64,000 nt of DNA from Strigamia acuminata (lineage: Eukaryota; Arthropoda; Chilopoda; Geophilomorpha; Linotaeniidae): contig OX442316.1 in assembly GCA_949358305.1 (NCBI GenBank), positions 10,602,001 through 10,666,000 of the forward strand, read 5' to 3'. Below are positions 1 to 64,000 of the stretch, piece after piece. The number at the start of each line of letters is the position of its first letter. Positions within the stretch are counted from its first letter, which is position 1. The notes under the pieces were generated by a model. That model had not been told where the DNA came from and ran no database searches. It was given only the letters and a program-made list of their open reading frames with translations. The position numbers were made by a program, and so were the translations under genes.

Positions 1-42
1 TGTTTTAATTAGTGAGCCAAAATGCTTTTTCTTCTTTAAAAT

Positions 43-3000
43 TTATAAAACACTGTGTTGAAAAGCCGTAATTAACAAATGACCAATAAAAACAATGCCA
101 AGCATTATTCGTAATAAGATGAACGATGTTCCCAACTCGTACGACTCAGATTGACGTGTTTTTAAAGGCGCCAGTATTCTTTTTTTCCCATTAAGAATTG
201 CATTGGTTGCACCAGGCCAATAGTAAGGGCCTGTCAAGCGATATTGATACGAATAGCAAGGTCCAAAATACATAATTAAAAAAAGGCGAGGGTTGTTTAA
301 GAATATTTGAAATAAATCTGGTTTGGCGCCAATCATCAGAGCGAGAGAATCCATATACGGAATGTAATCCACTTGAATTGTGTATCGTTGACTGTTGACA
401 AAGTATTTCTTAAGATGTTCATCACGGAGTCTCATATCTTCCAACATTGTTTGTTCGTCTGGAAGCTTGCAATGACCCTGAAATAAATATTTAACATTTT
501 AATTCAAATATCCGAGATGTGTTACAACAAGTGCTTCAACACGAATTAATTGGGTGGTTAGTAGAAAAATAAAATTTGATGTTATTGTACAGATGTTATC
601 ATTCTAAGCAAAACAGCAAATAAAAATCAAATTTGATTGTTTATAATAGTTCAATTAACATTAATATATATAAATATATTATAGCCACTTTCAATTACGT
701 TTCTTCAATTTTGTTTTTTCACATTGATACTGATACTGATAATTCAGTTTATTACTGATATGTCATTCTAGGACACTCGCCGAGCTTCCCTTTTTTTTAA
801 TTAGAAGTGCAATGCCAATTTGGAAAATAACAATTTTTTCCTAAGAATAACACGTATCAATGCTAATTCAAAACAGATAAGCCACGTGTATACTTTAACC
901 CTCTGTGGATGCTTGGATTCTGTTTCCAAAAGGCCAGGCAAGGAGTTACATTTTTTATCATTATGTGATACAATTCATAGCCTAAATCAATTGTTGCCGT
1001 GTTTGTAAACAGAGACTAATCAATAGCGCTCTATTTCTATTCCAGGAATAAATGAATCATGCACTTCGGATATCTTTCTTTTCTATTTAAGAAGGTCAGA
1101 AATTTTTTCTGCTCTTACTGTCCTCTATTGAAGAAAACAGCAATTACTAATTAAAGATTATAAAATCTAAGAAAAAAGCCAACTATTTCGGACGGGGCAT
1201 AATAGATAAACATTTTACGCTGAATTAATATTAAATGAATATTATATATTATATACCTTAATCACTTGGATCACCCATCGGCTTTGCATTTCAAAAATTG
1301 GAAAAACAGGTCCCAGAGGTTGGAAAACACCAATCACAGCTAAAGTTTTATGTTGTAAATGCACAGGATATACGAGTTTATAAAGCGACATTTTGTTTTC
1401 CTTCACACGTATTATTTCATCTGACAGAAATGGGAACGAAATGTTATATCCCGTCGCAATAATAACTGCATCGATAGGGTATTCTGTATGTTCATTTCCT
1501 TTAAAAACAACGCCGTGTTTGGTGAAATGGTGAATGTCGTTTTTAATTTCAAGAGTTCCAGATGCGATTCTGTTTGGCAAATCATCATTTACGGTCATGT
1601 GCTGCTCGAATATTCTATGTTTGGGTCGAATACCGTAGTCAGCATGGTCAAATCGATGATTTACCTTCACGAGTTTCAAATAATAGCATTTTAATTGATT
1701 TGTAATTGAATGTAAATTGCTAGTTTCGCACTTACCGCCACTTCAAGAGCTGTATTTGACATGCTCCATGGGAGTGTCTTTTTCAAAGTGTTGTTAAAAC
1801 GAGTCACTAAAATTGTATCGAGTGGATAACCCTTCGTGCCCACCCGGTTAACAATCCAACTTCCACGACGTGTGCTAAGATAGACCTAGAATTAAACAAT
1901 ACATATAAATATTTTAAATTACTAGTTTTTATTCCAATAAATGGTTTTGCATGTGATCAAGTTTATTCTCAACTCTATTGACTTTAAAAGGCAAAAAATA
2001 TGTTGCCATGCAGAGTAGCTCATCAATTGAATGCACAATTGTTTCTCCCAAAGTCGTTAGTATTGCTTCTACAAACATCTGTATTTTTGTAAAATAGGTC
2101 ACTATTATGCCCACTATGTAGTAAACAAAAGAGAGGGCCGTTTGTTTGCTTGTTATTTCCGAAAAAACCTTCGGCTTGTTGTGTTATTTTCACGAAGGTT
2201 AAAATAAGATTGCAAAACAACAGATGTTGATCTAAACAAAACAACATAAGTTGTTTAGCAATACGTTGGAGTTATTTGCGTTAGCTGAGAATTAATTTGT
2301 TCATTTTGCTGCAGTGTTTTTAGTTCTTACAATTTCAGCAACACGACTAACTTCAACAGCAATATCACCACCGGAATTCCCCATGCCAATCACGAGAACT
2401 CGTTTATCGGCATATCCATTAGGTGCTCTGTAGGCTTTTGTGTGGATTATTTCTCCTTCAAATTCATCCAATCCCGGAAATGTTGGCACATAGGGATCTG
2501 TATGAGGTCCACTGCAAACTAAAACTGCGTCAAAAATTTCTTCTTTAACTTCTTGAAACTAAAAGAAAAAATAAAAATAATCATTTTTGAGCATCAGTAA
2601 TGAACACATTAAATATATTGTTGGATTTAATTAAATTTCCGGTAATGTAATTATGGCAACACATGTCGATAATAATATAGATACAAACTATATTACACAA
2701 ACGATATGTTCCTTCTCTTTCATAAAACGTTAAATTGTTAAACCAAATCTCACTTTTTCTTGAACTTTGACTCTCCATTTTCCACTAATGGAATAATCAT
2801 TAGCATAAGTGACATCAATAACTGAGTGATTATATTTAATGTAGGGCTCCAAATTGAATTTTTCTGCGTATGATTCTATATATTTGAGTAATTTTGTCCG
2901 GTGCATAAAATTGGGCGTGGCATCTGAAGGTGGAAAGTCACTGAACGCAGTTAATTCCTTGCTGCTATTCACTATTGTTGATTTCCAAACGGATGAAGCA

Positions 3001-3211
3001 TTGTGGTCATCGCTAAAAATAAATTAGATTATTGCAATAAACAGATAGCTAGAAAAATATTAATTCAATTGATTCTTCACCTGTATCTCCATAAGCCACC
3101 AAAGTTATCAGATTTTTCGTAACAAACGGGATTGAGTCCTCCTTCAATACAAGCTTTGATTGAAGTTAGTCCACTTGGTCCACCACCAATTATACAAACA
3201 CGTTTTTCCAT
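43..3211 (-). CDS. Flavin-containing monooxygenase, copy A (6 exons)
   Basis: Six exons on the minus strand: 3211-3081, 3012-2754, 2558-2331, 1885-1736, 1664-1257 and 477-43. All junctions are GT-AG with matching phases and give 536 residues, the usual FMO length (about 530). Visible are the FAD-binding GGGPSG (residues 9-14), the FMO signature FEGEIIHTKAY (163-173, fits FxGxxxHxxxY), the NADPH-binding GMGNSG (188-193), the late IIATGY motif, and a hydrophobic C-terminal tail like the ER anchor of vertebrate FMOs. Known for the family: NADPH- and O2-dependent oxygenation of soft nucleophiles (N, S) on the cytosolic face of the ER. It is the most diverged of the three tandem copies here. The exon phases are the same in all three, so they share one ancestor. 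Substrate is unknown. Confidence 0.93.
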
Positions 3212-5076
3212 GGTAGCTTGCAAACTGTAAACAAAATTGTTGTTTTTGAAATGAAGAGATTAATATCTAGTTAACCGATCATTTCACAGAATTTATAAGC
3301 CATCTATTCTTTCAACTTCAGGTGTTGTTTTTTTCCATGGAAAAGGACTTGTTTACACCAAGGTTATACAAACACACATTAAAAGAAATTATTTGCAATT
3401 CTATTGTAAACCTGTTAGATGCGTAGGTGTATTCAAAAAGAAAATCATATCTCCTTGCACACCAGAGTTTATCTATCGAAAACACGATTATGCTTTCATT
3501 AGGAGTAGTTTTATCGTTAAATAGAGTAGGAGCGCAATTACTTCAAGACTCACTGTGCTGTCTGGCCGACTCGCTTTGTCACATCAATCACTTGACCTAC
3601 TTTTTTCAAAGCGTTTTCAACACAACAGAATGTACCGAACTGTATAACCGTATAACCTGACGCTTTACAGTCGAACTAAATTTTCGACAAAATAACATTT
3701 TCACCGACATTTTCCAACCTTGCCTGCGTCAATGTAGAATTTACAGAGGCTCAATTACAATTTGCATCAAGCACTGGAAACATTAATCAAAACACCTACA
3801 CAGAGCTTCCATCCATCACAATTAAGAACAGACTGGTTCTTTGTGAGAGTTTGTTTTCTTGTTTTCCCCAGCACACTAAAGTTCTTAAGGTTTCAATAAA
3901 TAAATAAATAAATAAGTAAAAGCAACCCCTGCCTGCTGACAGTCTTGATGCCAAATCCAAACATTAAATTCCATTTTCGCGCACGAAAACACCGGTTTAA
4001 AATTATTCGTTGAACACGAGTAGATGCATTCAAATAGTCGTGTTTTAAATGTTTTAAGTGTGTATGTTTTTGAATGCAGCTAATGTCATTACCTGTTACT
4101 ACTTGTAAAAATCATGTATTTGCTGCGTGTATGTGCGTGCAGACGGGGATTTTTAAGTTTGATTTACATCAACATACCGGGCGCATACTGTAGACACAGT
4201 ACTATATACTTACATTCGCTGTATAGTTGCAGTGCAGTTATAATCAAAACAGTGGACTGTTGGTTTTACTACCAGCAAGATCAGATTATTATGAGTACAT
4301 TTGGCCACCTAACGAGCTTATACTGATAGTTCAAATGAGTGGGCATCAATCAACAGGTGTTGTGGAATTCCCGTGATAGAAATCATCTTCAGTTTTTATT
4401 GGCTAAAATTATTCATTGAGGCATTTTAATTGAAAGTTATAAATTTCACTTCAGGTATTTCTATCTTTGTGGTTCTTGGTAGTACCATAGAGTAAGAATA
4501 ATATTATCCTTACTCTGCAGTAGTAGAGGGCTATTGAGACACAACGATAATAATCTTTACTAGAATTTTCTACCATACATTTATGGGAAACAAACCCCAA
4601 CGGCCTAACCAGGCACATAAATATACTTTTCTTTTTTGAATATACCGGTAGACTATATTTAAAAGAAAAAAGAAAATCATAAAAAAAAAATTAACAATTC
4701 AACTTGAAAGGCCATTGGCTTTTAATCAAAAAGATCGGACATAATTAATGAGCTGCCAGAATCCATACGCAGAAAATATATTACACTCTGGAAAATTTTG
4801 TGTGAGATAATTAAGTTTCTGGAAGTAACTTATCAAGATCTTTTATTGTTGATTCAAAAAAATTATGAGAAATGCCTTTGTATTCAACGTCACAAAAAAG
4901 TGGATAAACCCATGTAGAAACCACTGCTGTTTCCGGCGATAACAAACAGATCGTGTTCAGCTTCATCGTTTTGTTCATCATTTTGTTTTTTGTTTTTTAA
5001 ATTTCCTCGTAATCTTAATAAACACTAAATCATCAACATCTCAATAGAAGAATATTTTAAAAGAATAAAAACAATA

Positions 5077-5552
5077 GGGGGGCCGTCCATAAATTACGTA
5101 ACGCCAATTTTGGACATTTTAGACCCCCTCCCCCTTCTGTAACAAGGCCGTAACAAATTCCCAAACACCCACCCCCCTAATTACGTAATAAAACTGAAAT
5201 CACCCCCCCCCAAAAATTTTCAAAAATCAGTCTCAAAACTGCGATATTTTCATTTTTAAAACATTAAAAAAAATTTTTTCAAGAACCGTAACATTATTGA
5301 GAACCCCCCCTCTCCCTTACTAATGACCCGTAACAAAATCTGAAACCCCCTCCCCCCCTCAGGGCTGGACTGGGAACAAATTTATGGCCGGGAAATCTGG
5401 GTGTCCGGGCCACAATTAATGAAGTCAGGACAGGCTACAGCCGGCTGCGACAGGCCACAGCGGCCACGGGCCACCGGGAAACTCCCGGTAGCCCGCCGGG
5501 CCAGTCCAGCACTGCCCCCCCTTGGAGCGTTACGTAATATATGGACGGCCCC
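5077..5552. mobile_element. MITE-like non-autonomous DNA transposon with TA target duplication
   Basis: The two ends form terminal inverted repeats of about 25 bases. The left end reads GGGGCCGTCCATAAATTACG and the right end is its near-exact reverse complement (one A/T difference). The dinucleotide TA flanks both ends (5075-5076 and 5553-5554), compatible with a TA target-site duplication. The interior is C-rich, with repeated GTAAC-containing motifs and C-runs, and codes for nothing. A second element is inserted inside it (5360-5514). The TA duplication fits Tc1/mariner-type elements but the superfamily is not proven. Confidence 0.75.
5360..5514. mobile_element. Short hAT-type MITE nested in the larger MITE
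   Basis: 155 bases beginning CAGGGCTGGACTGG and ending with the inverted form CCAGTCCAGCACTG (one mismatch). The 8 bases on each side are the same, ccccccct (5352-5359 and 5515-5522), which is the 8-bp target duplication typical of hAT elements; CAG...CTG ends also fit. The interior is GC-rich with its own dyad (CCGGGAAA...CCCGG), unlike the AT-rich surroundings. It has no coding capacity, so it would need a transposase in trans. It inserted after the outer element, because it interrupts it. Confidence 0.82.
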
Positions 5553-6689
5553 TAAGAATTTTAAAAAAGCAAACATTTATTGTTTTTAACGCCAGAACTT
5601 GTTACACATCTTTAGGAAAAAAATATTAAATAATCTCTCAAGTTACGGTAAATAACGCAACCATCCCAAATTCAGCACGGCTATGCAGGCAAGCTAAATA
5701 AGCAGATCAGTCCAGCAACCAAGCATGAAGACACCAAACACTACTCGCACATTTTATAACCCTTTCCTTTTAATCTGATGTTAAAATGTCTCCCTTCTAA
5801 TTGTTAATCTTTGTGGCCAAATCTTTATTCAAATTAATCTTATTAAGCAGAAGCCCGTATAAGCCCACAAGCTTGTTTTAACATATAATTTTGCAATGTT
5901 TATTAGGATATCTGTCTTAATCGTTTCTTTTATCCGAGTAACCTAAATCCTTTTATCTGCAGCTTCATTTATAGATCTTTTGTTGATTGTGAATTGTAAC
6001 AATATTTAACATCCGCACGTGTTTTTTTTATTATCAGTAGAACCGCCTTCCAAGATGTTCATTACTTCTGCCTGTACTAATAGTAAACTGACAGTTTTAA
6101 GGGCCTGTTAAATTTAACCTGTGTGCATTTCACATTAGGTTCCCGGATTATATTACAGGTCCGGTAAAGGTTCTTCTAGGGGCATCAGTTCCTTTAGACC
6201 GCTAATCCTTATGCAACAAATCGCACGCGTTATAAGTGAGGTTCTAGCGCGTGCAGCATGGTGGTTTGGACTGCCTTCGTAGAATGCAAATCTGGCTTTA
6301 TATAAGTATTTTTGTAGAACGGCTTAAAACGTTGCATTCAGGTCCAGATTTGCACCTTATGTACCAAACTACAATAGTTAAAACGTTCTTAAGACAATGA
6401 AATAAAATGAAATGGCAACAAAGGATGAGCAATGGCCGTCTTGCACTTTCTGTATTTTATCACTACGAAGTGTTTTTGTGAAGTGTCTGTATTCTTGTTA
6501 CCATCATGAGGCAAGATGAACAACAAAGTGAAATAAAATGTTTTCTTAATAAATCTACAATATGATGCTCTCTGTTTACGGGTGAAAATAAAGTTTGGTT
6601 TATTTCAAATTGACTCAGTTGTACAAAAATTTTCTGAAATAATTTTTCATATTTATCAAAATTTTTCTGAAATAATTTCAAATTTTTTC

Positions 6690-7090
6690 AAGAGGTCCCA
6701 ACATCCTACAACAAAAACTACCAAATCACATGCACGAACGATTATCCACCGTTCCAGTCAAAATCACACCGTACAGTGATGATCAACTGAAAAGCAAAAC
6801 CACAACACCACACCATAACCACACAAAAAACAACCTAAAAGAACCAACCCCAGCAGACAAGCCACCAAACAACGAAGCTCACACAGTTCAAGAATGCAAA
6901 AACAGACAGATAGCCCAAACGACAACCGACAAAGCAATGCAACAACAGTGACCACAGAACAGCACTATCCCCAGCATAAGCCCACAACTCACAAAATACA
7001 TAAAAATAAAGAACTCACAGCCCAACATCCAACGTCAGTATAAACTATGACAACACTAAACTCACAGCAGAAAAAACAGAAAAGGACGAA
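6690..7090. other. T-poor, CA-rich strand-asymmetric stretch
   Basis: On the plus strand this stretch is almost all A and C with few T, so frames stay open on both strands (6730-6951 plus, 6764-6955 minus). Neither translation looks like a known domain. It could be an old repeat or a degraded low-complexity coding fragment. No splice sites or start context make a gene convincing. Confidence 0.4.
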
Positions 7091-7170
7091 ATAAAGTGTG
7101 AGTATGTTGGGTTCTTGCTTCGCCTTACAGGGCTGGCTTACTTGGTTTGTCTTTGCGATGATGTATGTTA

Positions 7171-9306
7171 CTACAAGATATTTATCTGAAACATCATTAT
7201 GAACAACTGAGCGAGAAATAAAAACCCAAACAAACTGCGGATTAATATAAAACGTGGTTCTACTTCAAGTGTATTCTTATTGGACTTTAAAGGAGCAAGA
7301 ATCCTTCTACGTCCAGTCAAAATGGCATTTGTGGCTCCAGGCCACGTGTGAGGCCCATTCAAGCGATACTGATATGGATAACAAGGCCCAAAATACATAG
7401 ACATGAATAGACGAGGGTCAGTAAAGAAAATCGTAGCCAAATGAGGCTTAGCACCAATCATTTCTGCAATCGAATCGACATACTCTATGTAATTGACTTG
7501 GATAGTATGGCGTGGACTGCTGACAAAATATTTTTCCAAGTAATTATTTCGGTCTTCGATGTCCTTCACCATTGCCTTTTCGGCGGGCAAATTGCACTTT
7601 CCCTGCAATTATGCAATTAAGTAATTTATTTCAAGAAATAATAATTTTTAAATTATGCGTACCGTGAAGACTCGGAGTGCCCATCTGCATTGAATTTCTG
7701 AAATTGGCAAAATGGACCCGAGCGGCTGAACGAGTCCAATAACACACAACGTTGGATGTTTCAAGTTTGTCGGGAACACGTTTTTATAAAACGTTGAGCG
7801 GTTTTCTTTTACAGGTGGGAAGACATCCTCGGCTACAAATGGAAATGCGATCTTATACCCTGTTCCGAGAATAACGGAATCAATTGGATATTCGACTTCA
7901 TCTTCTCCTTTGAAGACGACCCCATTTTCAGTGAAATGATCAATGTCGCTTTTGATTGATAGAGTTCCAGATGCAATTCTATTGGGCAGGTCATCATTAA
8001 CCATTATGTGTTGCTCTAATATCCTATGTTTTGGTCGGAGTTGGTATAGTTGGTGATCAAAACGGTGATTCATCTACATAAAATTGAAAAAATGAATGTA
8101 ATTTGATGAATATTCGTCCTCTGTTTATCTTCTGTTAGTCAGTCTGTCAAAGAACGATCATTATTTATGATTAAGTAGCAGGTTTCCTGCACACAACATT
8201 TACGAGGTATTTCTAACGCTTACCACTGCTTCCATGCATGAATTTGTTATGGCCCATGGTGTGTAAGCCCTCAGTTGAGAAACAAAACGGTTCAAGAGAA
8301 CCAAGTCCAACGGGTAACCATTCACAGACACTCTATTAGAGACCCAACTGCCACGACGCGTACTCAGATAAACCTGAAAAAAGGGACTTGGAATAAATAA
8401 TAAGTAAGTTAATACATTTTATTTGTTTTAACATGTTTAGCTATTCGACTAAGCTCGACTGCCACGTCGCCACCAGAGTTGCCAATCCCAACAACAAGTA
8501 CATTCTTATCTTCGTAGCCTTTTGGAACTTTGTAGGAATGAGTGTGGATTTTATCCCCTTTAAACTCATCTAATCCTGAAAATTGAGGCGTTTGTGGATA
8601 TACATGATGACCAATGCAGATCATAACAGCATCAAAAACCTCTTCCGTGACGACTTCCTGACTCTATTTTAAACAACAACAAAAATTATAAATAGGTCAA
8701 TTTAATTTTCTACATATAAATTTTCATCTCCTGAAGAAGAAAGTTGACAAATGACCTTTCAAGCTGCATTCGAACTTCCAAGATGGAATAAAAAACTGAC
8801 CTAGTCCATTTCATGAATAAACAAAAATTTACCTGAATTTTTACTACCCATTTTCCAGTCGTTTCGTAATCACTCGCATATTTCACTCCAATAACTGAAT
8901 GGTTGTATAGGATGTACTTGTTTAAGTCAAAAGCTTTGGCATAGTCTTCCAAATATTTGACCACACTCGTGTTATGCATAAAATTGGCCAATTCCTTCGC
9001 GGGAGGAAAATCGCTGAACGCACTCAGCTCTTTACTGCTGTTTATAATGGTCGATTTCATAACAGATGGAACTCCTTCCTCATCTTCATTTCTATTTTTT
9101 TTAAATATATATATAATTAAGTAAAATAATTATTCAGTTAAAAGGTGTAATTATCTTCAATTCTATATAATTTACCTGTATCTCCATAAACCTCCAAAAT
9201 TGTTTGTTTTTTCATAGCAAACGGGAAAAACTTTTTCTTCTAAACAAGTTTTGATGGCGGTTAATCCGCTAGGTCCAGCGCCAATTATGCAAACTCGTTT
9301 TTCCAT
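7171..9306 (-). CDS. Flavin-containing monooxygenase, copy B (6 exons)
   Basis: Exons 9306-9176, 9091-8833, 8663-8433, 8373-8224, 8073-7663 and 7602-7171 give 537 residues in a consistent frame. Phases are the same as in copies A and C. Visible: GAGPSG FAD motif at the N-terminus, FMO signature [16 protein letters not shown] motif GIGNSG, a GTGY in place of the usual ATGY, and a hydrophobic C-terminal tail. Predicted to be an ER-bound NADPH-dependent monooxygenase. It is far closer to copy C than to copy A: most exon positions match and intron 2 is also largely shared, showing a recent tandem duplication. The start is the Met directly before KRVCIIGAG, the same as in its paralogues. Confidence 0.93.
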
Positions 9307-11380
9307 TAGTGAATCTTTAAAAGCAAATGTACAGTGACAGTCAATGCATGTGTCTACTTAAAAGGATATTTCCATATATTTTTAACAGTAAATTTCATCC
9401 CTGTGTATAGTTCATACAAGCTACATTCAAAAAGTCATTTAAACTTAACGGTATGCTTGAGTGAAATTTATCTTGTGGCTGATTTAGTCTGCTTTCAGTC
9501 GTAAGGGCATTTGCACAGCCATGGCCGGCTCCAGATCTATCAGCACGTACACTACATGCACATTGTTTTGTTTTGTAAATCAGCCTAAGCTTGCTGCCTA
9601 CAGCATTTATAATAAACAGCAAAACATGTTTAAACTGTAATTTTTAACTAACTTATCGAATGCAGCTACAACAAATTTTCTAAAGCAGATGTAGATAATA
9701 CATAACATAATATTACTATACAAGGTCCATTTTCAGATTTAATCTGTGAAATGAACAGGGCCGCAGTGGCACCAAATTGAAGGGGCACCCTTAGAACCCA
9801 AAAAAAAAAATATTCGCTTGAGTGCCGTAATTTACATCGCTATGTATGTGGATTGTGGTAGCGACTATCGTCGAATCCCCGGCTTCGTTGAGCTGCTGTA
9901 ATTTACGAGCCGAGTCCTCTTACAGTTATTTCAATCTACTCTTATACTATACAACCATGTGAAAATAGATTGAAATTGTTGGTTAAATATGTTTTCTGGA
10001 CTTTCTAAATGTATTGCAATGCAGTTAAACAACCTTTAAACAACTGCTGTTCAAAAGGCTGTCCAAAATCTGTGTTCAGGCTGGTTTAAAGAAGATTACC
10101 AGAATAAATGAACTTTTCGAATGGATCAACTGTTAATTCGTCAAACACATTCTGACTCATGATCATGAGGTACCGGTATATTTTCTATTGGTTTTTGTTA
10201 AAATAAATCGTATCTTCAGCCGCATACGTTGCGCTATCTGTGCCCAATCTCTTTTTGTTCTTTTTTACTATTATTAAATACATAAAAATATATATGTAAT
10301 ATATTAAGCAATCTGATCAAATTGCAGTTATTTTATAAAATTTTATAAAACTTTTGATATTTTAAATGCTTGATATTTATATCAGAAACAACGATAAGAA
10401 ACTAAACTGTGACCGGGAGTATCAATTTAATGCACATATACACACACGCAATTAAGTTAACAAAGAAAATTAATTACCGTACCTTAAAATACTTGCCAAA
10501 AATGTCCTCAATTATAAATGAAACAAGAAAATAAAAATTTCAATGCTGTTTTCAGTTTCTGCAATCAAACTATCTCATATCAGTAAGTTTTGCGTGTGTT
10601 GGGAGATAAAGCATAACATCTGTATAGCTGACTCGGCTAATCAATGTTCCGTTCACAGGAAGTAAAGTCCCGCCAAGTATCAGTCACTTCCTGTTTATGT
10701 GGTCACATAGAATGTTCACAAATTTTTGTGACTCACAAAAATGTGAGTCGATTGAGGTAATGGTTAGTGACTCACAAAGATGTGTGAACATTTTACATGA
10801 CTACGATTGTAATGTATACAGTATTCCGTTCTGAAGTTAGCACATTATCATTTCATATTACATGTCTTTGGAGAATGACCTCAGACAGACAGATGGGATA
10901 GATGTACACATGATGTGGCTCTAAACTGTGACCTCAAATTCTTGCATCATGGCCATCAGTTAGGGCCGATGTTAGGGCACTTCCTGTGTTTTAAAGCATT
11001 GGCTTCTGGGCTTTGGTACAGGTTCGGTTTGGTCATAATAATCTTTGTCAGCAACAACTTTATTCGCAGCGGTAGGATTGCCAACAACTTGACAATTTAG
11101 TCACAATGTGGCGGTGTTGTCGTCTTTAGCGTTGAATTATCTAGTGGCAAATTTTAAAACCACAAACCCATCACTTCCAACATACGCCCCCTTCTCCATT
11201 CTCATCCAGCAATAATTAAATTTGTCAACTTCACAATTGTTTCCACTGGTGTTCTGGAAAGTGTTTTTTAAAGAAGTCAAATCACTCTTTGAATATTATT
11301 TTTGAGTTTATCATTCAAATTTATTAACAACTTTTAATCCTTTTTTTAAACTTTGTTATATATTATGAATATTATGAATC
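9307..11380. other. Intergenic region between FMO-B and FMO-C
   Basis: About 2 kb holding the 5' flank of FMO-B and the 3' flank of FMO-C. No supported gene. It contains a compact hairpin repeat at 10712-10791. Around 10495-10560 it matches sequence upstream of FMO-C (about 14318-14385), part of the tandem duplication. Confidence 0.6.
10712..10791. repeat. Short inverted-repeat hairpin element
   Basis: Arms of 24 bases (10712-10735 and 10768-10791) begin ATGTTCACA on the outside and are reverse complements with about four mismatches. A second short dyad (CTCACAAAAATGTGAG) lies just inside the left arm. The 80-base unit could fold as a hairpin. It may be a tiny MITE or a solo foldback; no clear target duplication was identified. 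Confidence 0.55.
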
Positions 11381-13609
11381 TTATAAGATATTAATCTGAA
11401 AAATCATTACGACCAACTGAGCAAGAAATAAAAATCCAAACAAAATGCGGATTAATATAAAAGGTGGTTCTACTTCAAGTGTATCCTTATTGGATTTTAA
11501 GGGTGCTTGAATTCTCCTACGGCCAGTCAGAATGGCATTTGTAGCTCCATCCCACGTGTGAGGCCCATTCAAGCGATACTGATATGGATAACAAGGCCCC
11601 AAATACATAGACATAAACAGACGAGGGTCAGTAAAGAAAATCGTAGCCAAATGAGGCTTAGCACCAATCATTTCTGCAATCGAATCGACATACTCTACGT
11701 AATTGACTTGGATAGTGTGGCGCGGACTGCTGACAAAATATTTTCCCAAGTAATTATTCCGGTCTTCGATATCCTTCATCATCGCCCTCTCGCCGGGCAA
11801 ATGACACTTTCCCTATAATGAAGAAATTAATTTGTTTTAAATAAATAATAATTTTTAAATTATATTTACCATGAAGACTCGGAGTGCCCATCTGCATTGA
11901 ATTTCTGAAATTGGCAAAATGGACCCGAGCGGCTGAACGAGTCCAATAACACACAACGTTGGATGCTTCAAGTTTGTCGGGAACACGTTTTTATAAAACG
12001 TTGAGCGGTTTTCTTTTAAAGATGGAAAGACTTCGTCCGCTACAAATGGAAATGCGATCGTATACCCTGTTGCGAGAATAACCGAATCGATTGGGTATTC
12101 GACATCATCTTCTCCTTTGAAAACGACCCCATTTTCAGTGAAATGATCAATGTCGCTTTTGACTGATAGAGTTCCAGATGCAATTCTATTGGGCAGGTCA
12201 TCATTAACCATAATGTGTTGCTCTAATATCCTATGTTTTGGACGGAGTTGGTACAGTTGGTGATCAAAACGGTGATTCACCTATAGAAAATTGAAGAATA
12301 AAATACTCTGTATGGTATACATATTCATCGTTTCAAAGTGACAAATTTGCCACATTTTGATGAACATTCATCAAGTCACTTCTGTTAGTCAGGCTATCAA
12401 AAATCGATCGTTATTTGTGCTTAAGTAACTCTTTTCGTGCATATGCAATGGTGCAGTTGTTTTTTATATTTATATTTATATTTATCAGTATAACACGGAC
12501 GTTTTTTTAAATGTTTACCATTGCTTCCATGCCTGCATTTGTTAGGCCCCATGGCATGTAGGCCATCATGTGAGCAGCAAAACGGCTCAACATAGCCACG
12601 TCCAAAGGATAACCGTTTACAGACACTCGATTCATGACCCAAGTACCACGACGTGTACTAAGATAAACCTAGAAAAAAGAAAATGGGAATAAATGAATTA
12701 ATAAATGAATAAATAAATAAATTTTATTTTTTTTTTAACATGTTTAGCTATTCGACTGAGCTCGACTGCCACATCGCCGCCAGAGTTGCCAATCCCAACA
12801 ACAAGTACATTCTTATCTTCATAGCCTTTTGGAACTTTGTAGGAATGAGTGTGGATTTTGTCTCCTTTAAACTCATCTAACCCTGAAAATTGAGGCGTGT
12901 GTGGATACACATGATGACCAATGCAGATCATAACAGCATCGAAAATCTCTTCCGTGACGACTTCCTGACTCTATTTTATAAAAAAAAAAATTATATATAG
13001 GTCAATTTAATTTTTTAAATATAAATTTTCATCTCCTGAAGAAGAAAGTTGACAAATGACCTTTCAAGCTGCATTCGAACTTCCAAGATGGAATAAAAAA
13101 CTGACCTAGTCCATTTCCTAAATAAACAAAATTTTACCTGAATTTTTACTACCCATTTTCCAGTCGTTTCGTAATCACTCGCATATTTCACTCCAATAAC
13201 TGAATGGCTGTATAGGATGTACTCGTTTAAGTCAAAAGCTTTGGCATAGTCTTCCAAATATTTGACCACACTCGTGTTATGCATAAAATTGGCCAATTCA
13301 TTCGCGGGAGGGAAATCGCTGAACGCACTCAACTCTTTACTGCTGTTTATAATGGTCGATTTCATAACAGATGGAACTCCTTCCTCATCTTCATTTCTAT
13401 TTTTTTTGTAATATACATATAATTTCGTAAAATTATTAACTTAAAAGGTGTAATTATCTTCAATTATATATAATTTACCTGTATCTCCATAAACCTCCAA
13501 AATTGTTTGTTTTTTCATAACAAACTGGAATACATTTTTCTTCTAAACAAGTTTTGATAGCGGTTAATCCGCTAGGCCCAGCGCCAATTACGCAAACTCG
13601 TTTTTCCAT
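11381..13609 (-). CDS. Flavin-containing monooxygenase, copy C (6 exons)
   Basis: Exons 13609-13479, 13396-13138, 12970-12740, 12668-12519, 12280-11870 and 11812-11381; exon lengths are the same as in copy B (131, 259, 231, 150, 411, 432) and give 537 residues. It has the FAD motif GAGPSG, signature [16 protein letters not shown] motif GIGNSG, an intact ATGY (B has GTGY) and the C-terminal hydrophobic anchor. I start at the Met preceding KRVCVIGAG; the frame stays open about 18 codons further upstream, but the paralogues start at this Met. Exon 4 differs from B more than the other exons do. Role as for B: ER xenobiotic-type N/S-oxygenation inferred from family. Confidence 0.93.
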
Positions 13610-15631
13610 TGGGGAATCTTTAAATGCAAATGAACAGTGATTATTAATGTGCACAGCTGTCAATCAAACTGCAAAATTTTATCTCTGTGCTTAATTCCAT
13701 ACTACTGTCAAAAGCTATTATCTGTGACACTTGTCTGTATTGGTTGTGGATAATACGTAATATTACTATATAGAAGGTTAGATTTTCGATTTGATCTCTG
13801 GAATGAATACAAATTTTTAGTTTTGCTGGTGTCATGTCAGTGGTTTGAGTCGTTGTACAGGGTGCCAACGACACTTGTCCGGGCCCCGTTGAACTGCTGA
13901 GATTTACGACCCCTTCAAATGCTTATGTGCATAAATTATATTATCAAGTGGTTGTAATCTGTCTTGAACTCATTAATTCACAAAAGTCTGCCTGCCTTTC
14001 TGATTTTATTTATTAAAGATTCCTCTTTGATTGTCGAACAGTCATCTATATGACTGTTAATCTACAAGCACATGACCATGACCATGAGGTGTATTTCCTG
14101 CCTTTTCAACCATATAAATTGTGCCAATTACGCACAAATTTTTTTCCTTCTTTAAAAAATTTTTAAAAAAATTTAAAATTAATTTTAAAAAAAATATAAA
14201 ACTGTGACCGAAGTTCAATTTAAATACACGACACACGTTAATTTTTTTTTTAAAAATCTATGTTTGTAAATATATACTCGTATTAAGTTGACAACAAAAA
14301 TTAATTACCTTAAAATGTTCGCCAAAAATTGTCCTCAATTGTCAACGCACAAGAAAATAAAAGTTTCAATGTTGTTTTCCAGCACCAGCAGTCAAACTAT
14401 CTCCTATCAGTAGTTGCAAGTGTGTGGCGACGATATAGACGGGCTGAGACCACAGCCCAGGTGTCAAGGACGTTATGGAGCATTAACGCCGCCTATGATG
14501 GTCTAGTAACACTACCAACACAATTATGACAAGAAATTAAATTCGTACGACTGCCAATAACTTTACTCATAAAAAGCTAACTACACACTACATACCATCA
14601 TGGTTTTATATACCTTTTACATGAAATAGCTTTATCGTGCTCTTGCATTCAATACAAAAATAATAACCCGACAGTATGCATCAATCAGCTGGTTTATCAA
14701 ATTATCAGTCATAATACTTTGAATGTCACAATATTACAGTAAGTCGATTAAAAGGGAATTATATTATAAAAATAAATATAAACACAAAATAATTATCAAG
14801 TTCTCGTAGCGCTAGTAACTGAAGTCATACGTGAGCGAAGTAGAGACCGCACGGTGGGCGAGTCCCAATGAACGTGATCTTTGTCGGACAATAATCTTAA
14901 ATCCTTTAAGTATTTGACGGCAGTAAATTAAACACACTTCACATAATTAAATTATTAAAACAAACTAATAAGTATTTCTTTCTTTGGCATAAAGTAATTA
15001 AATTAACTACATAATGGGCGCTATAGCTCCCAACTGAAAATAAAAATTTTATTACACAATGACAATGCGTTTTAACCCTTGAAGGCGTAAGGCTATATGG
15101 ATTTATGGACAAGCTGTTTCTTTAATAGGAAAATTTTTATCCTATCCATTTTTTTTTGCTGAAAATTTGTGTTTTTGTTTATATGGTGTCAGACTTAGAC
15201 TCATGAAATTTGTATGTATTAGTTGTTTATTTAATTATTTATTCTGAATTGAAATTTTCAGCCCCTTAAAGCTCCAGCATAATTTTTAGCTGGCTTTGCT
15301 GCTTCAGTAAAGAACCTTTTTGCATTTACTGGTAGTGTTTAAAACCACCACCAGATGGTTCAAACTTCATTATTATTGCGCTCTTATGCCTCCGCGAAAA
15401 CACAATTCCATCACAGAAGTGCGAGGCAAAAACGTTTATACCATTTGCGTAGGAAAACGACTTTAAAAAATTACATTATTGTTAAAATTGCTATATAAAA
15501 TTTCGATAAAATTTTCAGAAATACTAGCCGTTCAGTAAATGAAAGCCCATTTTTATATTTAAAAAAAAACAACAACAACAGCAACGAATCAACAATTTAA
15601 ACAGGCTTAAACTATATTAAACATGGCAATT
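13610..15631. other. Intergenic region upstream of FMO-C
   Basis: The first 800 bases include duplicated 5' flank of the FMO unit. The rest is AT-rich with no splice-supported open frame on either strand; the longest frame (14329-14529 plus) has no recognisable content. I see no gene, repeat array or RNA here. Confidence 0.55.
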
Positions 15632-16054
15632 TCAAAGTCGGGCACGACAAACAGTACCTTCAATTATTAAATCTTTGTGGGTCTCTAAGAACCGTTCGTG
15701 TTCCATGTTAGGTGGCACATCTAACAGAATTTAATTAATGTTAAAACAGTTAAAATGATATTAAAAACAACAACAACAAAAAAACACTTACCCAAATGAC
15801 GCCAAAGAAATGAAAGCATTAGTTTATTATTTATATCCGTAGCTAGAAATCGATCCATTCGCGACCCCATTCCAAAAGCTTTACGAGCCCAGGAACTCGC
15901 TAGGAAAGGAATATCCGACTGATTTTGATGAGCTAAACCTCTAAAAAATATATATAAATTATTATTTTTCATTAAAACATTTAAATTTATATTTAAATTT
16001 TCACCTTATCGTTACCATTCTGCGAGACTTTTCGAGAGACTCCAATGCTCGCAT
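15632..16054 (-). CDS. Small uncharacterised protein, 3 exons
   Basis: Exons 16054-16005 (ATG start), 15940-15792 and 15720-15632. All junctions are GT-AG, the phases agree (2, then 1), and the sum is 288 bases = 95 residues plus stop, which is unlikely by chance. There is an in-frame stop just upstream of the ATG. The product is charged and slightly basic, with no signal peptide or membrane segment that I can see; a conserved-looking core reads DIPFLASSWARKAFGMGSRM. I do not recognise the family. It lies 186 bases downstream of the stop of another minus-strand gene end, so the two could be separate neighbours, or this could be a later exon set of a larger gene. Confidence 0.6.
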
Positions 16055-16240
16055 TGTTTATAGATTTTTGGCAGTTTGGAAATATTCGGAGTTAATAAAA
16101 AAGATTGGTTGTTATACGGTTTGACACATGTGTATTTCCGTTTTCACTGGCAACATCCAAGCATCTAATGCTACACCGACACTGTGGAGTAAGAAGTTAT
16201 GACAGTATTCTTATCACCAACTAATGTTCTACTCGATTTA

Positions 16241-16780
16241 CTAAAATCTCTTATCGTTTGCTAGTGTTGCTATGGTCGTGAAATTAGGATCCATCACATT
16301 ATGAACCATTCTGCCTCGATTTAAACTAGTTAAAACATCTAATGTTTTCATGCAATCAGCTGCTCTTTGATGAACCTGCGAGATGTAGAAAATTAAATTT
16401 AAATTAAAATAAAATAAAATAGAATAACTGTAGTTACTTGGTTATTCCTCACGATAAATTCTTTCAATGGCTTTTGCACTCTTAAATAATAAACAGATTC
16501 TACAACGTAACTCGGAGCAGTACCATCGGTCGAGGTTGAGGAACGACAAGAAGAAGAAAAAACTTCGTCCTCGTCGTCACTAGGACATTTATTTACATCA
16601 CGATAGTAATAAGGATAACAAGCGGAGCGGTCCCTGCAATAAAATTAACATTACTTCAAATTAATCGAAGAAAGATGATACAACCGTCGATCAAGAAACT
16701 CCAAAACGATTCGATCGCCATTTTCTTCTTCTTCACGATCAATTCTGGAGTGGCATTTACTACCAACCAAAGTGCTCTAG
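16241..16780 (-). CDS. 3' part of an unrecognised minus-strand gene
   Basis: Two exons join cleanly: 16633-16438 (acceptor TTGCAG, donor GTAACT, acidic and Ser-rich middle) and 16375-16241 (ending in TAG). The junction is phase 0 and gives an uninterrupted frame of about 110 residues ending LANDKRF. Further upstream (about 16690-16765) a Glu-rich segment containing GDRIVLEFLDR can be joined through a 53-base GTTGTA...CAG intron, but that donor is weak and the true start is not resolved. Function unknown. It might continue upstream or be a fragment. Confidence 0.42.
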
Positions 16781-16794
16781 GATTGCCAATTTCG

Positions 16795-16842
16795 GAATGG
16801 TTAAACCCAGAGAAATTCTCGCGGTTTAACCACTCCGATTTA
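16795..16842. repeat. Imperfect palindrome in the promoter-side region
   Basis: GGTTAAACC near 16798 and GGTTTAACC near 16832 are exact reverse complements separated by a loop of about 25 bases. The flanks also partly pair. It lies upstream of the unrecognised minus-strand gene and could be a transcription-factor dyad or a small hairpin. Confidence 0.4.
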
Positions 16843-17079
16843 AGCAGTCTGATCGAACCCAACAAAATTCAATGTGCACTACGAAATGAAATCGGTCCTT
16901 AAAATTAGCAAATGTATTAAATTTTATTCATTTTGTTAACTATCAAAAACTCCAAATTTAGAATGACAAATCAAGACAATGGGAGACTATTTATAAAAAT
17001 AATAAATTTCGGTGATGACATCTCAGTGTGTGATATCTTGTAATATTGTCCCATCGTTAAGTCGCAGGCGGAATTTTGA

Positions 17080-19464
17080 TCAAAGTTCTTGGTGTTTGAG
17101 GTGATTCATTACAAATTCAAACAAAGAATCCATATCTCGACCACCGCTGTACTCTTTTAACCGTTTACCATTTTTGTAGAGCACCAAAGTTGGATAACCT
17201 TCAACCTAGCAAAAAAAAAAAAAAATTAAAAAAAAAAAATGTTAAAATTATCCATTAAAATCCTTTGACTATTACTTTCTGCTCTTGACACAAAGATTTG
17301 CATGTATCTTTGGTGCAATCAACTTCAGCTACGAAGACTTTCTCAGCAACTAATTTTTTGGCCAAACTTTCCCAAGTTGGGGCCAATCGTTTGCAATGAC
17401 CACACCTGTTCAATGTGTTCATCAAGTTCAATTAACCAAATCCTGCTATAAATCTTGCAAGAAATTTCTCACCAAGGAGCATAAAACTTTACAAAAGTCA
17501 ACCCACTTCCGACGGTTGATATGAAGTTTTCTGAATTTAAGACTACGACTGGGGCCTATCAAAAATACACAAAACAGTTAAACAGTATAAATTAAAAAAA
17601 AATTTATACATGCACAGTAATAAAAATGAAAGAAAGACCGAAAGAAATTTATCCATTACGGTTTGCACTGAGAAAGAAAACAAGAAATTTTGTTGTGTGT
17701 ATCAAAAAAATATCTGCGAAAATGGAAATTAAACAATATTGGAGCTGTCTTCAATTTAAACAATACATGCACTCGAGGTTGAAAACAATACATGCACTCG
17801 AGGTTGAAAACAATACACGCACTCGAGGTTGAAAACAATTATTAACAAATAATTGTTACATTTGCACATTTTGGCTTCTCATTGTTATCAACTCGCCCTA
17901 ATTTTAATCCAATTTCTACTGACATTTTTTGACTTAATTACCGGAGGATCTTCAGGCACATTCATATCTTCCCCTGTGTCTGTCTGCTGAGACGATTTTG
18001 TCTTCATTTGAGCTACATATTTCTTGAGATCTTCATGGTTACGTGGACCCTGATATTTTTCTACCTAATAAATTTAAACTACACCTTTAACTTTAAAAGT
18101 AAATAACGTAAAACTAAAATTTTATCAAAACTAACTCACCAATTTGCCATCATGTAGCCATAACAAAGTTGGATAACCTTGAATTTCAAACTCTGTGCAA
18201 ATTGCACGATTCGACATGCAATCGATCTTAGGGTGAAATAATTACTACAAAATTAATACTAGTTAAATTTGCTAATATAGTTACCTTTGCGATTGTAACG
18301 GATGAATCGTCCTCGTAACTCTGTGCCAACGTTTCCCATGTTGGTGCTAATTTTTGGCAATGTCCGCACCAAGGAGCATAAAATTTCACAAAGTTCAATC
18401 CGTGGTCGATATGTTGGCGAAACGTGGCCTCCGTTAATTCCTTTGGACCCTTTTTATCGCCAGTTGCGAGCAAAATATTCTCCTCGTTAATATGTTTCTC
18501 AGGCTAAAATGATTTTTTTTTGTTTTTTAACTACGAATTTATCGAACAAAATCGGGTCGGAATATTTCAAAGGCTGATGGACGAGCCACAGACTATGTGC
18601 ATTTGCATTTGCACTTACTGTTAACTACAAGTAGGTTCTTTATTTAACATTAAAAATATTTAAAAAAAAATTTAAAAATATAAAAAAAATTTAAATTTAA
18701 TAAAAAAAAAAGTTGTGTTCAATATTTCACCACCAAATTCAAGGAAATGCAGTCAAAAAAAGAAAGTTGAGATAAGGGAGTTGAAGAAATAAACCGACCT
18801 CAACAAAACAAAACGAAACATACTTGTCCATCTAATTCTAATCCCGTTTGTTGCTTCACGAAATTTACAAGCGAGTCTAAGTCCCTGGAACCTTTGTAAC
18901 GAACAGATTCCTTGCCAACTGGAAAATACTTCAACCTAAAAAAAAAGTTTTCAGTTAAAAATAAAATTAAAAAACTTAACAGTGTTTGTTCTACGTTGGA
19001 TATCCAGTAACGTCTTCCTCTGAGCACAGATCTGTATCTAAAGTGCAATCTACCTGGATAAAAATAAAATAATTAATTAATTGCTTATTTTTAGATTGTT
19101 TTATGCTCACCTTTGCAATAGTGACTAGTCTACTTTTGGCACTGTTGTATTTAGAACCTAATTCGTCCCAAGTTGGTGCTAATCGTTTACAATGTCCGCA
19201 CCTAAATCCGGATACATAAAAAAAATATTTTTAAAAAAAACGAAATATATTGTTTTTTTTTTATTTCCATTATTATCACCATGGGGCAAAGAACATTACA
19301 AAAGTGTTCCTAAGTGGCACTTCTTTTGAATAAGAAGCTTTGGAATATTTCAATACATTGCTACCGTAATCCTCCGCCGTCGTGCAAACGAGGCATATTG
19401 CAAATAAAAGAAATTCTAATTTCAGTCTCATTAAAGTCCTTCTCACAGCCACCGAAGTTTCCAT
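17080..19464 (-). CDS. TXNDC5: Thioredoxin domain-containing protein 5 (three-Trx protein disulfide isomerase)
   Basis: Ten exons: 19464-19280, 19201-19111, 19053-18995, 18935-18824, 18503-18285, 18226-18140, 18064-17942, 17555-17473, 17405-17276 and 17205-17080. Together they give 404 residues (human protein 432). There is an N-terminal signal peptide (LEFLLFAICLVCTTA). Three thioredoxin domains each carry the active site WCGHC, at cysteines 63/66, 195/198 and 321/324, each preceded by a FxAP motif and followed by a cis-Pro GYPT. The C-terminus is HQEL, a KDEL-like ER retrieval signal. Known role: ER disulfide isomerase/chaperone. The three domains repeat the same intron position in the middle of the active-site Trp codon (exons 1/2 and 8/9; lost in domain 2), showing internal duplication. 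The start lies back to back with RPLP1. Confidence 0.95.
17761..17835. repeat. Three-copy 25-bp minisatellite in a TXNDC5 intron
   Basis: The unit caatacatgcactcgaggtt plus gaaaa occurs three times in a row; the third copy has one change (cacgc for catgc). It lies in the intron between TXNDC5 exons 7 and 8. No function is evident. Confidence 0.9.
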
Positions 19465-19808
19465 GTTGTTTCAGTTAATGCTGAACTGCTGCTTTTGTTT
19501 TCTCCTAGAAACAAGAAATTTTTTTTTCAACTACTTAAAAACAATTTTTAAAATAAATTAAACTATTTTATTTTTTTTAAATACTTGTTAATCGTTGCAT
19601 TGAATTGGTTATTTATTTTATATCTAATTTTTAAATAGTTCTTTGCTGACGTCATTCAATTTGTGAGATTCTGCGAGCCTACTCCACTTCCGTATCCGTC
19701 ATTGTCGTCATTGTAAAAGTTGTCGTTTGTGAAGTGTACTGTTCTCGACACGAGCCAAGGCCTGATCCGGCGACATACACGTAATACATAAACCATCAAC
19801 CCTTAAAA
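19465..19808. promoter_or_regulatory. Bidirectional promoter TXNDC5 / RPLP1
   Basis: The 344 bases between the two divergent start codons contain a perfect CRE palindrome TGACGTCA (19647-19654) and an ETS-like ACTTCCG near 19685, followed by a less AT-rich stretch before the RPLP1 start. TXNDC5 is an ER-folding gene and RPLP1 is a ribosomal gene, so a shared growth- or stress-linked promoter is plausible. Which gene the CRE serves is inference. Confidence 0.5.
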
Positions 19809-20475
19809 ATGGCAAGTAAAGACGAATTAGCTTGTGTTTATTCAGCTCTCATTCTCCAAGACGATGATGTAGCCATCACAGTAAGTATTTCAATGTGCCA
19901 AATACCATCCAACGTGTTCACCAATTTCCATTGTTTCTTACAGCCGGAAAAAATAAACACGATTTTGAAAGCCGCGAAAGTAGAAGTTGAGCCATACTGG
20001 CCAGGTAAAAATTTATTTAATGTAATTTATCGTTTAAAAAAACGTCCAAAGATTAAAATTATCACATACTAACTGTTGAAATTGATGACATACCTGCAAT
20101 TATGAGGCCGTTTTAAAATTCAAATAAATCCAAATCTAATTTAATTCAATTTTAACTAAAGAAAACAAATTTATTTTCCACAGGTTTGTTCGCTAAGGCT
20201 TTGGAAAGCATCGATGTGAAATCCCTCATCACAAATCTAAGTTCCGGAGTTGGTGTTGGGGCAGCCCCCGCTGGAGGTGTCTCCGCCGCAGCCCCTGCTG
20301 GCGGTGCCGCAGCTCCCGCAGCCGCTGAAAAGAAAGAAGGTAATTTATCCCTCAAAAAAAGTCTAAAATACCAACAACTAAAAATCTTACTTTTTTTATT
20401 CCTACAGAGAAAAAGAAAGAGGAGCCCAAAGAAGAAGAATCTGATGACGATATGGGTTTCGGTCTTTTTGATTAA
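19809..20475 (+). CDS. RPLP1: 60S acidic ribosomal protein P1
   Basis: Four exons: 19809-19880, 19944-20004, 20184-20339 and 20408-20475, giving 118 residues (human 114). The N-terminal helical dimerisation domain begins [16 protein letters not shown]. An Ala/Gly/Pro-rich hinge follows, then an acidic stretch and the family's hallmark C-terminus [11 protein letters not shown], which contacts elongation factors. It works as P1/P2 heterodimers bound to P0 in the large-subunit stalk. A polyadenylation signal AATAAA sits about 6 bases after the stop. The gene converges on the ASB-like gene with only 91 bases between stop codons. Confidence 0.98.
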
Positions 20476-20566
20476 AGAGAAATAAAACATTGTCCGTTTC
20501 AACATATTATATGCTATTTATTTCCAATTTTGACACTTAAAGACTACATACAACATGCATTATAAA

Positions 20567-21989
20567 TCACAATGTTTTTAAGCCTACATAGTCCTTAATA
20601 CTGGTTGGTAAATCTAAACTTGTAACGAGATTATCAGCGCTTCGACCTAAAGAATTTCTTAAGACTATGCGACACATGAGCATCAATGGAGGGCATTCGA
20701 AAGCAATTTGATTTAACCACAACTTCAGAGATTCGTTTCTAATTTCGAGTAATAATTTCGGGTCTTTGAGCCACTTTTCGTTGCGCACGTTCACACTGGC
20801 AGCAACGAGGAAAAGCGCCATTTTGAAATTACCATCCCGCGCGAGATGGAAAAGTGGCGTCAAACCGAGTTCGTCTCGAGTGTCTAAATTACAACCAGCA
20901 CGGGTTAAGATCTCGATTAAATAATCTTCGTGCTCGAGAACGGCTAAATGTAAGGCGGTGTGTCCGAGACCAGTCCGAAGATTGAGATTACAACCACTGT
21001 TTATTAGAGTTTGTAATACTTCGGATTTCTTCGATCGTCGCCCAGTAATGGCGGCGTGCAACGCCGTTTCTCCAGATTTATTAGCCTGGTCCACTTTGGC
21101 TTTGTTGTGGACCAACGTCTCCACGATCTCTAAATTAATTGCTGCGGCACTCGTGACGAAGAGAAGCGGAGAATTGCCAAATATATCGCACGTATTAACA
21201 TCAGCGCCGAGAGAAATTAAATATTTGATGATTTCGTTATTGCCAAAAATGCACGCATGCACCAGTGGCGTTTTTCCTTCTCTGTCGTTACGTTCGATGT
21301 CAGATCCAGCCTCGATGAGCAATTTGATCACCTCTGTTCAATCAAAAAAATATTTTTATATATATTCAAACATGATCGCGCTGATTTTGTTTGTTTTTAC
21401 CGAGGGAAGATCTTTGAGCAGCCAAATGTAATGGCGTGTATCCTAGTGGCGTGACTGTTTTTACATTGGCTCTGCTTTTCAATAAAATAAACACTAAATC
21501 TTTGTATCCGTGAGAAACTGCTATGTGCAATGGGGTTAAACCGGACGAATCCGTCTGGTTTATGCTGCAACCCGATTGAATCAACAGTTGCACTAGAAAC
21601 ATAAATATAAATAATATTTTCATTTATAAAAAAAAAAAAGATGTGTGGAATTTTACCCATTTGTACATTTCCTCTTTCCGCGCAAAGGCAAATAGCTGGT
21701 CGTTTCTGGGAACCGATTTGAAACCGGATATCTGAATCGATTCCCAATTCAAGCAGCTGCCGAACATGTTTGATGTCATTTGTTTGAATGGCAACTAAAA
21801 GTCGACACTGCAAAATGCATAACGTCCCCATATGTGAATAGTGGGATGTCATCGAATAAAATCTAGAAAAAATAAAAATTATTTTAAACGATTTAAGTTT
21901 CAAAATAAAGCAACACATAATAAAATGTTTACTTGAATATAATTCCAAGGTTTCTTTCTGATTAAGTGACCTTTACCAGCACTTAACAT
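20567..21989 (-). CDS. Ankyrin repeat and SOCS box protein (ASB-like)
   Basis: Exons 21989-21933, 21807-21657, 21592-21401 and 21333-20567 give 388 residues. At least seven ankyrin repeats are visible (e.g. SGLTPLHIAVSHGYKDLVFI, GYTPLHLAAQ, GKTPLVHACIFGNNEIIKYL, GETALHAAI, GHTALHLAVLEHEDYLIEIL). The last 40 residues match the SOCS-box pattern: a PPLMLMCRIVLRNSLG segment (BC box) then DLPTSIKDYVGL. ASB proteins are substrate receptors of Elongin B/C-Cullin 5 ubiquitin ligases; the ankyrins bind substrate. I use the Met at 21989 because it leads directly into the ankyrin region; the exon's frame stays open to its acceptor (22018), so a further 5' exon may exist (an ATG-led frame at 22292-22074 does not join in phase). 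Which ASB orthologue it is, I cannot say. Confidence 0.82.
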
Positions 21990-22671
21990 CGGCCTTGTCG
22001 TTTCTTCAAGGACTCTTCTGTAATGCAAATATCATTATATAAACTTTACCAAACCTAAAGCAATATTTAAAAATTAAATATATACCGGTATGTATATACT
22101 GCAGTTATTCTCACCACATACCTGCAGATGCACAACTGAGAGGATGGAAAATATTTTACGATATTTACATTTCAGTTGGTTTGATTTATGTTTTCCAAGT
22201 GGCCCAGCGCCGTTACAAGAAACTAAAGCGACAGAGTCGATGGTGGCACCGTCGGTTGAAAACTGAACTAACCCGAGTGACGTGTCTAGCATTCTCCTTT
22301 TACGGTGCGGCTATTTAATTGGAACTGAGGTGATAAAAGCGTGGCGATTTAACCTCCCGTTTTTCCTACATATAATTAAGTATCAATCGTCTATTACTAG
22401 CAAATAGCGTGCATTGTAACTAACTCTTGAGGTTTGAAATGGTTAATTTGAACTAACGAGCAATCTGTGCGAACTAAACGAATTTCTAGTCTAGTCAGTT
22501 TTCTAAGCCTAAGCCTAACCGCATGTTTCCAGTATCCGCTATCTTTGTACTCTTAAAATAAACCTTGCATTGCATCGCTGCTGCTTGATGCAGAGGGTGT
22601 TTAACTTTGTGAGGAAAGAAGTGAAATTGACTAATAGGACTTTTCATTGCTTTGTCTTTGGCAGTTTTATC

Positions 22672-25414
22672 ATGAGTTGTAGCCCATTAGCTTTGGAAAC
22701 AGTTTGGTTAGATAAACCCAAATTTGACGATGCAGAACGATTCTACCACGAAAGAAGTTATAAGGTGAGATTTGTAACATTTGTGTGAAATTACTGAATA
22801 ACGGTCACCGCAAGTTGGACTCTGACGAAAATGACGGGTCAAACTTGCGGTGGTCGCTCGTTAGAGTCATAATCCGTTTTAAAAATAGTAAGTTGGCTAA
22901 TGTTAAAGTTTTTTGACTTGGCAAAAATAGTAGCGCCATCAGAAACATGCCTAACAAGTTTAATATGATCCATTTTGAACGTTAAATTTCATTTGAAAAA
23001 GATAAAAATTTAAAAGTTTGGTTCAAAAGGCGTTAGTAGGAGTAGTCTTTGTCTGTTTGGCTTATTAAACTTTTATGCAAGCTGCAATGGATGAACTCTT
23101 CCAGTAAAATGGGTGAGCCTAAGTCGGACCTAAAAGAAGACGGACTGAAAGACAGTGTATCCATCCAGAATAAGATGGAGCCTATTATTAATGCTCTACC
23201 AGTCGAGGAGAAGGTTGTGAAGGAGAAGAAGAAGGACGAGAAAGGTGCAAAAGCGGCGGAAAAGAAGGACGGCGCCCCGGACGAAGCCAAAATTGGAGAG
23301 AAGGGCAAAAAGAAGATCAAGGAGGATGACGCGAAGGACAAGGAGAAACAAAATAAGAAGAAACCCAAGGAAGTGAAGAAGGTTAAGGAGGAGAAGGAGA
23401 AAAGTGGCGATGAAAAAAAAGTCGGAGGGGTAGCAGCTGCAGCGCCAGCAAATTCTGTTTCTGTGGACGAGGGCTCGAGCGAGGGAGTTGATGGTAAAAA
23501 GGGAGTTAAAAAAACCAAGAAGACCAAGAACAAGAAGAATTTGCAAGCTGCGGGAGATGAAGGGAGCAGCGAAAGTGCGAATAAGAAGACTGACAAGAAG
23601 GAATCTGGAGGTGAACAAACTCACAAGAAAAAGGCTGATAAGAAAGAGTCAAAGAAGGTAGAATTGAAAATGATTTATTTAGCAATTGCATGATTACATT
23701 TACATGTAATTTTATTTTTATTTTTTATTTTTTATTCTATTTTTAAACACTTTTAGCTTTTTCGAGAAATGCACGCTCTCAGATTTACTGCTTTTGAAAT
23801 CTGTTATTTTCTACACAATGCTGAATTAATCATTCAGGATTTGCATGTTGTGTGCACAAAAATGAACCGCTATTTTTTATTTTTTTATTTTTTTTATTTG
23901 AACGTTTTTTTTTTCTTTCCTTTTTTTTATTTTAGGAATGTTTCTGTCTGATGACGTGATAAAAATGCATGGCATTTAATGCAAGGTTTATTTTTTTATT
24001 TTATTTTAAAAATAAAAATTCGAACTTTGCACAGTTAGACGAAAATGAGTTAAATGCTCATGATTTACTTCCATTTTGATTTTTTTTTTCTTGCACACGT
24101 TAACCAGCACTGCTCAACTGCAAGGAAAAAATGCTTGAAATAACAACATTTATAATAGTTTTTAATTTTAAATAGTGTTTTTACCTCTTATTTTTATTAT
24201 GTTTGTTGGTGTGCCTCACACATACTCGTCTTTATGAGGAAATGGAAGATAATCATCTTTATCAGTTGATGAAACGTGTTTTAGATGTTAATAATGTTAA
24301 TGGTTTTTATAGAAAATGTTAATGGAGAATTTTCCGCTTTAATTTATTGCTTACGTAGGAGGGTGGTGTTGGAGGAGCTGCCGAATCCGAAATATTATCT
24401 CGATTAATGAAATTGGAAAATGACAACAAGAAGATGAAAAGTTGTAAGTATTAATTAAATTCTTATATTTTTAAAAGGTAAATTTCATTTTTGATTTAAT
24501 AAAATGCTTTTTTTGTCTTCTTTTTTAAGTCGCTGATGATATTAAGAAAATTTCAAATAATGTTAATCAGCTTCTTTCACGAATGAGTGCTCTAGAAAAG
24601 GGTGTGAAGGCCCCTGCACATACTTCTGCCAGCCAACCCTCACAAGCTAAAGCTGAAGAGAAGTCGAAGAAGAAGGAGGATGATGATGTCGATTTGTTTG
24701 GGTCTGACGAAGAGGTTTGTTTGTACTTTTTTGAGTAATTTGCAATTATTTCAATATGTTTTTCGTTTCTAGGAATCTGCGGACATGCTTAAAATTAAAG
24801 CCGAGCGGTTGAAGATGTACGAAGACAAAAAAGCCAAAAGTAATGAATGGTTGATATTTAAAAAAAAATTATTAAAATATTTGAAATCTTAGAACCCGGT
24901 GTTATTGCCAAATCTAACATCATTCTTGATGTCAAGCCATGGGATGACGAAACTAATATGAAAACCATGGAAGATAAAGTCCGCCTTGTAGCCTGCGACG
25001 GCCTTTTATGGGGTGCTTGTAAGTAACAACTTTAATTTTACGAGTTTAAGTTGTGCCTCATCTCGATGATTAGACATAATGCGAGTAGTGGACTGAATAC
25101 AATTGTAGATAGTCTTTTAAAATGAGAGAAATGTTAACAACTTTGACGAATAATTTCGAATTTAGTGGTGTTTTATACGTATTTTTCCTGAAATTTCAGC
25201 CAAGCTGGTTCCATTGGCCTATGGAATTCATAAGTTACAAATTAGCTGCGTAATTGAAGACGAAAAAGTCAGTGTTGACTGGTTGCAAGAACAAATTGAA
25301 GCCAATGAGGATTTGGTAAGACAGAAAATGAAATGTTGCAGTTTAAACGTCTCGAATCATCATTTATATTTTTAGGTCCAAAGTGTCGACATTGCAGCCT
25401 TTAATAAAGTTTGA
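22672..25414 (+). CDS. EEF1D: Elongation factor 1-delta (eEF1B-delta) with large Lys/Glu-rich exon
   Basis: Exons 22672-22764, 23082-23657, 24359-24443, 24530-24714, 24773-24839, 24893-25018, 25200-25315 and 25376-25414. The full set gives 428 residues; without exon 2 (576 bases, in frame) it gives 236. The start [20 protein letters not shown] aligns with the delta N-terminus (WFDKFKYDDAE-type). A leucine-zipper-like helix, the acidic [12 protein letters not shown] (CK2 region) and the C-terminal exchange domain ([23 protein letters not shown], ending [11 protein letters not shown]) follow. Known role: guanine nucleotide exchange for eEF1A. Exon 2 is a KEKE-type insert, probably alternatively spliced. 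An AG (ttggcag) lies 8 bases before the ATG, so a 5'UTR intron or spliced leader is possible. Confidence 0.93.
22806..22852. repeat. Intronic inverted repeat
   Basis: CACCGCAAGTT (22806-22816) and AACTTGCGGTG (22842-22852) are exact reverse complements, with partial pairing continuing inward. It lies in the first intron of the eEF1D gene, just before the optional exon. It may be a foldback remnant or a structured RNA element. Confidence 0.5.
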
Positions 25415-26203
25415 AATTGTGTGTGGTAGACTAGACTTAAAATATTTGTTTTTCTTAATTATTACCGAACCAGAGTTTGTTCCAAAATTTTCATGTTATC
25501 ATAACGAGTTCTTTGTGAAATACTTTTTCTTACATAGACGAATAAAATTATCAAATGCCACATTTATTATTATTACATGTATAAATAACTACACTTATCT
25601 TACAAAACATCGTTATTATTATTATTCACAAATATTTGGAGAATATTTTTTTTCTTTTCTTTTTTTTTTGTTTACAATTTTTCTTTTTAAATCTAAATAA
25701 CTTTTTGTTTAAATTTTCTTTTGATCATACTCAACACAAATACTTGAATTTTTAATGCACCTTTGGAATGTGGTCTACGATTAATGTCGGAACGAAAATA
25801 CGGTTTTTATGTACAATGGAAGAGAACAAGCCTAATATACTCCATCAAATGAATGCCGTACAATCTGGGAGAAGAAAAGAAATGATTTTACAGCATACCG
25901 CAACTATGTAACAAAGCGATTACTTTTTATTATATTATAACAAGCACCACAATGTATCTAGAAAACGTTTTTTCAAATTGAAATTTTTCAATTCAATTAC
26001 TTTTAATACCAAATCGACCAGTATTTTGCACAAAAAATGGTCGCAAAATACTAAACAATACTTGTTTAGAGCCACAGAATTTGTGTTGTTCGCTCACAAT
26101 AATTTTTAAAAAATATAAAAAATAAAGAACACAAAATACATAGCAACATAAGTTAATTGCTAACTGCCAGAAAGTTACTTACCTTTAAAACAAAAGTTTT
26201 AAA
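25415..26203. other. Convergent 3' flanks of eEF1D and the THAP/C2H2 gene
   Basis: AT-rich 3'UTR-like sequence. AATAAA-type signals on the plus strand lie near 25540. On the minus strand a TTTATT complement lies near 25927. I see no other gene; the frame at 25383-25700 is a shadow in the 3'UTR. Confidence 0.6.
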
Positions 26204-29200
26204 TTAAGATTCCATATCTGATAAGTCGTTATCAATTTTCTCCGCACTATTGTCAGTTAGTTTGAGATTCGGTTCTTTAAAAGAATTGCTTTTAACTAGA
26301 TCCGCCGAGTCCTTTTTCTGTTTGTCGATCTCTTCGACCACGACATACATGTCCAATTCGTCATTGGTTAGCTCTTTACCGGAAACGCCATTCTGCGATA
26401 AATTTGCATGCTTAGACCGTAGATGAGCATATACATGCACTCTTTTCGAGAAGGCCTCTTTCCTCTTGCATCCATCCACTCCGCACAAGTACCGTACACC
26501 ATCAACGGGGTGATGTTCACGAATGTGCTGGTTGCGGTGTTTGGCAGAACGATTGCCTTTACCACATATATGGCAGGCCCACTTAAGGCACGTGTTATTA
26601 CGCAGGTGATTGGCCAAGTGAACCTCGTAATTGAACACCTGGTTACAACGCTCGCATACAAAAGTGGCTTTAAGCTGCCCGTTTTTGAAGACAACCTAGA
26701 ACAAGACACGAGCAAAAAAAAATACATTTTTACATCGATAATTCAACAAATCAATTTGATTCATTACCTGACACTGATTGCGAATGTTTTCTGGCAAATG
26801 TTTGGCAAAATGGCTGGCTAAATCCCACTGTTCGAAGAATCTCATCCCACATAAACGGCACTGATAATTGCTGCTCATTTGTGGGTGCTGTCTCGCGTGG
26901 TGGTCGTACAGTTCACGTAGCGTTGAAAAAGAGGCTAAAAGTGCGAGCGCGGGATCTTCAGCCACACACACATTGCACAGAAAACTTCGACGTGATGCAT
27001 CGCGTGCCGTCTCGGGGTGCGATGCAAAATGCGCGTCGATTTCTTCCTTCGTGGAGAAATTCTCTTGGCAAATTCCGCATTTGATTGGAATCGAGTTCGT
27101 CTTCTTCGGCGCATCGCTCGGCCGCGACGTGTGCGTGTGTTTCTTGAAGGCTTCCACCGTAAACGACAACCCGCAAACATTACAAGTAACGGAAAATCGC
27201 GAATTATGGCTCGCGTGGTCGCCCATCTCCTTGAAATGCACTTCCAGACTGGCTTGGTCCGGAAAATGTTGGTCGCACAAACCGCAAACAAACTGCTCGC
27301 TGTTGTTGCCGTTATTACTCTCCTTGTCGGCGTTCGAATCCACTTTTTCCTCCGGATCTTTTACTTCCGCTTCTTTTTCCGATCCGTTTTCCTCCGCCTT
27401 CTTCGCCGACCCGGACGACACGTTCTTCTCCACTTGTTTCTTCTTCTCCCCATCGTTAGTTTCTTTTTTCTTCACTTCCACCTTCTTTTTGACCACTTCG
27501 CCCAACACTTTCTTTCTGAGTTCATCGTTTTCCGGCAAAAACGCGTTCAATGGAATCCGTAACTCTCCGTTGTTCGAGTGTCGTGTCTGGTGCTCCAAGT
27601 ACTGAGTTTTATTTGGCAGTTCCTCGCCGCACTCGGAGCACAGATAAACCTCGTGAGTAAGTAGATGGTCGGCCAGCTCCGAGTCCGACGAGAAGCTCGA
27701 GCTGCACACGCCGCACGTCAAATCGCGAGCCTCGTTATTGATCATAGGGTTGTCCTTCCCCGGTAGACACCGATGCTGACGAAGTGCAACCTGAAAACAC
27801 AAATAAATCTTTAATAAAAAAAAAAAAAAAATTAATTCCCAAAAATTAATCATTATACCATGGTAGGAAAATTTCCTCCACATTCGAGGCAAGGATATGA
27901 CGATGCGACATCGGCGACCCCTTCGCCGTTTCCAGTCGCCGGTGGGCAGCTGGGATCCTGTCTGATGGCACGTAGTAATTCTGGTGGCAACGCGTTCATC
28001 CAATCTGGCCACGCAGATTTGCTGTCGCTCGAATTGCCCGTCGTTGATGTTGTCGTCGTGCCTGCGGGCCATAAACTATTATTCGAATTACTGTTCGAAT
28101 TGCTGTTTGAAGCTGCCATAGGAAGAATGTGAGTGAGTAAGTTCATCTCCTCATCCATATCGGATGTCTAAAACAACAAAACGATAAAACAAACGGCGTG
28201 TTAATTCATTATTTCAGAAATTATTCACAAATGTAATCACTTTGCACGCGTCTGACGGATTTATCAAGTAACCCCGGTTCTGCTGATGTCCGTAATTGTG
28301 TTGCATCAAAGCAGATTGATTGTAAAAAGTTGAATCGCACGTCTCGCAGTAAAACAGGCGTTCCGCTTTGGCCATTGTCTGATGCATTTTTCGCACGTGA
28401 CTTTCTAAATTATACCGCTGAATGTATTCTTTGCCACACCTAAAATTAAACCGTAATCATCATAAAAAAAAACCTTTTTTTTACCCTGTAAATAATCAAA
28501 ATAACTACCAAGGACAATAATAGCAGAACTGGGGTTCCCCCATACTATCAAATCGCAAACGTTTGCTGGGACGGAGGTCATCCAAATAGTCGGGGTTATC
28601 ACTTGCTCGACTAGTAATTTCCTAATTAAATATAGAAAAATAATTATTAATGATTGAATGATTGTGAGATCAAATTTTACCAAATTTCCGTCTTACTTGA
28701 ACCTTTTGATGATTTTGCATATGATAAGCTACCGCTTCCTCGTTATAAAAATCCACTTTGCACACTGGACAGGGGATTGGAGTAGAAGGGCCTTTATCTA
28801 CATGAGATAGAAGATGCCTATCACGATCCACTCGAAGCGGAAACATTCGTCCGCAATGAGGACAATAATGGCCAGTTTCTTGTGGATGATACCGCATGTG
28901 ATGTGTAAGATACGATGATTTTGATGTAAAAACACGACCTGAAACAACGAAATTATTTAATTTAAAAATAAAAAAATAAAATTGTTGTTGTGTAAAACGT
29001 ACTGCATATATCACAAGTCCACGTTTCGATGCCGGATGAAGTGGAAGAATTGGAATTTTTATTCGCTCCGGATGAAGATATCGGCCTGTCCATTACCCGC
29101 ACAGGTGCAAAACCCTCACCGTTTGCGTGTGATCGGAAATGTTCTTGTAAAGCTTCTTTCGATGGTAGTTTTTCGTTGCACAAAACGCAACTGTGACTCT

Positions 29201-30658
29201 CGTTTTTAGCCGCAACGGTTGGAGTATTACTGACAGTAGTTTTGTTCTGATTGCCCACTTTTGCAACCGTCGTGGTGACGGTCGAACGTTGACTAGCCTG
29301 AGTTGTTGTTGCTGTTGTGGTTGACGTTGTGCTTCGTGGTACACGTTGACGAGGTGGTTGCACTGCAGGCACGGGCTGAGATGGCAGGGTCTGAATAGAT
29401 GTCTGAGAGATAGCTTGAGGACTCGCAAGTTGACGTTGATCTGGTAAAGTAGAGAGCTGCGTCCTCTGCGTGTGAGATTGAGATCTGGCTTGATGAGCCG
29501 GCATTTGCTGATTCATCACTTGCTGCAAATGATGCTGTTGTTGTTGCTGTTGTTGTTGCTGCGGCTGTTGTTGTTGCGGCGGCTGTTGATGTTGTGGTTG
29601 TGGTTGATGCTGATGTGGTCTCTGCGGTTGTAATGAATGCTGCGAAACTTGATGTTGTTGTTGTTGCTGCTGATGGTGGTGATGATGATGATGTTGTTGA
29701 TGTTGTTGTTGTTGTTGCGGCTGATGGTGGTGATGATGATGAGAAAATTGATTATGATGAGATTGCGAAGTTGGTATCTTCGTAGGTTGTTGTAACGATT
29801 GACTGCTCGAAGGATGAACCATAGACGAAAACGCTGGTGAGGCGTGATGGTGTGCAGGAGGAATGTGCGATGGATGCGCGTGTGTCGGCAAATGGGACGG
29901 AAACGGCGACTGTGAAAATGGAGGATGCGAAACGGGTGTCTGGAATACACATTTTAATTTTTTTTTTTTAAATTATTATTTAAATTTATTTTGAGATAAA
30001 ACTTACAATCGGGCCTAATTCCTGAATGATTTTGTTATGTAGTAAGCTCATGCTATCCTGGTTTGACATGGGCGGCGAATGCATCGGAATATTTTGATGC
30101 ATGTCAAGCTGCTTCATGTACGATTTATTTTCATTGAAACTTTTCTTCTTCATTGAATTTTGGTTCTGAAGTAGTGGATTTAATGGCATCATTCCAACAA
30201 TTTGATTCGAACCGGCCGAAGTCAATCTCCCATCAACTTGATTGTGGTACGACGGTTGGGTTTGCTGTGCAGGAAAAGACGAAAAAAATAATGAAAAAAA
30301 AATTAATTAATCCAAGACACGCCCTAGTTAAAGACCCCATAGTTAGGGCTAAATTAGGCTTAAGTAATGTCAACACTACTCGGAATCTTACCATCTCATC
30401 TTTTTCCTCTTCTTTCTTGTCAATGCATAAAGTGGGTTTCCAATCCACATTTTGAGAAAATGGTGACGGTTTACCCGAGACGAAATGTACGGAACAGACC
30501 CGATCATTGGCGGCGATAGTGGCGGGGTCCTTATGAATAACATCGAGCCAAGCAACCCGCTGAACTGGGTTTTGTGGAATTCGGTAGTACGACAACGAAC
30601 GCTTCAATTTACGTCGATTTCCGCAGAATGGGACGCAACATTTGTCGTCCTTGCCCAT
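26204..30658 (-). CDS. THAP-domain protein with many C2H2 zinc fingers
   Basis: Nine exons: 30658-30392, 30264-30007, 29939-29003, 28938-28697, 28621-28509, 28439-28241, 28167-27859, 27790-26768 and 26695-26204, giving 1,279 residues in one frame. Residues 1 to about 85 are a THAP zinc-binding domain (C-x4-C early in CCVPFCGN, then W, then CSVHF). Next comes a long His/Gln/Pro-rich region with poly-Q and poly-H runs (29560-29760), then about a dozen C2H2 fingers spread over the rest, several of divergent spacing, with a Lys/Glu-rich spacer near 27330-27480. The C-terminus is acidic (DLSDMES). Predicted to be a nuclear DNA-binding regulator. I start at the Met before GKDDKCC because it positions the THAP domain at the N-terminus as in other THAP proteins; an upstream in-frame Met exists at 30775. 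Confidence 0.88.
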
Positions 30659-31152
30659 AATTAATGAACACCATCGGGAAAAACAGATAATTGATTTTTC
30701 TTTCAAAGTGAAGGAAGACAAGCTTCCAATACAGCGGAAGTCGTAAACGCCATTGGCCGCAGCGACATTTGGCATAGCGGCGAAAAGTACAAATAATTTT
30801 TTTTTAAAACCCTAAACGTTTTGGCTATATAAAGATTGTTTTTGTTGTTTGGAAAGAAAAAGTCGAAACACTGAATTAATAATTGACTTATTTATTTATC
30901 CATTATATTATCGGATTACAAAAAATTGAAAAATTAAAATTACATGCTCGATTTACAATAAATATCTCGGGTCTAAAAATGGAGTAACTAAATGAGAATT
31001 ACAATACGAAGCGCCTTTTCTTTGTATTCAACTCGTTTAATTTAAAAGAAAAAAAAATCATTTCGACATCCAACTTGATCGTCATAATTAGAATATTTTT
31101 ACATTTACACAATACGTAACAAGCTTCAGAATATTTAAGTAAAAGAAACATT
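30659..31152. other. Spacer between SERINC 3' end and THAP gene 5' end
   Basis: About 490 bases. It holds the SERINC 3'UTR (a minus-strand AATAAA run near 30885-30895) and the THAP gene promoter. Nothing else is visible. Confidence 0.55.
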
Positions 31153-33512
31153 TTAAGCAAAACTTCGGTCTCTCAGTATGAGAGGCGCTAATAATGTCCA
31201 CGTATACAACACAATGCAAACCCAACTGGATATAATCTTGATCCACAATGATGCCATGTTCTGACTAATATTCTCCAGTGACGAATTCGGACTTAAAAAA
31301 AATAATAATAATAAAAAAAAATAAAAAATAAATAAAAAATTATTTCAACACTAAATTAGGCTTCAAAATCAACTTACTCAAACCAGTTTGTAAGCGTCAT
31401 CATGACATAAAGAGTGGCTAAGCAAAACATAAGATGGAAAAATGACCAACTATACGCCACACCATCTTCCTCGTTATCCCACACTTTATTCGATTCGGCA
31501 TCTCGGGTGTTGCTGGCACCCGTTGCACCTGAAAATAAAGTCGTTTAATTGTATTTCACCATGTTTCACGGAAGAATATTTAATCCTTTATCTGACAAAA
31601 TATTTAAACTTAATAAACCATGGTTAAGTACAAAATACCATACCTTCAGTGTCAATCAACTGTTCAGTGCCTTCAGTAGATTGCACCATAATAGAAAAAG
31701 AAAAAAAGACAAGACTCAAAGGCCGCGCCTTACTAGTCAAAATTGTTTCAAGGTAAAATTGTTAGGAACCCGCTTACTAACAATAATTTTAAATATGCTA
31801 ATATCATTTTAAAATCACCTGATGTCGAATCATCCTTAATGAGCACCTTGTCCGTCAATGTTAGTTTGCCTACTTGACTATTGGTGGCAGTGCGAATGCT
31901 ATAAAATAAAATAAATAAGGTTCTAGATGAATTATTACATTCAGGGCTGCCTAATGGCGTATCCATCCCGTTCCCAGGGGCATAAGACTCGGAAGATCAT
32001 GCCCTGGACCGATTAAACTCGTTTTCATAGAAACATACCTGGAATATAAGACGCAACAAAACCATATGACAAGTCCCACAATGCTGACTGTATCAAAAGC
32101 TGGGGTGCCTTTTGGTGATGGAGATGGAGTTGCGGTCGGACTTATAATTTCATTGAAATCCGGTTTGCATCTACCATCTAATACAATTTAAATAAAACGC
32201 AAATGAAAATGTTAGTTGGATACAATTGTGGCTATTTGAATTCATACTTGTGTGATTGCTCATTGCTGACCAGGTGAGGTACATGGTGTATAAGGTAACG
32301 ACAGAAGCTTGAAGAAGGCCGGATCGAGGCTGAGCTATTGTATTATATTTTATTAATGTTTTATTATATGTTTTATTATGTATTATTAATTTTACCTTCC
32401 TGCACTTTGGGTAAGATGGACAAAACTGAAGCAAAAACGCAAAATATCAAGTTAAAACTGATAAAAAATTTATGTAATCCACATCCACTCGGCTAAATGT
32501 TGGAAAAATAAAAAAATTAAAAAAAATGCCACTGATTTATATTCAAATAAATTACCTGTGTGTAGTAAATATAAAACAAAACAATGCCAGTGATAGCCAA
32601 TGCATAGTTGAGAAATGTGACAAACAACAGCGCCGCATACCATCCTTTAGATTGTGTTTCCTCATATTTTTCCACCCAATTCTCAGCCCATCCGTGGGCA
32701 AAGTCAATTATGAGAATAAGTTGAATTAAAATAAAAAGGAAACCTCCAATCATTCCAAAGTACATCCACACTAAACCAAATAATAATAATAATAATAATT
32801 AATGTTTAAATAATGCTAATTCAACATTATAGATCTAACATTACCATTTCCGAACTCCTGCCCTGGAATGTAAAATGCACCAACGGTTGCAGCGATCAAG
32901 ACTAGAAACTTAATGCCCCAAAATCTGAAATTAAAATGCACGAATAATAAATAGAAATAAATAAAAATAAAATTCTAAACAAACCCGTTCTGAATTCCAG
33001 CTCGAAAATCGTTGGACGATTTGACTCCGATCATAATAAGTGCCATTAAGAAAAAAAACAACGTCATAGCAAAACAGAGGCGATACACGGCCAGATAGCC
33101 AACAACATCTTTACAATTCATAATCTTGACCATCGATTCGTCCTTACAAAACGGAACCTTAAAAAAATACAAATAAATTATTTTTTTTCGTCAGTTGCGA
33201 ATTTTATTCGTATATACCTTCTGCAACGAGTCCTGTAACCCCGGACTTAACATAATACAAGCCGTTATGGTTCCCAGAAGTAACATCACTGCGTACATAA
33301 TGCGCGACGATGTCGAGTTTTTGCATGAGGGACATGCTGCGCAGCATAAACTGCACGCTGCACTTCCACAACAGCACGCCAACTATATAAACAATAGTAA
33401 TTAGCAATCACAAATACCTAATCATGAAATTGTTGTAGGCCTAAACGAATTGTAAACAAACATACGCGCTTATTACCTGAGTTAAGCCACACGCTGCCAA
33501 CGCTGCTCCCAT
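31153..33512 (-). CDS. Serine incorporator (SERINC / TMS family membrane protein)
   Basis: Eleven exons: 33512-33477, 33382-33218, 33157-32985, 32924-32845, 32770-32556, 32492-32396, 32334-32248, 32177-32039, 31898-31819, 31528-31378 and 31291-31153. Phases agree throughout and give 453 residues, typical of SERINC proteins. The N-terminus has the Cys-rich [18 protein letters not shown], followed by about ten hydrophobic segments. Family motifs include [44 protein letters not shown] and near the end [20 protein letters not shown]. Known roles: multipass membrane protein with lipid-scrambling activity; linked to serine-lipid synthesis and, in vertebrates, to antiviral effects. Which of the vertebrate SERINC1-5 it corresponds to is not resolved. 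Confidence 0.96.
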
Positions 33513-34025
33513 TTTGTACCGTTGATGTCTAACCGCTTACAACACCAAACTCCGTGTATTTCAGCTGCTACGATTGATTTTCTTCGAGTAAAAGTGTGTT
33601 TGCGGCACAACCTAAAATAGATGACAACACTCGGGATATTGATGACTGTTGCTGATATGACGTCACATCATGTGATGCCTTTATTGTTCTTTTTTTTTAA
33701 ATCGACCAATTAAAATTGACTCAACTCCGTATTTAATTTTTAATTTTTAATCTTATTTTTTTTTAATACAACTGAATCAACTAAAAAAGTATCAAGCACA
33801 ACACTTGTCTATTGGCAACAAAAAGTAAAAACAAAAAAATATTTTTCCAATCACATTCTGATTTACAGATGTTAATATTTTTGCCACGGAAATTAAAATA
33901 ATTATTCATAGTAAAATAAATGCTTATTCTTCGTTTAAATATTTAATTTACAATCAACTGTTAAAGACTTACACGACACTGCAATACTGCATGAAAATTA
34001 CAAATGAAATGTGGTGCTAAGTGAA
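33513..34025. other. SERINC promoter / ZNF800-like 3' flank
   Basis: About 510 bases. The SERINC-side half carries a GACGTCA (CRE-like) near 33659. The other half is AT-rich 3'UTR of the ZNF800-like gene. No gene is visible. Confidence 0.5.
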
Positions 34026-36478
34026 TCACTCCGATTTGCGTAAAATCTTATAAGTGAAGGGCCCGGCCTGGGATTTCGGAACAAACTTCGATTTCAACTG
34101 CGGCACGAAATCCTCGTGCACATAAATAAACTTTTGAATTTTACTAGTCATACTATTTTTCAGGCGTGATGGGGACGTAGGAACGAGATTCATATTCGAC
34201 GTAGACGGCTGTTCATCACTACCCGTGGTTTCTCTCTTCGGCACACCACAACTTTTATTCTGTAAATGTTTACCGAGCAAATCTCTCTTCGGATAACTCC
34301 CAGAACGAGTCTTCAAAGAAAACATAGTATCGTTTCCCTCGTACAAACACTGTTCTTTGCTCTTCTTCGCCCTTTTCGGCGTAGACGAATTGGAACTACT
34401 CTGAATAGAGGCAACCGGTGATCTTCGTTGCGACGACTCGGTCTCGGATGAATCGGAAGCGAACGAATTAGAACCTTCCACACTTTCGGGCGAACTGAAA
34501 TTTATCTTCGACAACTTTATGCTAACCGTTGGCGAACCTTCCAAAGAATTCAGCTGCAGAGTTTCTTTCTTGCTGGATTTCGGCAGCGAATCTTCCGGCA
34601 AGTCAACGACTAGCTTATCTAAATGCGAACCAGAATATTTTCCTTGCAGATGATTGCGTTGACTGTGACTCCTGCAATCGGATCGGTTGTACGACTGGTA
34701 TTCGCAATATTTACATTTGTATCGGTTCCACCCAATGTGAATGGCGGCGTGGCGGCGCAAATTCGAGAAAGTGGAAAAACGTCGATTGCATTTAAGGCAG
34801 CGTAGTTTCTTAATGTTGATTATCGCGAGCACTTTTTTCTCCAGAGCTGCAGACGTCATGCTAAGTTTCTGAAGAAGGTTGTTTTCGTTTTGCTGACCCT
34901 GTTTGGAGACGTTAGCGCGGGAATAAGTAGGCGCAGTTAGAGGAACGAAATCAGCCTCCTGCTTCTTTTTCGCATTTCTCTTCGGTCTATTCGGACGTTC
35001 GCTCGCTTCTTGCGGCTCCTTCGTCGGTTGCACGGTCGGCTCTTCCGCAGCTTCGTCGTTATTGTCATGCGTGCAGTACTTTTCGTGAGTCGCCTGCGAC
35101 GATTTCCTAGCGAACGAACGACCGCATTTGCTGCACACGTGTATCACAGAATTTTTTCCGCTCTTATTGTCCGAGCTGGCCTTGCTTGCTTCTTCAGCAT
35201 TCTTCTTCAATAGACTTTGTTTCTTGCAAATTGAATGTAGCATTTCACCCGGTACGAAATTCTTGCTAGTCTTCTTCATATTGTGGCCATTTGCACTAGA
35301 AGTTTTATCATTTTGCGCCGTGCTAGAAGTCGACGGTTTTTCACTCTGTTGCATGACGTTGACTGCCTGGTTTTTACGATAACCTCGACTTTTGATCAGG
35401 GATTTCATTTTGTACGTTTGCTCTTTGCTTTTTTTATGAAGGGTGGTGATGTGTCGCATCACGCTCCAAATTTGGACGAAACTAGTGTTGCAAAATGGAC
35501 AGGGATAATAAATTCTAGTGTCCGAATGGACGCTGCGCATGTGAAAATCGAGAGTTTTTGCACTTTGATAACGAATCCTGCAAGTCAAGCACGTCAAATC
35601 GTCAATGCTGCAATCCATTCGGTTCTTCAATCGTAGTATCACAGATCCAGTCCCATCACTATCGTGTCTTCGTTTTCTCGACGAAATTCCGATTTCTTCC
35701 GGAATCACTATGGCAGTTTGCGCATCTTCGATTTGTTGGCGAATTTCTGCCATACTAGTTGCCGTCGAAAACTCTTCATTCGTTTCGTTGCGACTTACAT
35801 CTCTCACGGTCTGAAACATGGCGTTCGGATTACTTTGAATAGTTTGCAACGAAATGAGCGACTTCTTCGGCGCCATGTTCGCCTTAATTTCGATTTTATT
35901 TACACAGTTCTCGTAGAATAGAGAAGCAGAACTCTGTCCGGTTGAGCAGTCGGCTTCTTCTTTTTTCAACAACGTCATTTTTACAGTGGGTTGATATATT
36001 TTCGGTACTGATATGGGTAGAACAATGTCATCCGCCATTTCTGGCGCTTTATCGGCAGTTTTTTCTTCCACGTTTTCCATTTCGTTGTCGTTGTCGTTGC
36101 TTTTGGGGCTTTCAGGCTGTACGACCATCACTTCTTCGGGAACGTCTTCGGCAGTGAATGCCATCATGCTCTCGCAGAAATGTTTCTTGCAAAATTCTCG
36201 CTTATGGAACAAAAAATTCGGCAATTGTCGAAACAGATTTCGGCACGCTCGGCATTCGAATAATAATTCACACTCGTTGAAAATCAAATCTCGCACCTGA
36301 AAGCAAAACCGAAATTAGTGAATGACTGTTGAAAATTTACACATTTGTGTTGTACCTCCGTTGTGCCATCTTTTACACTCCGTAGAACCTGCTGTATCCC
36401 GGATATGCCAACGTTTATGGGTTTTCCGAGATGCGCTTCGTCAACGAAAGGGTTCGCGTTTGTATCTAAACCCGACAT
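34026..36478 (-). CDS. ZNF800: ZNF800-like C2H2 zinc finger protein
   Basis: Two exons, 36478-36356 and 36296-34026, give 797 residues. The N-terminus has GISGIQQVLRSVKDGTTEV followed by a zinc-finger-like ECRACRNLFRQLPNFLFHK. This order (SGIQQ segment, then a C2H2-like unit with LFR-LPN) is the one known from vertebrate ZNF800. C2H2 fingers follow at CLTCRIRYQS, CPFCNTSFVQ, CSKCGRSFAR, CLKCNRRFST and CKYCEYQSYN, separated by long Ser- and Glu-rich linkers. Predicted nuclear transcriptional regulator; vertebrate ZNF800 is implicated in gut endocrine cell control. The assignment rests on the N-terminal block and on the finger followed by a CKYCEYQ finger. The gene is divergent from CHRAC1. Confidence 0.8.
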
Positions 36479-37322
36479 GGCTAACGTACAATGACTAAAA
36501 CAGGAAAAAAAAGTGTGTAAATATCTTTATCCGAATAAAATTCAAAGCCAAACTGCACACAACGTGTGCATTTTATGAATTTTATGAGCTCGAATAATGC
36601 ACGCATTATTAAAATAGCCTAAATCGCAACTAAGTGTTCCTGCATGTGCCGTTACCGACGCAATAAGCGCGAAAAAATTAGAAAATGCACACACATAATT
36701 AATCAATTGTATGGTATGGTAACACTAAAACTAAAGATGGCATATTGGTCGAATGCACTGCACGAACACATGCGCATGAAGGCTAATGGGACCCCATTCT
36801 TCGGCGCATGTACGGTAGTTATGTACCGGTTAATTTATTTTAACCCCGTACAATTGCACCGCATTTAAAAATAAATTAATAATTGAAAGTAATAGTGTAA
36901 AAATGCTAATGTGTATGCGTTAATGTAAAATTGGTGACTTGTTCGAAAAGAGATTACACAAATCGCCAACACCTGCCCCTCCGATTAACTACAAGTTGTA
37001 ACTGCACACCCGATTCAGAAGGACTAGCAACAAAAATTGGATCGTCTAAAACGAGTTATTCCTAGCAAAATCTTTAGATCGAAACTCAATATACCTGCTG
37101 TGTAAGTTGCAACAATCTAAGTTATGCGAAAGGTACTGAAAAACGCGTGCGAAATTAGACTACTCCGTACATCTTACAAATGCGCCACCACCATCTTGAA
37201 TGAGCGCAATGCTCGTGCCACATTCGTGCCACTGCCAGTGGTACAGAAGCGGGTTCCCAATTTCAGCGATAGATGGCCAACAGCTTTATTATGGTTTCAA
37301 TCAACATTCAATCCACAGAAGC
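36479..37322. promoter_or_regulatory. Divergent intergenic region ZNF800-like / CHRAC1
   Basis: 844 bases between two divergent start codons, probably holding both promoters. No other gene is supported: frames at 36644-36868 and 37124-37441 lack family content, and the latter overlaps CHRAC1 exon 1 in another frame. Confidence 0.45.
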
Positions 37323-37845
37323 ATGGAAACGCAAGAAGAGAGAGTAGATACACCCGAATTAAAACTGCCGAAACATATTTCACTGCCTATTACGAAGATC
37401 AAAATGATTATGAAAAGTTCTCCCGAAGTTGCAAGTATTAGTCAAGAGTCTGTTCAACTCATTGCAAGGGCAACAGTATGAAATTGTGATTGCGAATTAC
37501 TAATACCGGGTTTTAAGTATTTATTTTTTATTTAGGAAATGTTTATTCAACATTTAGCATTATTAGCTTTGAGAAATAGCAATGATGCATATTCCGTCGA
37601 ATACCAAGATTTAGCTGAAGTCATAAATGGAAGAAACACAATGGGATTTCTACACGGTTTGTTTTGTTTCGCGTGTTGGTGCGCGTCATGTTTACTTAAT
37701 CGTTTTTGTGTTATTAGATATAATTCCGCGGAAGATAAAAGCTAAGGATTATTTGGAAATGATGGAAGATGACGACGAAAGTGATGAATGTGATTACGAT
37801 GACGACGAAGAAGAAGACGAAGAAGAATTATCATCTGATTTGTAA
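37323..37845 (+). CDS. CHRAC1: Chromatin accessibility complex protein 1 (histone-fold)
   Basis: Three exons, 37323-37475, 37536-37656 and 37718-37845, give 133 residues (human 131). The histone-fold core ISLPITKIKMIMKSSPEV is nearly the same as the known CHRAC1 motif, then the long helix QESVQLIARATEMFIQHLAL, the VEYQDLAEVI strand, LPKKI-like IPRKIKAKDYL, and an acidic tail of Asp/Glu. CHRAC1 pairs with a POLE3-type partner and works in ISWI chromatin remodelling (CHRAC) and DNA-replication-linked chromatin. The gene is convergent with Ku80, with 133 bases between stop codons; both act on DNA/chromatin, but the pairing may be chance. Confidence 0.92.
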
Positions 37846-37978
37846 TCTTTTGAAATTTATTGTGCTAAAAAATAATTACAGAAGATTTAAAAAGTGCGAA
37901 TTTGATTTCAAACGTAGATCAGATCATATCCATCTGTAACATACGATATTTGTATTACAAGTATTAAAATCTTAACTT

Positions 37979-40900
37979 TTAATTTACCAAATCGTCTCCA
38001 TCATCTTCGGCTTGTTCTTCGACATGTTCAATTTGTTCTTCCTCCTTCAAAAACTCACTAGCTTCGTCCGTAGAAACAGTACTCTTTGGATTCTCCACTG
38101 AACTAATCAAAGTAATATTTTCTAGGCGCGGTAAAATATTTTAAATTTAAAAGAAACTTCAAAATCAACAACAAAACGAAGTAACAAACCTTGTTTTAAC
38201 ATATTCCAAAACCCTTTAGACCCGAAACTGGACTTGATGTCCTTTAAGAAATCATTAAACTGCTCAAACGCAACCTGAAGTTAAAGCAAACATCGAGATT
38301 CGAGATGTACTTCAATAAAAACGATCAAATAAATAAAAATATTACATTGCGTGCCTCCTCCCGTAATGCTTTGACACAACTCAGAGCTTTGTCGTACAAC
38401 TGTCGTACACCGAACGATTTCTTCACAAGATCGGTTATAACGGCTTGCATTTCCTGACAAACTGCAATTCATCACAAAATTAAAATTTCAAATCCCACAA
38501 TTGGAAATAAGTAAAAATAATAATTTTTAAAAATTACGGATTTCGCTCGACTTCTCCTTCTGCCGTAATAAACTCTCAAAGTCTTGAACGGGAGTCACGG
38601 TCCCTATAGATTCCACAGGTCCTTGAATTAAATCGGCGATTCCTTCAGCCGATGAATCAAAACGAGCCCTTTTAGCGTTTCCTTCAGTATCTTCGTCACT
38701 GGAATTTACGAATTGTATTAATTTTTATTACTAAATTGCGTTTGTTCGAATCGTATCGTACAGATCTGCAAATGCCTCTCTCTTTTTCTTCTTTTTTTCG
38801 ACAACTTTTAATGGAAATGCTCGATTAAGATGATTAACAATCGGTTTACAACCCTGCACCATCTCAACCCGGGGAACAAGTTTCTCGAGAAACCGATCCT
38901 CAATTTTAGGTATTAAATCGTTTGGGTTCAGAGCACGATGAGTGACACACTATTAACAAATATATTAAGAAATTTAATTTAATTCCAATCATATATTTAT
39001 TTTAGGCATACTTGATAACAACGCTGAATGTTTGGATTCAGAATTGAACTAGACTTTAACATTTCTTCCCTAAAAACAGGATTATATTAGTTATAATGTT
39101 ATTTATGCAGCTTTAAAACGTTTACCCATCATCCGAACATAGATTCATGCTATCGATAAGTTCGTCCATTGTTTTTAACTGCTCATCAGTTGATTTAATT
39201 GAAGCCAAAGGCTGGAATGTGAAATTCCTAAGATCCTCCATAAAAGGCAACAGAATGAAAACGAGGGCCTAAATAAAATTTAAAAAAAAATTCTTTAATT
39301 TGTAAATCATCTGCTATTTTTTAATGCGAATTTACTTCATATTTCGTCTTAATAATCGGTGATAAAAAGCCCATCTTTGGTCCTGATCTCTCGGAGTAGC
39401 AATACCTCACTATGGCCACCATGTTGTTGTCGTACAGTGCATTTATGAATGCTGATAAAGCGTGCGCTGCAGCCTGAAATTAAAAAAATCAAACGTAAAA
39501 TAAATTAATCGTTTAATTGAAACTGAAAAACTACTTCATCGTCCTTTCTTGCCACGATCATTCGGCAACCAGTGCCGGAATAATAGTGCACTTTAATATT
39601 TTCTTGTTTCGTGTAGGCCATAACAGATAAACATTTTTTGCTTTTGTTATATTTCATGTGCTCGAGATCTTCTTTCGAGAATGGAATTACTGTTGAACCA
39701 TATTTGTAAGCTGAAATATGAAAATAGATAATTAGATTGATTGCAAGTTACTCCAAGTTGGTGCATTACCCTTATTAATGTCTGCATCTTCAACTTCGGT
39801 TTGTGCCTCGTCGTTTTTATGACACGAAGTTGCACTCGTTAATCCTACATCAATATCTCTCGCGTAACACGGTTTAAACGATTTGGGTCGAAATTCTTGA
39901 GTCTGAACAAAAAAAATACAAGCAAATGTTAACAAGTCTGTATTAAACTTAGTGATATTTATAACACACTTTTATATAACAGGAAATCGGAATTTGTAAA
40001 TCCTCCTCCAAAACCAAGTTAACGTTCCAAGGCATCGAACGTTTTTCTTTAGTTTGAAAATACATCAACTGTGGAATTGCATCTCTGTAATAAATAAATA
40101 AATAAATAAATAACAAACTTAAATCAACATTTTTAACGTTTACTCACGAAAGCAGGTAACACTCTCCTTGAATTTCATCTAAAATAGACTTAATCAATTT
40201 TAGCGCCTCAAGACGATGTCTTTCTTTGCCATGCAAATCGACGGTATCATCGATGTCACACAAATCTGGCCCACTGTAATGACCCAGATCAAATTAAAAT
40301 ATTTTAAGCATTCAAATTGAATTAATCTGCACATACATCACAGTAAGATTTACATGTAAAGTTTTCAGCCCTCTAATAATCGTCTTACTTTCATCCGGAT
40401 TGAAATCTCCTCCAAAATTCGAAAGAAAGACAATTTTTCTTGATGAAACAGACTTCCCTCTTAACAAATAAATATTACCCTCTAAATTACGATTGATTGT
40501 CATAGGTTAGCAAAAATATTACTCGGTTTGAGTGTAAAGTAAATCAAATGCAACAACCAAGGCATCCATAAAATCTCCCGCCTGTGAAGTTAGTTCGACC
40601 TCTTTAACTTTCCGAAGAAAGTTCCAATTAGCTGGCATCAATTCAATCGCTTCGGTCACATGCTGATATTGATCGTCATTCCCCTGTACCCAAAAATAAT
40701 TAAAAATTAAATTAAATTTGAGGAAATCTCGTTGTTGGTTCTAAATTACCGGTACCTCCGCTAAATGATTTTTAGTATCTCGAGTACCGAACAAAACTAG
40801 AGCAAGTTCGTCTTTAGAATCGGCAAATATTTTTCGCTGCACTATCCATTCAATACATTTAATCGATTGGTCAAAAAATGTGCAGTTTTCTCCCGGGACC

Positions 40901-41045
40901 GCTTCGTCCATTGAGGGTCCAACATCCAAAACTAATACCAAAGTTTCGTATTCTTTCTGTAATTAATCAACACAAAATTTAAATTTAGAAACAAACAAAT
41001 CGGAAACATGAATGTATTGACACTAATATTTACTTTGCGACTCAT
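37979..41045 (-). CDS. XRCC5: Ku80 (Ku86), DNA end-joining protein
   Basis: Sixteen exons from a 4-codon first exon (41045-41034, MSRK) through 40956-40756, 40683-about 40523, about 40479-40337, 40273-40148, 40084-39970, 39902-39770, 39710-39535, 39473-39336, 39268-39126, 39069-39012, 38949-38762, 38698-38538, 38461-38346, 38274-38190 and 38121-37979. About 699 residues (human 732). Visible: vWA-like N-terminus LVLVLDVGPSMDE and ALVLFGT; the Ku core YGSTVIPFSKEDLEHMKY and MVAIVRYCY; LLPFMEDLR; helical C-terminal domain; acidic end DDGDDLVN. Known role: Ku70/Ku80 ring that binds broken DNA ends and recruits DNA-PKcs. The exon 3/4 junction is abnormal (no in-frame GT-AG choice; see findings). 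The exon 2 donor has two in-phase options six bases apart. Confidence 0.94.
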
Positions 41046-41847
41046 TTTCAACCGTCACCGGTAAGTCTTTTTCTATTTCAGTGTAAAAACAGCGAGCTAG
41101 GCGGGCCCACTCAGTATTGACCGCATTCAACATAGAAGCTAGTGACATCTATCAGCAATATCATTAATCATAGAGAATTTACTCTACACCAAAGGGAGAG
41201 TTCTCTCCTAAAAATTCCCAATAAATAAATGATCAGAAATGTATCCTCTATTCATTCTTGATCAAAATTAGTTAGAAATAATATCGTGTTATTGATGCTG
41301 ATCTTGTGGATAATCTGAAATAAAATTTTCAAATTATTTTAATATAATCGTTCAATTTTTCACATTTTTTTATTGTGTTCCTTCGGTACCTCCCTATTTC
41401 TATATTCAGGTGTCCTGCCTGCTGCCTATTTCTTAACTTTAGCACCAACAATAATTTACACCGTCCATTGTCAAGGAACTACTACCCATTGTCCATCCAA
41501 GCGCGACGAGCAAATTCCTCTTCTACGAAATCAGCTTGAGCCTGTAGCTAAAGAAATAAATCAAATCGGACAAACAATCAATTTTATCTTTCGAAAACTA
41601 GGCTTATCTCTGTGGCCAAGCAGCATTCAGTGATTTACATTGATCTCAATCAAATCGTGAAGACCAAATCAACCGCACAAAAACTCTCGCTTGTTTGTTT
41701 GCGGTGCGATTCATCTACGCTTGTTCATTTTATCTGCACCGATAAAAAAGGACAATTGACATCCATATTTTCCAAAAATGTTATTTTTTGTCAAAAAATG
41801 TATAAATTTTATTTGAAATTTGTACCAAACAAAACAAAAATATACTC

Positions 41848-41919
41848 AGGCACTGCTGGGACTTGAACCCAGGATCTCCTGTTTACTAGACAGGCGCTTT
41901 ACCGCTAAGCCACAGCGCC
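41848..41919 (-). tRNA. tRNA-Thr (anticodon AGU)
   Basis: On the minus strand, 72 bases fold as a full cloverleaf: 7-bp acceptor stem GGCGCTG with CAGTGCC (one G-U), D arm GCTTAGCGGTAAAGC, anticodon stem CCTGT/ACAGG with loop CTAGTAA (anticodon AGT), and T arm CTGGGTTCAAGTCCCAG. The internal A and B boxes are intact (B box GGTTCAAGTCC). The discriminator base is U. A run of T's follows about 8 bases downstream (41836-41840 as A's on plus), fitting a Pol III terminator. No intron, no encoded CCA. Confidence 0.95.
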
Positions 41920-44900
41920 GCTGACAAGTGAGCGATACTACGACGTTGATTTCGTCCAATGTACACAACTGTAATAAAAAAAATTGAATTTCCCGTATTC
42001 GAATTCATTGCCGGATATCCAGTATCCGTCAAAATTGGTGCGTGGTTACCCAACAAACATTCAGTTTAAAGGTTACACAGTTGTGTGGGGGCTGAGGCGT
42101 AAAAAAAAGCAAAAAAAAGTTCTTGTACCAATTAATAAAATGGAGGCGGAAGTTTTGAAGCCTAAAGGAAGTGTCTTTCCGCTCATTCATTGAGGAAATC
42201 GTAAGAAAACGCCCAGAACTTACCATCCGACACTCCCAAACAAACAATATATGCATCTGCATAATTTTCATTGAACACATTGGTAAATATTGGTTTTGTG
42301 TAGAAATGCGAGCAAATAAGAAGAAATCGAGTGCCACGTGTTTCAAAGTGTATTTCCCCGGTCTTTGAGTTACAATTTTAGACGAGCAAATTTTTCTGTT
42401 TATTAAAAAATATCAAAATATCAATTTTTGAAGACAAAACAAAGAAGAAAAAAAATACAACTTTTCGTGCCGTAATGAAATAAACAAATAAACAAAATAT
42501 AGATAAAGAATAAATTTTATAAACATGTTTTCCAAGATGAATGCTAATCATCTCTTAATTTTGCTGTCAATTTGTTGTTAGTCTAATTTTCCGGACAAGG
42601 AGTGGGCATGCAGACAATCAATAAAGAAGCCAATGAAGAAAAATTATAGGTAGGGCAAAGGAAATAATAAAAAAATATATACTTGTACCGTATATGCTTG
42701 TTGTGTAGCTATTTAACAGCACTACGTGTTTCTCATACTGAAACAACAATTGCAACAATATTTGTCGATTTCCCATCACTTTTTGGTTGGTACTTTGCAT
42801 TGCACATCACACAACGTGTATTAAACGATTTAAATGAATTATTTAGACTTCCCTATACGTTCTTCTATTATTTTAGAAATATATATATTTTTAAAGAAAA
42901 CAGAAATTTTTCTCTTTTTTCCCTGTTTCTCTTTCTCCCTCTTTTTCCTCCCGCCATTTCCCGGATGAGCGGGGGCGCTAAAACCCGCCTTGGAGAAATG
43001 TCAAGGATTCGAGTCGGCGCCCAGTAAACCTCCCCATTTGCCAATATTCAAGCCTCGGCAATCCAACTGACGCAAACATTCACAAGCGTGCGCTGAGGTG
43101 AAGCCCAGATTTCTGTTCAGATCAAGATTGAAATGATCTGCACGGAATAGTTCGGTTTCACATCCATTTCCGCGCCACCATTTCCTAAGGTAATATAACT
43201 TTTACTTTCGTTTTTTGTCAGATAGAAAACTTGCAATAAAAATGCAACTTTACTTGCAAGCTTCGGAGATTAACCGAATAATTGTGTAAAATAGCTAAAT
43301 TACGAACAGAAAAGAAAAATCACAACAATTTTGCGGCGAGAGCGATTTATTTATTCTTCTGCACAAATTTTTAAGAAAATATATAAAATTGTATAAAATA
43401 TATTTAATTTCTGATTGCCACAGCAATGATCCCTTTTTTGAAAGTCAAATATTACGCTCAAATATATACAAACAAAGTGCAGTTTTAACATGAACTAGTT
43501 CTACACTGCTTGTAGCTACAGAAACTGAGTCAAAGTTCAGCAATGTAGCAACAAGTGGTTTTATTCGCACAATAAAATGAACGGGGTTGGAATCCGTGTT
43601 CTTACCGTTGACGTATAGATTTATTCAAATATTTAATTTGTTGGTCACTCGCTTGAGGAAACGTGTAAATGTGTGTTTTATTTTGTTTTAGAATTTAGCG
43701 TCAATCGAATGTGCGTGTTTGATTTGTTTGAATAGGAGAATGGTGTGTAATTTCATTACTAGAGGGCAGTTAGGCTTTGGTTTCTCTGTTTTAAGTTGAG
43801 AAAATTGAAAGTTTTAGAGCATTTTTTAGAAAAATTTGTGGAATAAGATTTTTTTCTTGATATTTTTTTGCAAGTGTGAAAAGTTCTCCAAAGATTTTCG
43901 ATGGCTGGTAATAGGAGAAGAGTGTTTTTCAAACTGCTGAGCCTGCTGCATTCAGACATTCTCATATCCCCAGATCATATTACATGAACTCCACAGGGCC
44001 TAATTAACAAGTCACTTGGCACTGCAGTGTGTCCCCATGACCATTAAGCTATATGATACAATTCATAATGTACACACGCTCAGAGAAATGGAAACAAATT
44101 ATTTACCATTCCAACATAAAATAAATGTCGGGAGTGGACAAAAAAATTCTAATTAAATTAAAATTACGTTCTCTCAGAATCGTATTACGTTTCAGCAAAT
44201 TAACAGACTCAAGAAACGGAATTTCTGGCTGTAGAAGTTGTGTTTTCACTCCCACAACAAACACCAAATGTATTTGCTTAGCAAATCGCATAGAATCAAA
44301 TTAAAATAATTTTTTAAAAAATTATAAAATTAACACAAAATATCGTAATGATATTTAAACTTTTAAGCAATTTAAAATTTCTGTACATGTGACCTTTTTT
44401 TCAAAAATTTCCTTTCCCTTCTTGCCAATAGCTGACCATCGGCCATTACGTTAGGTAATACCAACAGATGACGTCAAATCTTAGCACACGACGTACGCGT
44501 GCTAAAACTCGGCCGATCTTCAATGTTATAAATGAAAATTTAACTCAAAGGTGCAACATCTCTACACTGACATATATACATATATATATTCCCCCCGAGA
44601 AGACTCGAGTTAAGTGTAAGTTATACTTTATATACACATAACTTTCGAACGGCAAAACTCACGTGCATCATGTCGGACCGCAGACTGAGACTTTGATATG
44701 GTCGCGGTCAGTTAACGGTTGCATGAATAATCAGTATTCACAATAGAGTAAACAAAAAATGCTACCGTAATACATTTATTTTTACGTAGATTTATCGTAG
44801 ATTTAAGTTTATCGTCGGTTGTTTAATTTATTTTATAATGACGATCCTTTCACGAAATCAATGAATGCACTCAACACATTTATTATGTTTGCACTACCTA

Positions 44901-47900
44901 CGTTAAAACTTATCTAATCCGTGTTTTAATCCAAACATTCACGCAAAAATAACAGATAAATCTTTCCCTATAGATTTTAAAACTTCTTTTTTGTTTTGAA
45001 TTCGTAAGTTAAAGTAATCGACTAAAATTGGAAGTTAGTAGAATTTTTTTCTTAAATTTGTGAAATTTTAAGGAAATAAAAAGTGTTTATTAAATTATAA
45101 ATGTAAAAAATAATTCATGTCCACATCAATGATGTACAAAAACGAGACTTGAACTGTTTTGCCTTATATTTTGGGACAGAGGGGAAGATAACCCGAACTG
45201 ACCTCCCAAAACTTTTCATCACAGTGGGCAATTGATACACTCAATACGAAATGAACTCTGGCTGCTTCAATTTTATTAAAGCTTGTTTGCTATATAATAA
45301 GCCACATAAATTTGTCAAACTTTTTCAAACGGAAAGTAGACTTAGGCCTAATTACGCAGTCAAACTTTCAACTTGTTCATGAGATCAACAACATGGAAAA
45401 AAAAGAGAAAAAAAAATTGAAATTAAAATTATTAAAAATTCCAACCGTGTCGAATTAATGTTTGAGGAAATTAAAAAAATGAAACAAAAGATTATCTAAA
45501 ATAGTATATGTAAATATATTTAACATTTTTCAACACCAGAAGCGATTTTGTTATCAGCATCGGAGTCTGGGGAAGCCTCTGCGATTCGCTTTTTTTTAAT
45601 TTTTACGATAGGCCTAATCAAGAAACGAGCTTAATCTGAATGTTGTTTAGACACTGTTTTCACAGATAAAATTCTCCATTTGATATATACTCTTATAGTA
45701 ACACATGTTCCGAGACAGTAATTAACAATTTTTTTTATCAAATCAAAAATATTACCACTCTTGATTAAGGATAGAAGGCAAAAACAAAATGGCGGCTTAG
45801 TTCCAATACTGTGGAATGAAAAGTTTTGAGATTAGAGCGCCGTGTAATGAGATTTGTAAACAGGCGCAGTTGGTGACATGATTTATGGTCACTAATGTAT
45901 CATTTTGTTTTCGTCTTTTAAAAATTTACTCTTTTTTTTTTAAAAAAAAGTAGGAAATAGATAAGAGGAATTGTAAACTGCTAAATACATATTAGGACTA
46001 AACTGTTTGGTTTCACTTAGGACAATTCTCTTGAATTGGATGTTATCTTGACAATGTTAGAGTTTGTTGATCATTTGGAAGCCCTTAGTGTATTTATTCA
46101 AAGATAAGAGAAGGAACTTCTCACTGTGTGTATTCTCAACCATCTTTTACTTCGACATTTGGTTTGTTTGGTCCTTTGGACTTGCACTTGTACTTTGTTC
46201 TAACTTCTTCTGACTTTCCAAGTATTTTGGTTTCCTAAAAAATAATATTTACTTGAAATGAGTTATAATTTTAATCAAGACTTGATCATTAGTGGTATAT
46301 GCAACAGTATCTAATAAATATATTTTTTAAATTCGTCTTCTTTTTAAATTTATATTACTTTCATTTTAAAAATATTAATGTTATCATATATTGTAACTTA
46401 TAAAAACAGAACAAAGTTTAAGTACAGGGATGTAAAAGTAACATTTTTTTTATTTAGCGCTTAATTTGCATTAATTGTACAAATTAAAAGAAATGTAAAT
46501 TCCTTTCTGTGTTTTTTAATTTATTTTTTTTAAAAATTTTAATATCATTTTAATTTTTTTTAATAGAAAATTTGAGTGGCATATTTTTGCTCTGCCCTTC
46601 AAAATGCGCTTAAGTTTCGAGTGAGCGAAAGGCGATCTGCTATTCGTCTTGCTCAATCCTGTCAAAGGAAAAATTTCGTTCTGTAACCTTAATATTAGCA
46701 CACACATCACTAATGGATTCAAAGTTTAAACCAAAATTCGCATGTAAAATAAAACCGAACAACTTTAACATTTCAGCTGATTTTTATTTATTTTTTTTTA
46801 GATTTATGTCCCCAAGAAAATAACACAAAAAAATAAGAAATGTAAATCTTTCTCACAGACTGACAAAAACAAGTATGAAACGACTCTCCTGAGTGTATAC
46901 AACAACTTAAAACAAAAAAAAGTAAAAAAAGAAAAAAACTCTCCATTACGCCGAGTGGTGGCGCATTTTATAGCCCTGGAGCAGCTTGTTTGCTCAGCCG
47001 CAGACCCTCAATATTGAATGCACCCCCTCATGTCCTCTTTTTCACTAGTCAAATGTTTATAGCTTTACTATGCCACTGCCTATATGCCGCTCGCTTGCCC
47101 AGATAAAAACCATTAAGAGATAACAAACGGCGCCCCCTGTACACGACACGCTAATTTTAGACAGTCGAAAGTTATGTATGTACACTTATAACGTTTAATG
47201 TATAGCAGAAACACTCACATGTGATATTTATACACTTTGAAACGGCTCTGGACATCGAAAGAGTTAAAATGTTTAAGAAAATGGTGTTAAGTAGTGAAAA
47301 TTGATATATCTTCTGATTGGGTTGGTTATATATTGAGTTTATTAAATGAAAAGGGAAGTTTGAATCGGTATTTCACTGCTATCAATATGGATTGTGAGTG
47401 ATAAAGTGAAATCTTATGATAAAATATTCCAGTTGATGTTGAGATTTGTAAATAATGTCGATTATGAGATAAAAATAAGAGAAATGTTATTATTATTTAT
47501 GGGTTTGAAATAAGTGAAGAAAGATGTTAAATTAATAATGAAATGGGCGAGCGAGCATTTCATTTCATTTTGATGGCTATCAGTGATTGGTGGAGCTTCC
47601 TTCTTTGTTTTGCTGCCTCTGTCCAATAGGATGAACAAAAGTTGAAAACGCTTTGCCTCGTGAAAGTCTGAAGGCCAAAACTGTACACGGGCTTTCCTGA
47701 GAAACAATCGATTGAAGAAAATTGCAAAAGAAAAGATAAGATGGTGAAAAGTTTCTTGACATTTTTCAAAGTCATTCCTGACATATTTTAAATTAACTCC
47801 TGCTGACTACAGTGGAATTAATATGAGCATATAAAAATTAAGTTTTTGTAAATTTAAAGCTGAAATTTAAAAACAAGACTGTTACAAGTTGTTGTTTTTA

Positions 47901-48085
47901 ACTTTTTGATACAGAACAAATCTCTTTGATCTTTGAACATCCATAGGGGGCATCCAAAGACCCTTTAAACACGTGAACAAGTGATTCAAACCCCTAAACA
48001 TGAGTCATCCATCCCCCAATCATTATATGTTGCGCTGAAACCAGTTGGAAATAAGCATTCGAAGCAGGCAGCTCCAACAACCAAG
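41920..48085. other. Gene-poor region
   Basis: About 6.2 kb with no supported gene on either strand. Frames here are short and isolated. Contents: a polypyrimidine tract near 42910-42955, a less AT-rich patch at 42960-43120, a GACGTCA (CRE-like) near 44472, and several GATAAG/AGATAA motifs (near 45960, 46105, 47735). It could be regulatory DNA for the downstream gene starting at 48086, whose protein looks like a developmental regulator; that is inference. Confidence 0.45.
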
Positions 48086-49313
48086 ATGAAGGTAATAATG
48101 GTGTATGGAGGATATTAATGTACTTGGAAAATGTCAATGAAGTACGTCTTTAAAAATGTCGATCATCAAGCGCAGTAATCGTGTGATAAGTACCAAAGAG
48201 ATTTAATTTATCCTAATGCTTGATTAGTTAGTTTAATTTGGCGAATTAGTAGCCGAAAGAGTTTAAATACTGCACAGATTGTCTTGCTTTCTTCATTTAA
48301 AGGAGTGAAAAAAAAAACAAATACAAGACAAACGGATGCTCAATTTTATTTAATTTTTAGAAGTTTGGTTACAATTTTGCGTATATTTTTTCAAACATAA
48401 ATTTAAATAATTTGTTGTTTTGATTCCAAAATTAAAATGTTTAATTTCTTTATAAAAATAATTAATGAAAAAAAAATTAATTTCTAGATCGCTGCAAACT
48501 TGTTCCAACACTCGCGACGAGACGATTTTATAATGGCCACTAATACTCCACCAACAGCATCAATCAACAGCGCCACCCTGTGGTTCAAGCAAGAAGCAGA
48601 CCCAATGCGGGCTCTCCATTCGACACCGTCTTCAACCCCGCCCACGCTTGACGCAAACACGGCGACGGCTGACCTGGAACCCACGTCTAAGTTGAATGCT
48701 CTATCCCCTTCAACCACCTACACGTCCCCTCAGACTCCCGACAAGACACCCCCAACCCCCACCAACCATCACCATCTTCTCATGGCCGACTACAGTGCTT
48801 ACAACACGGCTGCGGATCCATCGCCGCCCCCTCAACACCGCTCCCCGTACGCCTCTTCCCCGAGCCGAGACTTCTTCGCGGTAGGCGGCGGACTTCCCAT
48901 GGACGGCACCGGTCAATTCGGAACCGACAGCGGTTTAGCTGCAGCCTCCTTTACCAACATGTACTTACGAAATACAGCCGCATCGGTGTTGCCCATACAA
49001 TATTTCAATAACCAAGATAACGCCAACGCGAGCAACGGATGGTCAACGTCGACCCCCGGGTTACCTGCCGACGAGTACACCGCGTTGAAGAATTCCACTG
49101 GCTCGTTGCCATCTATCGGCCAACGATTCTCTTTGACCGGATCTGGGGGTGGTTTGACACCGCGAAGCAACGGATTGCAGTCGTACGCATCTGCGTACAT
49201 GAATGCCGCGAGTCCGGCCGAATTGACCACGTGGGCTACTTACGATCCAGCATCAACGTTGCATTACGGTGTTGCTAATTCGGCTTCACCACCCATGGCA
49301 CGCATGAATTCAG
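48086..49313 (+). CDS. 5' part of a Ser/Thr/Pro-rich, transcription-factor-like protein (partial)
   Basis: A candidate first exon ends ATG AAG before GTAATA (48086-48091). It joins in phase 0 to a long exon from 48488 (after tttctag) to 49313 (before GTATGG), giving about 277 residues with no stop. If unspliced, the exon's frame stops 14 codons further on (49354). Composition is rich in Ser, Thr, Pro, Ala, Asn with HHH and short proline runs, as in N-terminal activation regions of developmental transcription factors (GATA-type factors are one possibility). No DNA-binding domain is visible; it would be in later exons. If the first exon is wrong, translation can start at the Met at 48533. The LTR retrotransposon begins 600 bases after the donor, in the same orientation, so it likely occupies this gene's intron. 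Confidence 0.6.
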
Positions 49314-49912
49314 GTATGGAAAATACTAATCAGACGTGGATGTTTTACTCTTAAATTAATTTTAATGTTTTAATTTGAACTTGAATTTTGTGTTCCAATT
49401 GTAAAGGAAATGGGATATGTTTTTTTGTTTTAATCATTATTATTTTTTAAGCTGCGCAAAAAAAAAATGAATTTGACATTTTACAGTACGGAAGTTTGAA
49501 AGGAAAAGTTTTTTTTATTTATTATTTGCTTGTTGTTGTTGTAGTTTAATGATTACATTTGTTTTTAAACGGTACTTAAGTAATAAGGTAGATTAAGTTT
49601 GTTTGTATAATGTTATGGTTGCACGCCATTATGGGTCTCATCTTTTACATCTGTCATCAGAAGCATTTTCTCGGCTCGTTAGTTTTGCCAACGCCGAATT
49701 AAACCACGAGTCAAATTTCAAACACCCCTTACGAACACCTCTTACTAACACTCACAAGTGTGCCTTCCTATCTCAATCAAAATAATTCTATTTTTTTTTA
49801 AATAAATAAACTAAATAATTAAATATATAAAAAAAAGAAAACTGCAATAAAGAAATCTTTTACTATTCTACTCACATGGCGCTGGGTGGTCGGTTGACCA
49901 GTGTCAAAACCT
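49314..49912. other. Start of intron or 3' flank before the LTR element
   Basis: About 600 bases of AT-rich sequence between the donor at 49314 and the 5' LTR. No exon, repeat or poly(A) signal of note is evident. The bases adjoining the LTR (AACCT) are the left half of the target site; the right half is outside the window. Confidence 0.5.
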
Positions 49913-50917
49913 TGTAGTGACCCTAGTGGTCACTAATGAAGTGTCGGGAATGAGCCCGAAATAAAATATTAAATTGGAGATTGTTTTATTTTATTTTATA
50001 TTTTTTATGATTTCCTGTCTAGATAAAGGGAGTTAGGCAGGGTGGGAGGAATTGTGGGTGGTCGCCAAGGAAACCAGCCCGCAACCTCCCGGAGCAGGAA
50101 ACACTTCCTGTGAGGAGCAGAAAAACTCCTCAGTTTGAAACCTACTTTGAGAGCAACCAGTCACCAAAATCTTCCTGAGAAAACACCATTCTACAAGCCG
50201 ATTTAGTGAAAGATTGTCAGAGTATTTGGACTCATTCTTGCAGATTGCCAGAGCGATTTGTGAGATATTTCTTGCTGTTACTTCAGTTAGTGACAGTGGG
50301 ATTTTTATCTTGCCAAACAAGTATTGTTTGGAGGGATTTCTATTCTTGGCCAACAGCCATTGTTGGACTGAGACTTCTCACTCGCGACGAAGCGAAGTGA
50401 GCGCGAGTGTGAGAGATTGTTGTGCGGAATCAGCCGCAACGACGCCGCGACGACGACGTTGCGACCTGGAGAGGACGAAGAGAGCGGGATTGAGCCCGAA
50501 CGAGTCACGAGGAAGTAGTTGGAACGGAATTGAGTCCGTGTTGAAGAAACGTCGAGGCCGAGCCGAGCGTCGAGTGAAGCGAATCCAAGCGTTCGGCGTT
50601 CCCGAGAAGTGGAGTCGTCGAATCGACTGGATTCTTTATCATTTTCCTTTGCTTTTAATTATATTTCTTTTAGTAAATTATTTCTTCAGTCATTTAATTT
50701 ATCCGTTTATCACAAAATAATATCTTGTATTCGATTTAGTGTTTATTCTAAGTTTGAATAAATCGTCTGTTAATTGAGAAATAATTGAGTCATTATTTCT
50801 CCTATCATTTGAGTTAATATTAAGTTATTTTGAGAAGTATTTGTATAAGTCCTGGCACGGCATCAATGAGTTTAGTTTTATTGTTAATATTCTTCACAGT
50901 AATTTGAGCTCATTACA
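49913..50917 (+). repeat. 5' LTR
   Basis: The LTR starts TGTAGTG and ends CATTACA, so its ends are TGTA...TACA inverted termini. Its left edge is fixed by the copy at 63835, which follows the polypurine tract. Its right edge is set by CA just before the candidate primer site. Length 1,005 bases. A small palindrome GTGACC/GGTCAC sits at the very start (49917-49933). Poly(A)-like AATAAA lies near 49961. A GC-rich, Arg-coding patch occupies about 50390-50610, and a 168-codon frame (50214-50720) lies wholly inside. Confidence 0.9.
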
Positions 50918-50919
50918 CT

Positions 50920-50940
50920 TGGGGGCCCGTTATTTGAACC
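50920..50940 (+). other. Candidate primer-binding site (tRNA-Pro-like)
   Basis: Two to three bases after the LTR end comes TGGGGGCCCGT followed by TATTTGAACC. TGGGGGC-CGT resembles the known tRNA-Pro primer site, and ATTTGAACC is the complement of a tRNA T-loop (GGTTCAAAT). Between them five bases of the tRNA-Pro acceptor/T stem seem missing. The primer identity is inference. Confidence 0.55.
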
Positions 50941-51040
50941 TTAACAACTTATCTTCAGTTGAGGGACCAATTTTGTGTGATAAAAGTTATTTTGTGATAG
51001 AGTATTCTGTTTCTTTCTTCTTTTCTGTGACTAAAACGAG

Positions 51041-54000
51041 ATGTCGCAGCCACAAGATTCGAGGAGAGGACGGGGAAACGGCCGCGGACCTCGCACACGA
51101 GGCGGAAGGACCACAGGAGCAGCCAATGTGCATCCTTCATCATCATCCGAGTCGGACCATGCAGATGACACCCAGGCTATGACGAGCAAGGAATTTCGTC
51201 TGGAAGTATCGCCTGAACGGCAGGGAGAATTTTGGCTAAAACAAACGAGAGAGGAGTCCCAAGATTTGCTTGGAAAATCAAGTATCTCAGGAGCTTCGTC
51301 GCAACATGGCGACACGCCAGCCACGGTGGATTCGACTCCAACAAGCAAAATAGACCTTTCTCACATGACGTTGGAGCAAGTCATCGCTGTAGCAAGGAAG
51401 CGTGGTCGACTAGTGCGAGCCTACAAGCAGCAAGCGTCAGGACGTGCCCGCGATGAGGCGGAAAGTTCAGGAGAAAACTCCCCAACCCGCCATAAATTAG
51501 CGAGAGCTCGCCAACGCATCGCAGATGTCATGAAAGAGATGGAAGACAGTCTCCAGGAGCGTCACCAGCAGTATGAGGAAGGTGTGCAGCTTTCTGATGA
51601 AGACGTGGCACAAATAACGGCAGCAATGGCCGATCGAGCAAGGCGACTGCAACTGGCACATTCCGAAGAATTCCAGATGTTGAAACGGCTCAAGTTAGAG
51701 GAACGCCACGCCAAACAAGCGAAATTCGAGGCAGAATTGGCCAAGAAAACAACAGATGAAGATATTCGCGCAAAGAAAGATCAATTGGACGCAGAAATTC
51801 GTGCTACCAAAGACCGACTCGAAGCAGAAATGCGCACGATGAGGAACAAATTGGCAGCGGAAAAACTCCGTCAGGAAACGGAGCAAAAAGAATTACGTGC
51901 ACAACGAAAAGCGCAAGCGGCGGCGGAGCGAGAGGCAATTCTTGAAGAAAATCGGAAGATAGAAGCGGAAAAAGTCCGTTTGGAAACCGAAAAGCAAGAA
52001 TTGCTGGCAAAGCAAAAGGCCATGGAGTCGGCGGAGAGCAGGGAAATCCATTACCTTCGTCAAGCTGCTCTTGAAGCACAAGAAGCCGCGGAAAGAGTCC
52101 GCCGAGAAAATGAAGAACTAAAATATCTCGCACAATGTCAGTATCAAGTGCCGAGCAACATTCCACCTCGCCGACCTGAAGTAGTGAATTTATCACCAGA
52201 ATCGTCTAGGAACTCTTTAAAAAGGAAAGGTGAAATGGATGAAAAAAGAGACTCCAAACGTGCTTCTATGTCACCAGCCAAAAATCCAAACGTATTGGAC
52301 ATAATTGATCGAAGAAATCGTCAGCATCTAACAAATCAATCAGCTGCAGCAGACAAAAAACAAGGTAAAGTGACAGGATTAGATCCAGCAGACCCGCAGA
52401 TTTGGGATAAGCCCAAAAAGATGGAAACTGAAAATGTCAGAGTATCTTCTACAAAAAATGAAGGAAAATCATTTGACGTTTACACAGAAAAACCAATAAA
52501 TGAGAACGATCCTTGTTACCATCGTAAATATACGTTGGAAGAAGCAGTTGAACACTTGTCAGCAGCTAATGAAAGAGATAGGCAACGCGAAATAAGTCGC
52601 GAAAATGAAAAACAAAAGTTTCAACACGATCAAGAAGTTCCAGAGCAAGATAAAAGCAGCAACCAAAATGCTGCGACTGGACATGATGAAGCAACTGGAC
52701 AAGCCAGTTATACGAAAGTTAGGGATTACAATGATTATCTACAAGGCGAATATTCCCAGCAACCGGAAAATGTAGATCCACGAAATGAGTCGTGTAATCA
52801 ACAAGGAATTCACACGCACACTGAAGTACGATTTTCCAACGAGACACGATCACAATATGAAAGAGAGCCGCGAAATGAGTCGCGTTATCAACAAGAAACG
52901 GACCAACAAGGTGCTGCTTGCTTCAACAACGAAACGCGTCAACAACGTAATTACGAAGCAACAGGACAGCACAATTTAAATCGAAATGAGTCGATGGAAA
53001 GAAATAATTCAAGTCAACGATCTGATTATCAAGACGAATCACGACAGCAAAGGGGCTCCTATTGGTATGAGGGTTATACCCAAAGAGAATCACAAGGACG
53101 TCGTGACAACTCACAGGATCGACACGATAATTCGTACCGACGACGTGACTATTCGGAGGGGCGACGTGATGATTCACGTGGACAATACGACGATTCACAG
53201 AGGCGACGTGATGATTCACGTGGACGATACGACGACTCGAATAGACGTCGTGACGATTCATATAGAGACCAGAGAAGATCACGGTCGAGTCCGCCACCAA
53301 CACAGCAAAAAGAGTACGAAAATGATCAAAAATACTCAAATTCGGATCATTTCCGACAGCGGGACTCTGATTTTTCCAGATCACGTGAGGAAAGGAGACG
53401 TGGAGGATATTTTCGACAAGACGATAGAGATCCACCGCCAACTAACCCACGCACTTTACCAAGAAGCACGGAGGAATTGGAAGAAATTATCTCAAGACAG
53501 ATCGATTCGCGACTATCTCAAATCCCCTCGAAATCTCAGGAAATGGAGGAAATGTTAAGAAAACTAATTCGAAAATATTGTTCAAGCAATTGGACTCACC
53601 ATTACACCCCATCTCATCAAATCAAATGGGACCGAATTACTCCCGATATGTTTGATGGAGGTTGGCAGGCTGGTACCCAATTTCTGGATGAAGTTATGCA
53701 TCTAGTTATAAATCACGAGATGGACCCAGACGTAACTTTGAAAAAATTAATTCCGAAAATGCTGGTTGGAAGTGCAACAAATTGGTTGCGAAAAAATAAT
53801 TTCACACACTGGGATGAATTTGTAAAAGCTTTTATGAAGGAATATGGAGAATCCAACGCCATGATGATAAAATATTGGGATAATCATAAACAGACGTTGG
53901 GAGAAGACATTCGCACGTATTTAAGACGTACAGAAGATTTGTTTACCCAACTCCCATATCATATTAGCGATTTCGACAAAGACAGAAAATTCAGGAATGG

Positions 54001-54823
54001 CCTGACTCCTTTTTCCGAGCAAGTGTTGCGAATGGTAGATGCACCAATGGCCAGTTCCTTCGAAAAATTATCGCAATTCATACGAAACCACCAAATGTAC
54101 ATTGACGACCGGTACGCTTCAGACATTCCAATTGAAGAACAAAGAGCACGAGATGAACAACAACGACACCAGTCAGACTACACTCGAGCTGGTGCAAAAA
54201 TGATGCGCCCGCGTTCTCAATTCTCGCTGTTACGAGAGGAAACCTCCACCAAAAAACGAGAGAGTGGACATCCTCCTTATCCACAGCCACGAATACCAAT
54301 GCGACCAAATGTCAAATGGACACAATACCCGGGTGAATCCAGTGAGTCGATTGGAGATACTCAGATAATGCTGGCCGAATATACAGAAGAAGAAGTAGAC
54401 AAATTGATGGATGCTGCTAGTGTGTTATTCACGAAAAATAATCCAGCAATAACAAAATATAAGCCTCCAATGCAGGTGAGGCAACCGCAGCAAACGAGTT
54501 TGCAGCCACAGATGAAAGGAAATACGTCCTTCCTTCCAAAACCATTTTCAGTCGATTTCAATTTGAAAAAAGAAAATAATAAATCGCAAATTGGAGAAAA
54601 AACTGAACAAACTTCAACTCCAAGTAGCACTGATGACGGCAATAAGGCCAACCAAATAAAGTTGACTCCAGAAAATGCACCATGCCATAATTGCGGACAA
54701 ATTGGGCACTGGGCGCGACAATGTCCACACCCGAAAAGATTGATGTCTGCAGAAGAAATGGAGCAACTTGTAAACTCCTTATCCGAAAGTATCACAAAAA
54801 ACTTGAACGCGCGGGCTCAATAA
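51041..54823 (+). CDS. gag: Gag polyprotein of the LTR element
   Basis: An open frame of 1,260 residues, much longer than usual gypsy Gag (about 300-500). The N-terminus is RG-rich (RRGRGNGRGPRTRGG). Residues about 150-365 are a long Glu/Lys/Arg/Ala coiled-coil region. Residues about 365-850 are polar low-complexity, including a tandem RRDDS-RGRYDDS repeat (about 684-750). A capsid-like Retrotrans_gag segment spans about 850-1017 (DMFDGGWQAGTQFL, ATNWLRKN, KYWDNHKQTLGEDI). One zinc knuckle CHNCGQIGHWARQC is at 1215-1228. Role: particle assembly and RNA packaging. The start follows a 120-base leader after the LTR. The stop UAA lies in the loop of the predicted frameshift stem. The long coiled-coil and RD-repeat insert are unusual. 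Confidence 0.95.
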   Translation: MSQPQDSRRGRGNGRGPRTRGGRTTGAANVHPSSSSESDHADDTQAMTSKEFRLEVSPERQGEFWLKQTREESQDLLGKSSISGASSQHGDTPATVDSTPTSKIDLSHMTLEQVIAVARKRGRLVRAYKQQASGRARDEAESSGENSPTRHKLARARQRIADVMKEMEDSLQERHQQYEEGVQLSDEDVAQITAAMADRARRLQLAHSEEFQMLKRLKLEERHAKQAKFEAELAKKTTDEDIRAKKDQLDAEIRATKDRLEAEMRTMRNKLAAEKLRQETEQKELRAQRKAQAAAEREAILEENRKIEAEKVRLETEKQELLAKQKAMESAESREIHYLRQAALEAQEAAERVRRENEELKYLAQCQYQVPSNIPPRRPEVVNLSPESSRNSLKRKGEMDEKRDSKRASMSPAKNPNVLDIIDRRNRQHLTNQSAAADKKQGKVTGLDPADPQIWDKPKKMETENVRVSSTKNEGKSFDVYTEKPINENDPCYHRKYTLEEAVEHLSAANERDRQREISRENEKQKFQHDQEVPEQDKSSNQNAATGHDEATGQASYTKVRDYNDYLQGEYSQQPENVDPRNESCNQQGIHTHTEVRFSNETRSQYEREPRNESRYQQETDQQGAACFNNETRQQRNYEATGQHNLNRNESMERNNSSQRSDYQDESRQQRGSYWYEGYTQRESQGRRDNSQDRHDNSYRRRDYSEGRRDDSRGQYDDSQRRRDDSRGRYDDSNRRRDDSYRDQRRSRSSPPPTQQKEYENDQKYSNSDHFRQRDSDFSRSREERRRGGYFRQDDRDPPPTNPRTLPRSTEELEEIISRQIDSRLSQIPSKSQEMEEMLRKLIRKYCSSNWTHHYTPSHQIKWDRITPDMFDGGWQAGTQFLDEVMHLVINHEMDPDVTLKKLIPKMLVGSATNWLRKNNFTHWDEFVKAFMKEYGESNAMMIKYWDNHKQTLGEDIRTYLRRTEDLFTQLPYHISDFDKDRKFRNGLTPFSEQVLRMVDAPMASSFEKLSQFIRNHQMYIDDRYASDIPIEEQRARDEQQRHQSDYTRAGAKMMRPRSQFSLLREETSTKKRESGHPPYPQPRIPMRPNVKWTQYPGESSESIGDTQIMLAEYTEEEVDKLMDAASVLFTKNNPAITKYKPPMQVRQPQQTSLQPQMKGNTSFLPKPFSVDFNLKKENNKSQIGEKTEQTSTPSSTDDGNKANQIKLTPENAPCHNCGQIGHWARQCPHPKRLMSAEEMEQLVNSLSESITKNLNARAQ

Positions 54824-57800
54824 AAGCAGTGGAGCTCGCGCCAACAAAAATTTCGGAAAATCTGCTACAAGCCCAACCAACATCAGAATTAACAATCGAA
54901 ATGGTACAAGATTCGGATGGATTATCGGAGGTCCAGCCAATAAATGAAGCCATGACGGAAACGCTGTTAATATCAGAAACATTATCAGAATCAAAGGACT
55001 TGCTGAAAAACTCTGAAAATTCGCAAAACATGCAGACAACACTGCCGGAAAATTCGGAAAATTGTGGAAATTTACAGAATGACCGATCATTAGATGGAGA
55101 AATATCAGAGACTTCATTAATATTGAAAACATCAGCGGAACCCGAGAATTTGACTGAAAATACCCAAGAAACTCCACCAACAGCAAAAGCGCCTAAGGGA
55201 GCACGATTCATCAAAGACCCCAAAACTGGAGAATATGTGCAATCAGAATTAGCTGAAAAATCACATAAAGTGATAGGAACTTTAGAAGGTGGAAAAGGGA
55301 CAATAGTCTTTAACTTTGAAGACGGCGAAGTCGTAGGGATGAGATATCCGACACAAAAACCAGTGACGGACTCTAAACTGGAACAAGCCGAAACTTCATC
55401 AAAAATGAACATTCTGAAAGACAATGGACCACTAAAAAACACAACTATTCCAGTAACACTCACGTCACCAGAAGCAATTGGCACAATGCCAAAAAGAGGA
55501 GAAATGATTTGTGAAATGGAATGTGGACAAATAGTAGGAATAAAATTTCCACCAGTAGAATTGGAAAATTGTCCAAAAATAAAAGAAATCTATGAAACAA
55601 ATAGAACTTATTTCACAGCAGAAGTGACGGAAGCCCTTAAAAATGTGGAAATCACACAAGAAAATGAAGCAACAATTTTTTGGGCAAAGGTAAAAGAGAC
55701 CTATGAGGAAACACCATCACTAGCAGCATGGATGACAGATACACCAACTGAGCCTGTGGAATGGGATCCATTATTGAAAGAGTTAACAACATTGGAGCCG
55801 GAAGGACCACGCATCAGAATTTTTAATATATTATTGCCAGAAGAAGATGTTTTGGAAGGGATGACAACAATAGACCTCCAAACAGAACAAGGATCCATCG
55901 CTGCCATGCTAGACTCAGGAGCCAACCGTAGTTGTGTTTCATGGCCATTAATTCAGGCGATGGGATTGGAAAAAGAAGTGTGGCCCGTCAAGGCCAATAT
56001 GGCTGTAAATACAGCAGATAAAAAAGTGCAACCGATGGGAACAATAAGGATGATGATTCGTTGGACCCATGGAATGATGCAACAGTATTTCCTCGTGTTA
56101 CCACACGACATGAAATTCATGTTGGTTGGCAATGATGCCATGAAACGAATGAAAATACAGCCCAATCCGCTCAACGGCAAGTGGAACTTTATTTCAACGA
56201 TCGACGTGCCACAACCATATATGCCACAATTCATCATGGATAAATATGAGCAGAAGAAACTGGAAGAGCCAGAATCATTGCGAAAAACATTCCGAAAAGA
56301 GAGTAGTTTTTGCGCATTTGAAGCGAGATTGAAAGTTGGCAATGGCTTGCATGACATGATAGAAGAAGCCAAACTGCAACTAACAGAAGCTTTACAATTA
56401 GAGCATGTATTGAAGAAATATGAGAAAATTTTGAGTAAAAATCCAGGCAAGACTCATGTGGTACAGCACACCATCAATTTAGACACTGACAAACCAATAA
56501 GGGTTCCTTTTAAATCTTGGAATCCACAAAAAAGGGAAATATTGCGGACATTATGCCAAGAAATGATTGATAAGGGCTATGTAACAACTGCAGAAGGCGA
56601 TTATGCGACAAGGATTGTGTTGGTAATGAGACCAGGTTCAGAGCCACGTCTCTGTATTGATTACAGAGCGCTGAATGAACACACTCTGTATGACCCGCCC
56701 CAGATGCCGACAATAACAGAAATTTTAAGAGAACTCGGCGAATTTCAATGGGTTTCTACCATTGATCTAACGAAAGGATACTGGCAAATAGATTTGAGAC
56801 CGGAAGACCGTCCGAAAACAGCATTCTGGAGTCCTCAAGGCCGACTGATGTTTAACGTCATGCCTTTTGGACTGGTCAATGCGCCAACCACTTTTCAGCG
56901 ACTAATAGAAAAGGTACTAGGCGAAGCATTCCGAAAATATGCTTGGGCCTACCTTGACGATATTGTGATCGTATCAAAAACGTACGCAGAACACATGAAA
57001 CATCTAGATTCAGTTTTAGGAAAATTACAGAAAGCTGGATTGCATGTAAACCCAACAAAGTCAAAATTCTGCAGGAAGGAACTAAAATTTCTAGGGTACA
57101 AACTTGGAATCAACGGCTTAAGCGTAGACCCAGCCAAAGTAGCGGCCATAAAGGAATTTCCAGCGCCAAAAAATTTGACAGAGTTACAACGATTTTTTGG
57201 CATGGTCAATTTTTTTCATAGACTTCTCAAGAATCTGGCCACAGTGGCCGAACCTCTACGCCCACTCCTGAAGAAAGGGATAGAATTTATTTGGGAGGAA
57301 GTACACCAAGTTGCCTTTGATAACATTAAGCAATTACTGACCGATGCCAAAACTATGCACTTGCCAAATTTACACCAACCATTCATCGTAAGGACAGACG
57401 CGAGTAAGAAAGGATTGGGTGCTGCCTTGATGCAGATCAAAGAAATTGATGGACAAATGATTGAATCACCGTGTGTGTACCTCAGTAGATGTCTGCAACA
57501 GGCAGAACTTAATTACGGCGCCACGGATCTCGAATGTTTGGCGGTAATTTGGGCGCTCCGAAAATTTAGACCATATTTGGAGTTCACAAGTTTCGTTGTG
57601 CAGACGGATCATGAGGCGCTAAAATGGTTGATGAGACTGGAAGAGCCAGCTGGACGTCTCGCCCGTTGGCAGATGGAATTGATGTCTTATAATTTTACAA
57701 TCCAATATTTGAAAGGGACTGCCAACACATTAGCAGACGCCTTATCTAGAGCACCAATTCAACTCATCTGCGACAACGAAGAGACGGGAGAAGCCGACGG

Positions 57801-60000
57801 TGACTTAAAATACTGCCCGACAGAACCACGAAAATGGGTCGTGGGTAACTGGAATCAGTTGCCAAAACCTCAGTCGGAAGAAGAACGATTAGTAGACGAG
57901 CAAGTCACGGCATATTGGAGTCACATGTATGATGCGCCGGCAGAAGAGTCGGAAATAAGTCCGAAAATTAAAGAAGTTCAATATTTGCCGACTTCCGAAT
58001 GCGAAATGGTGACAGCATTCATTGCAAAAGTCACGGAGCAGGCAGATTGCATGCCTCCGACCCGCGAAGAAATTATAGAGCATCAAAAAAAGGATCGCCA
58101 CTGCCAATCAATGCGATACTACCTCGAGACAGAACAATTTCCAGCTTACGTAACAACACCATTACAAAAGAAGAATTATCGCATGTTGGCGACTAAACAC
58201 ATGTTAGAAGAGGATTTATTATTAAAATACCATCCAACATTGTCAGATGATTTAAGCGAGGATTCTCGAGCCCTGAAGGTCGTGATACCGAGATCACTAA
58301 GATTCCGAGTATTATGGCAAATGCACGGCCACCCGCTCGCAAGCCATTGCGGAATTGCGAGGACGCTTTATCGAATGCGACAGATTTATACGTGGGACGG
58401 AATCAAACGTGACACCACCAGATTTATTAAACACTGTCCGCGGTGTCAGGCGTGTAAACCTCGGACTAAAACACGAGTAGAAGCAGCGCAAATTGGCCCA
58501 TATGCACCTTTTGAGTGTCTAAGTATAGATTTGGTAGGACCATTGATTAGAACTGATGAAGGAAACAATTACATTTTAGTAATTTTGGATATAGCCACCA
58601 GATGGCCGGAACTTTACCCATTATCCGACCCCGTCGCACAAGATATAGCGGATTGTCTGTACAACACGTGTATGGGATGGGGATTCCCGCTCCGAATCGT
58701 GTCAGATAACGGCCCGCAATTTAAGGCCCGAATATACCACGAATTCTGTAGAAAATTCAAAATTACTCCGCGATTTACGTCGCCATATCATCCGCAGGCC
58801 AACACGGTAGAAAGGACCAACCGCGATTTAAAGTATATTTTGTCAATTTTCACAGATATTCACAAAAGGTGGGACACATATTTAAGAGAAATTGCGTTTA
58901 GCATACGCACAACGGCAACAACAGGCCGCGATTATTCTCCAGCATACTTGAATTGCTGTAGAGAATTTAGGATTCCTTGGGATCCAAGGATTTTGGATGG
59001 AATTGCAAAAATAGACCCAAATAAGCCGCATATTTACATCCAACGACTGGAGAAAATAATTAGAGATACATATCACCATATGATGGCGCACATAACCGAC
59101 TTGCGCGAACGAGTGCAAAATCACAAGATGGATAAAAAGTTTGACGACTTTAAAACAAATGATTTGGTATGGAAAGATGATCACCCATTATCAAAAGCGT
59201 CACAAGGGATTTCGGCGAAATTATCCGACAAGCGGAGCGGACCATATGTGATCATCCAAGTCCACCAAGGAGGAGCAGTGAAGCTGCGACGGCTAAAAGA
59301 TAATAAGATCTTTCGCTCCATTCACATGTCCGAATTATCACCTTATTTCCCGGAATTTAATCAAGAAATTTGGGAAAAGGATCAAACTCAGAGCAATCCG
59401 AATGGAAAAATAATTAATACATTATTTGATGAGCCAACAACATCCGAAACACAAGAAAATACGGAGACAGAAAATTCGCAGACCACTGAAATGAATCGGA
59501 TGAATAATAGTAATTCAGCGGAATCACAAACTTTGAAACAAACACAAAGTTTGCAAGATTCGCAAAATTTAGAAGATGCACAAGAATCTCACACTTTGGA
59601 TAACACACAAAGTTTGCAGGATCCACAAACATCACAACAACAACTGGAATTACAGGATTTGTCAGGTTCAGACACAGCAGGCGTGAGTTCTCAAGTTTCA
59701 AGTAAACAAAGAAGCGGCGAAAAGGATAACAATTTGGAGAGCGACGAGGAGTTGGATACAAATTCCAATGACAACACGCAAGAAAATTTGCCACTTTTTC
59801 CACAGGACTTAAGTTTAGAAACAGATGAACAAGTTGCGTCTTTTTCTAAAAAGAGGGGAGGAGTGGTAGAAAAGAAGAAAATAAAGAAATTTTATCAAGA
59901 TTTGCGTGAAAAACAACCTAAAAAAGTCAAGAAAAAAGCTATCTTGAAGAAATATTCACTTCGAGATAGGGGGAGGATTAAGCCTCCAGACTACCTCTAA
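54691..60000 (+). CDS. pol: Pol polyprotein (protease, RT, RNase H, integrase)
   Basis: The frame from the first Met at 54691 has 1,769 residues, but translation most likely enters by -1 frameshift near 54802. Numbering from 54691: an Asn/Glu/Thr-rich leader (1 to about 370); aspartic protease with LDSGA (Asp408); reverse transcriptase about 610-800 with YLDD at 754-757; RNase H about 900-1023 (RTDASKKGLGAAL, DLECLAV, QTDHEAL); integrase zinc site H1214, H1219, C1249, C1252; catalytic Asp1280, Asp1339, Glu1374 (DD35E); GPY/F-like SGPYVIIQVHQGG; then a Gln/Ser/Glu-rich tail from about 1560 with SLQDSQ/SLQDPQ repeats and a basic end. All catalytic residues are present and there is no internal stop, so the enzyme set looks functional. 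Confidence 0.97.
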   Translation: MRTNWALGATMSTPEKIDVCRRNGATCKLLIRKYHKKLERAGSIKAVELAPTKISENLLQAQPTSELTIEMVQDSDGLSEVQPINEAMTETLLISETLSESKDLLKNSENSQNMQTTLPENSENCGNLQNDRSLDGEISETSLILKTSAEPENLTENTQETPPTAKAPKGARFIKDPKTGEYVQSELAEKSHKVIGTLEGGKGTIVFNFEDGEVVGMRYPTQKPVTDSKLEQAETSSKMNILKDNGPLKNTTIPVTLTSPEAIGTMPKRGEMICEMECGQIVGIKFPPVELENCPKIKEIYETNRTYFTAEVTEALKNVEITQENEATIFWAKVKETYEETPSLAAWMTDTPTEPVEWDPLLKELTTLEPEGPRIRIFNILLPEEDVLEGMTTIDLQTEQGSIAAMLDSGANRSCVSWPLIQAMGLEKEVWPVKANMAVNTADKKVQPMGTIRMMIRWTHGMMQQYFLVLPHDMKFMLVGNDAMKRMKIQPNPLNGKWNFISTIDVPQPYMPQFIMDKYEQKKLEEPESLRKTFRKESSFCAFEARLKVGNGLHDMIEEAKLQLTEALQLEHVLKKYEKILSKNPGKTHVVQHTINLDTDKPIRVPFKSWNPQKREILRTLCQEMIDKGYVTTAEGDYATRIVLVMRPGSEPRLCIDYRALNEHTLYDPPQMPTITEILRELGEFQWVSTIDLTKGYWQIDLRPEDRPKTAFWSPQGRLMFNVMPFGLVNAPTTFQRLIEKVLGEAFRKYAWAYLDDIVIVSKTYAEHMKHLDSVLGKLQKAGLHVNPTKSKFCRKELKFLGYKLGINGLSVDPAKVAAIKEFPAPKNLTELQRFFGMVNFFHRLLKNLATVAEPLRPLLKKGIEFIWEEVHQVAFDNIKQLLTDAKTMHLPNLHQPFIVRTDASKKGLGAALMQIKEIDGQMIESPCVYLSRCLQQAELNYGATDLECLAVIWALRKFRPYLEFTSFVVQTDHEALKWLMRLEEPAGRLARWQMELMSYNFTIQYLKGTANTLADALSRAPIQLICDNEETGEADGDLKYCPTEPRKWVVGNWNQLPKPQSEEERLVDEQVTAYWSHMYDAPAEESEISPKIKEVQYLPTSECEMVTAFIAKVTEQADCMPPTREEIIEHQKKDRHCQSMRYYLETEQFPAYVTTPLQKKNYRMLATKHMLEEDLLLKYHPTLSDDLSEDSRALKVVIPRSLRFRVLWQMHGHPLASHCGIARTLYRMRQIYTWDGIKRDTTRFIKHCPRCQACKPRTKTRVEAAQIGPYAPFECLSIDLVGPLIRTDEGNNYILVILDIATRWPELYPLSDPVAQDIADCLYNTCMGWGFPLRIVSDNGPQFKARIYHEFCRKFKITPRFTSPYHPQANTVERTNRDLKYILSIFTDIHKRWDTYLREIAFSIRTTATTGRDYSPAYLNCCREFRIPWDPRILDGIAKIDPNKPHIYIQRLEKIIRDTYHHMMAHITDLRERVQNHKMDKKFDDFKTNDLVWKDDHPLSKASQGISAKLSDKRSGPYVIIQVHQGGAVKLRRLKDNKIFRSIHMSELSPYFPEFNQEIWEKDQTQSNPNGKIINTLFDEPTTSETQENTETENSQTTEMNRMNNSNSAESQTLKQTQSLQDSQNLEDAQESHTLDNTQSLQDPQTSQQQLELQDLSGSDTAGVSSQVSSKQRSGEKDNNLESDEELDTNSNDNTQENLPLFPQDLSLETDEQVASFSKKRGGVVEKKKIKKFYQDLREKQPKKVKKKAILKKYSLRDRGRIKPPDYL
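54796..54841 (+). promoter_or_regulatory. -1 programmed ribosomal frameshift signal (gag-pol)
   Basis: In the gag frame the codons ACA AAA AAC form the slippery heptamer A AAA AAC (54796-54802), one of the classic -1 sites. After a 6-base spacer comes a 10-bp stem: GCGCGGGCTC (54809-54818) pairs with GAGCTCGCGC (54832-54841) through nine Watson-Crick pairs and one G-U, with a 13-base loop that contains the gag stop. Pol is in the -1 frame from this point. The layout matches retroviral frameshift sites in sequence, spacing and frame. Confidence 0.88.
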
Positions 60001-60742
60001 AAATAGAAGGTAGCGACGTCACTCGGGAGTCCGGAAGTGGACGACGTCGCAGCTCGAACGTGATTGGTCGAGACGAATCTCACTTGTTAACTTGACATCA
60101 AAACAACAACAAGTTTAGAAAAGTTATCCCGGATTCTAACAACAACAGTCGGTAAGAACAAGAGGGAAAACGACCAAAAAACGAAGAAAAGTGTGCAGCC
60201 AAGTGAAAGAAGGGTCCGATTAAGCGGAAGTTCATCTCAAGATGTTCGAACCACGGAAAACACCACCACCGAAAAGACAGGACCACAGTGAGGTAGTAAA
60301 ATCGAAATGTGTCGAAAATATAAATGAATAAGGAAGTATTTTCTCTCATCGGGTGTGTTATTTGAAAGCGCTTAAATTTTTGTGGAAAAGACGGGACGAA
60401 ATATGTCGTTACTACGGGACAAGTTCGGCGAAATCACGATTTAAAAGGAAAAGGAGTCGAATGTCTCGAAATAAGTTAAAATAAAATTAGTTATCACGTA
60501 AATAACTGGTTTTATATGACGAAAGTGCTAATTATTCGCCAAAAATTGCAAAAGAGTGGTATAAAAAGGACTCCTATCACAAAAAATTAGCACGGAGCGC
60601 CATCTTGTGAGAAAATTTAGAATAATAAAACTCAAAATCGAGATAAATACGCAAAAATAACACACACATCAGAGAAAGATAAAATACAATGAATTTGAGA
60701 GAAAATTGAAGTTAATAATGTTTTATACAGACCCAAGAAGCC
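60001..60742 (+). other. Pol-ORF3 spacer
   Basis: 740 bases without a supported frame. AT-rich, with a GACGTC near the start. At its end, TTTTATACAG (60720-60730) is a fair splice acceptor 12 bases before the ORF3 start, so ORF3 may be made from a spliced subgenomic RNA. No internal ribosome entry can be judged from sequence. Confidence 0.5.
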
Positions 60743-63700
60743 ATGGCGTCGTGGGGAAGAATTTCGAGAGCGGCTAGATTGCCAAGGAATATCCATCGAG
60801 GGAGAATTCCATACAGATACAAGAGAGAATTCGTCAAGAGAGGTTTTACAGCATTTCAAGCACGCAAAGCCTTCACAACAGCCATCCAAAGATTTTGGGG
60901 AACGACGAAACGACTATTTAAAGGATTCAAAACATGTTTCCACGAAGTTTTGAGACAGATCCCAATTACAGAGGACACACATGGCCCAATTTGGAACCAG
61001 ATGATAGGGGACGAATATCCAATAGAAGAGGAGGAAGCAGCCGATCTCAAAATATACCAGAATCCTGCGACAAACAAATTTAAATTCGTGGAAGAGGTGA
61101 TGGCAAAGCTGAAAGCCGGAGCACCAGAAGTAGCGGCTAAATATATGGAGGAGAAGACAGCTTACCTCGAAGCTCAGGCCTTATTGCCTTCCCCGGAGTT
61201 AGATAAAGAGCCGCCATACTTCATAAAGAGTCAGTACAAGATGCACCAACTCCATATGACGGGACTCATTGGCCAAAACATCACACCGCTCAATTTAGAA
61301 GGTGAGCCGCAAGCCGAGGATTTTGGACCGCTCGTGTACGCCAAACAACAGCGGCAGGAGCAGGACGAGTGGGAGGCAGCATTAGAGCAGGCGGCAGAAG
61401 AAACGGTGAAGGAATTGCACGAGGAAGTGGAGTTTCTGAAATGTGTCAGAACGGAAGAAGAGGAAACCAAACGGCGAGGAAGAGAAGCCAGATCACGAGG
61501 AGCCCTTCGTTACTCCAGGAGTGAGAGACACAAAAGGACAACTCCTCCTCGAAGAATCAGCCCAAAATATTATACCAGGGAATTCAGATCTAGGCGAAAA
61601 GAGTACAGAAGTGCGGAAATAAGTCCGAGAAGATGTCAAAGTCGAGATAGAAAAGAAAGTCCCCGACGAAGGAGTAAAAGTCCAAGACGGCAATATTTCT
61701 CTCGTCAAACGCAAATGGAGAAAAGATTAAGTCGAACAGACAAAGATTCAGAGAGGGAAGTAAAGAGGCATCAACGAAGCTCGGAAATAAGTCCGAAAAG
61801 GAATTCGAGGCGACACGAAACGACAGAGCAAGAATACGTACCTAGACACCACCGAGCAACAGAGAAGCGTCCGTCAGCCGAAGGAAATCGAATTGAGCGG
61901 ACAAAGAAGCGCCCACGGTCGTCACACCGCTATTCAGAAATGCGCCCAGCAAGAAAAGTGACAATTTCGGCAAGTAAAGATGAGACACTACAGGTGCAAA
62001 TTCGCAGAAGTTCGTCGGACGAGTATTTGACGGCACATGAGATGGAGCTAGATCAATACGTGGTAATGGACGAGTGTCAACGTTCGCCATCGCCTGAGTC
62101 GGAGGAAGAGCAGCAATTGGCTGAAACGACTGTTCGCATTTTGGAGGAACGGGAGCCAACAGCGACAGTCATACACGACATTGAAAAACAACAGGGAGGT
62201 GAAACCAACAAAAGAGGGCCACGAACACCACCTACTACCCCGCCAAGACAGCAGGAAGTACAGAAACCATCGCTGGCCACCCCTCCAAGACCGGACCAGG
62301 CGCCAAAGACACCACCACCGAGTACGCACACTCCTATTACCTGGACTCCAACCACGTGCCCGCCAACGCCAACGCCGCGAGTGTCATCACCAGAGATTTC
62401 CAGCTGCCGAGAGTTGCCGACTCTTGACGAGGCCTTAGCCCAGGCATGGGAGAAAAGGGCAAGGGAACCAGCGCGAAAAAAAGGACCATCGCGAATACTG
62501 CGCCCGAGGATGCGAGATCCAAGGAAGGTACAACCAAAAGCTACGCCAAGTGCCGCCTTGGGGGTGCCTCACCCTCACTTGCAGCCAATTACGGAACCAA
62601 TTCCCCAAACGGACTTATCACTGCCAATTCCATCAGTAGCCACTGTGATGTACACGATAGACCCATCAGTCAAATTAGCCGAAGATTTCGATAGATACTA
62701 TCGACAGCTGTGGACAATGTATCTGAAATTTCCATTATGTAACCAAGGACTTCTGACCCCGACGATGGACGAGTACCAGCAAGCCCAATTAGCAGAATCA
62801 CTAAATGAACGACGGAGATGCGCTCAAGCCTTCGTCGCCCAACCCACCGAATTGAGAACCAAAGAATGGCTAGCTTGGTTCGAAGTGCAAATGTCAGTGG
62901 CATTAATAAGACTTTTGTTTCCAGGAGTTTTCCAAGCGGTCGAAGCATCGCTGATCGCCACAAGTTTCCTATGGACGTCAGCAATGGGCATCCCACCTGA
63001 GTTGTTCGACAGCTGGAAAACAGTATTGGGAGACCCACCTGTCATCCGGGCCCAATTGGAACGAGAAGTTTTTAAAACGGGAGAAACATCGGGGCAGTGC
63101 ATGCTGAGACTGCGGGGCGAATGGATTCTGAGAAGACAGAGTTTGCAACTGCAACGGAATTTTGGGACGTGTGCGCAGCAAGTGGCTGACCCACCAGCAG
63201 CGGGAGGGGCGGTGCCCACAGTCTTTATGACTGCCACGCCGAGCCACCAGCCAACCAAAAAAGCAATAGCTCCAGAATCCGATGTTGAGTTGAAATTGAC
63301 CACCGATACTGAGATGTTTGATGTCGAAGGGAATGAGCCCTTAAATAGAGCTAGTGGAAGCTCGCAAAAAACAGCGTCTGGCAGAAGTTCGGCAGCCATT
63401 AAAGGGACGAAAAAGAATCCAAACCAAGACTACAGGAAAATAAAACAGTTGTATCCAGGTCTGAGATTCCCCGAATACGCGCGAACTCTACTTATCTATA
63501 ATGCGACGTTATGCCATGAGGCATTGAAGTGGCTCGAGAATGCTGTCAGAGAGCCTAAACGCATAATTCAGCATCAACGACTAGTTGCGGTGCGGAGACC
63601 ACCCACCGGATCCCGCGAAAAATATGACATCGATTATGACCGAGTATTCCCGAGGACCAAGTTCATCAAAGAAGTCTGGCTCCATGTCAACAATGGCGCC

Positions 63701-63790
63701 ACCTCGGGACCAACCCAGCATCTGCCAAAATTTTCGGTTTCCGAAAGCGAAGCTCCAACTCCGGAGTCAGTTTTCCGAATCGAGAAGTGA
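60743..63790 (+). CDS. Third ORF of the LTR element: RS-rich protein of unknown function
   Basis: An intact 1,015-residue frame after pol, in the position envelope genes occupy in errantiviruses. It does not look like an envelope: no signal peptide, no cleavage site, no clear membrane anchor. Visible parts: basic amphipathic N-terminus (1-60, several Arg and Phe); helical Glu/Ala-rich region (about 90-242); Arg/Ser-rich domain (about 246-379) with SPRR, SRDRK and repeated EISPKR-type motifs like SR splicing proteins; Pro/Thr-rich linker with many TPP/SP sites (about 490-560); a mostly helical, moderately hydrophobic block (about 640-812); and a final block with YPGLRFPEYARTLLIYNATL (about 900-930). 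I do not recognise a family. RNA binding or a nuclear role is an inference from the RS domain. Confidence 0.9.
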   Translation: MASWGRISRAARLPRNIHRGRIPYRYKREFVKRGFTAFQARKAFTTAIQRFWGTTKRLFKGFKTCFHEVLRQIPITEDTHGPIWNQMIGDEYPIEEEEAADLKIYQNPATNKFKFVEEVMAKLKAGAPEVAAKYMEEKTAYLEAQALLPSPELDKEPPYFIKSQYKMHQLHMTGLIGQNITPLNLEGEPQAEDFGPLVYAKQQRQEQDEWEAALEQAAEETVKELHEEVEFLKCVRTEEEETKRRGREARSRGALRYSRSERHKRTTPPRRISPKYYTREFRSRRKEYRSAEISPRRCQSRDRKESPRRRSKSPRRQYFSRQTQMEKRLSRTDKDSEREVKRHQRSSEISPKRNSRRHETTEQEYVPRHHRATEKRPSAEGNRIERTKKRPRSSHRYSEMRPARKVTISASKDETLQVQIRRSSSDEYLTAHEMELDQYVVMDECQRSPSPESEEEQQLAETTVRILEEREPTATVIHDIEKQQGGETNKRGPRTPPTTPPRQQEVQKPSLATPPRPDQAPKTPPPSTHTPITWTPTTCPPTPTPRVSSPEISSCRELPTLDEALAQAWEKRAREPARKKGPSRILRPRMRDPRKVQPKATPSAALGVPHPHLQPITEPIPQTDLSLPIPSVATVMYTIDPSVKLAEDFDRYYRQLWTMYLKFPLCNQGLLTPTMDEYQQAQLAESLNERRRCAQAFVAQPTELRTKEWLAWFEVQMSVALIRLLFPGVFQAVEASLIATSFLWTSAMGIPPELFDSWKTVLGDPPVIRAQLEREVFKTGETSGQCMLRLRGEWILRRQSLQLQRNFGTCAQQVADPPAAGGAVPTVFMTATPSHQPTKKAIAPESDVELKLTTDTEMFDVEGNEPLNRASGSSQKTASGRSSAAIKGTKKNPNQDYRKIKQLYPGLRFPEYARTLLIYNATLCHEALKWLENAVREPKRIIQHQRLVAVRRPPTGSREKYDIDYDRVFPRTKFIKEVWLHVNNGATSGPTQHLPKFSVSESEAPTPESVFRIEK

Positions 63791-63820
63791 GAAGTGAAGG
63801 AAGAATCGGAGAACCTTCCT

Positions 63821-63834
63821 AAAAAGAGGGGAGG
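63821..63834 (+). other. Polypurine tract
   Basis: AAAAAGAGGGGAGG lies directly before the 3' LTR (TGTAGTG at 63835), the place and composition of the primer for plus-strand synthesis. It lies 30 bases after the ORF3 stop. Confidence 0.93.
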
Positions 63835-64000
63835 TGTAGTGACCCTAGTGGTCACTAATGAAGTGTCGGGAATGAGCCCGAAATAAAATATTAAATTGGA
63901 GATTGTTTTATTTTATTTTATATTTTTTATGATTTCCTGTCTAGATAAAGGGAGTTAGGCAGGGTGGGAGGAATTGTGGGTGGTCGCCAAGGAAACCAGC
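63835..64000 (+). repeat. 3' LTR (first 166 bases; truncated by the window end)
   Basis: All 166 visible bases match 49913-50078 with no difference seen by eye. The rest, including the right target duplication, lies beyond the window. Confidence 0.95.

Follow-up and report, generated by a model that had tools for sequence, protein, structure and literature searches.

A spliced third gene and dispersed hairpin motifs in a Ty3/gypsy retrotransposon lineage of the centipede Strigamia acuminata

Some LTR retrotransposons carry a gene besides gag and pol that is not an envelope (env) gene. As described in PMC10309623, CERV, the third protein of the Caenorhabditis elegans Ty3/gypsy element Cer1, comes from a spliced mRNA, is nuclear, is phosphorylated at a Ser-Pro site, and is required for the export of genomic RNA (gRNA). 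It has 517 residues encoded in 5 exons, with exons shared with gag, and contains a Cys-rich loop and a G-protein-like domain (PMC10309623). Retroviruses have export systems of their own, such as HIV-1 Rev and the NXF1-binding RNA structure of Mason-Pfizer monkey virus (PMC10309623). In bdelloid rotifers, LTR retrotransposons have gained or exchanged ORF3s lineage by lineage, including non-env ones between pol and the 3' LTR; these ORF3s are enzymes (GDSL esterase, DEDDy exonuclease) or env-like, as reported in PMC5408684. Plant LTR retrotransposons such as Retand also have an extra ORF beside gag-pol, a likeness to the present element drawn by description across to plant lineages (PMC11963269, PMC7264820).

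The window analysed here is a stretch of 64,000 nucleotides from the genome of Strigamia acuminata (contig OX442316.1, positions 10,602,001 to 10,666,000). It contains a Ty3/gypsy LTR retrotransposon (Metaviridae), which belongs to clade A of a lineage that also includes clades B and C (copies are named L022 and so on). Apart from its third gene, ORF3, the element consists of the following features.

49913 to 50917, + strand: 5' LTR, 1005 bp, TGTAGTGA...TCATTACA, defined as a repeat pair, its end set from LTR-only matches
51041 to 54823, + strand: gag, 1260 aa, with a charged region, an R/D/S-rich region at about 660-810, and a CCHC knuckle
54796 to 54802, + strand: slippery heptamer A AAA AAC, in a register that fits a -1 frameshift into pol
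54691 to 60000, + strand: pol frame (PR-RT-RNaseH-IN), -1 relative to gag, domain order from Pfam, best PDB match Ty3
59848 to 59861, + strand: second copy of the polypurine tract (PPT) within the pol 3' end, a repeat family; a similar purine tract is in clade B L029
59968 to 60057, + strand: conserved block around the pol stop, shared almost unchanged by the window element (clade A) and L029 (clade B)
63821 to 63834, + strand: PPT AAAAAGAGGGGAGG, immediately 5' of the 3' LTR
63835 to 64000, + strand: 3' LTR, extending to 64839, past the window end

The two LTRs are identical at 1005/1005 nt and the target duplication is ACCT (4 bp); the element is young. Its class is plain from LTRs that open with TG and close with CA, a PPT that adjoins the 3' LTR, and a pol in the order PR-RT-RNaseH-IN with a Ty3-like RT, in which the protease matches fall under the curated cut-off. 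The pol protein had no relatives in IMG/VR or among phage records. The second PPT copy may be a central PPT or a relic; a look at four other families spoke neither for nor against its origin as an insertion relic. Around the pol stop, tandem hairpins are predicted in 59964-60076 (z -2.19; 5/200 shuffles equally good), and 60001-60080, a shorter piece, is unremarkable in structure (z -0.82; 39/200 shuffles equally good). A candidate internal promoter, TATAAAAAG at 60560 in the gap between pol and ORF3, was not relied on because the chance of such a match is 0.14. The Gag of this lineage is unusually long; outside the window, gag relatives were compared in L037.

The third gene of the element occupies the position of env, and its parts are given here.

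60242 to 60292, + strand: ORF3 exon 1, 17 codons, MFEPRKTPPPKRQDHSE; ATG present and frame open in 26/26 clade A copies read; L029 and L030 of clade B have an exon like it
60293 to 60730, + strand: ORF3 intron, 438 nt, GTAGTA...TTTTATACAG; exactly missing in L022 (clade A), its counterpart missing in L029 (clade B)
60731 to 63790, + strand: ORF3 exon 2, 1019 codons plus stop, including the frame 60743-63790
61463 to 62032, + strand: R/S-rich region, residues 241-430 counted from the ATG at 60743, with the richness itself at about 242-400; R+S 36-42% in 7/7 copies compared, from three clades
62663 to 63232, + strand: conserved block of helical look, residues 641-830; five pairs from within clades give dN/dS of 0.05-0.09, and the helices come solely from a low-confidence model
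63398 to 63787, + strand: C-terminal block, also conserved, residues 886-1015; five pairs from within clades give dN/dS of 0.04-0.09, and different clades are 57-67% identical

A sequence-only reading of this DNA had noticed a long stop-free frame where env would be, and this frame proved real. It lies between pol and the 3' LTR and runs from an ATG at 60743 to 63790 (1015 codons plus stop), and the longest stop-free stretch in 500 composition-matched first-order Markov sequences was 229 codons. Its codon usage matches that of gag and pol solely in the ORF3 frame (correlation 0.86/0.84, vs 0.55-0.73 in the 5 other frames). The ATG at 60743 is not the simple start of the gene: exon 1 is joined to 60731 by removal of the intron, giving a product of 1036 residues. 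The exact GT...AG loss is seen in one clade A and one clade B copy and, judged from these genomic copies, the intron has been spliced out of element RNA. It is retained in 26/27 clade A-like copies, which means that the RNA that is reverse-transcribed is usually unspliced at this site. Of the exons found, the first sits downstream of pol and neither is shared with gag, though others may lie further upstream. Splice donors ahead of gag score poorly, which bears on how an ORF3 mRNA would bypass gag-pol.

The same genome has at least 26 near copies of ORF3, and divergent forms of it are present there in two other clades. The divergent clades are about 40-50% identical to it across most of its length; between clades A and B, ORF3 is about 47% identical and pol 82-83%. 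The length of ORF3 is conserved, and its two halves have been swapped between clades. The possibility that other copies would break the frame holds for a minority, namely L024 in clade A, which has a stop, and 6/27 B/C-type loci with stops; the frame is open over its full length in 24/26 clade A copies found and free of stop or truncation in 20/27 B/C-type loci. Among 20 pairs tried, all 17 with finite dS gave dN/dS of 0.11-0.24, and for each of the 17, dN equalled or exceeded dS in 0/1000 bootstraps. Values near 1 were not found. Purifying selection maintains ORF3 within clades, which together with its presence in related elements supports a real gene by the measure that the sequence-only reading had set. 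ORF3 is almost certainly a real gene under selection, one that this Ty3/gypsy lineage carries as an accessory.

Selection is not uniform along the protein. The two C-terminal blocks that looked structured in the sequence-only reading are its most constrained parts. Single-sequence AlphaFold2 models of residues 633-826 and 878-1000 had a mean pLDDT of 44 and 42. Residues 1-240 have dN/dS of 0.11-0.33, and the R/S region, at 0.17-0.26, is among the less constrained parts. SR proteins combine an RNA recognition motif (RRM) with an RS domain, which is a stretch of at least 50 residues with more than 40% R+S and consecutive RS/SR repeats. In ORF3, the best 50 residues reach 50% R+S, but consecutive RS repeats, or (RS)n runs, are absent, and so is an RRM or any other RNA-binding domain recognised by Pfam. 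The RS/SR dipeptides number 14, vs a shuffle mean of 11.6 (P 0.26). Since this is no more than composition gives, and since there is no (RS)n run, what stands of the proposed SR-like domain is its composition. That composition is held although clade A is just 40-46% identical to the B/C copies in this region. The protein is basic and Pro-rich and carries 23 S/T-P sites, a kind of site that the sequence-only reading had noticed.

Searches gave ORF3 no family. The window protein matched 0 Pfam families, and 8 ORF3 copies gave one weak match in one copy, in an unstructured region (E 0.052). No relatives were found by sequence in PDB, nor in IMG/VR or GTDB contigs, and no captured host gene came to light. 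Two chains of the E3 ligase TRIP12 matched the ORF3 profile in PDB at E 0.7 and were taken as chance. No GDSL esterase or DEDDy exonuclease domain was matched in Pfam up to E 0.5 in the 8 copies; in Pfam, ORF3 matches neither the enzymes nor the env-like proteins that PMC5408684 describes for the rotifer elements. Searches of the open-licence PMC literature on RS-domain ORF3s and additional or third gypsy ORFs showed no description of ORF3. The sequence-only reading knew of no such protein in any gypsy lineage; this is tempered by Cer1, which has a non-env third protein in CERV (PMC10309623).

ORF3 and CERV are alike in several ways: both are non-env third proteins with a spliced-mRNA origin, diverge fast, have no known relatives, and carry one or more Ser-Pro sites (PMC10309623). 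ORF3, compared by description, differs in its 1036 residues, its first exon downstream of pol, and its R/S region, and the handling of unspliced element RNA, shown for CERV, is proposed for ORF3 (PMC10309623). By analogy, ORF3 may be comparable to CERV in role, not in ancestry.

The second unusual property of the element is a set of short hairpins spread along its sense strand (loops in brackets).

49944 to 49959, + strand: LTR hairpin TCGGG[AATGAG]CCCGA; at this LTR site clades B and C have pentaloop hairpins with re-paired stems
50423 to 50438, + strand: LTR hairpin TGCGG[AATCAG]CCGCA; no counterpart among the hexaloops of clade B L029 and L030
50484 to 50499, + strand: LTR hairpin CGGG[ATTGAG]CCCG (4 bp); no counterpart in L029, L030
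50524 to 50539, + strand: LTR hairpin ACGGA[ATTGAG]TCCGT; no counterpart in L029, L030
52586 to 52601, + strand: gag hairpin CGCGA[AATAAG]TCGCG; BLAST coordinates put one at the matching position of clade B gag, where the loop is ATTGAG
52779 to 52794, + strand: gag hairpin CACGA[AATGAG]TCGTG; also at this position in clade B gag, where T-A replaces C-G as the outer pair
52869 to 52884, + strand: gag hairpin CGCGA[AATGAG]TCGCG; no clade B counterpart seen
52980 to 52995, + strand: gag hairpin ATCGA[AATGAG]TCGAT; same place in clade B gag
55242 to 55257, + strand: pol hairpin TCAG[AATTAG]CTGA (4 bp); not kept in clade B
56491 to 56506, + strand: pol hairpin AACC[AATAAG]GGTT (4 bp); not kept in clade B
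56620 to 56635, + strand: pol hairpin TTGGT[AATGAG]ACCAG; CTGGT[AATGAG]ACCAG in clade B
57949 to 57964, + strand: pol hairpin TCGGA[AATAAG]TCCGA; not kept in clade B
59972 to 59987, + strand: pol-end hairpin GGAGG[ATTAAG]CCTCC; loop ATTAAA in clade B
60214 to 60229, + strand: gap hairpin TCCG[ATTAAG]CGGA (4 bp), 5' of exon 1; kept in clade A L022, L023, and L026, not in clade B L029
61613 to 61628, + strand: ORF3 hairpin CGGA[AATAAG]TCCG (4 bp); clade B/C counterpart absent at the alignment column
61781 to 61796, + strand: ORF3 hairpin TCGGA[AATAAG]TCCGA; site kept in 7/7 aligned copies from three clades
63327 to 63342, + strand: ORF3 hairpin AAGGG[AATGAG]CCCTT; clade B has it at this site with A-T in place of the closing G-C, clade C does not
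63866 to 63881, + strand: 3' LTR copy of TCGGG[AATGAG]CCCGA

In small RNA viruses, which are not retroviruses, dispersed packaging signals take the form of numerous hairpins whose stems vary while the loop is constant, and these bind the capsid protein. The element resembles them in its genome-wide hairpins, constant loop, and varying stems. We know of no dispersed packaging hairpins in Ty3/gypsy elements, and a literature search for such signals in this group found none. Dispersed hairpins are not mentioned in the text of PMC10309623 consulted on CERV and Cer1.

The sense strand holds 17 hairpins with the loop A[A/T]TNAG, compared to a mean of 0.26 and a maximum of 2 in 200 shuffles; elsewhere there is 1 on the antisense strand and 1 in the 49.9 kb of flank. 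The counts in gag, pol, and ORF3 each lie above all 300 synonymous-codon shuffles, and that in the LTR plus leader lies above all 300 dinucleotide shuffles. The motif was defined on the window element after inspection, and the independent tests are the other clades and four other gypsy families. The latter, 26 kb in all, have 0 sense-strand hexaloop hairpins. The hairpins recur in clades B and C, with 7/17 at the same sites, and 10/17 sites are without a clade B counterpart (LTR 3/4, pol 4/5, gag 1/4, the gap site, and ORF3 1/3). Clade B pol has just 1 hairpin (shuffle mean 0.08, maximum 2), too few for a call of enrichment. Covariation counts and the invariance of A, T, A, and G in the loop over the 17 hairpins are partly circular because that pattern selected the sites, and the case rests on the shuffle counts, the loop variants, and the homologous sites. 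A secondary class, also defined after inspection, is the pentaloop ANNAG (10 hairpins vs a mean of 2.0 and a maximum of 4 in 100 shuffles); in the window, gag and pol have more of them than expected, the gap has one, and ORF3 and the LTR have none. Statistically, the element RNA carries a dispersed hairpin set with a near-constant loop and varying stems. The hairpins have very probably been selected as RNA, a judgement lowered slightly because clade B lacks hexaloop counterparts for 3/4 of the LTR sites. Some of the hairpins encode S-P sites of ORF3.

How could these parts work together? In the preferred reading, ORF3 is made from spliced RNA, handles RNA in the nucleus, and aids the export or packaging of unspliced element RNA. 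The chance of this falls just short of even; a role in RNA export or escort taken by itself is plausible at slightly less than that. The basic R/S region and the S/T-P sites suggest that ORF3 would be nuclear, and its conserved C-terminal blocks might let it multimerise. It would act on its own element's RNA, so that the intron-containing genomic RNA is exported and handed to Gag rather than spliced or retained. The hairpins could be the recognition marks, and their reader could be ORF3, Gag, or both; since the lineage's Gag is unusually long, Gag may read them. ORF3 and the hairpins may be linked. More tentative, and rather unlikely as a whole, is a dispersed hairpin code of about 17 sites from LTR to LTR (near-constant loop A[A/T]UNAG or ANNAG, stems free to change), which ORF3 as a self-encoded reader, alone or with Gag, would use for recognition, export, and packaging of the intron-containing genomic RNA. 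The hairpins are also present in the LTR and ORF3, which means that they do not single out the unspliced RNA. The proposed purpose, export of unspliced genomic RNA, is shared with the retroviral systems, and Rev, too, multimerises on structured RNA; those systems use one compact RNA region, whereas the element here has many small hairpins over its whole RNA (PMC10309623).

It could be argued that repeated peptides (SE[LIM]SP, RNES) or short repeats that have spread gave rise to the hairpins as a by-product, with no selected RNA signal. Most ORF3 hairpins do encode E[LIM]SP in a single reading frame, some gag hairpins read R-N-E-S, and the 10 sites without a clade B counterpart would fit as well. 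However, the LTR and the gap have hairpins as well, some lie in a different reading frame, and protein-preserving synonymous shuffles yield 0.05-0.13 hairpins vs the 3-5 observed. The Ser codon is AGT in 15/16 E[LIM]SP motifs from six related copies, compared to 19% of Ser codons overall, and the lone exception has no hairpin. Copying is no explanation either, since the stems differ and the loops are constant, and a by-product is very improbable. Granted an RNA signal, ORF3 could instead be a Gag cofactor, a scaffold or regulator of packaging or assembly with no part in nuclear RNA escort, and the hairpins would be dispersed packaging signals for the CCHC knuckle of Gag. The hairpins span the whole genomic RNA, gag shares most of its sites with clade B (3/4), and Gag has its own R/D/S-rich region besides the knuckle. 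In addition, the frames ahead of pol in the four control families that have no sense-strand hexaloop hairpins, taken as gag, are much shorter, at 374-511 residues. This account leaves the need for a spliced gene with an R/S region unexplained and is unlikely, if a serious contender.

Through its basic R/S region, with S/T-P-rich regions, ORF3 might act as a tether between chromatin or nuclear bodies and either element RNA or the pre-integration complex, for integration targeting or nuclear retention, and its conserved C-terminal blocks could bind a host factor; with known domains not found and the hairpins and intron not accounted for, this is distinctly doubtful. Countering host silencing, be it a small-RNA pathway or nuclear surveillance of intron-containing RNA, is improbable to the same degree. 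The fast divergence between clades A and B relative to pol, despite strong constraint within clades, and the exchange of halves fit a protein that faces host defence, but the same pattern is equally expected for any fast-evolving accessory or Gag-like protein. The position 3' of pol and the preceding intron recall env. However, ORF3 has no membrane-type hydrophobic segment (highest 19-residue Kyte-Doolittle mean 1.55), in line with the lack of membrane features noticed at the outset, no match to an env family in Pfam, and a basic, Pro-rich composition, so a diverged envelope gene is scarcely credible. The third ORF of an env-bearing errantivirus would have a signal peptide, a membrane anchor, or a known fusion protein.

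In this animal-type gypsy lineage, the env position is taken by a gene, ORF3, that is under strong selection and apparently undescribed. Its intron, domains, and many natural variants make the function of a non-env 3' ORF testable outside C. elegans. If the hairpins bind Gag or ORF3, the element would be a rare retroelement whose RNA identity lies in many small structures and not in a single signal; the natural changes in the stems already give a hint as to what in the hairpins is read. Should the hairpin code hold true, self-recognition would take place at many sites, where known retroelements use one element for packaging or export. Together, the hairpins and ORF3 look like the element's home-made RNA-handling system.

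The 3' end of the window falls within a Ty3/gypsy element, and its insertion is recent, since the two LTRs are identical at 1005 of 1005 positions and ACCT flanks the insertion on both sides. The pol gene lies in the -1 frame after gag (AAAAAAC provides a slippery site in the correct register) and encodes PR, RT, RNase H and IN, with Ty3 as its closest match of solved structure. A gap of 742 nt separates the end of pol from the third frame, ORF3.

Features of the element (window positions, in the sense of the element)
49913-50917, 5' LTR, 1005 bp
51041-54823, gag, 1260 residues with one CCHC knuckle
60242-60292, ORF3 exon 1, 17 codons, the last GAG
60293-60730, ORF3 intron
60743-63790, ORF3 frame as reported
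63835-64839, 3' LTR, ending outside the window

The polypurine tract adjoining the 3' LTR (63821-63834) recurs at 59848-59861, inside the 3' end of pol, and the two copies are alike at 22 of 25 nt, junction included. The inner tract, which has a similar counterpart in L029, an ORF3 locus of the divergent clade B, is either a central polypurine tract or a remnant of an older 3' end. At the other end of the window, 1-13640 holds flavin-containing monooxygenase-like genes, among them a 2.3-kb segment present twice (7172-9337 and 11382-13640; 87% identity).

The ORF3 frame is a gene. The sequence-only reading had reported a frame of 1015 codons at 60743-63790, and the frame proved to have 1015 codons and a stop. 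Its length is far above chance (the longest stop-free stretch in 500 simulated sequences was 229 codons), and codon usage like that of gag and pol is seen in this frame only. Copies were sought in the window's own genome (237.5 Mb, 157 contigs), all counts being lower bounds. At least 22 full-length, stop-free copies at 95-100% identity were found, the window's included, and at least four further diverged close ones (L023, L024, L025/L027 and L026/L028) bring clade A, the window type, to at least 26. Among the matches listed, 24 of these 26 are open throughout; L024 has stops within its 5' part, and L023 is without the usual first 70 residues. Clade B loci match piecewise at 42-52% (46-48% over the whole length), and a search with one of them added a third set, clade C. 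The 27 B/C-type loci listed comprise 20 that are stop-free and untruncated (one, L031, with a foreign 5' part), six with stops and one cut short. In L037 (clade B, C1:53.35 Mb), a long foreign frame lies upstream of gag, at 1-1267 in element orientation, and by eye is a pol fragment of another retroelement.

Selection on ORF3 is purifying, as would be expected of the real gene first proposed. From an alignment of 28 distinct sequences, Nei-Gojobori dN/dS was taken for 20 pairs selected from the possible 378; it was 0.11-0.24 in the 17 pairs with estimable dS, with dN reaching dS in none of 1000 bootstraps for any of them, and dS was saturated in the three A-B pairs. Within clades (five pairs), the C-terminal blocks singled out in the initial reading are the most constrained (0.05-0.09 for residues 641-830, 0.04-0.09 for 886-1015), with 0.17-0.26 for the R/S region and 0.11-0.33 for residues 1-240.

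ORF3 diverges much faster than pol, since A-B identity is about 47% in ORF3 compared to 82-83% in the pol protein (four B-type copies scored). A block around the pol stop (59968-60057) is nearly identical between these clades; it can be folded into predicted tandem hairpins, and only the longer stretch tested beats most shuffles. Clade C is a mosaic, 86-97% identical to B over residues 1-240, 40-48% over 431-830 and 65-67% in the C-terminal block; its R/S region is 67-83% identical to that of the B copy L035, but 45-46% to that of L032. As comparison of ORF3 in L035, L038 and L039 indicates, the first part of a clade C ORF3 is B-like and the second its own, a sign, read from sequence, that parts of ORF3 have been exchanged between clades. 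The several-fold variation of dS among regions of one pair is another sign of exchange, here between copies.

With exon 1, the protein has 1036 residues, and no membrane segment was found in it, in agreement with the first description.

Regions of the ORF3 protein
N-terminus, basic
Residues about 241-430, R/S-rich
Residues 431-640, Pro/Thr-rich
Residues 641-830, conserved and helical-looking
Remainder of the C-terminal half, a variable linker, then a conserved C-terminus

A Pfam search of the window's protein returned no family and a PDB search no credible relative, and single-sequence structure models were of too poor quality for use. The R/S region seems to be kept in composition rather than sequence, because R+S stays at 36-42% in all seven copies compared, from three clades, while in that region the identity of clade A to the other copies is only 40-46%.

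The intron is revealed by two copies that lack it. In L022 (clade A) and L029 (clade B), the missing stretch is that running in their relatives from GTAGTA through the AG before exon 2, and the frame continues back into a short upstream exon. Exon 1 is open with an ATG in all 26 clade A copies, followed by GTAGTA in all but L022, and L030 of clade B is organised in the same way. The whole pol-ORF3 gap is retained in 26 of 27 clade A-like copies. The simplest reading of these sequences is that the element's RNA is sometimes spliced here, that spliced RNA has been reverse transcribed twice, and that the RNA normally copied retains the intron. The end of pol is present in both copies without the intron, so they are uninformative on how gag-pol would be bypassed in the ORF3 mRNA; ahead of gag, only weak splice donors are predicted. 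A possible internal promoter, TATAAAAAG, lies at 60560-60568, about 170 nt before exon 2 (chance of such a match about 0.14).

The element also carries a dispersed set of hairpins, noticed among short repeats as a pattern common to the R/S region, pol and the LTR: a 4-5 bp stem with the loop A[A/T]TNAG. Counted with one LTR, it has 17 on the sense strand (dinucleotide-shuffle mean 0.26, maximum 2 in 200) and a single antisense one; the 49.9 kb of flank contains one in the sense direction and none in the other. The element has 60 loop matches, 19 of them enclosed by stems of at least 4 pairs; in the flank it is 5 of 131. The loop letters matter, since with one fixed letter changed, G/C-containing stems of at least 4 pairs are rare (2/70, 0/21, 1/178, 6/146 and 2/171). 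Several base-pair types occur at all five stem positions, which is descriptive only, the sites having been picked for their stems. Each compartment is enriched separately.

Hairpins by compartment (mean of shuffles; shuffles of 300 reaching the count)
LTR and leader: 4 (dinucleotide, 0.04; 0)
gag: 4 (synonymous, 0.05; 0)
pol: 5 (synonymous, 0.13; 0)
pol-ORF3 gap: 1 (0.01; 3)
ORF3: 3 (synonymous, 0.09; 0)

Other clades carry them as well. ORF3 holds 3-4 in each of seven clade B copies read, four, three and four in L038, L039 and L040 of clade C (one past the L040 stop), and three, three and two in L022, L023 and L026 of clade A; counts exceed all 300 synonymous shuffles in L023 and in all three B copies tested. 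Clade B gag has four (L037, count only), and its pol one, with no clear excess. Seven of the 17 window sites have a same-place counterpart in clade B (LTR 1/4, gag 3/4, pol 1/5, gap 0/1, ORF3 2/3) and ten do not, and clade B has hairpins of its own. Stems at shared sites are often re-paired: TCGGG[AATGAG]CCCGA in the LTR of A is ACAGA[AAAAG]TCTGT in B and TCAGA[AAAAG]TCTGA in C, CACGA..TCGTG in gag of A is TACGA..TCGTA in B, and AAGGG[AATGAG]CCCTT in ORF3 of A is AGGA[ATTGAG]TCCT in B, this last in the linker, the part of the protein that differs most from clade to clade. Six related copies have 16 E[LIM]SP motifs between them; Ser is encoded by AGT in 15 of these, against a 19% share of AGT among Ser codons, and the lone exception has no hairpin.

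In 26 kb from four further gypsy families of this genome, taken around their long pol frames together with the frames preceding these, the sense strand has no such hairpin and the antisense strand has one; in two of the families, about 3.4 kb downstream of pol holds no sense-strand frame above 139 codons. The reader of the hairpins could be ORF3 or Gag. Their co-occurrence with ORF3 is indecisive, because Gag of this lineage is unusually large as well, at 1260 residues vs 374-511 for the frames ahead of pol in the four families, or about 2.5 to 3.4 times their length. Gag has an R/D/S-rich region of its own.

As a carrier of an accessory ORF3, this LTR element is of a kind already known, other accessory genes being described for rotifer elements (PMC5408684) and for Cer1 of C. 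elegans (PMC10309623). Among open-licence papers, no description was found of an R/S-region ORF3, nor of a set of hairpins dispersed through a gypsy element. The nearest published case in role is CERV, the third protein of Cer1 (PMC10309623), which is spliced and nuclear, with Ser-Pro phosphorylation required for export of genomic RNA; the role of ORF3 is inferred. What the sequences show is the gene, the selection on it, its intron and the hairpin enrichment. An R/S-region protein made from spliced RNA would suit the part of an RNA escort in an element whose genomic RNA has to exit the nucleus with its intron.
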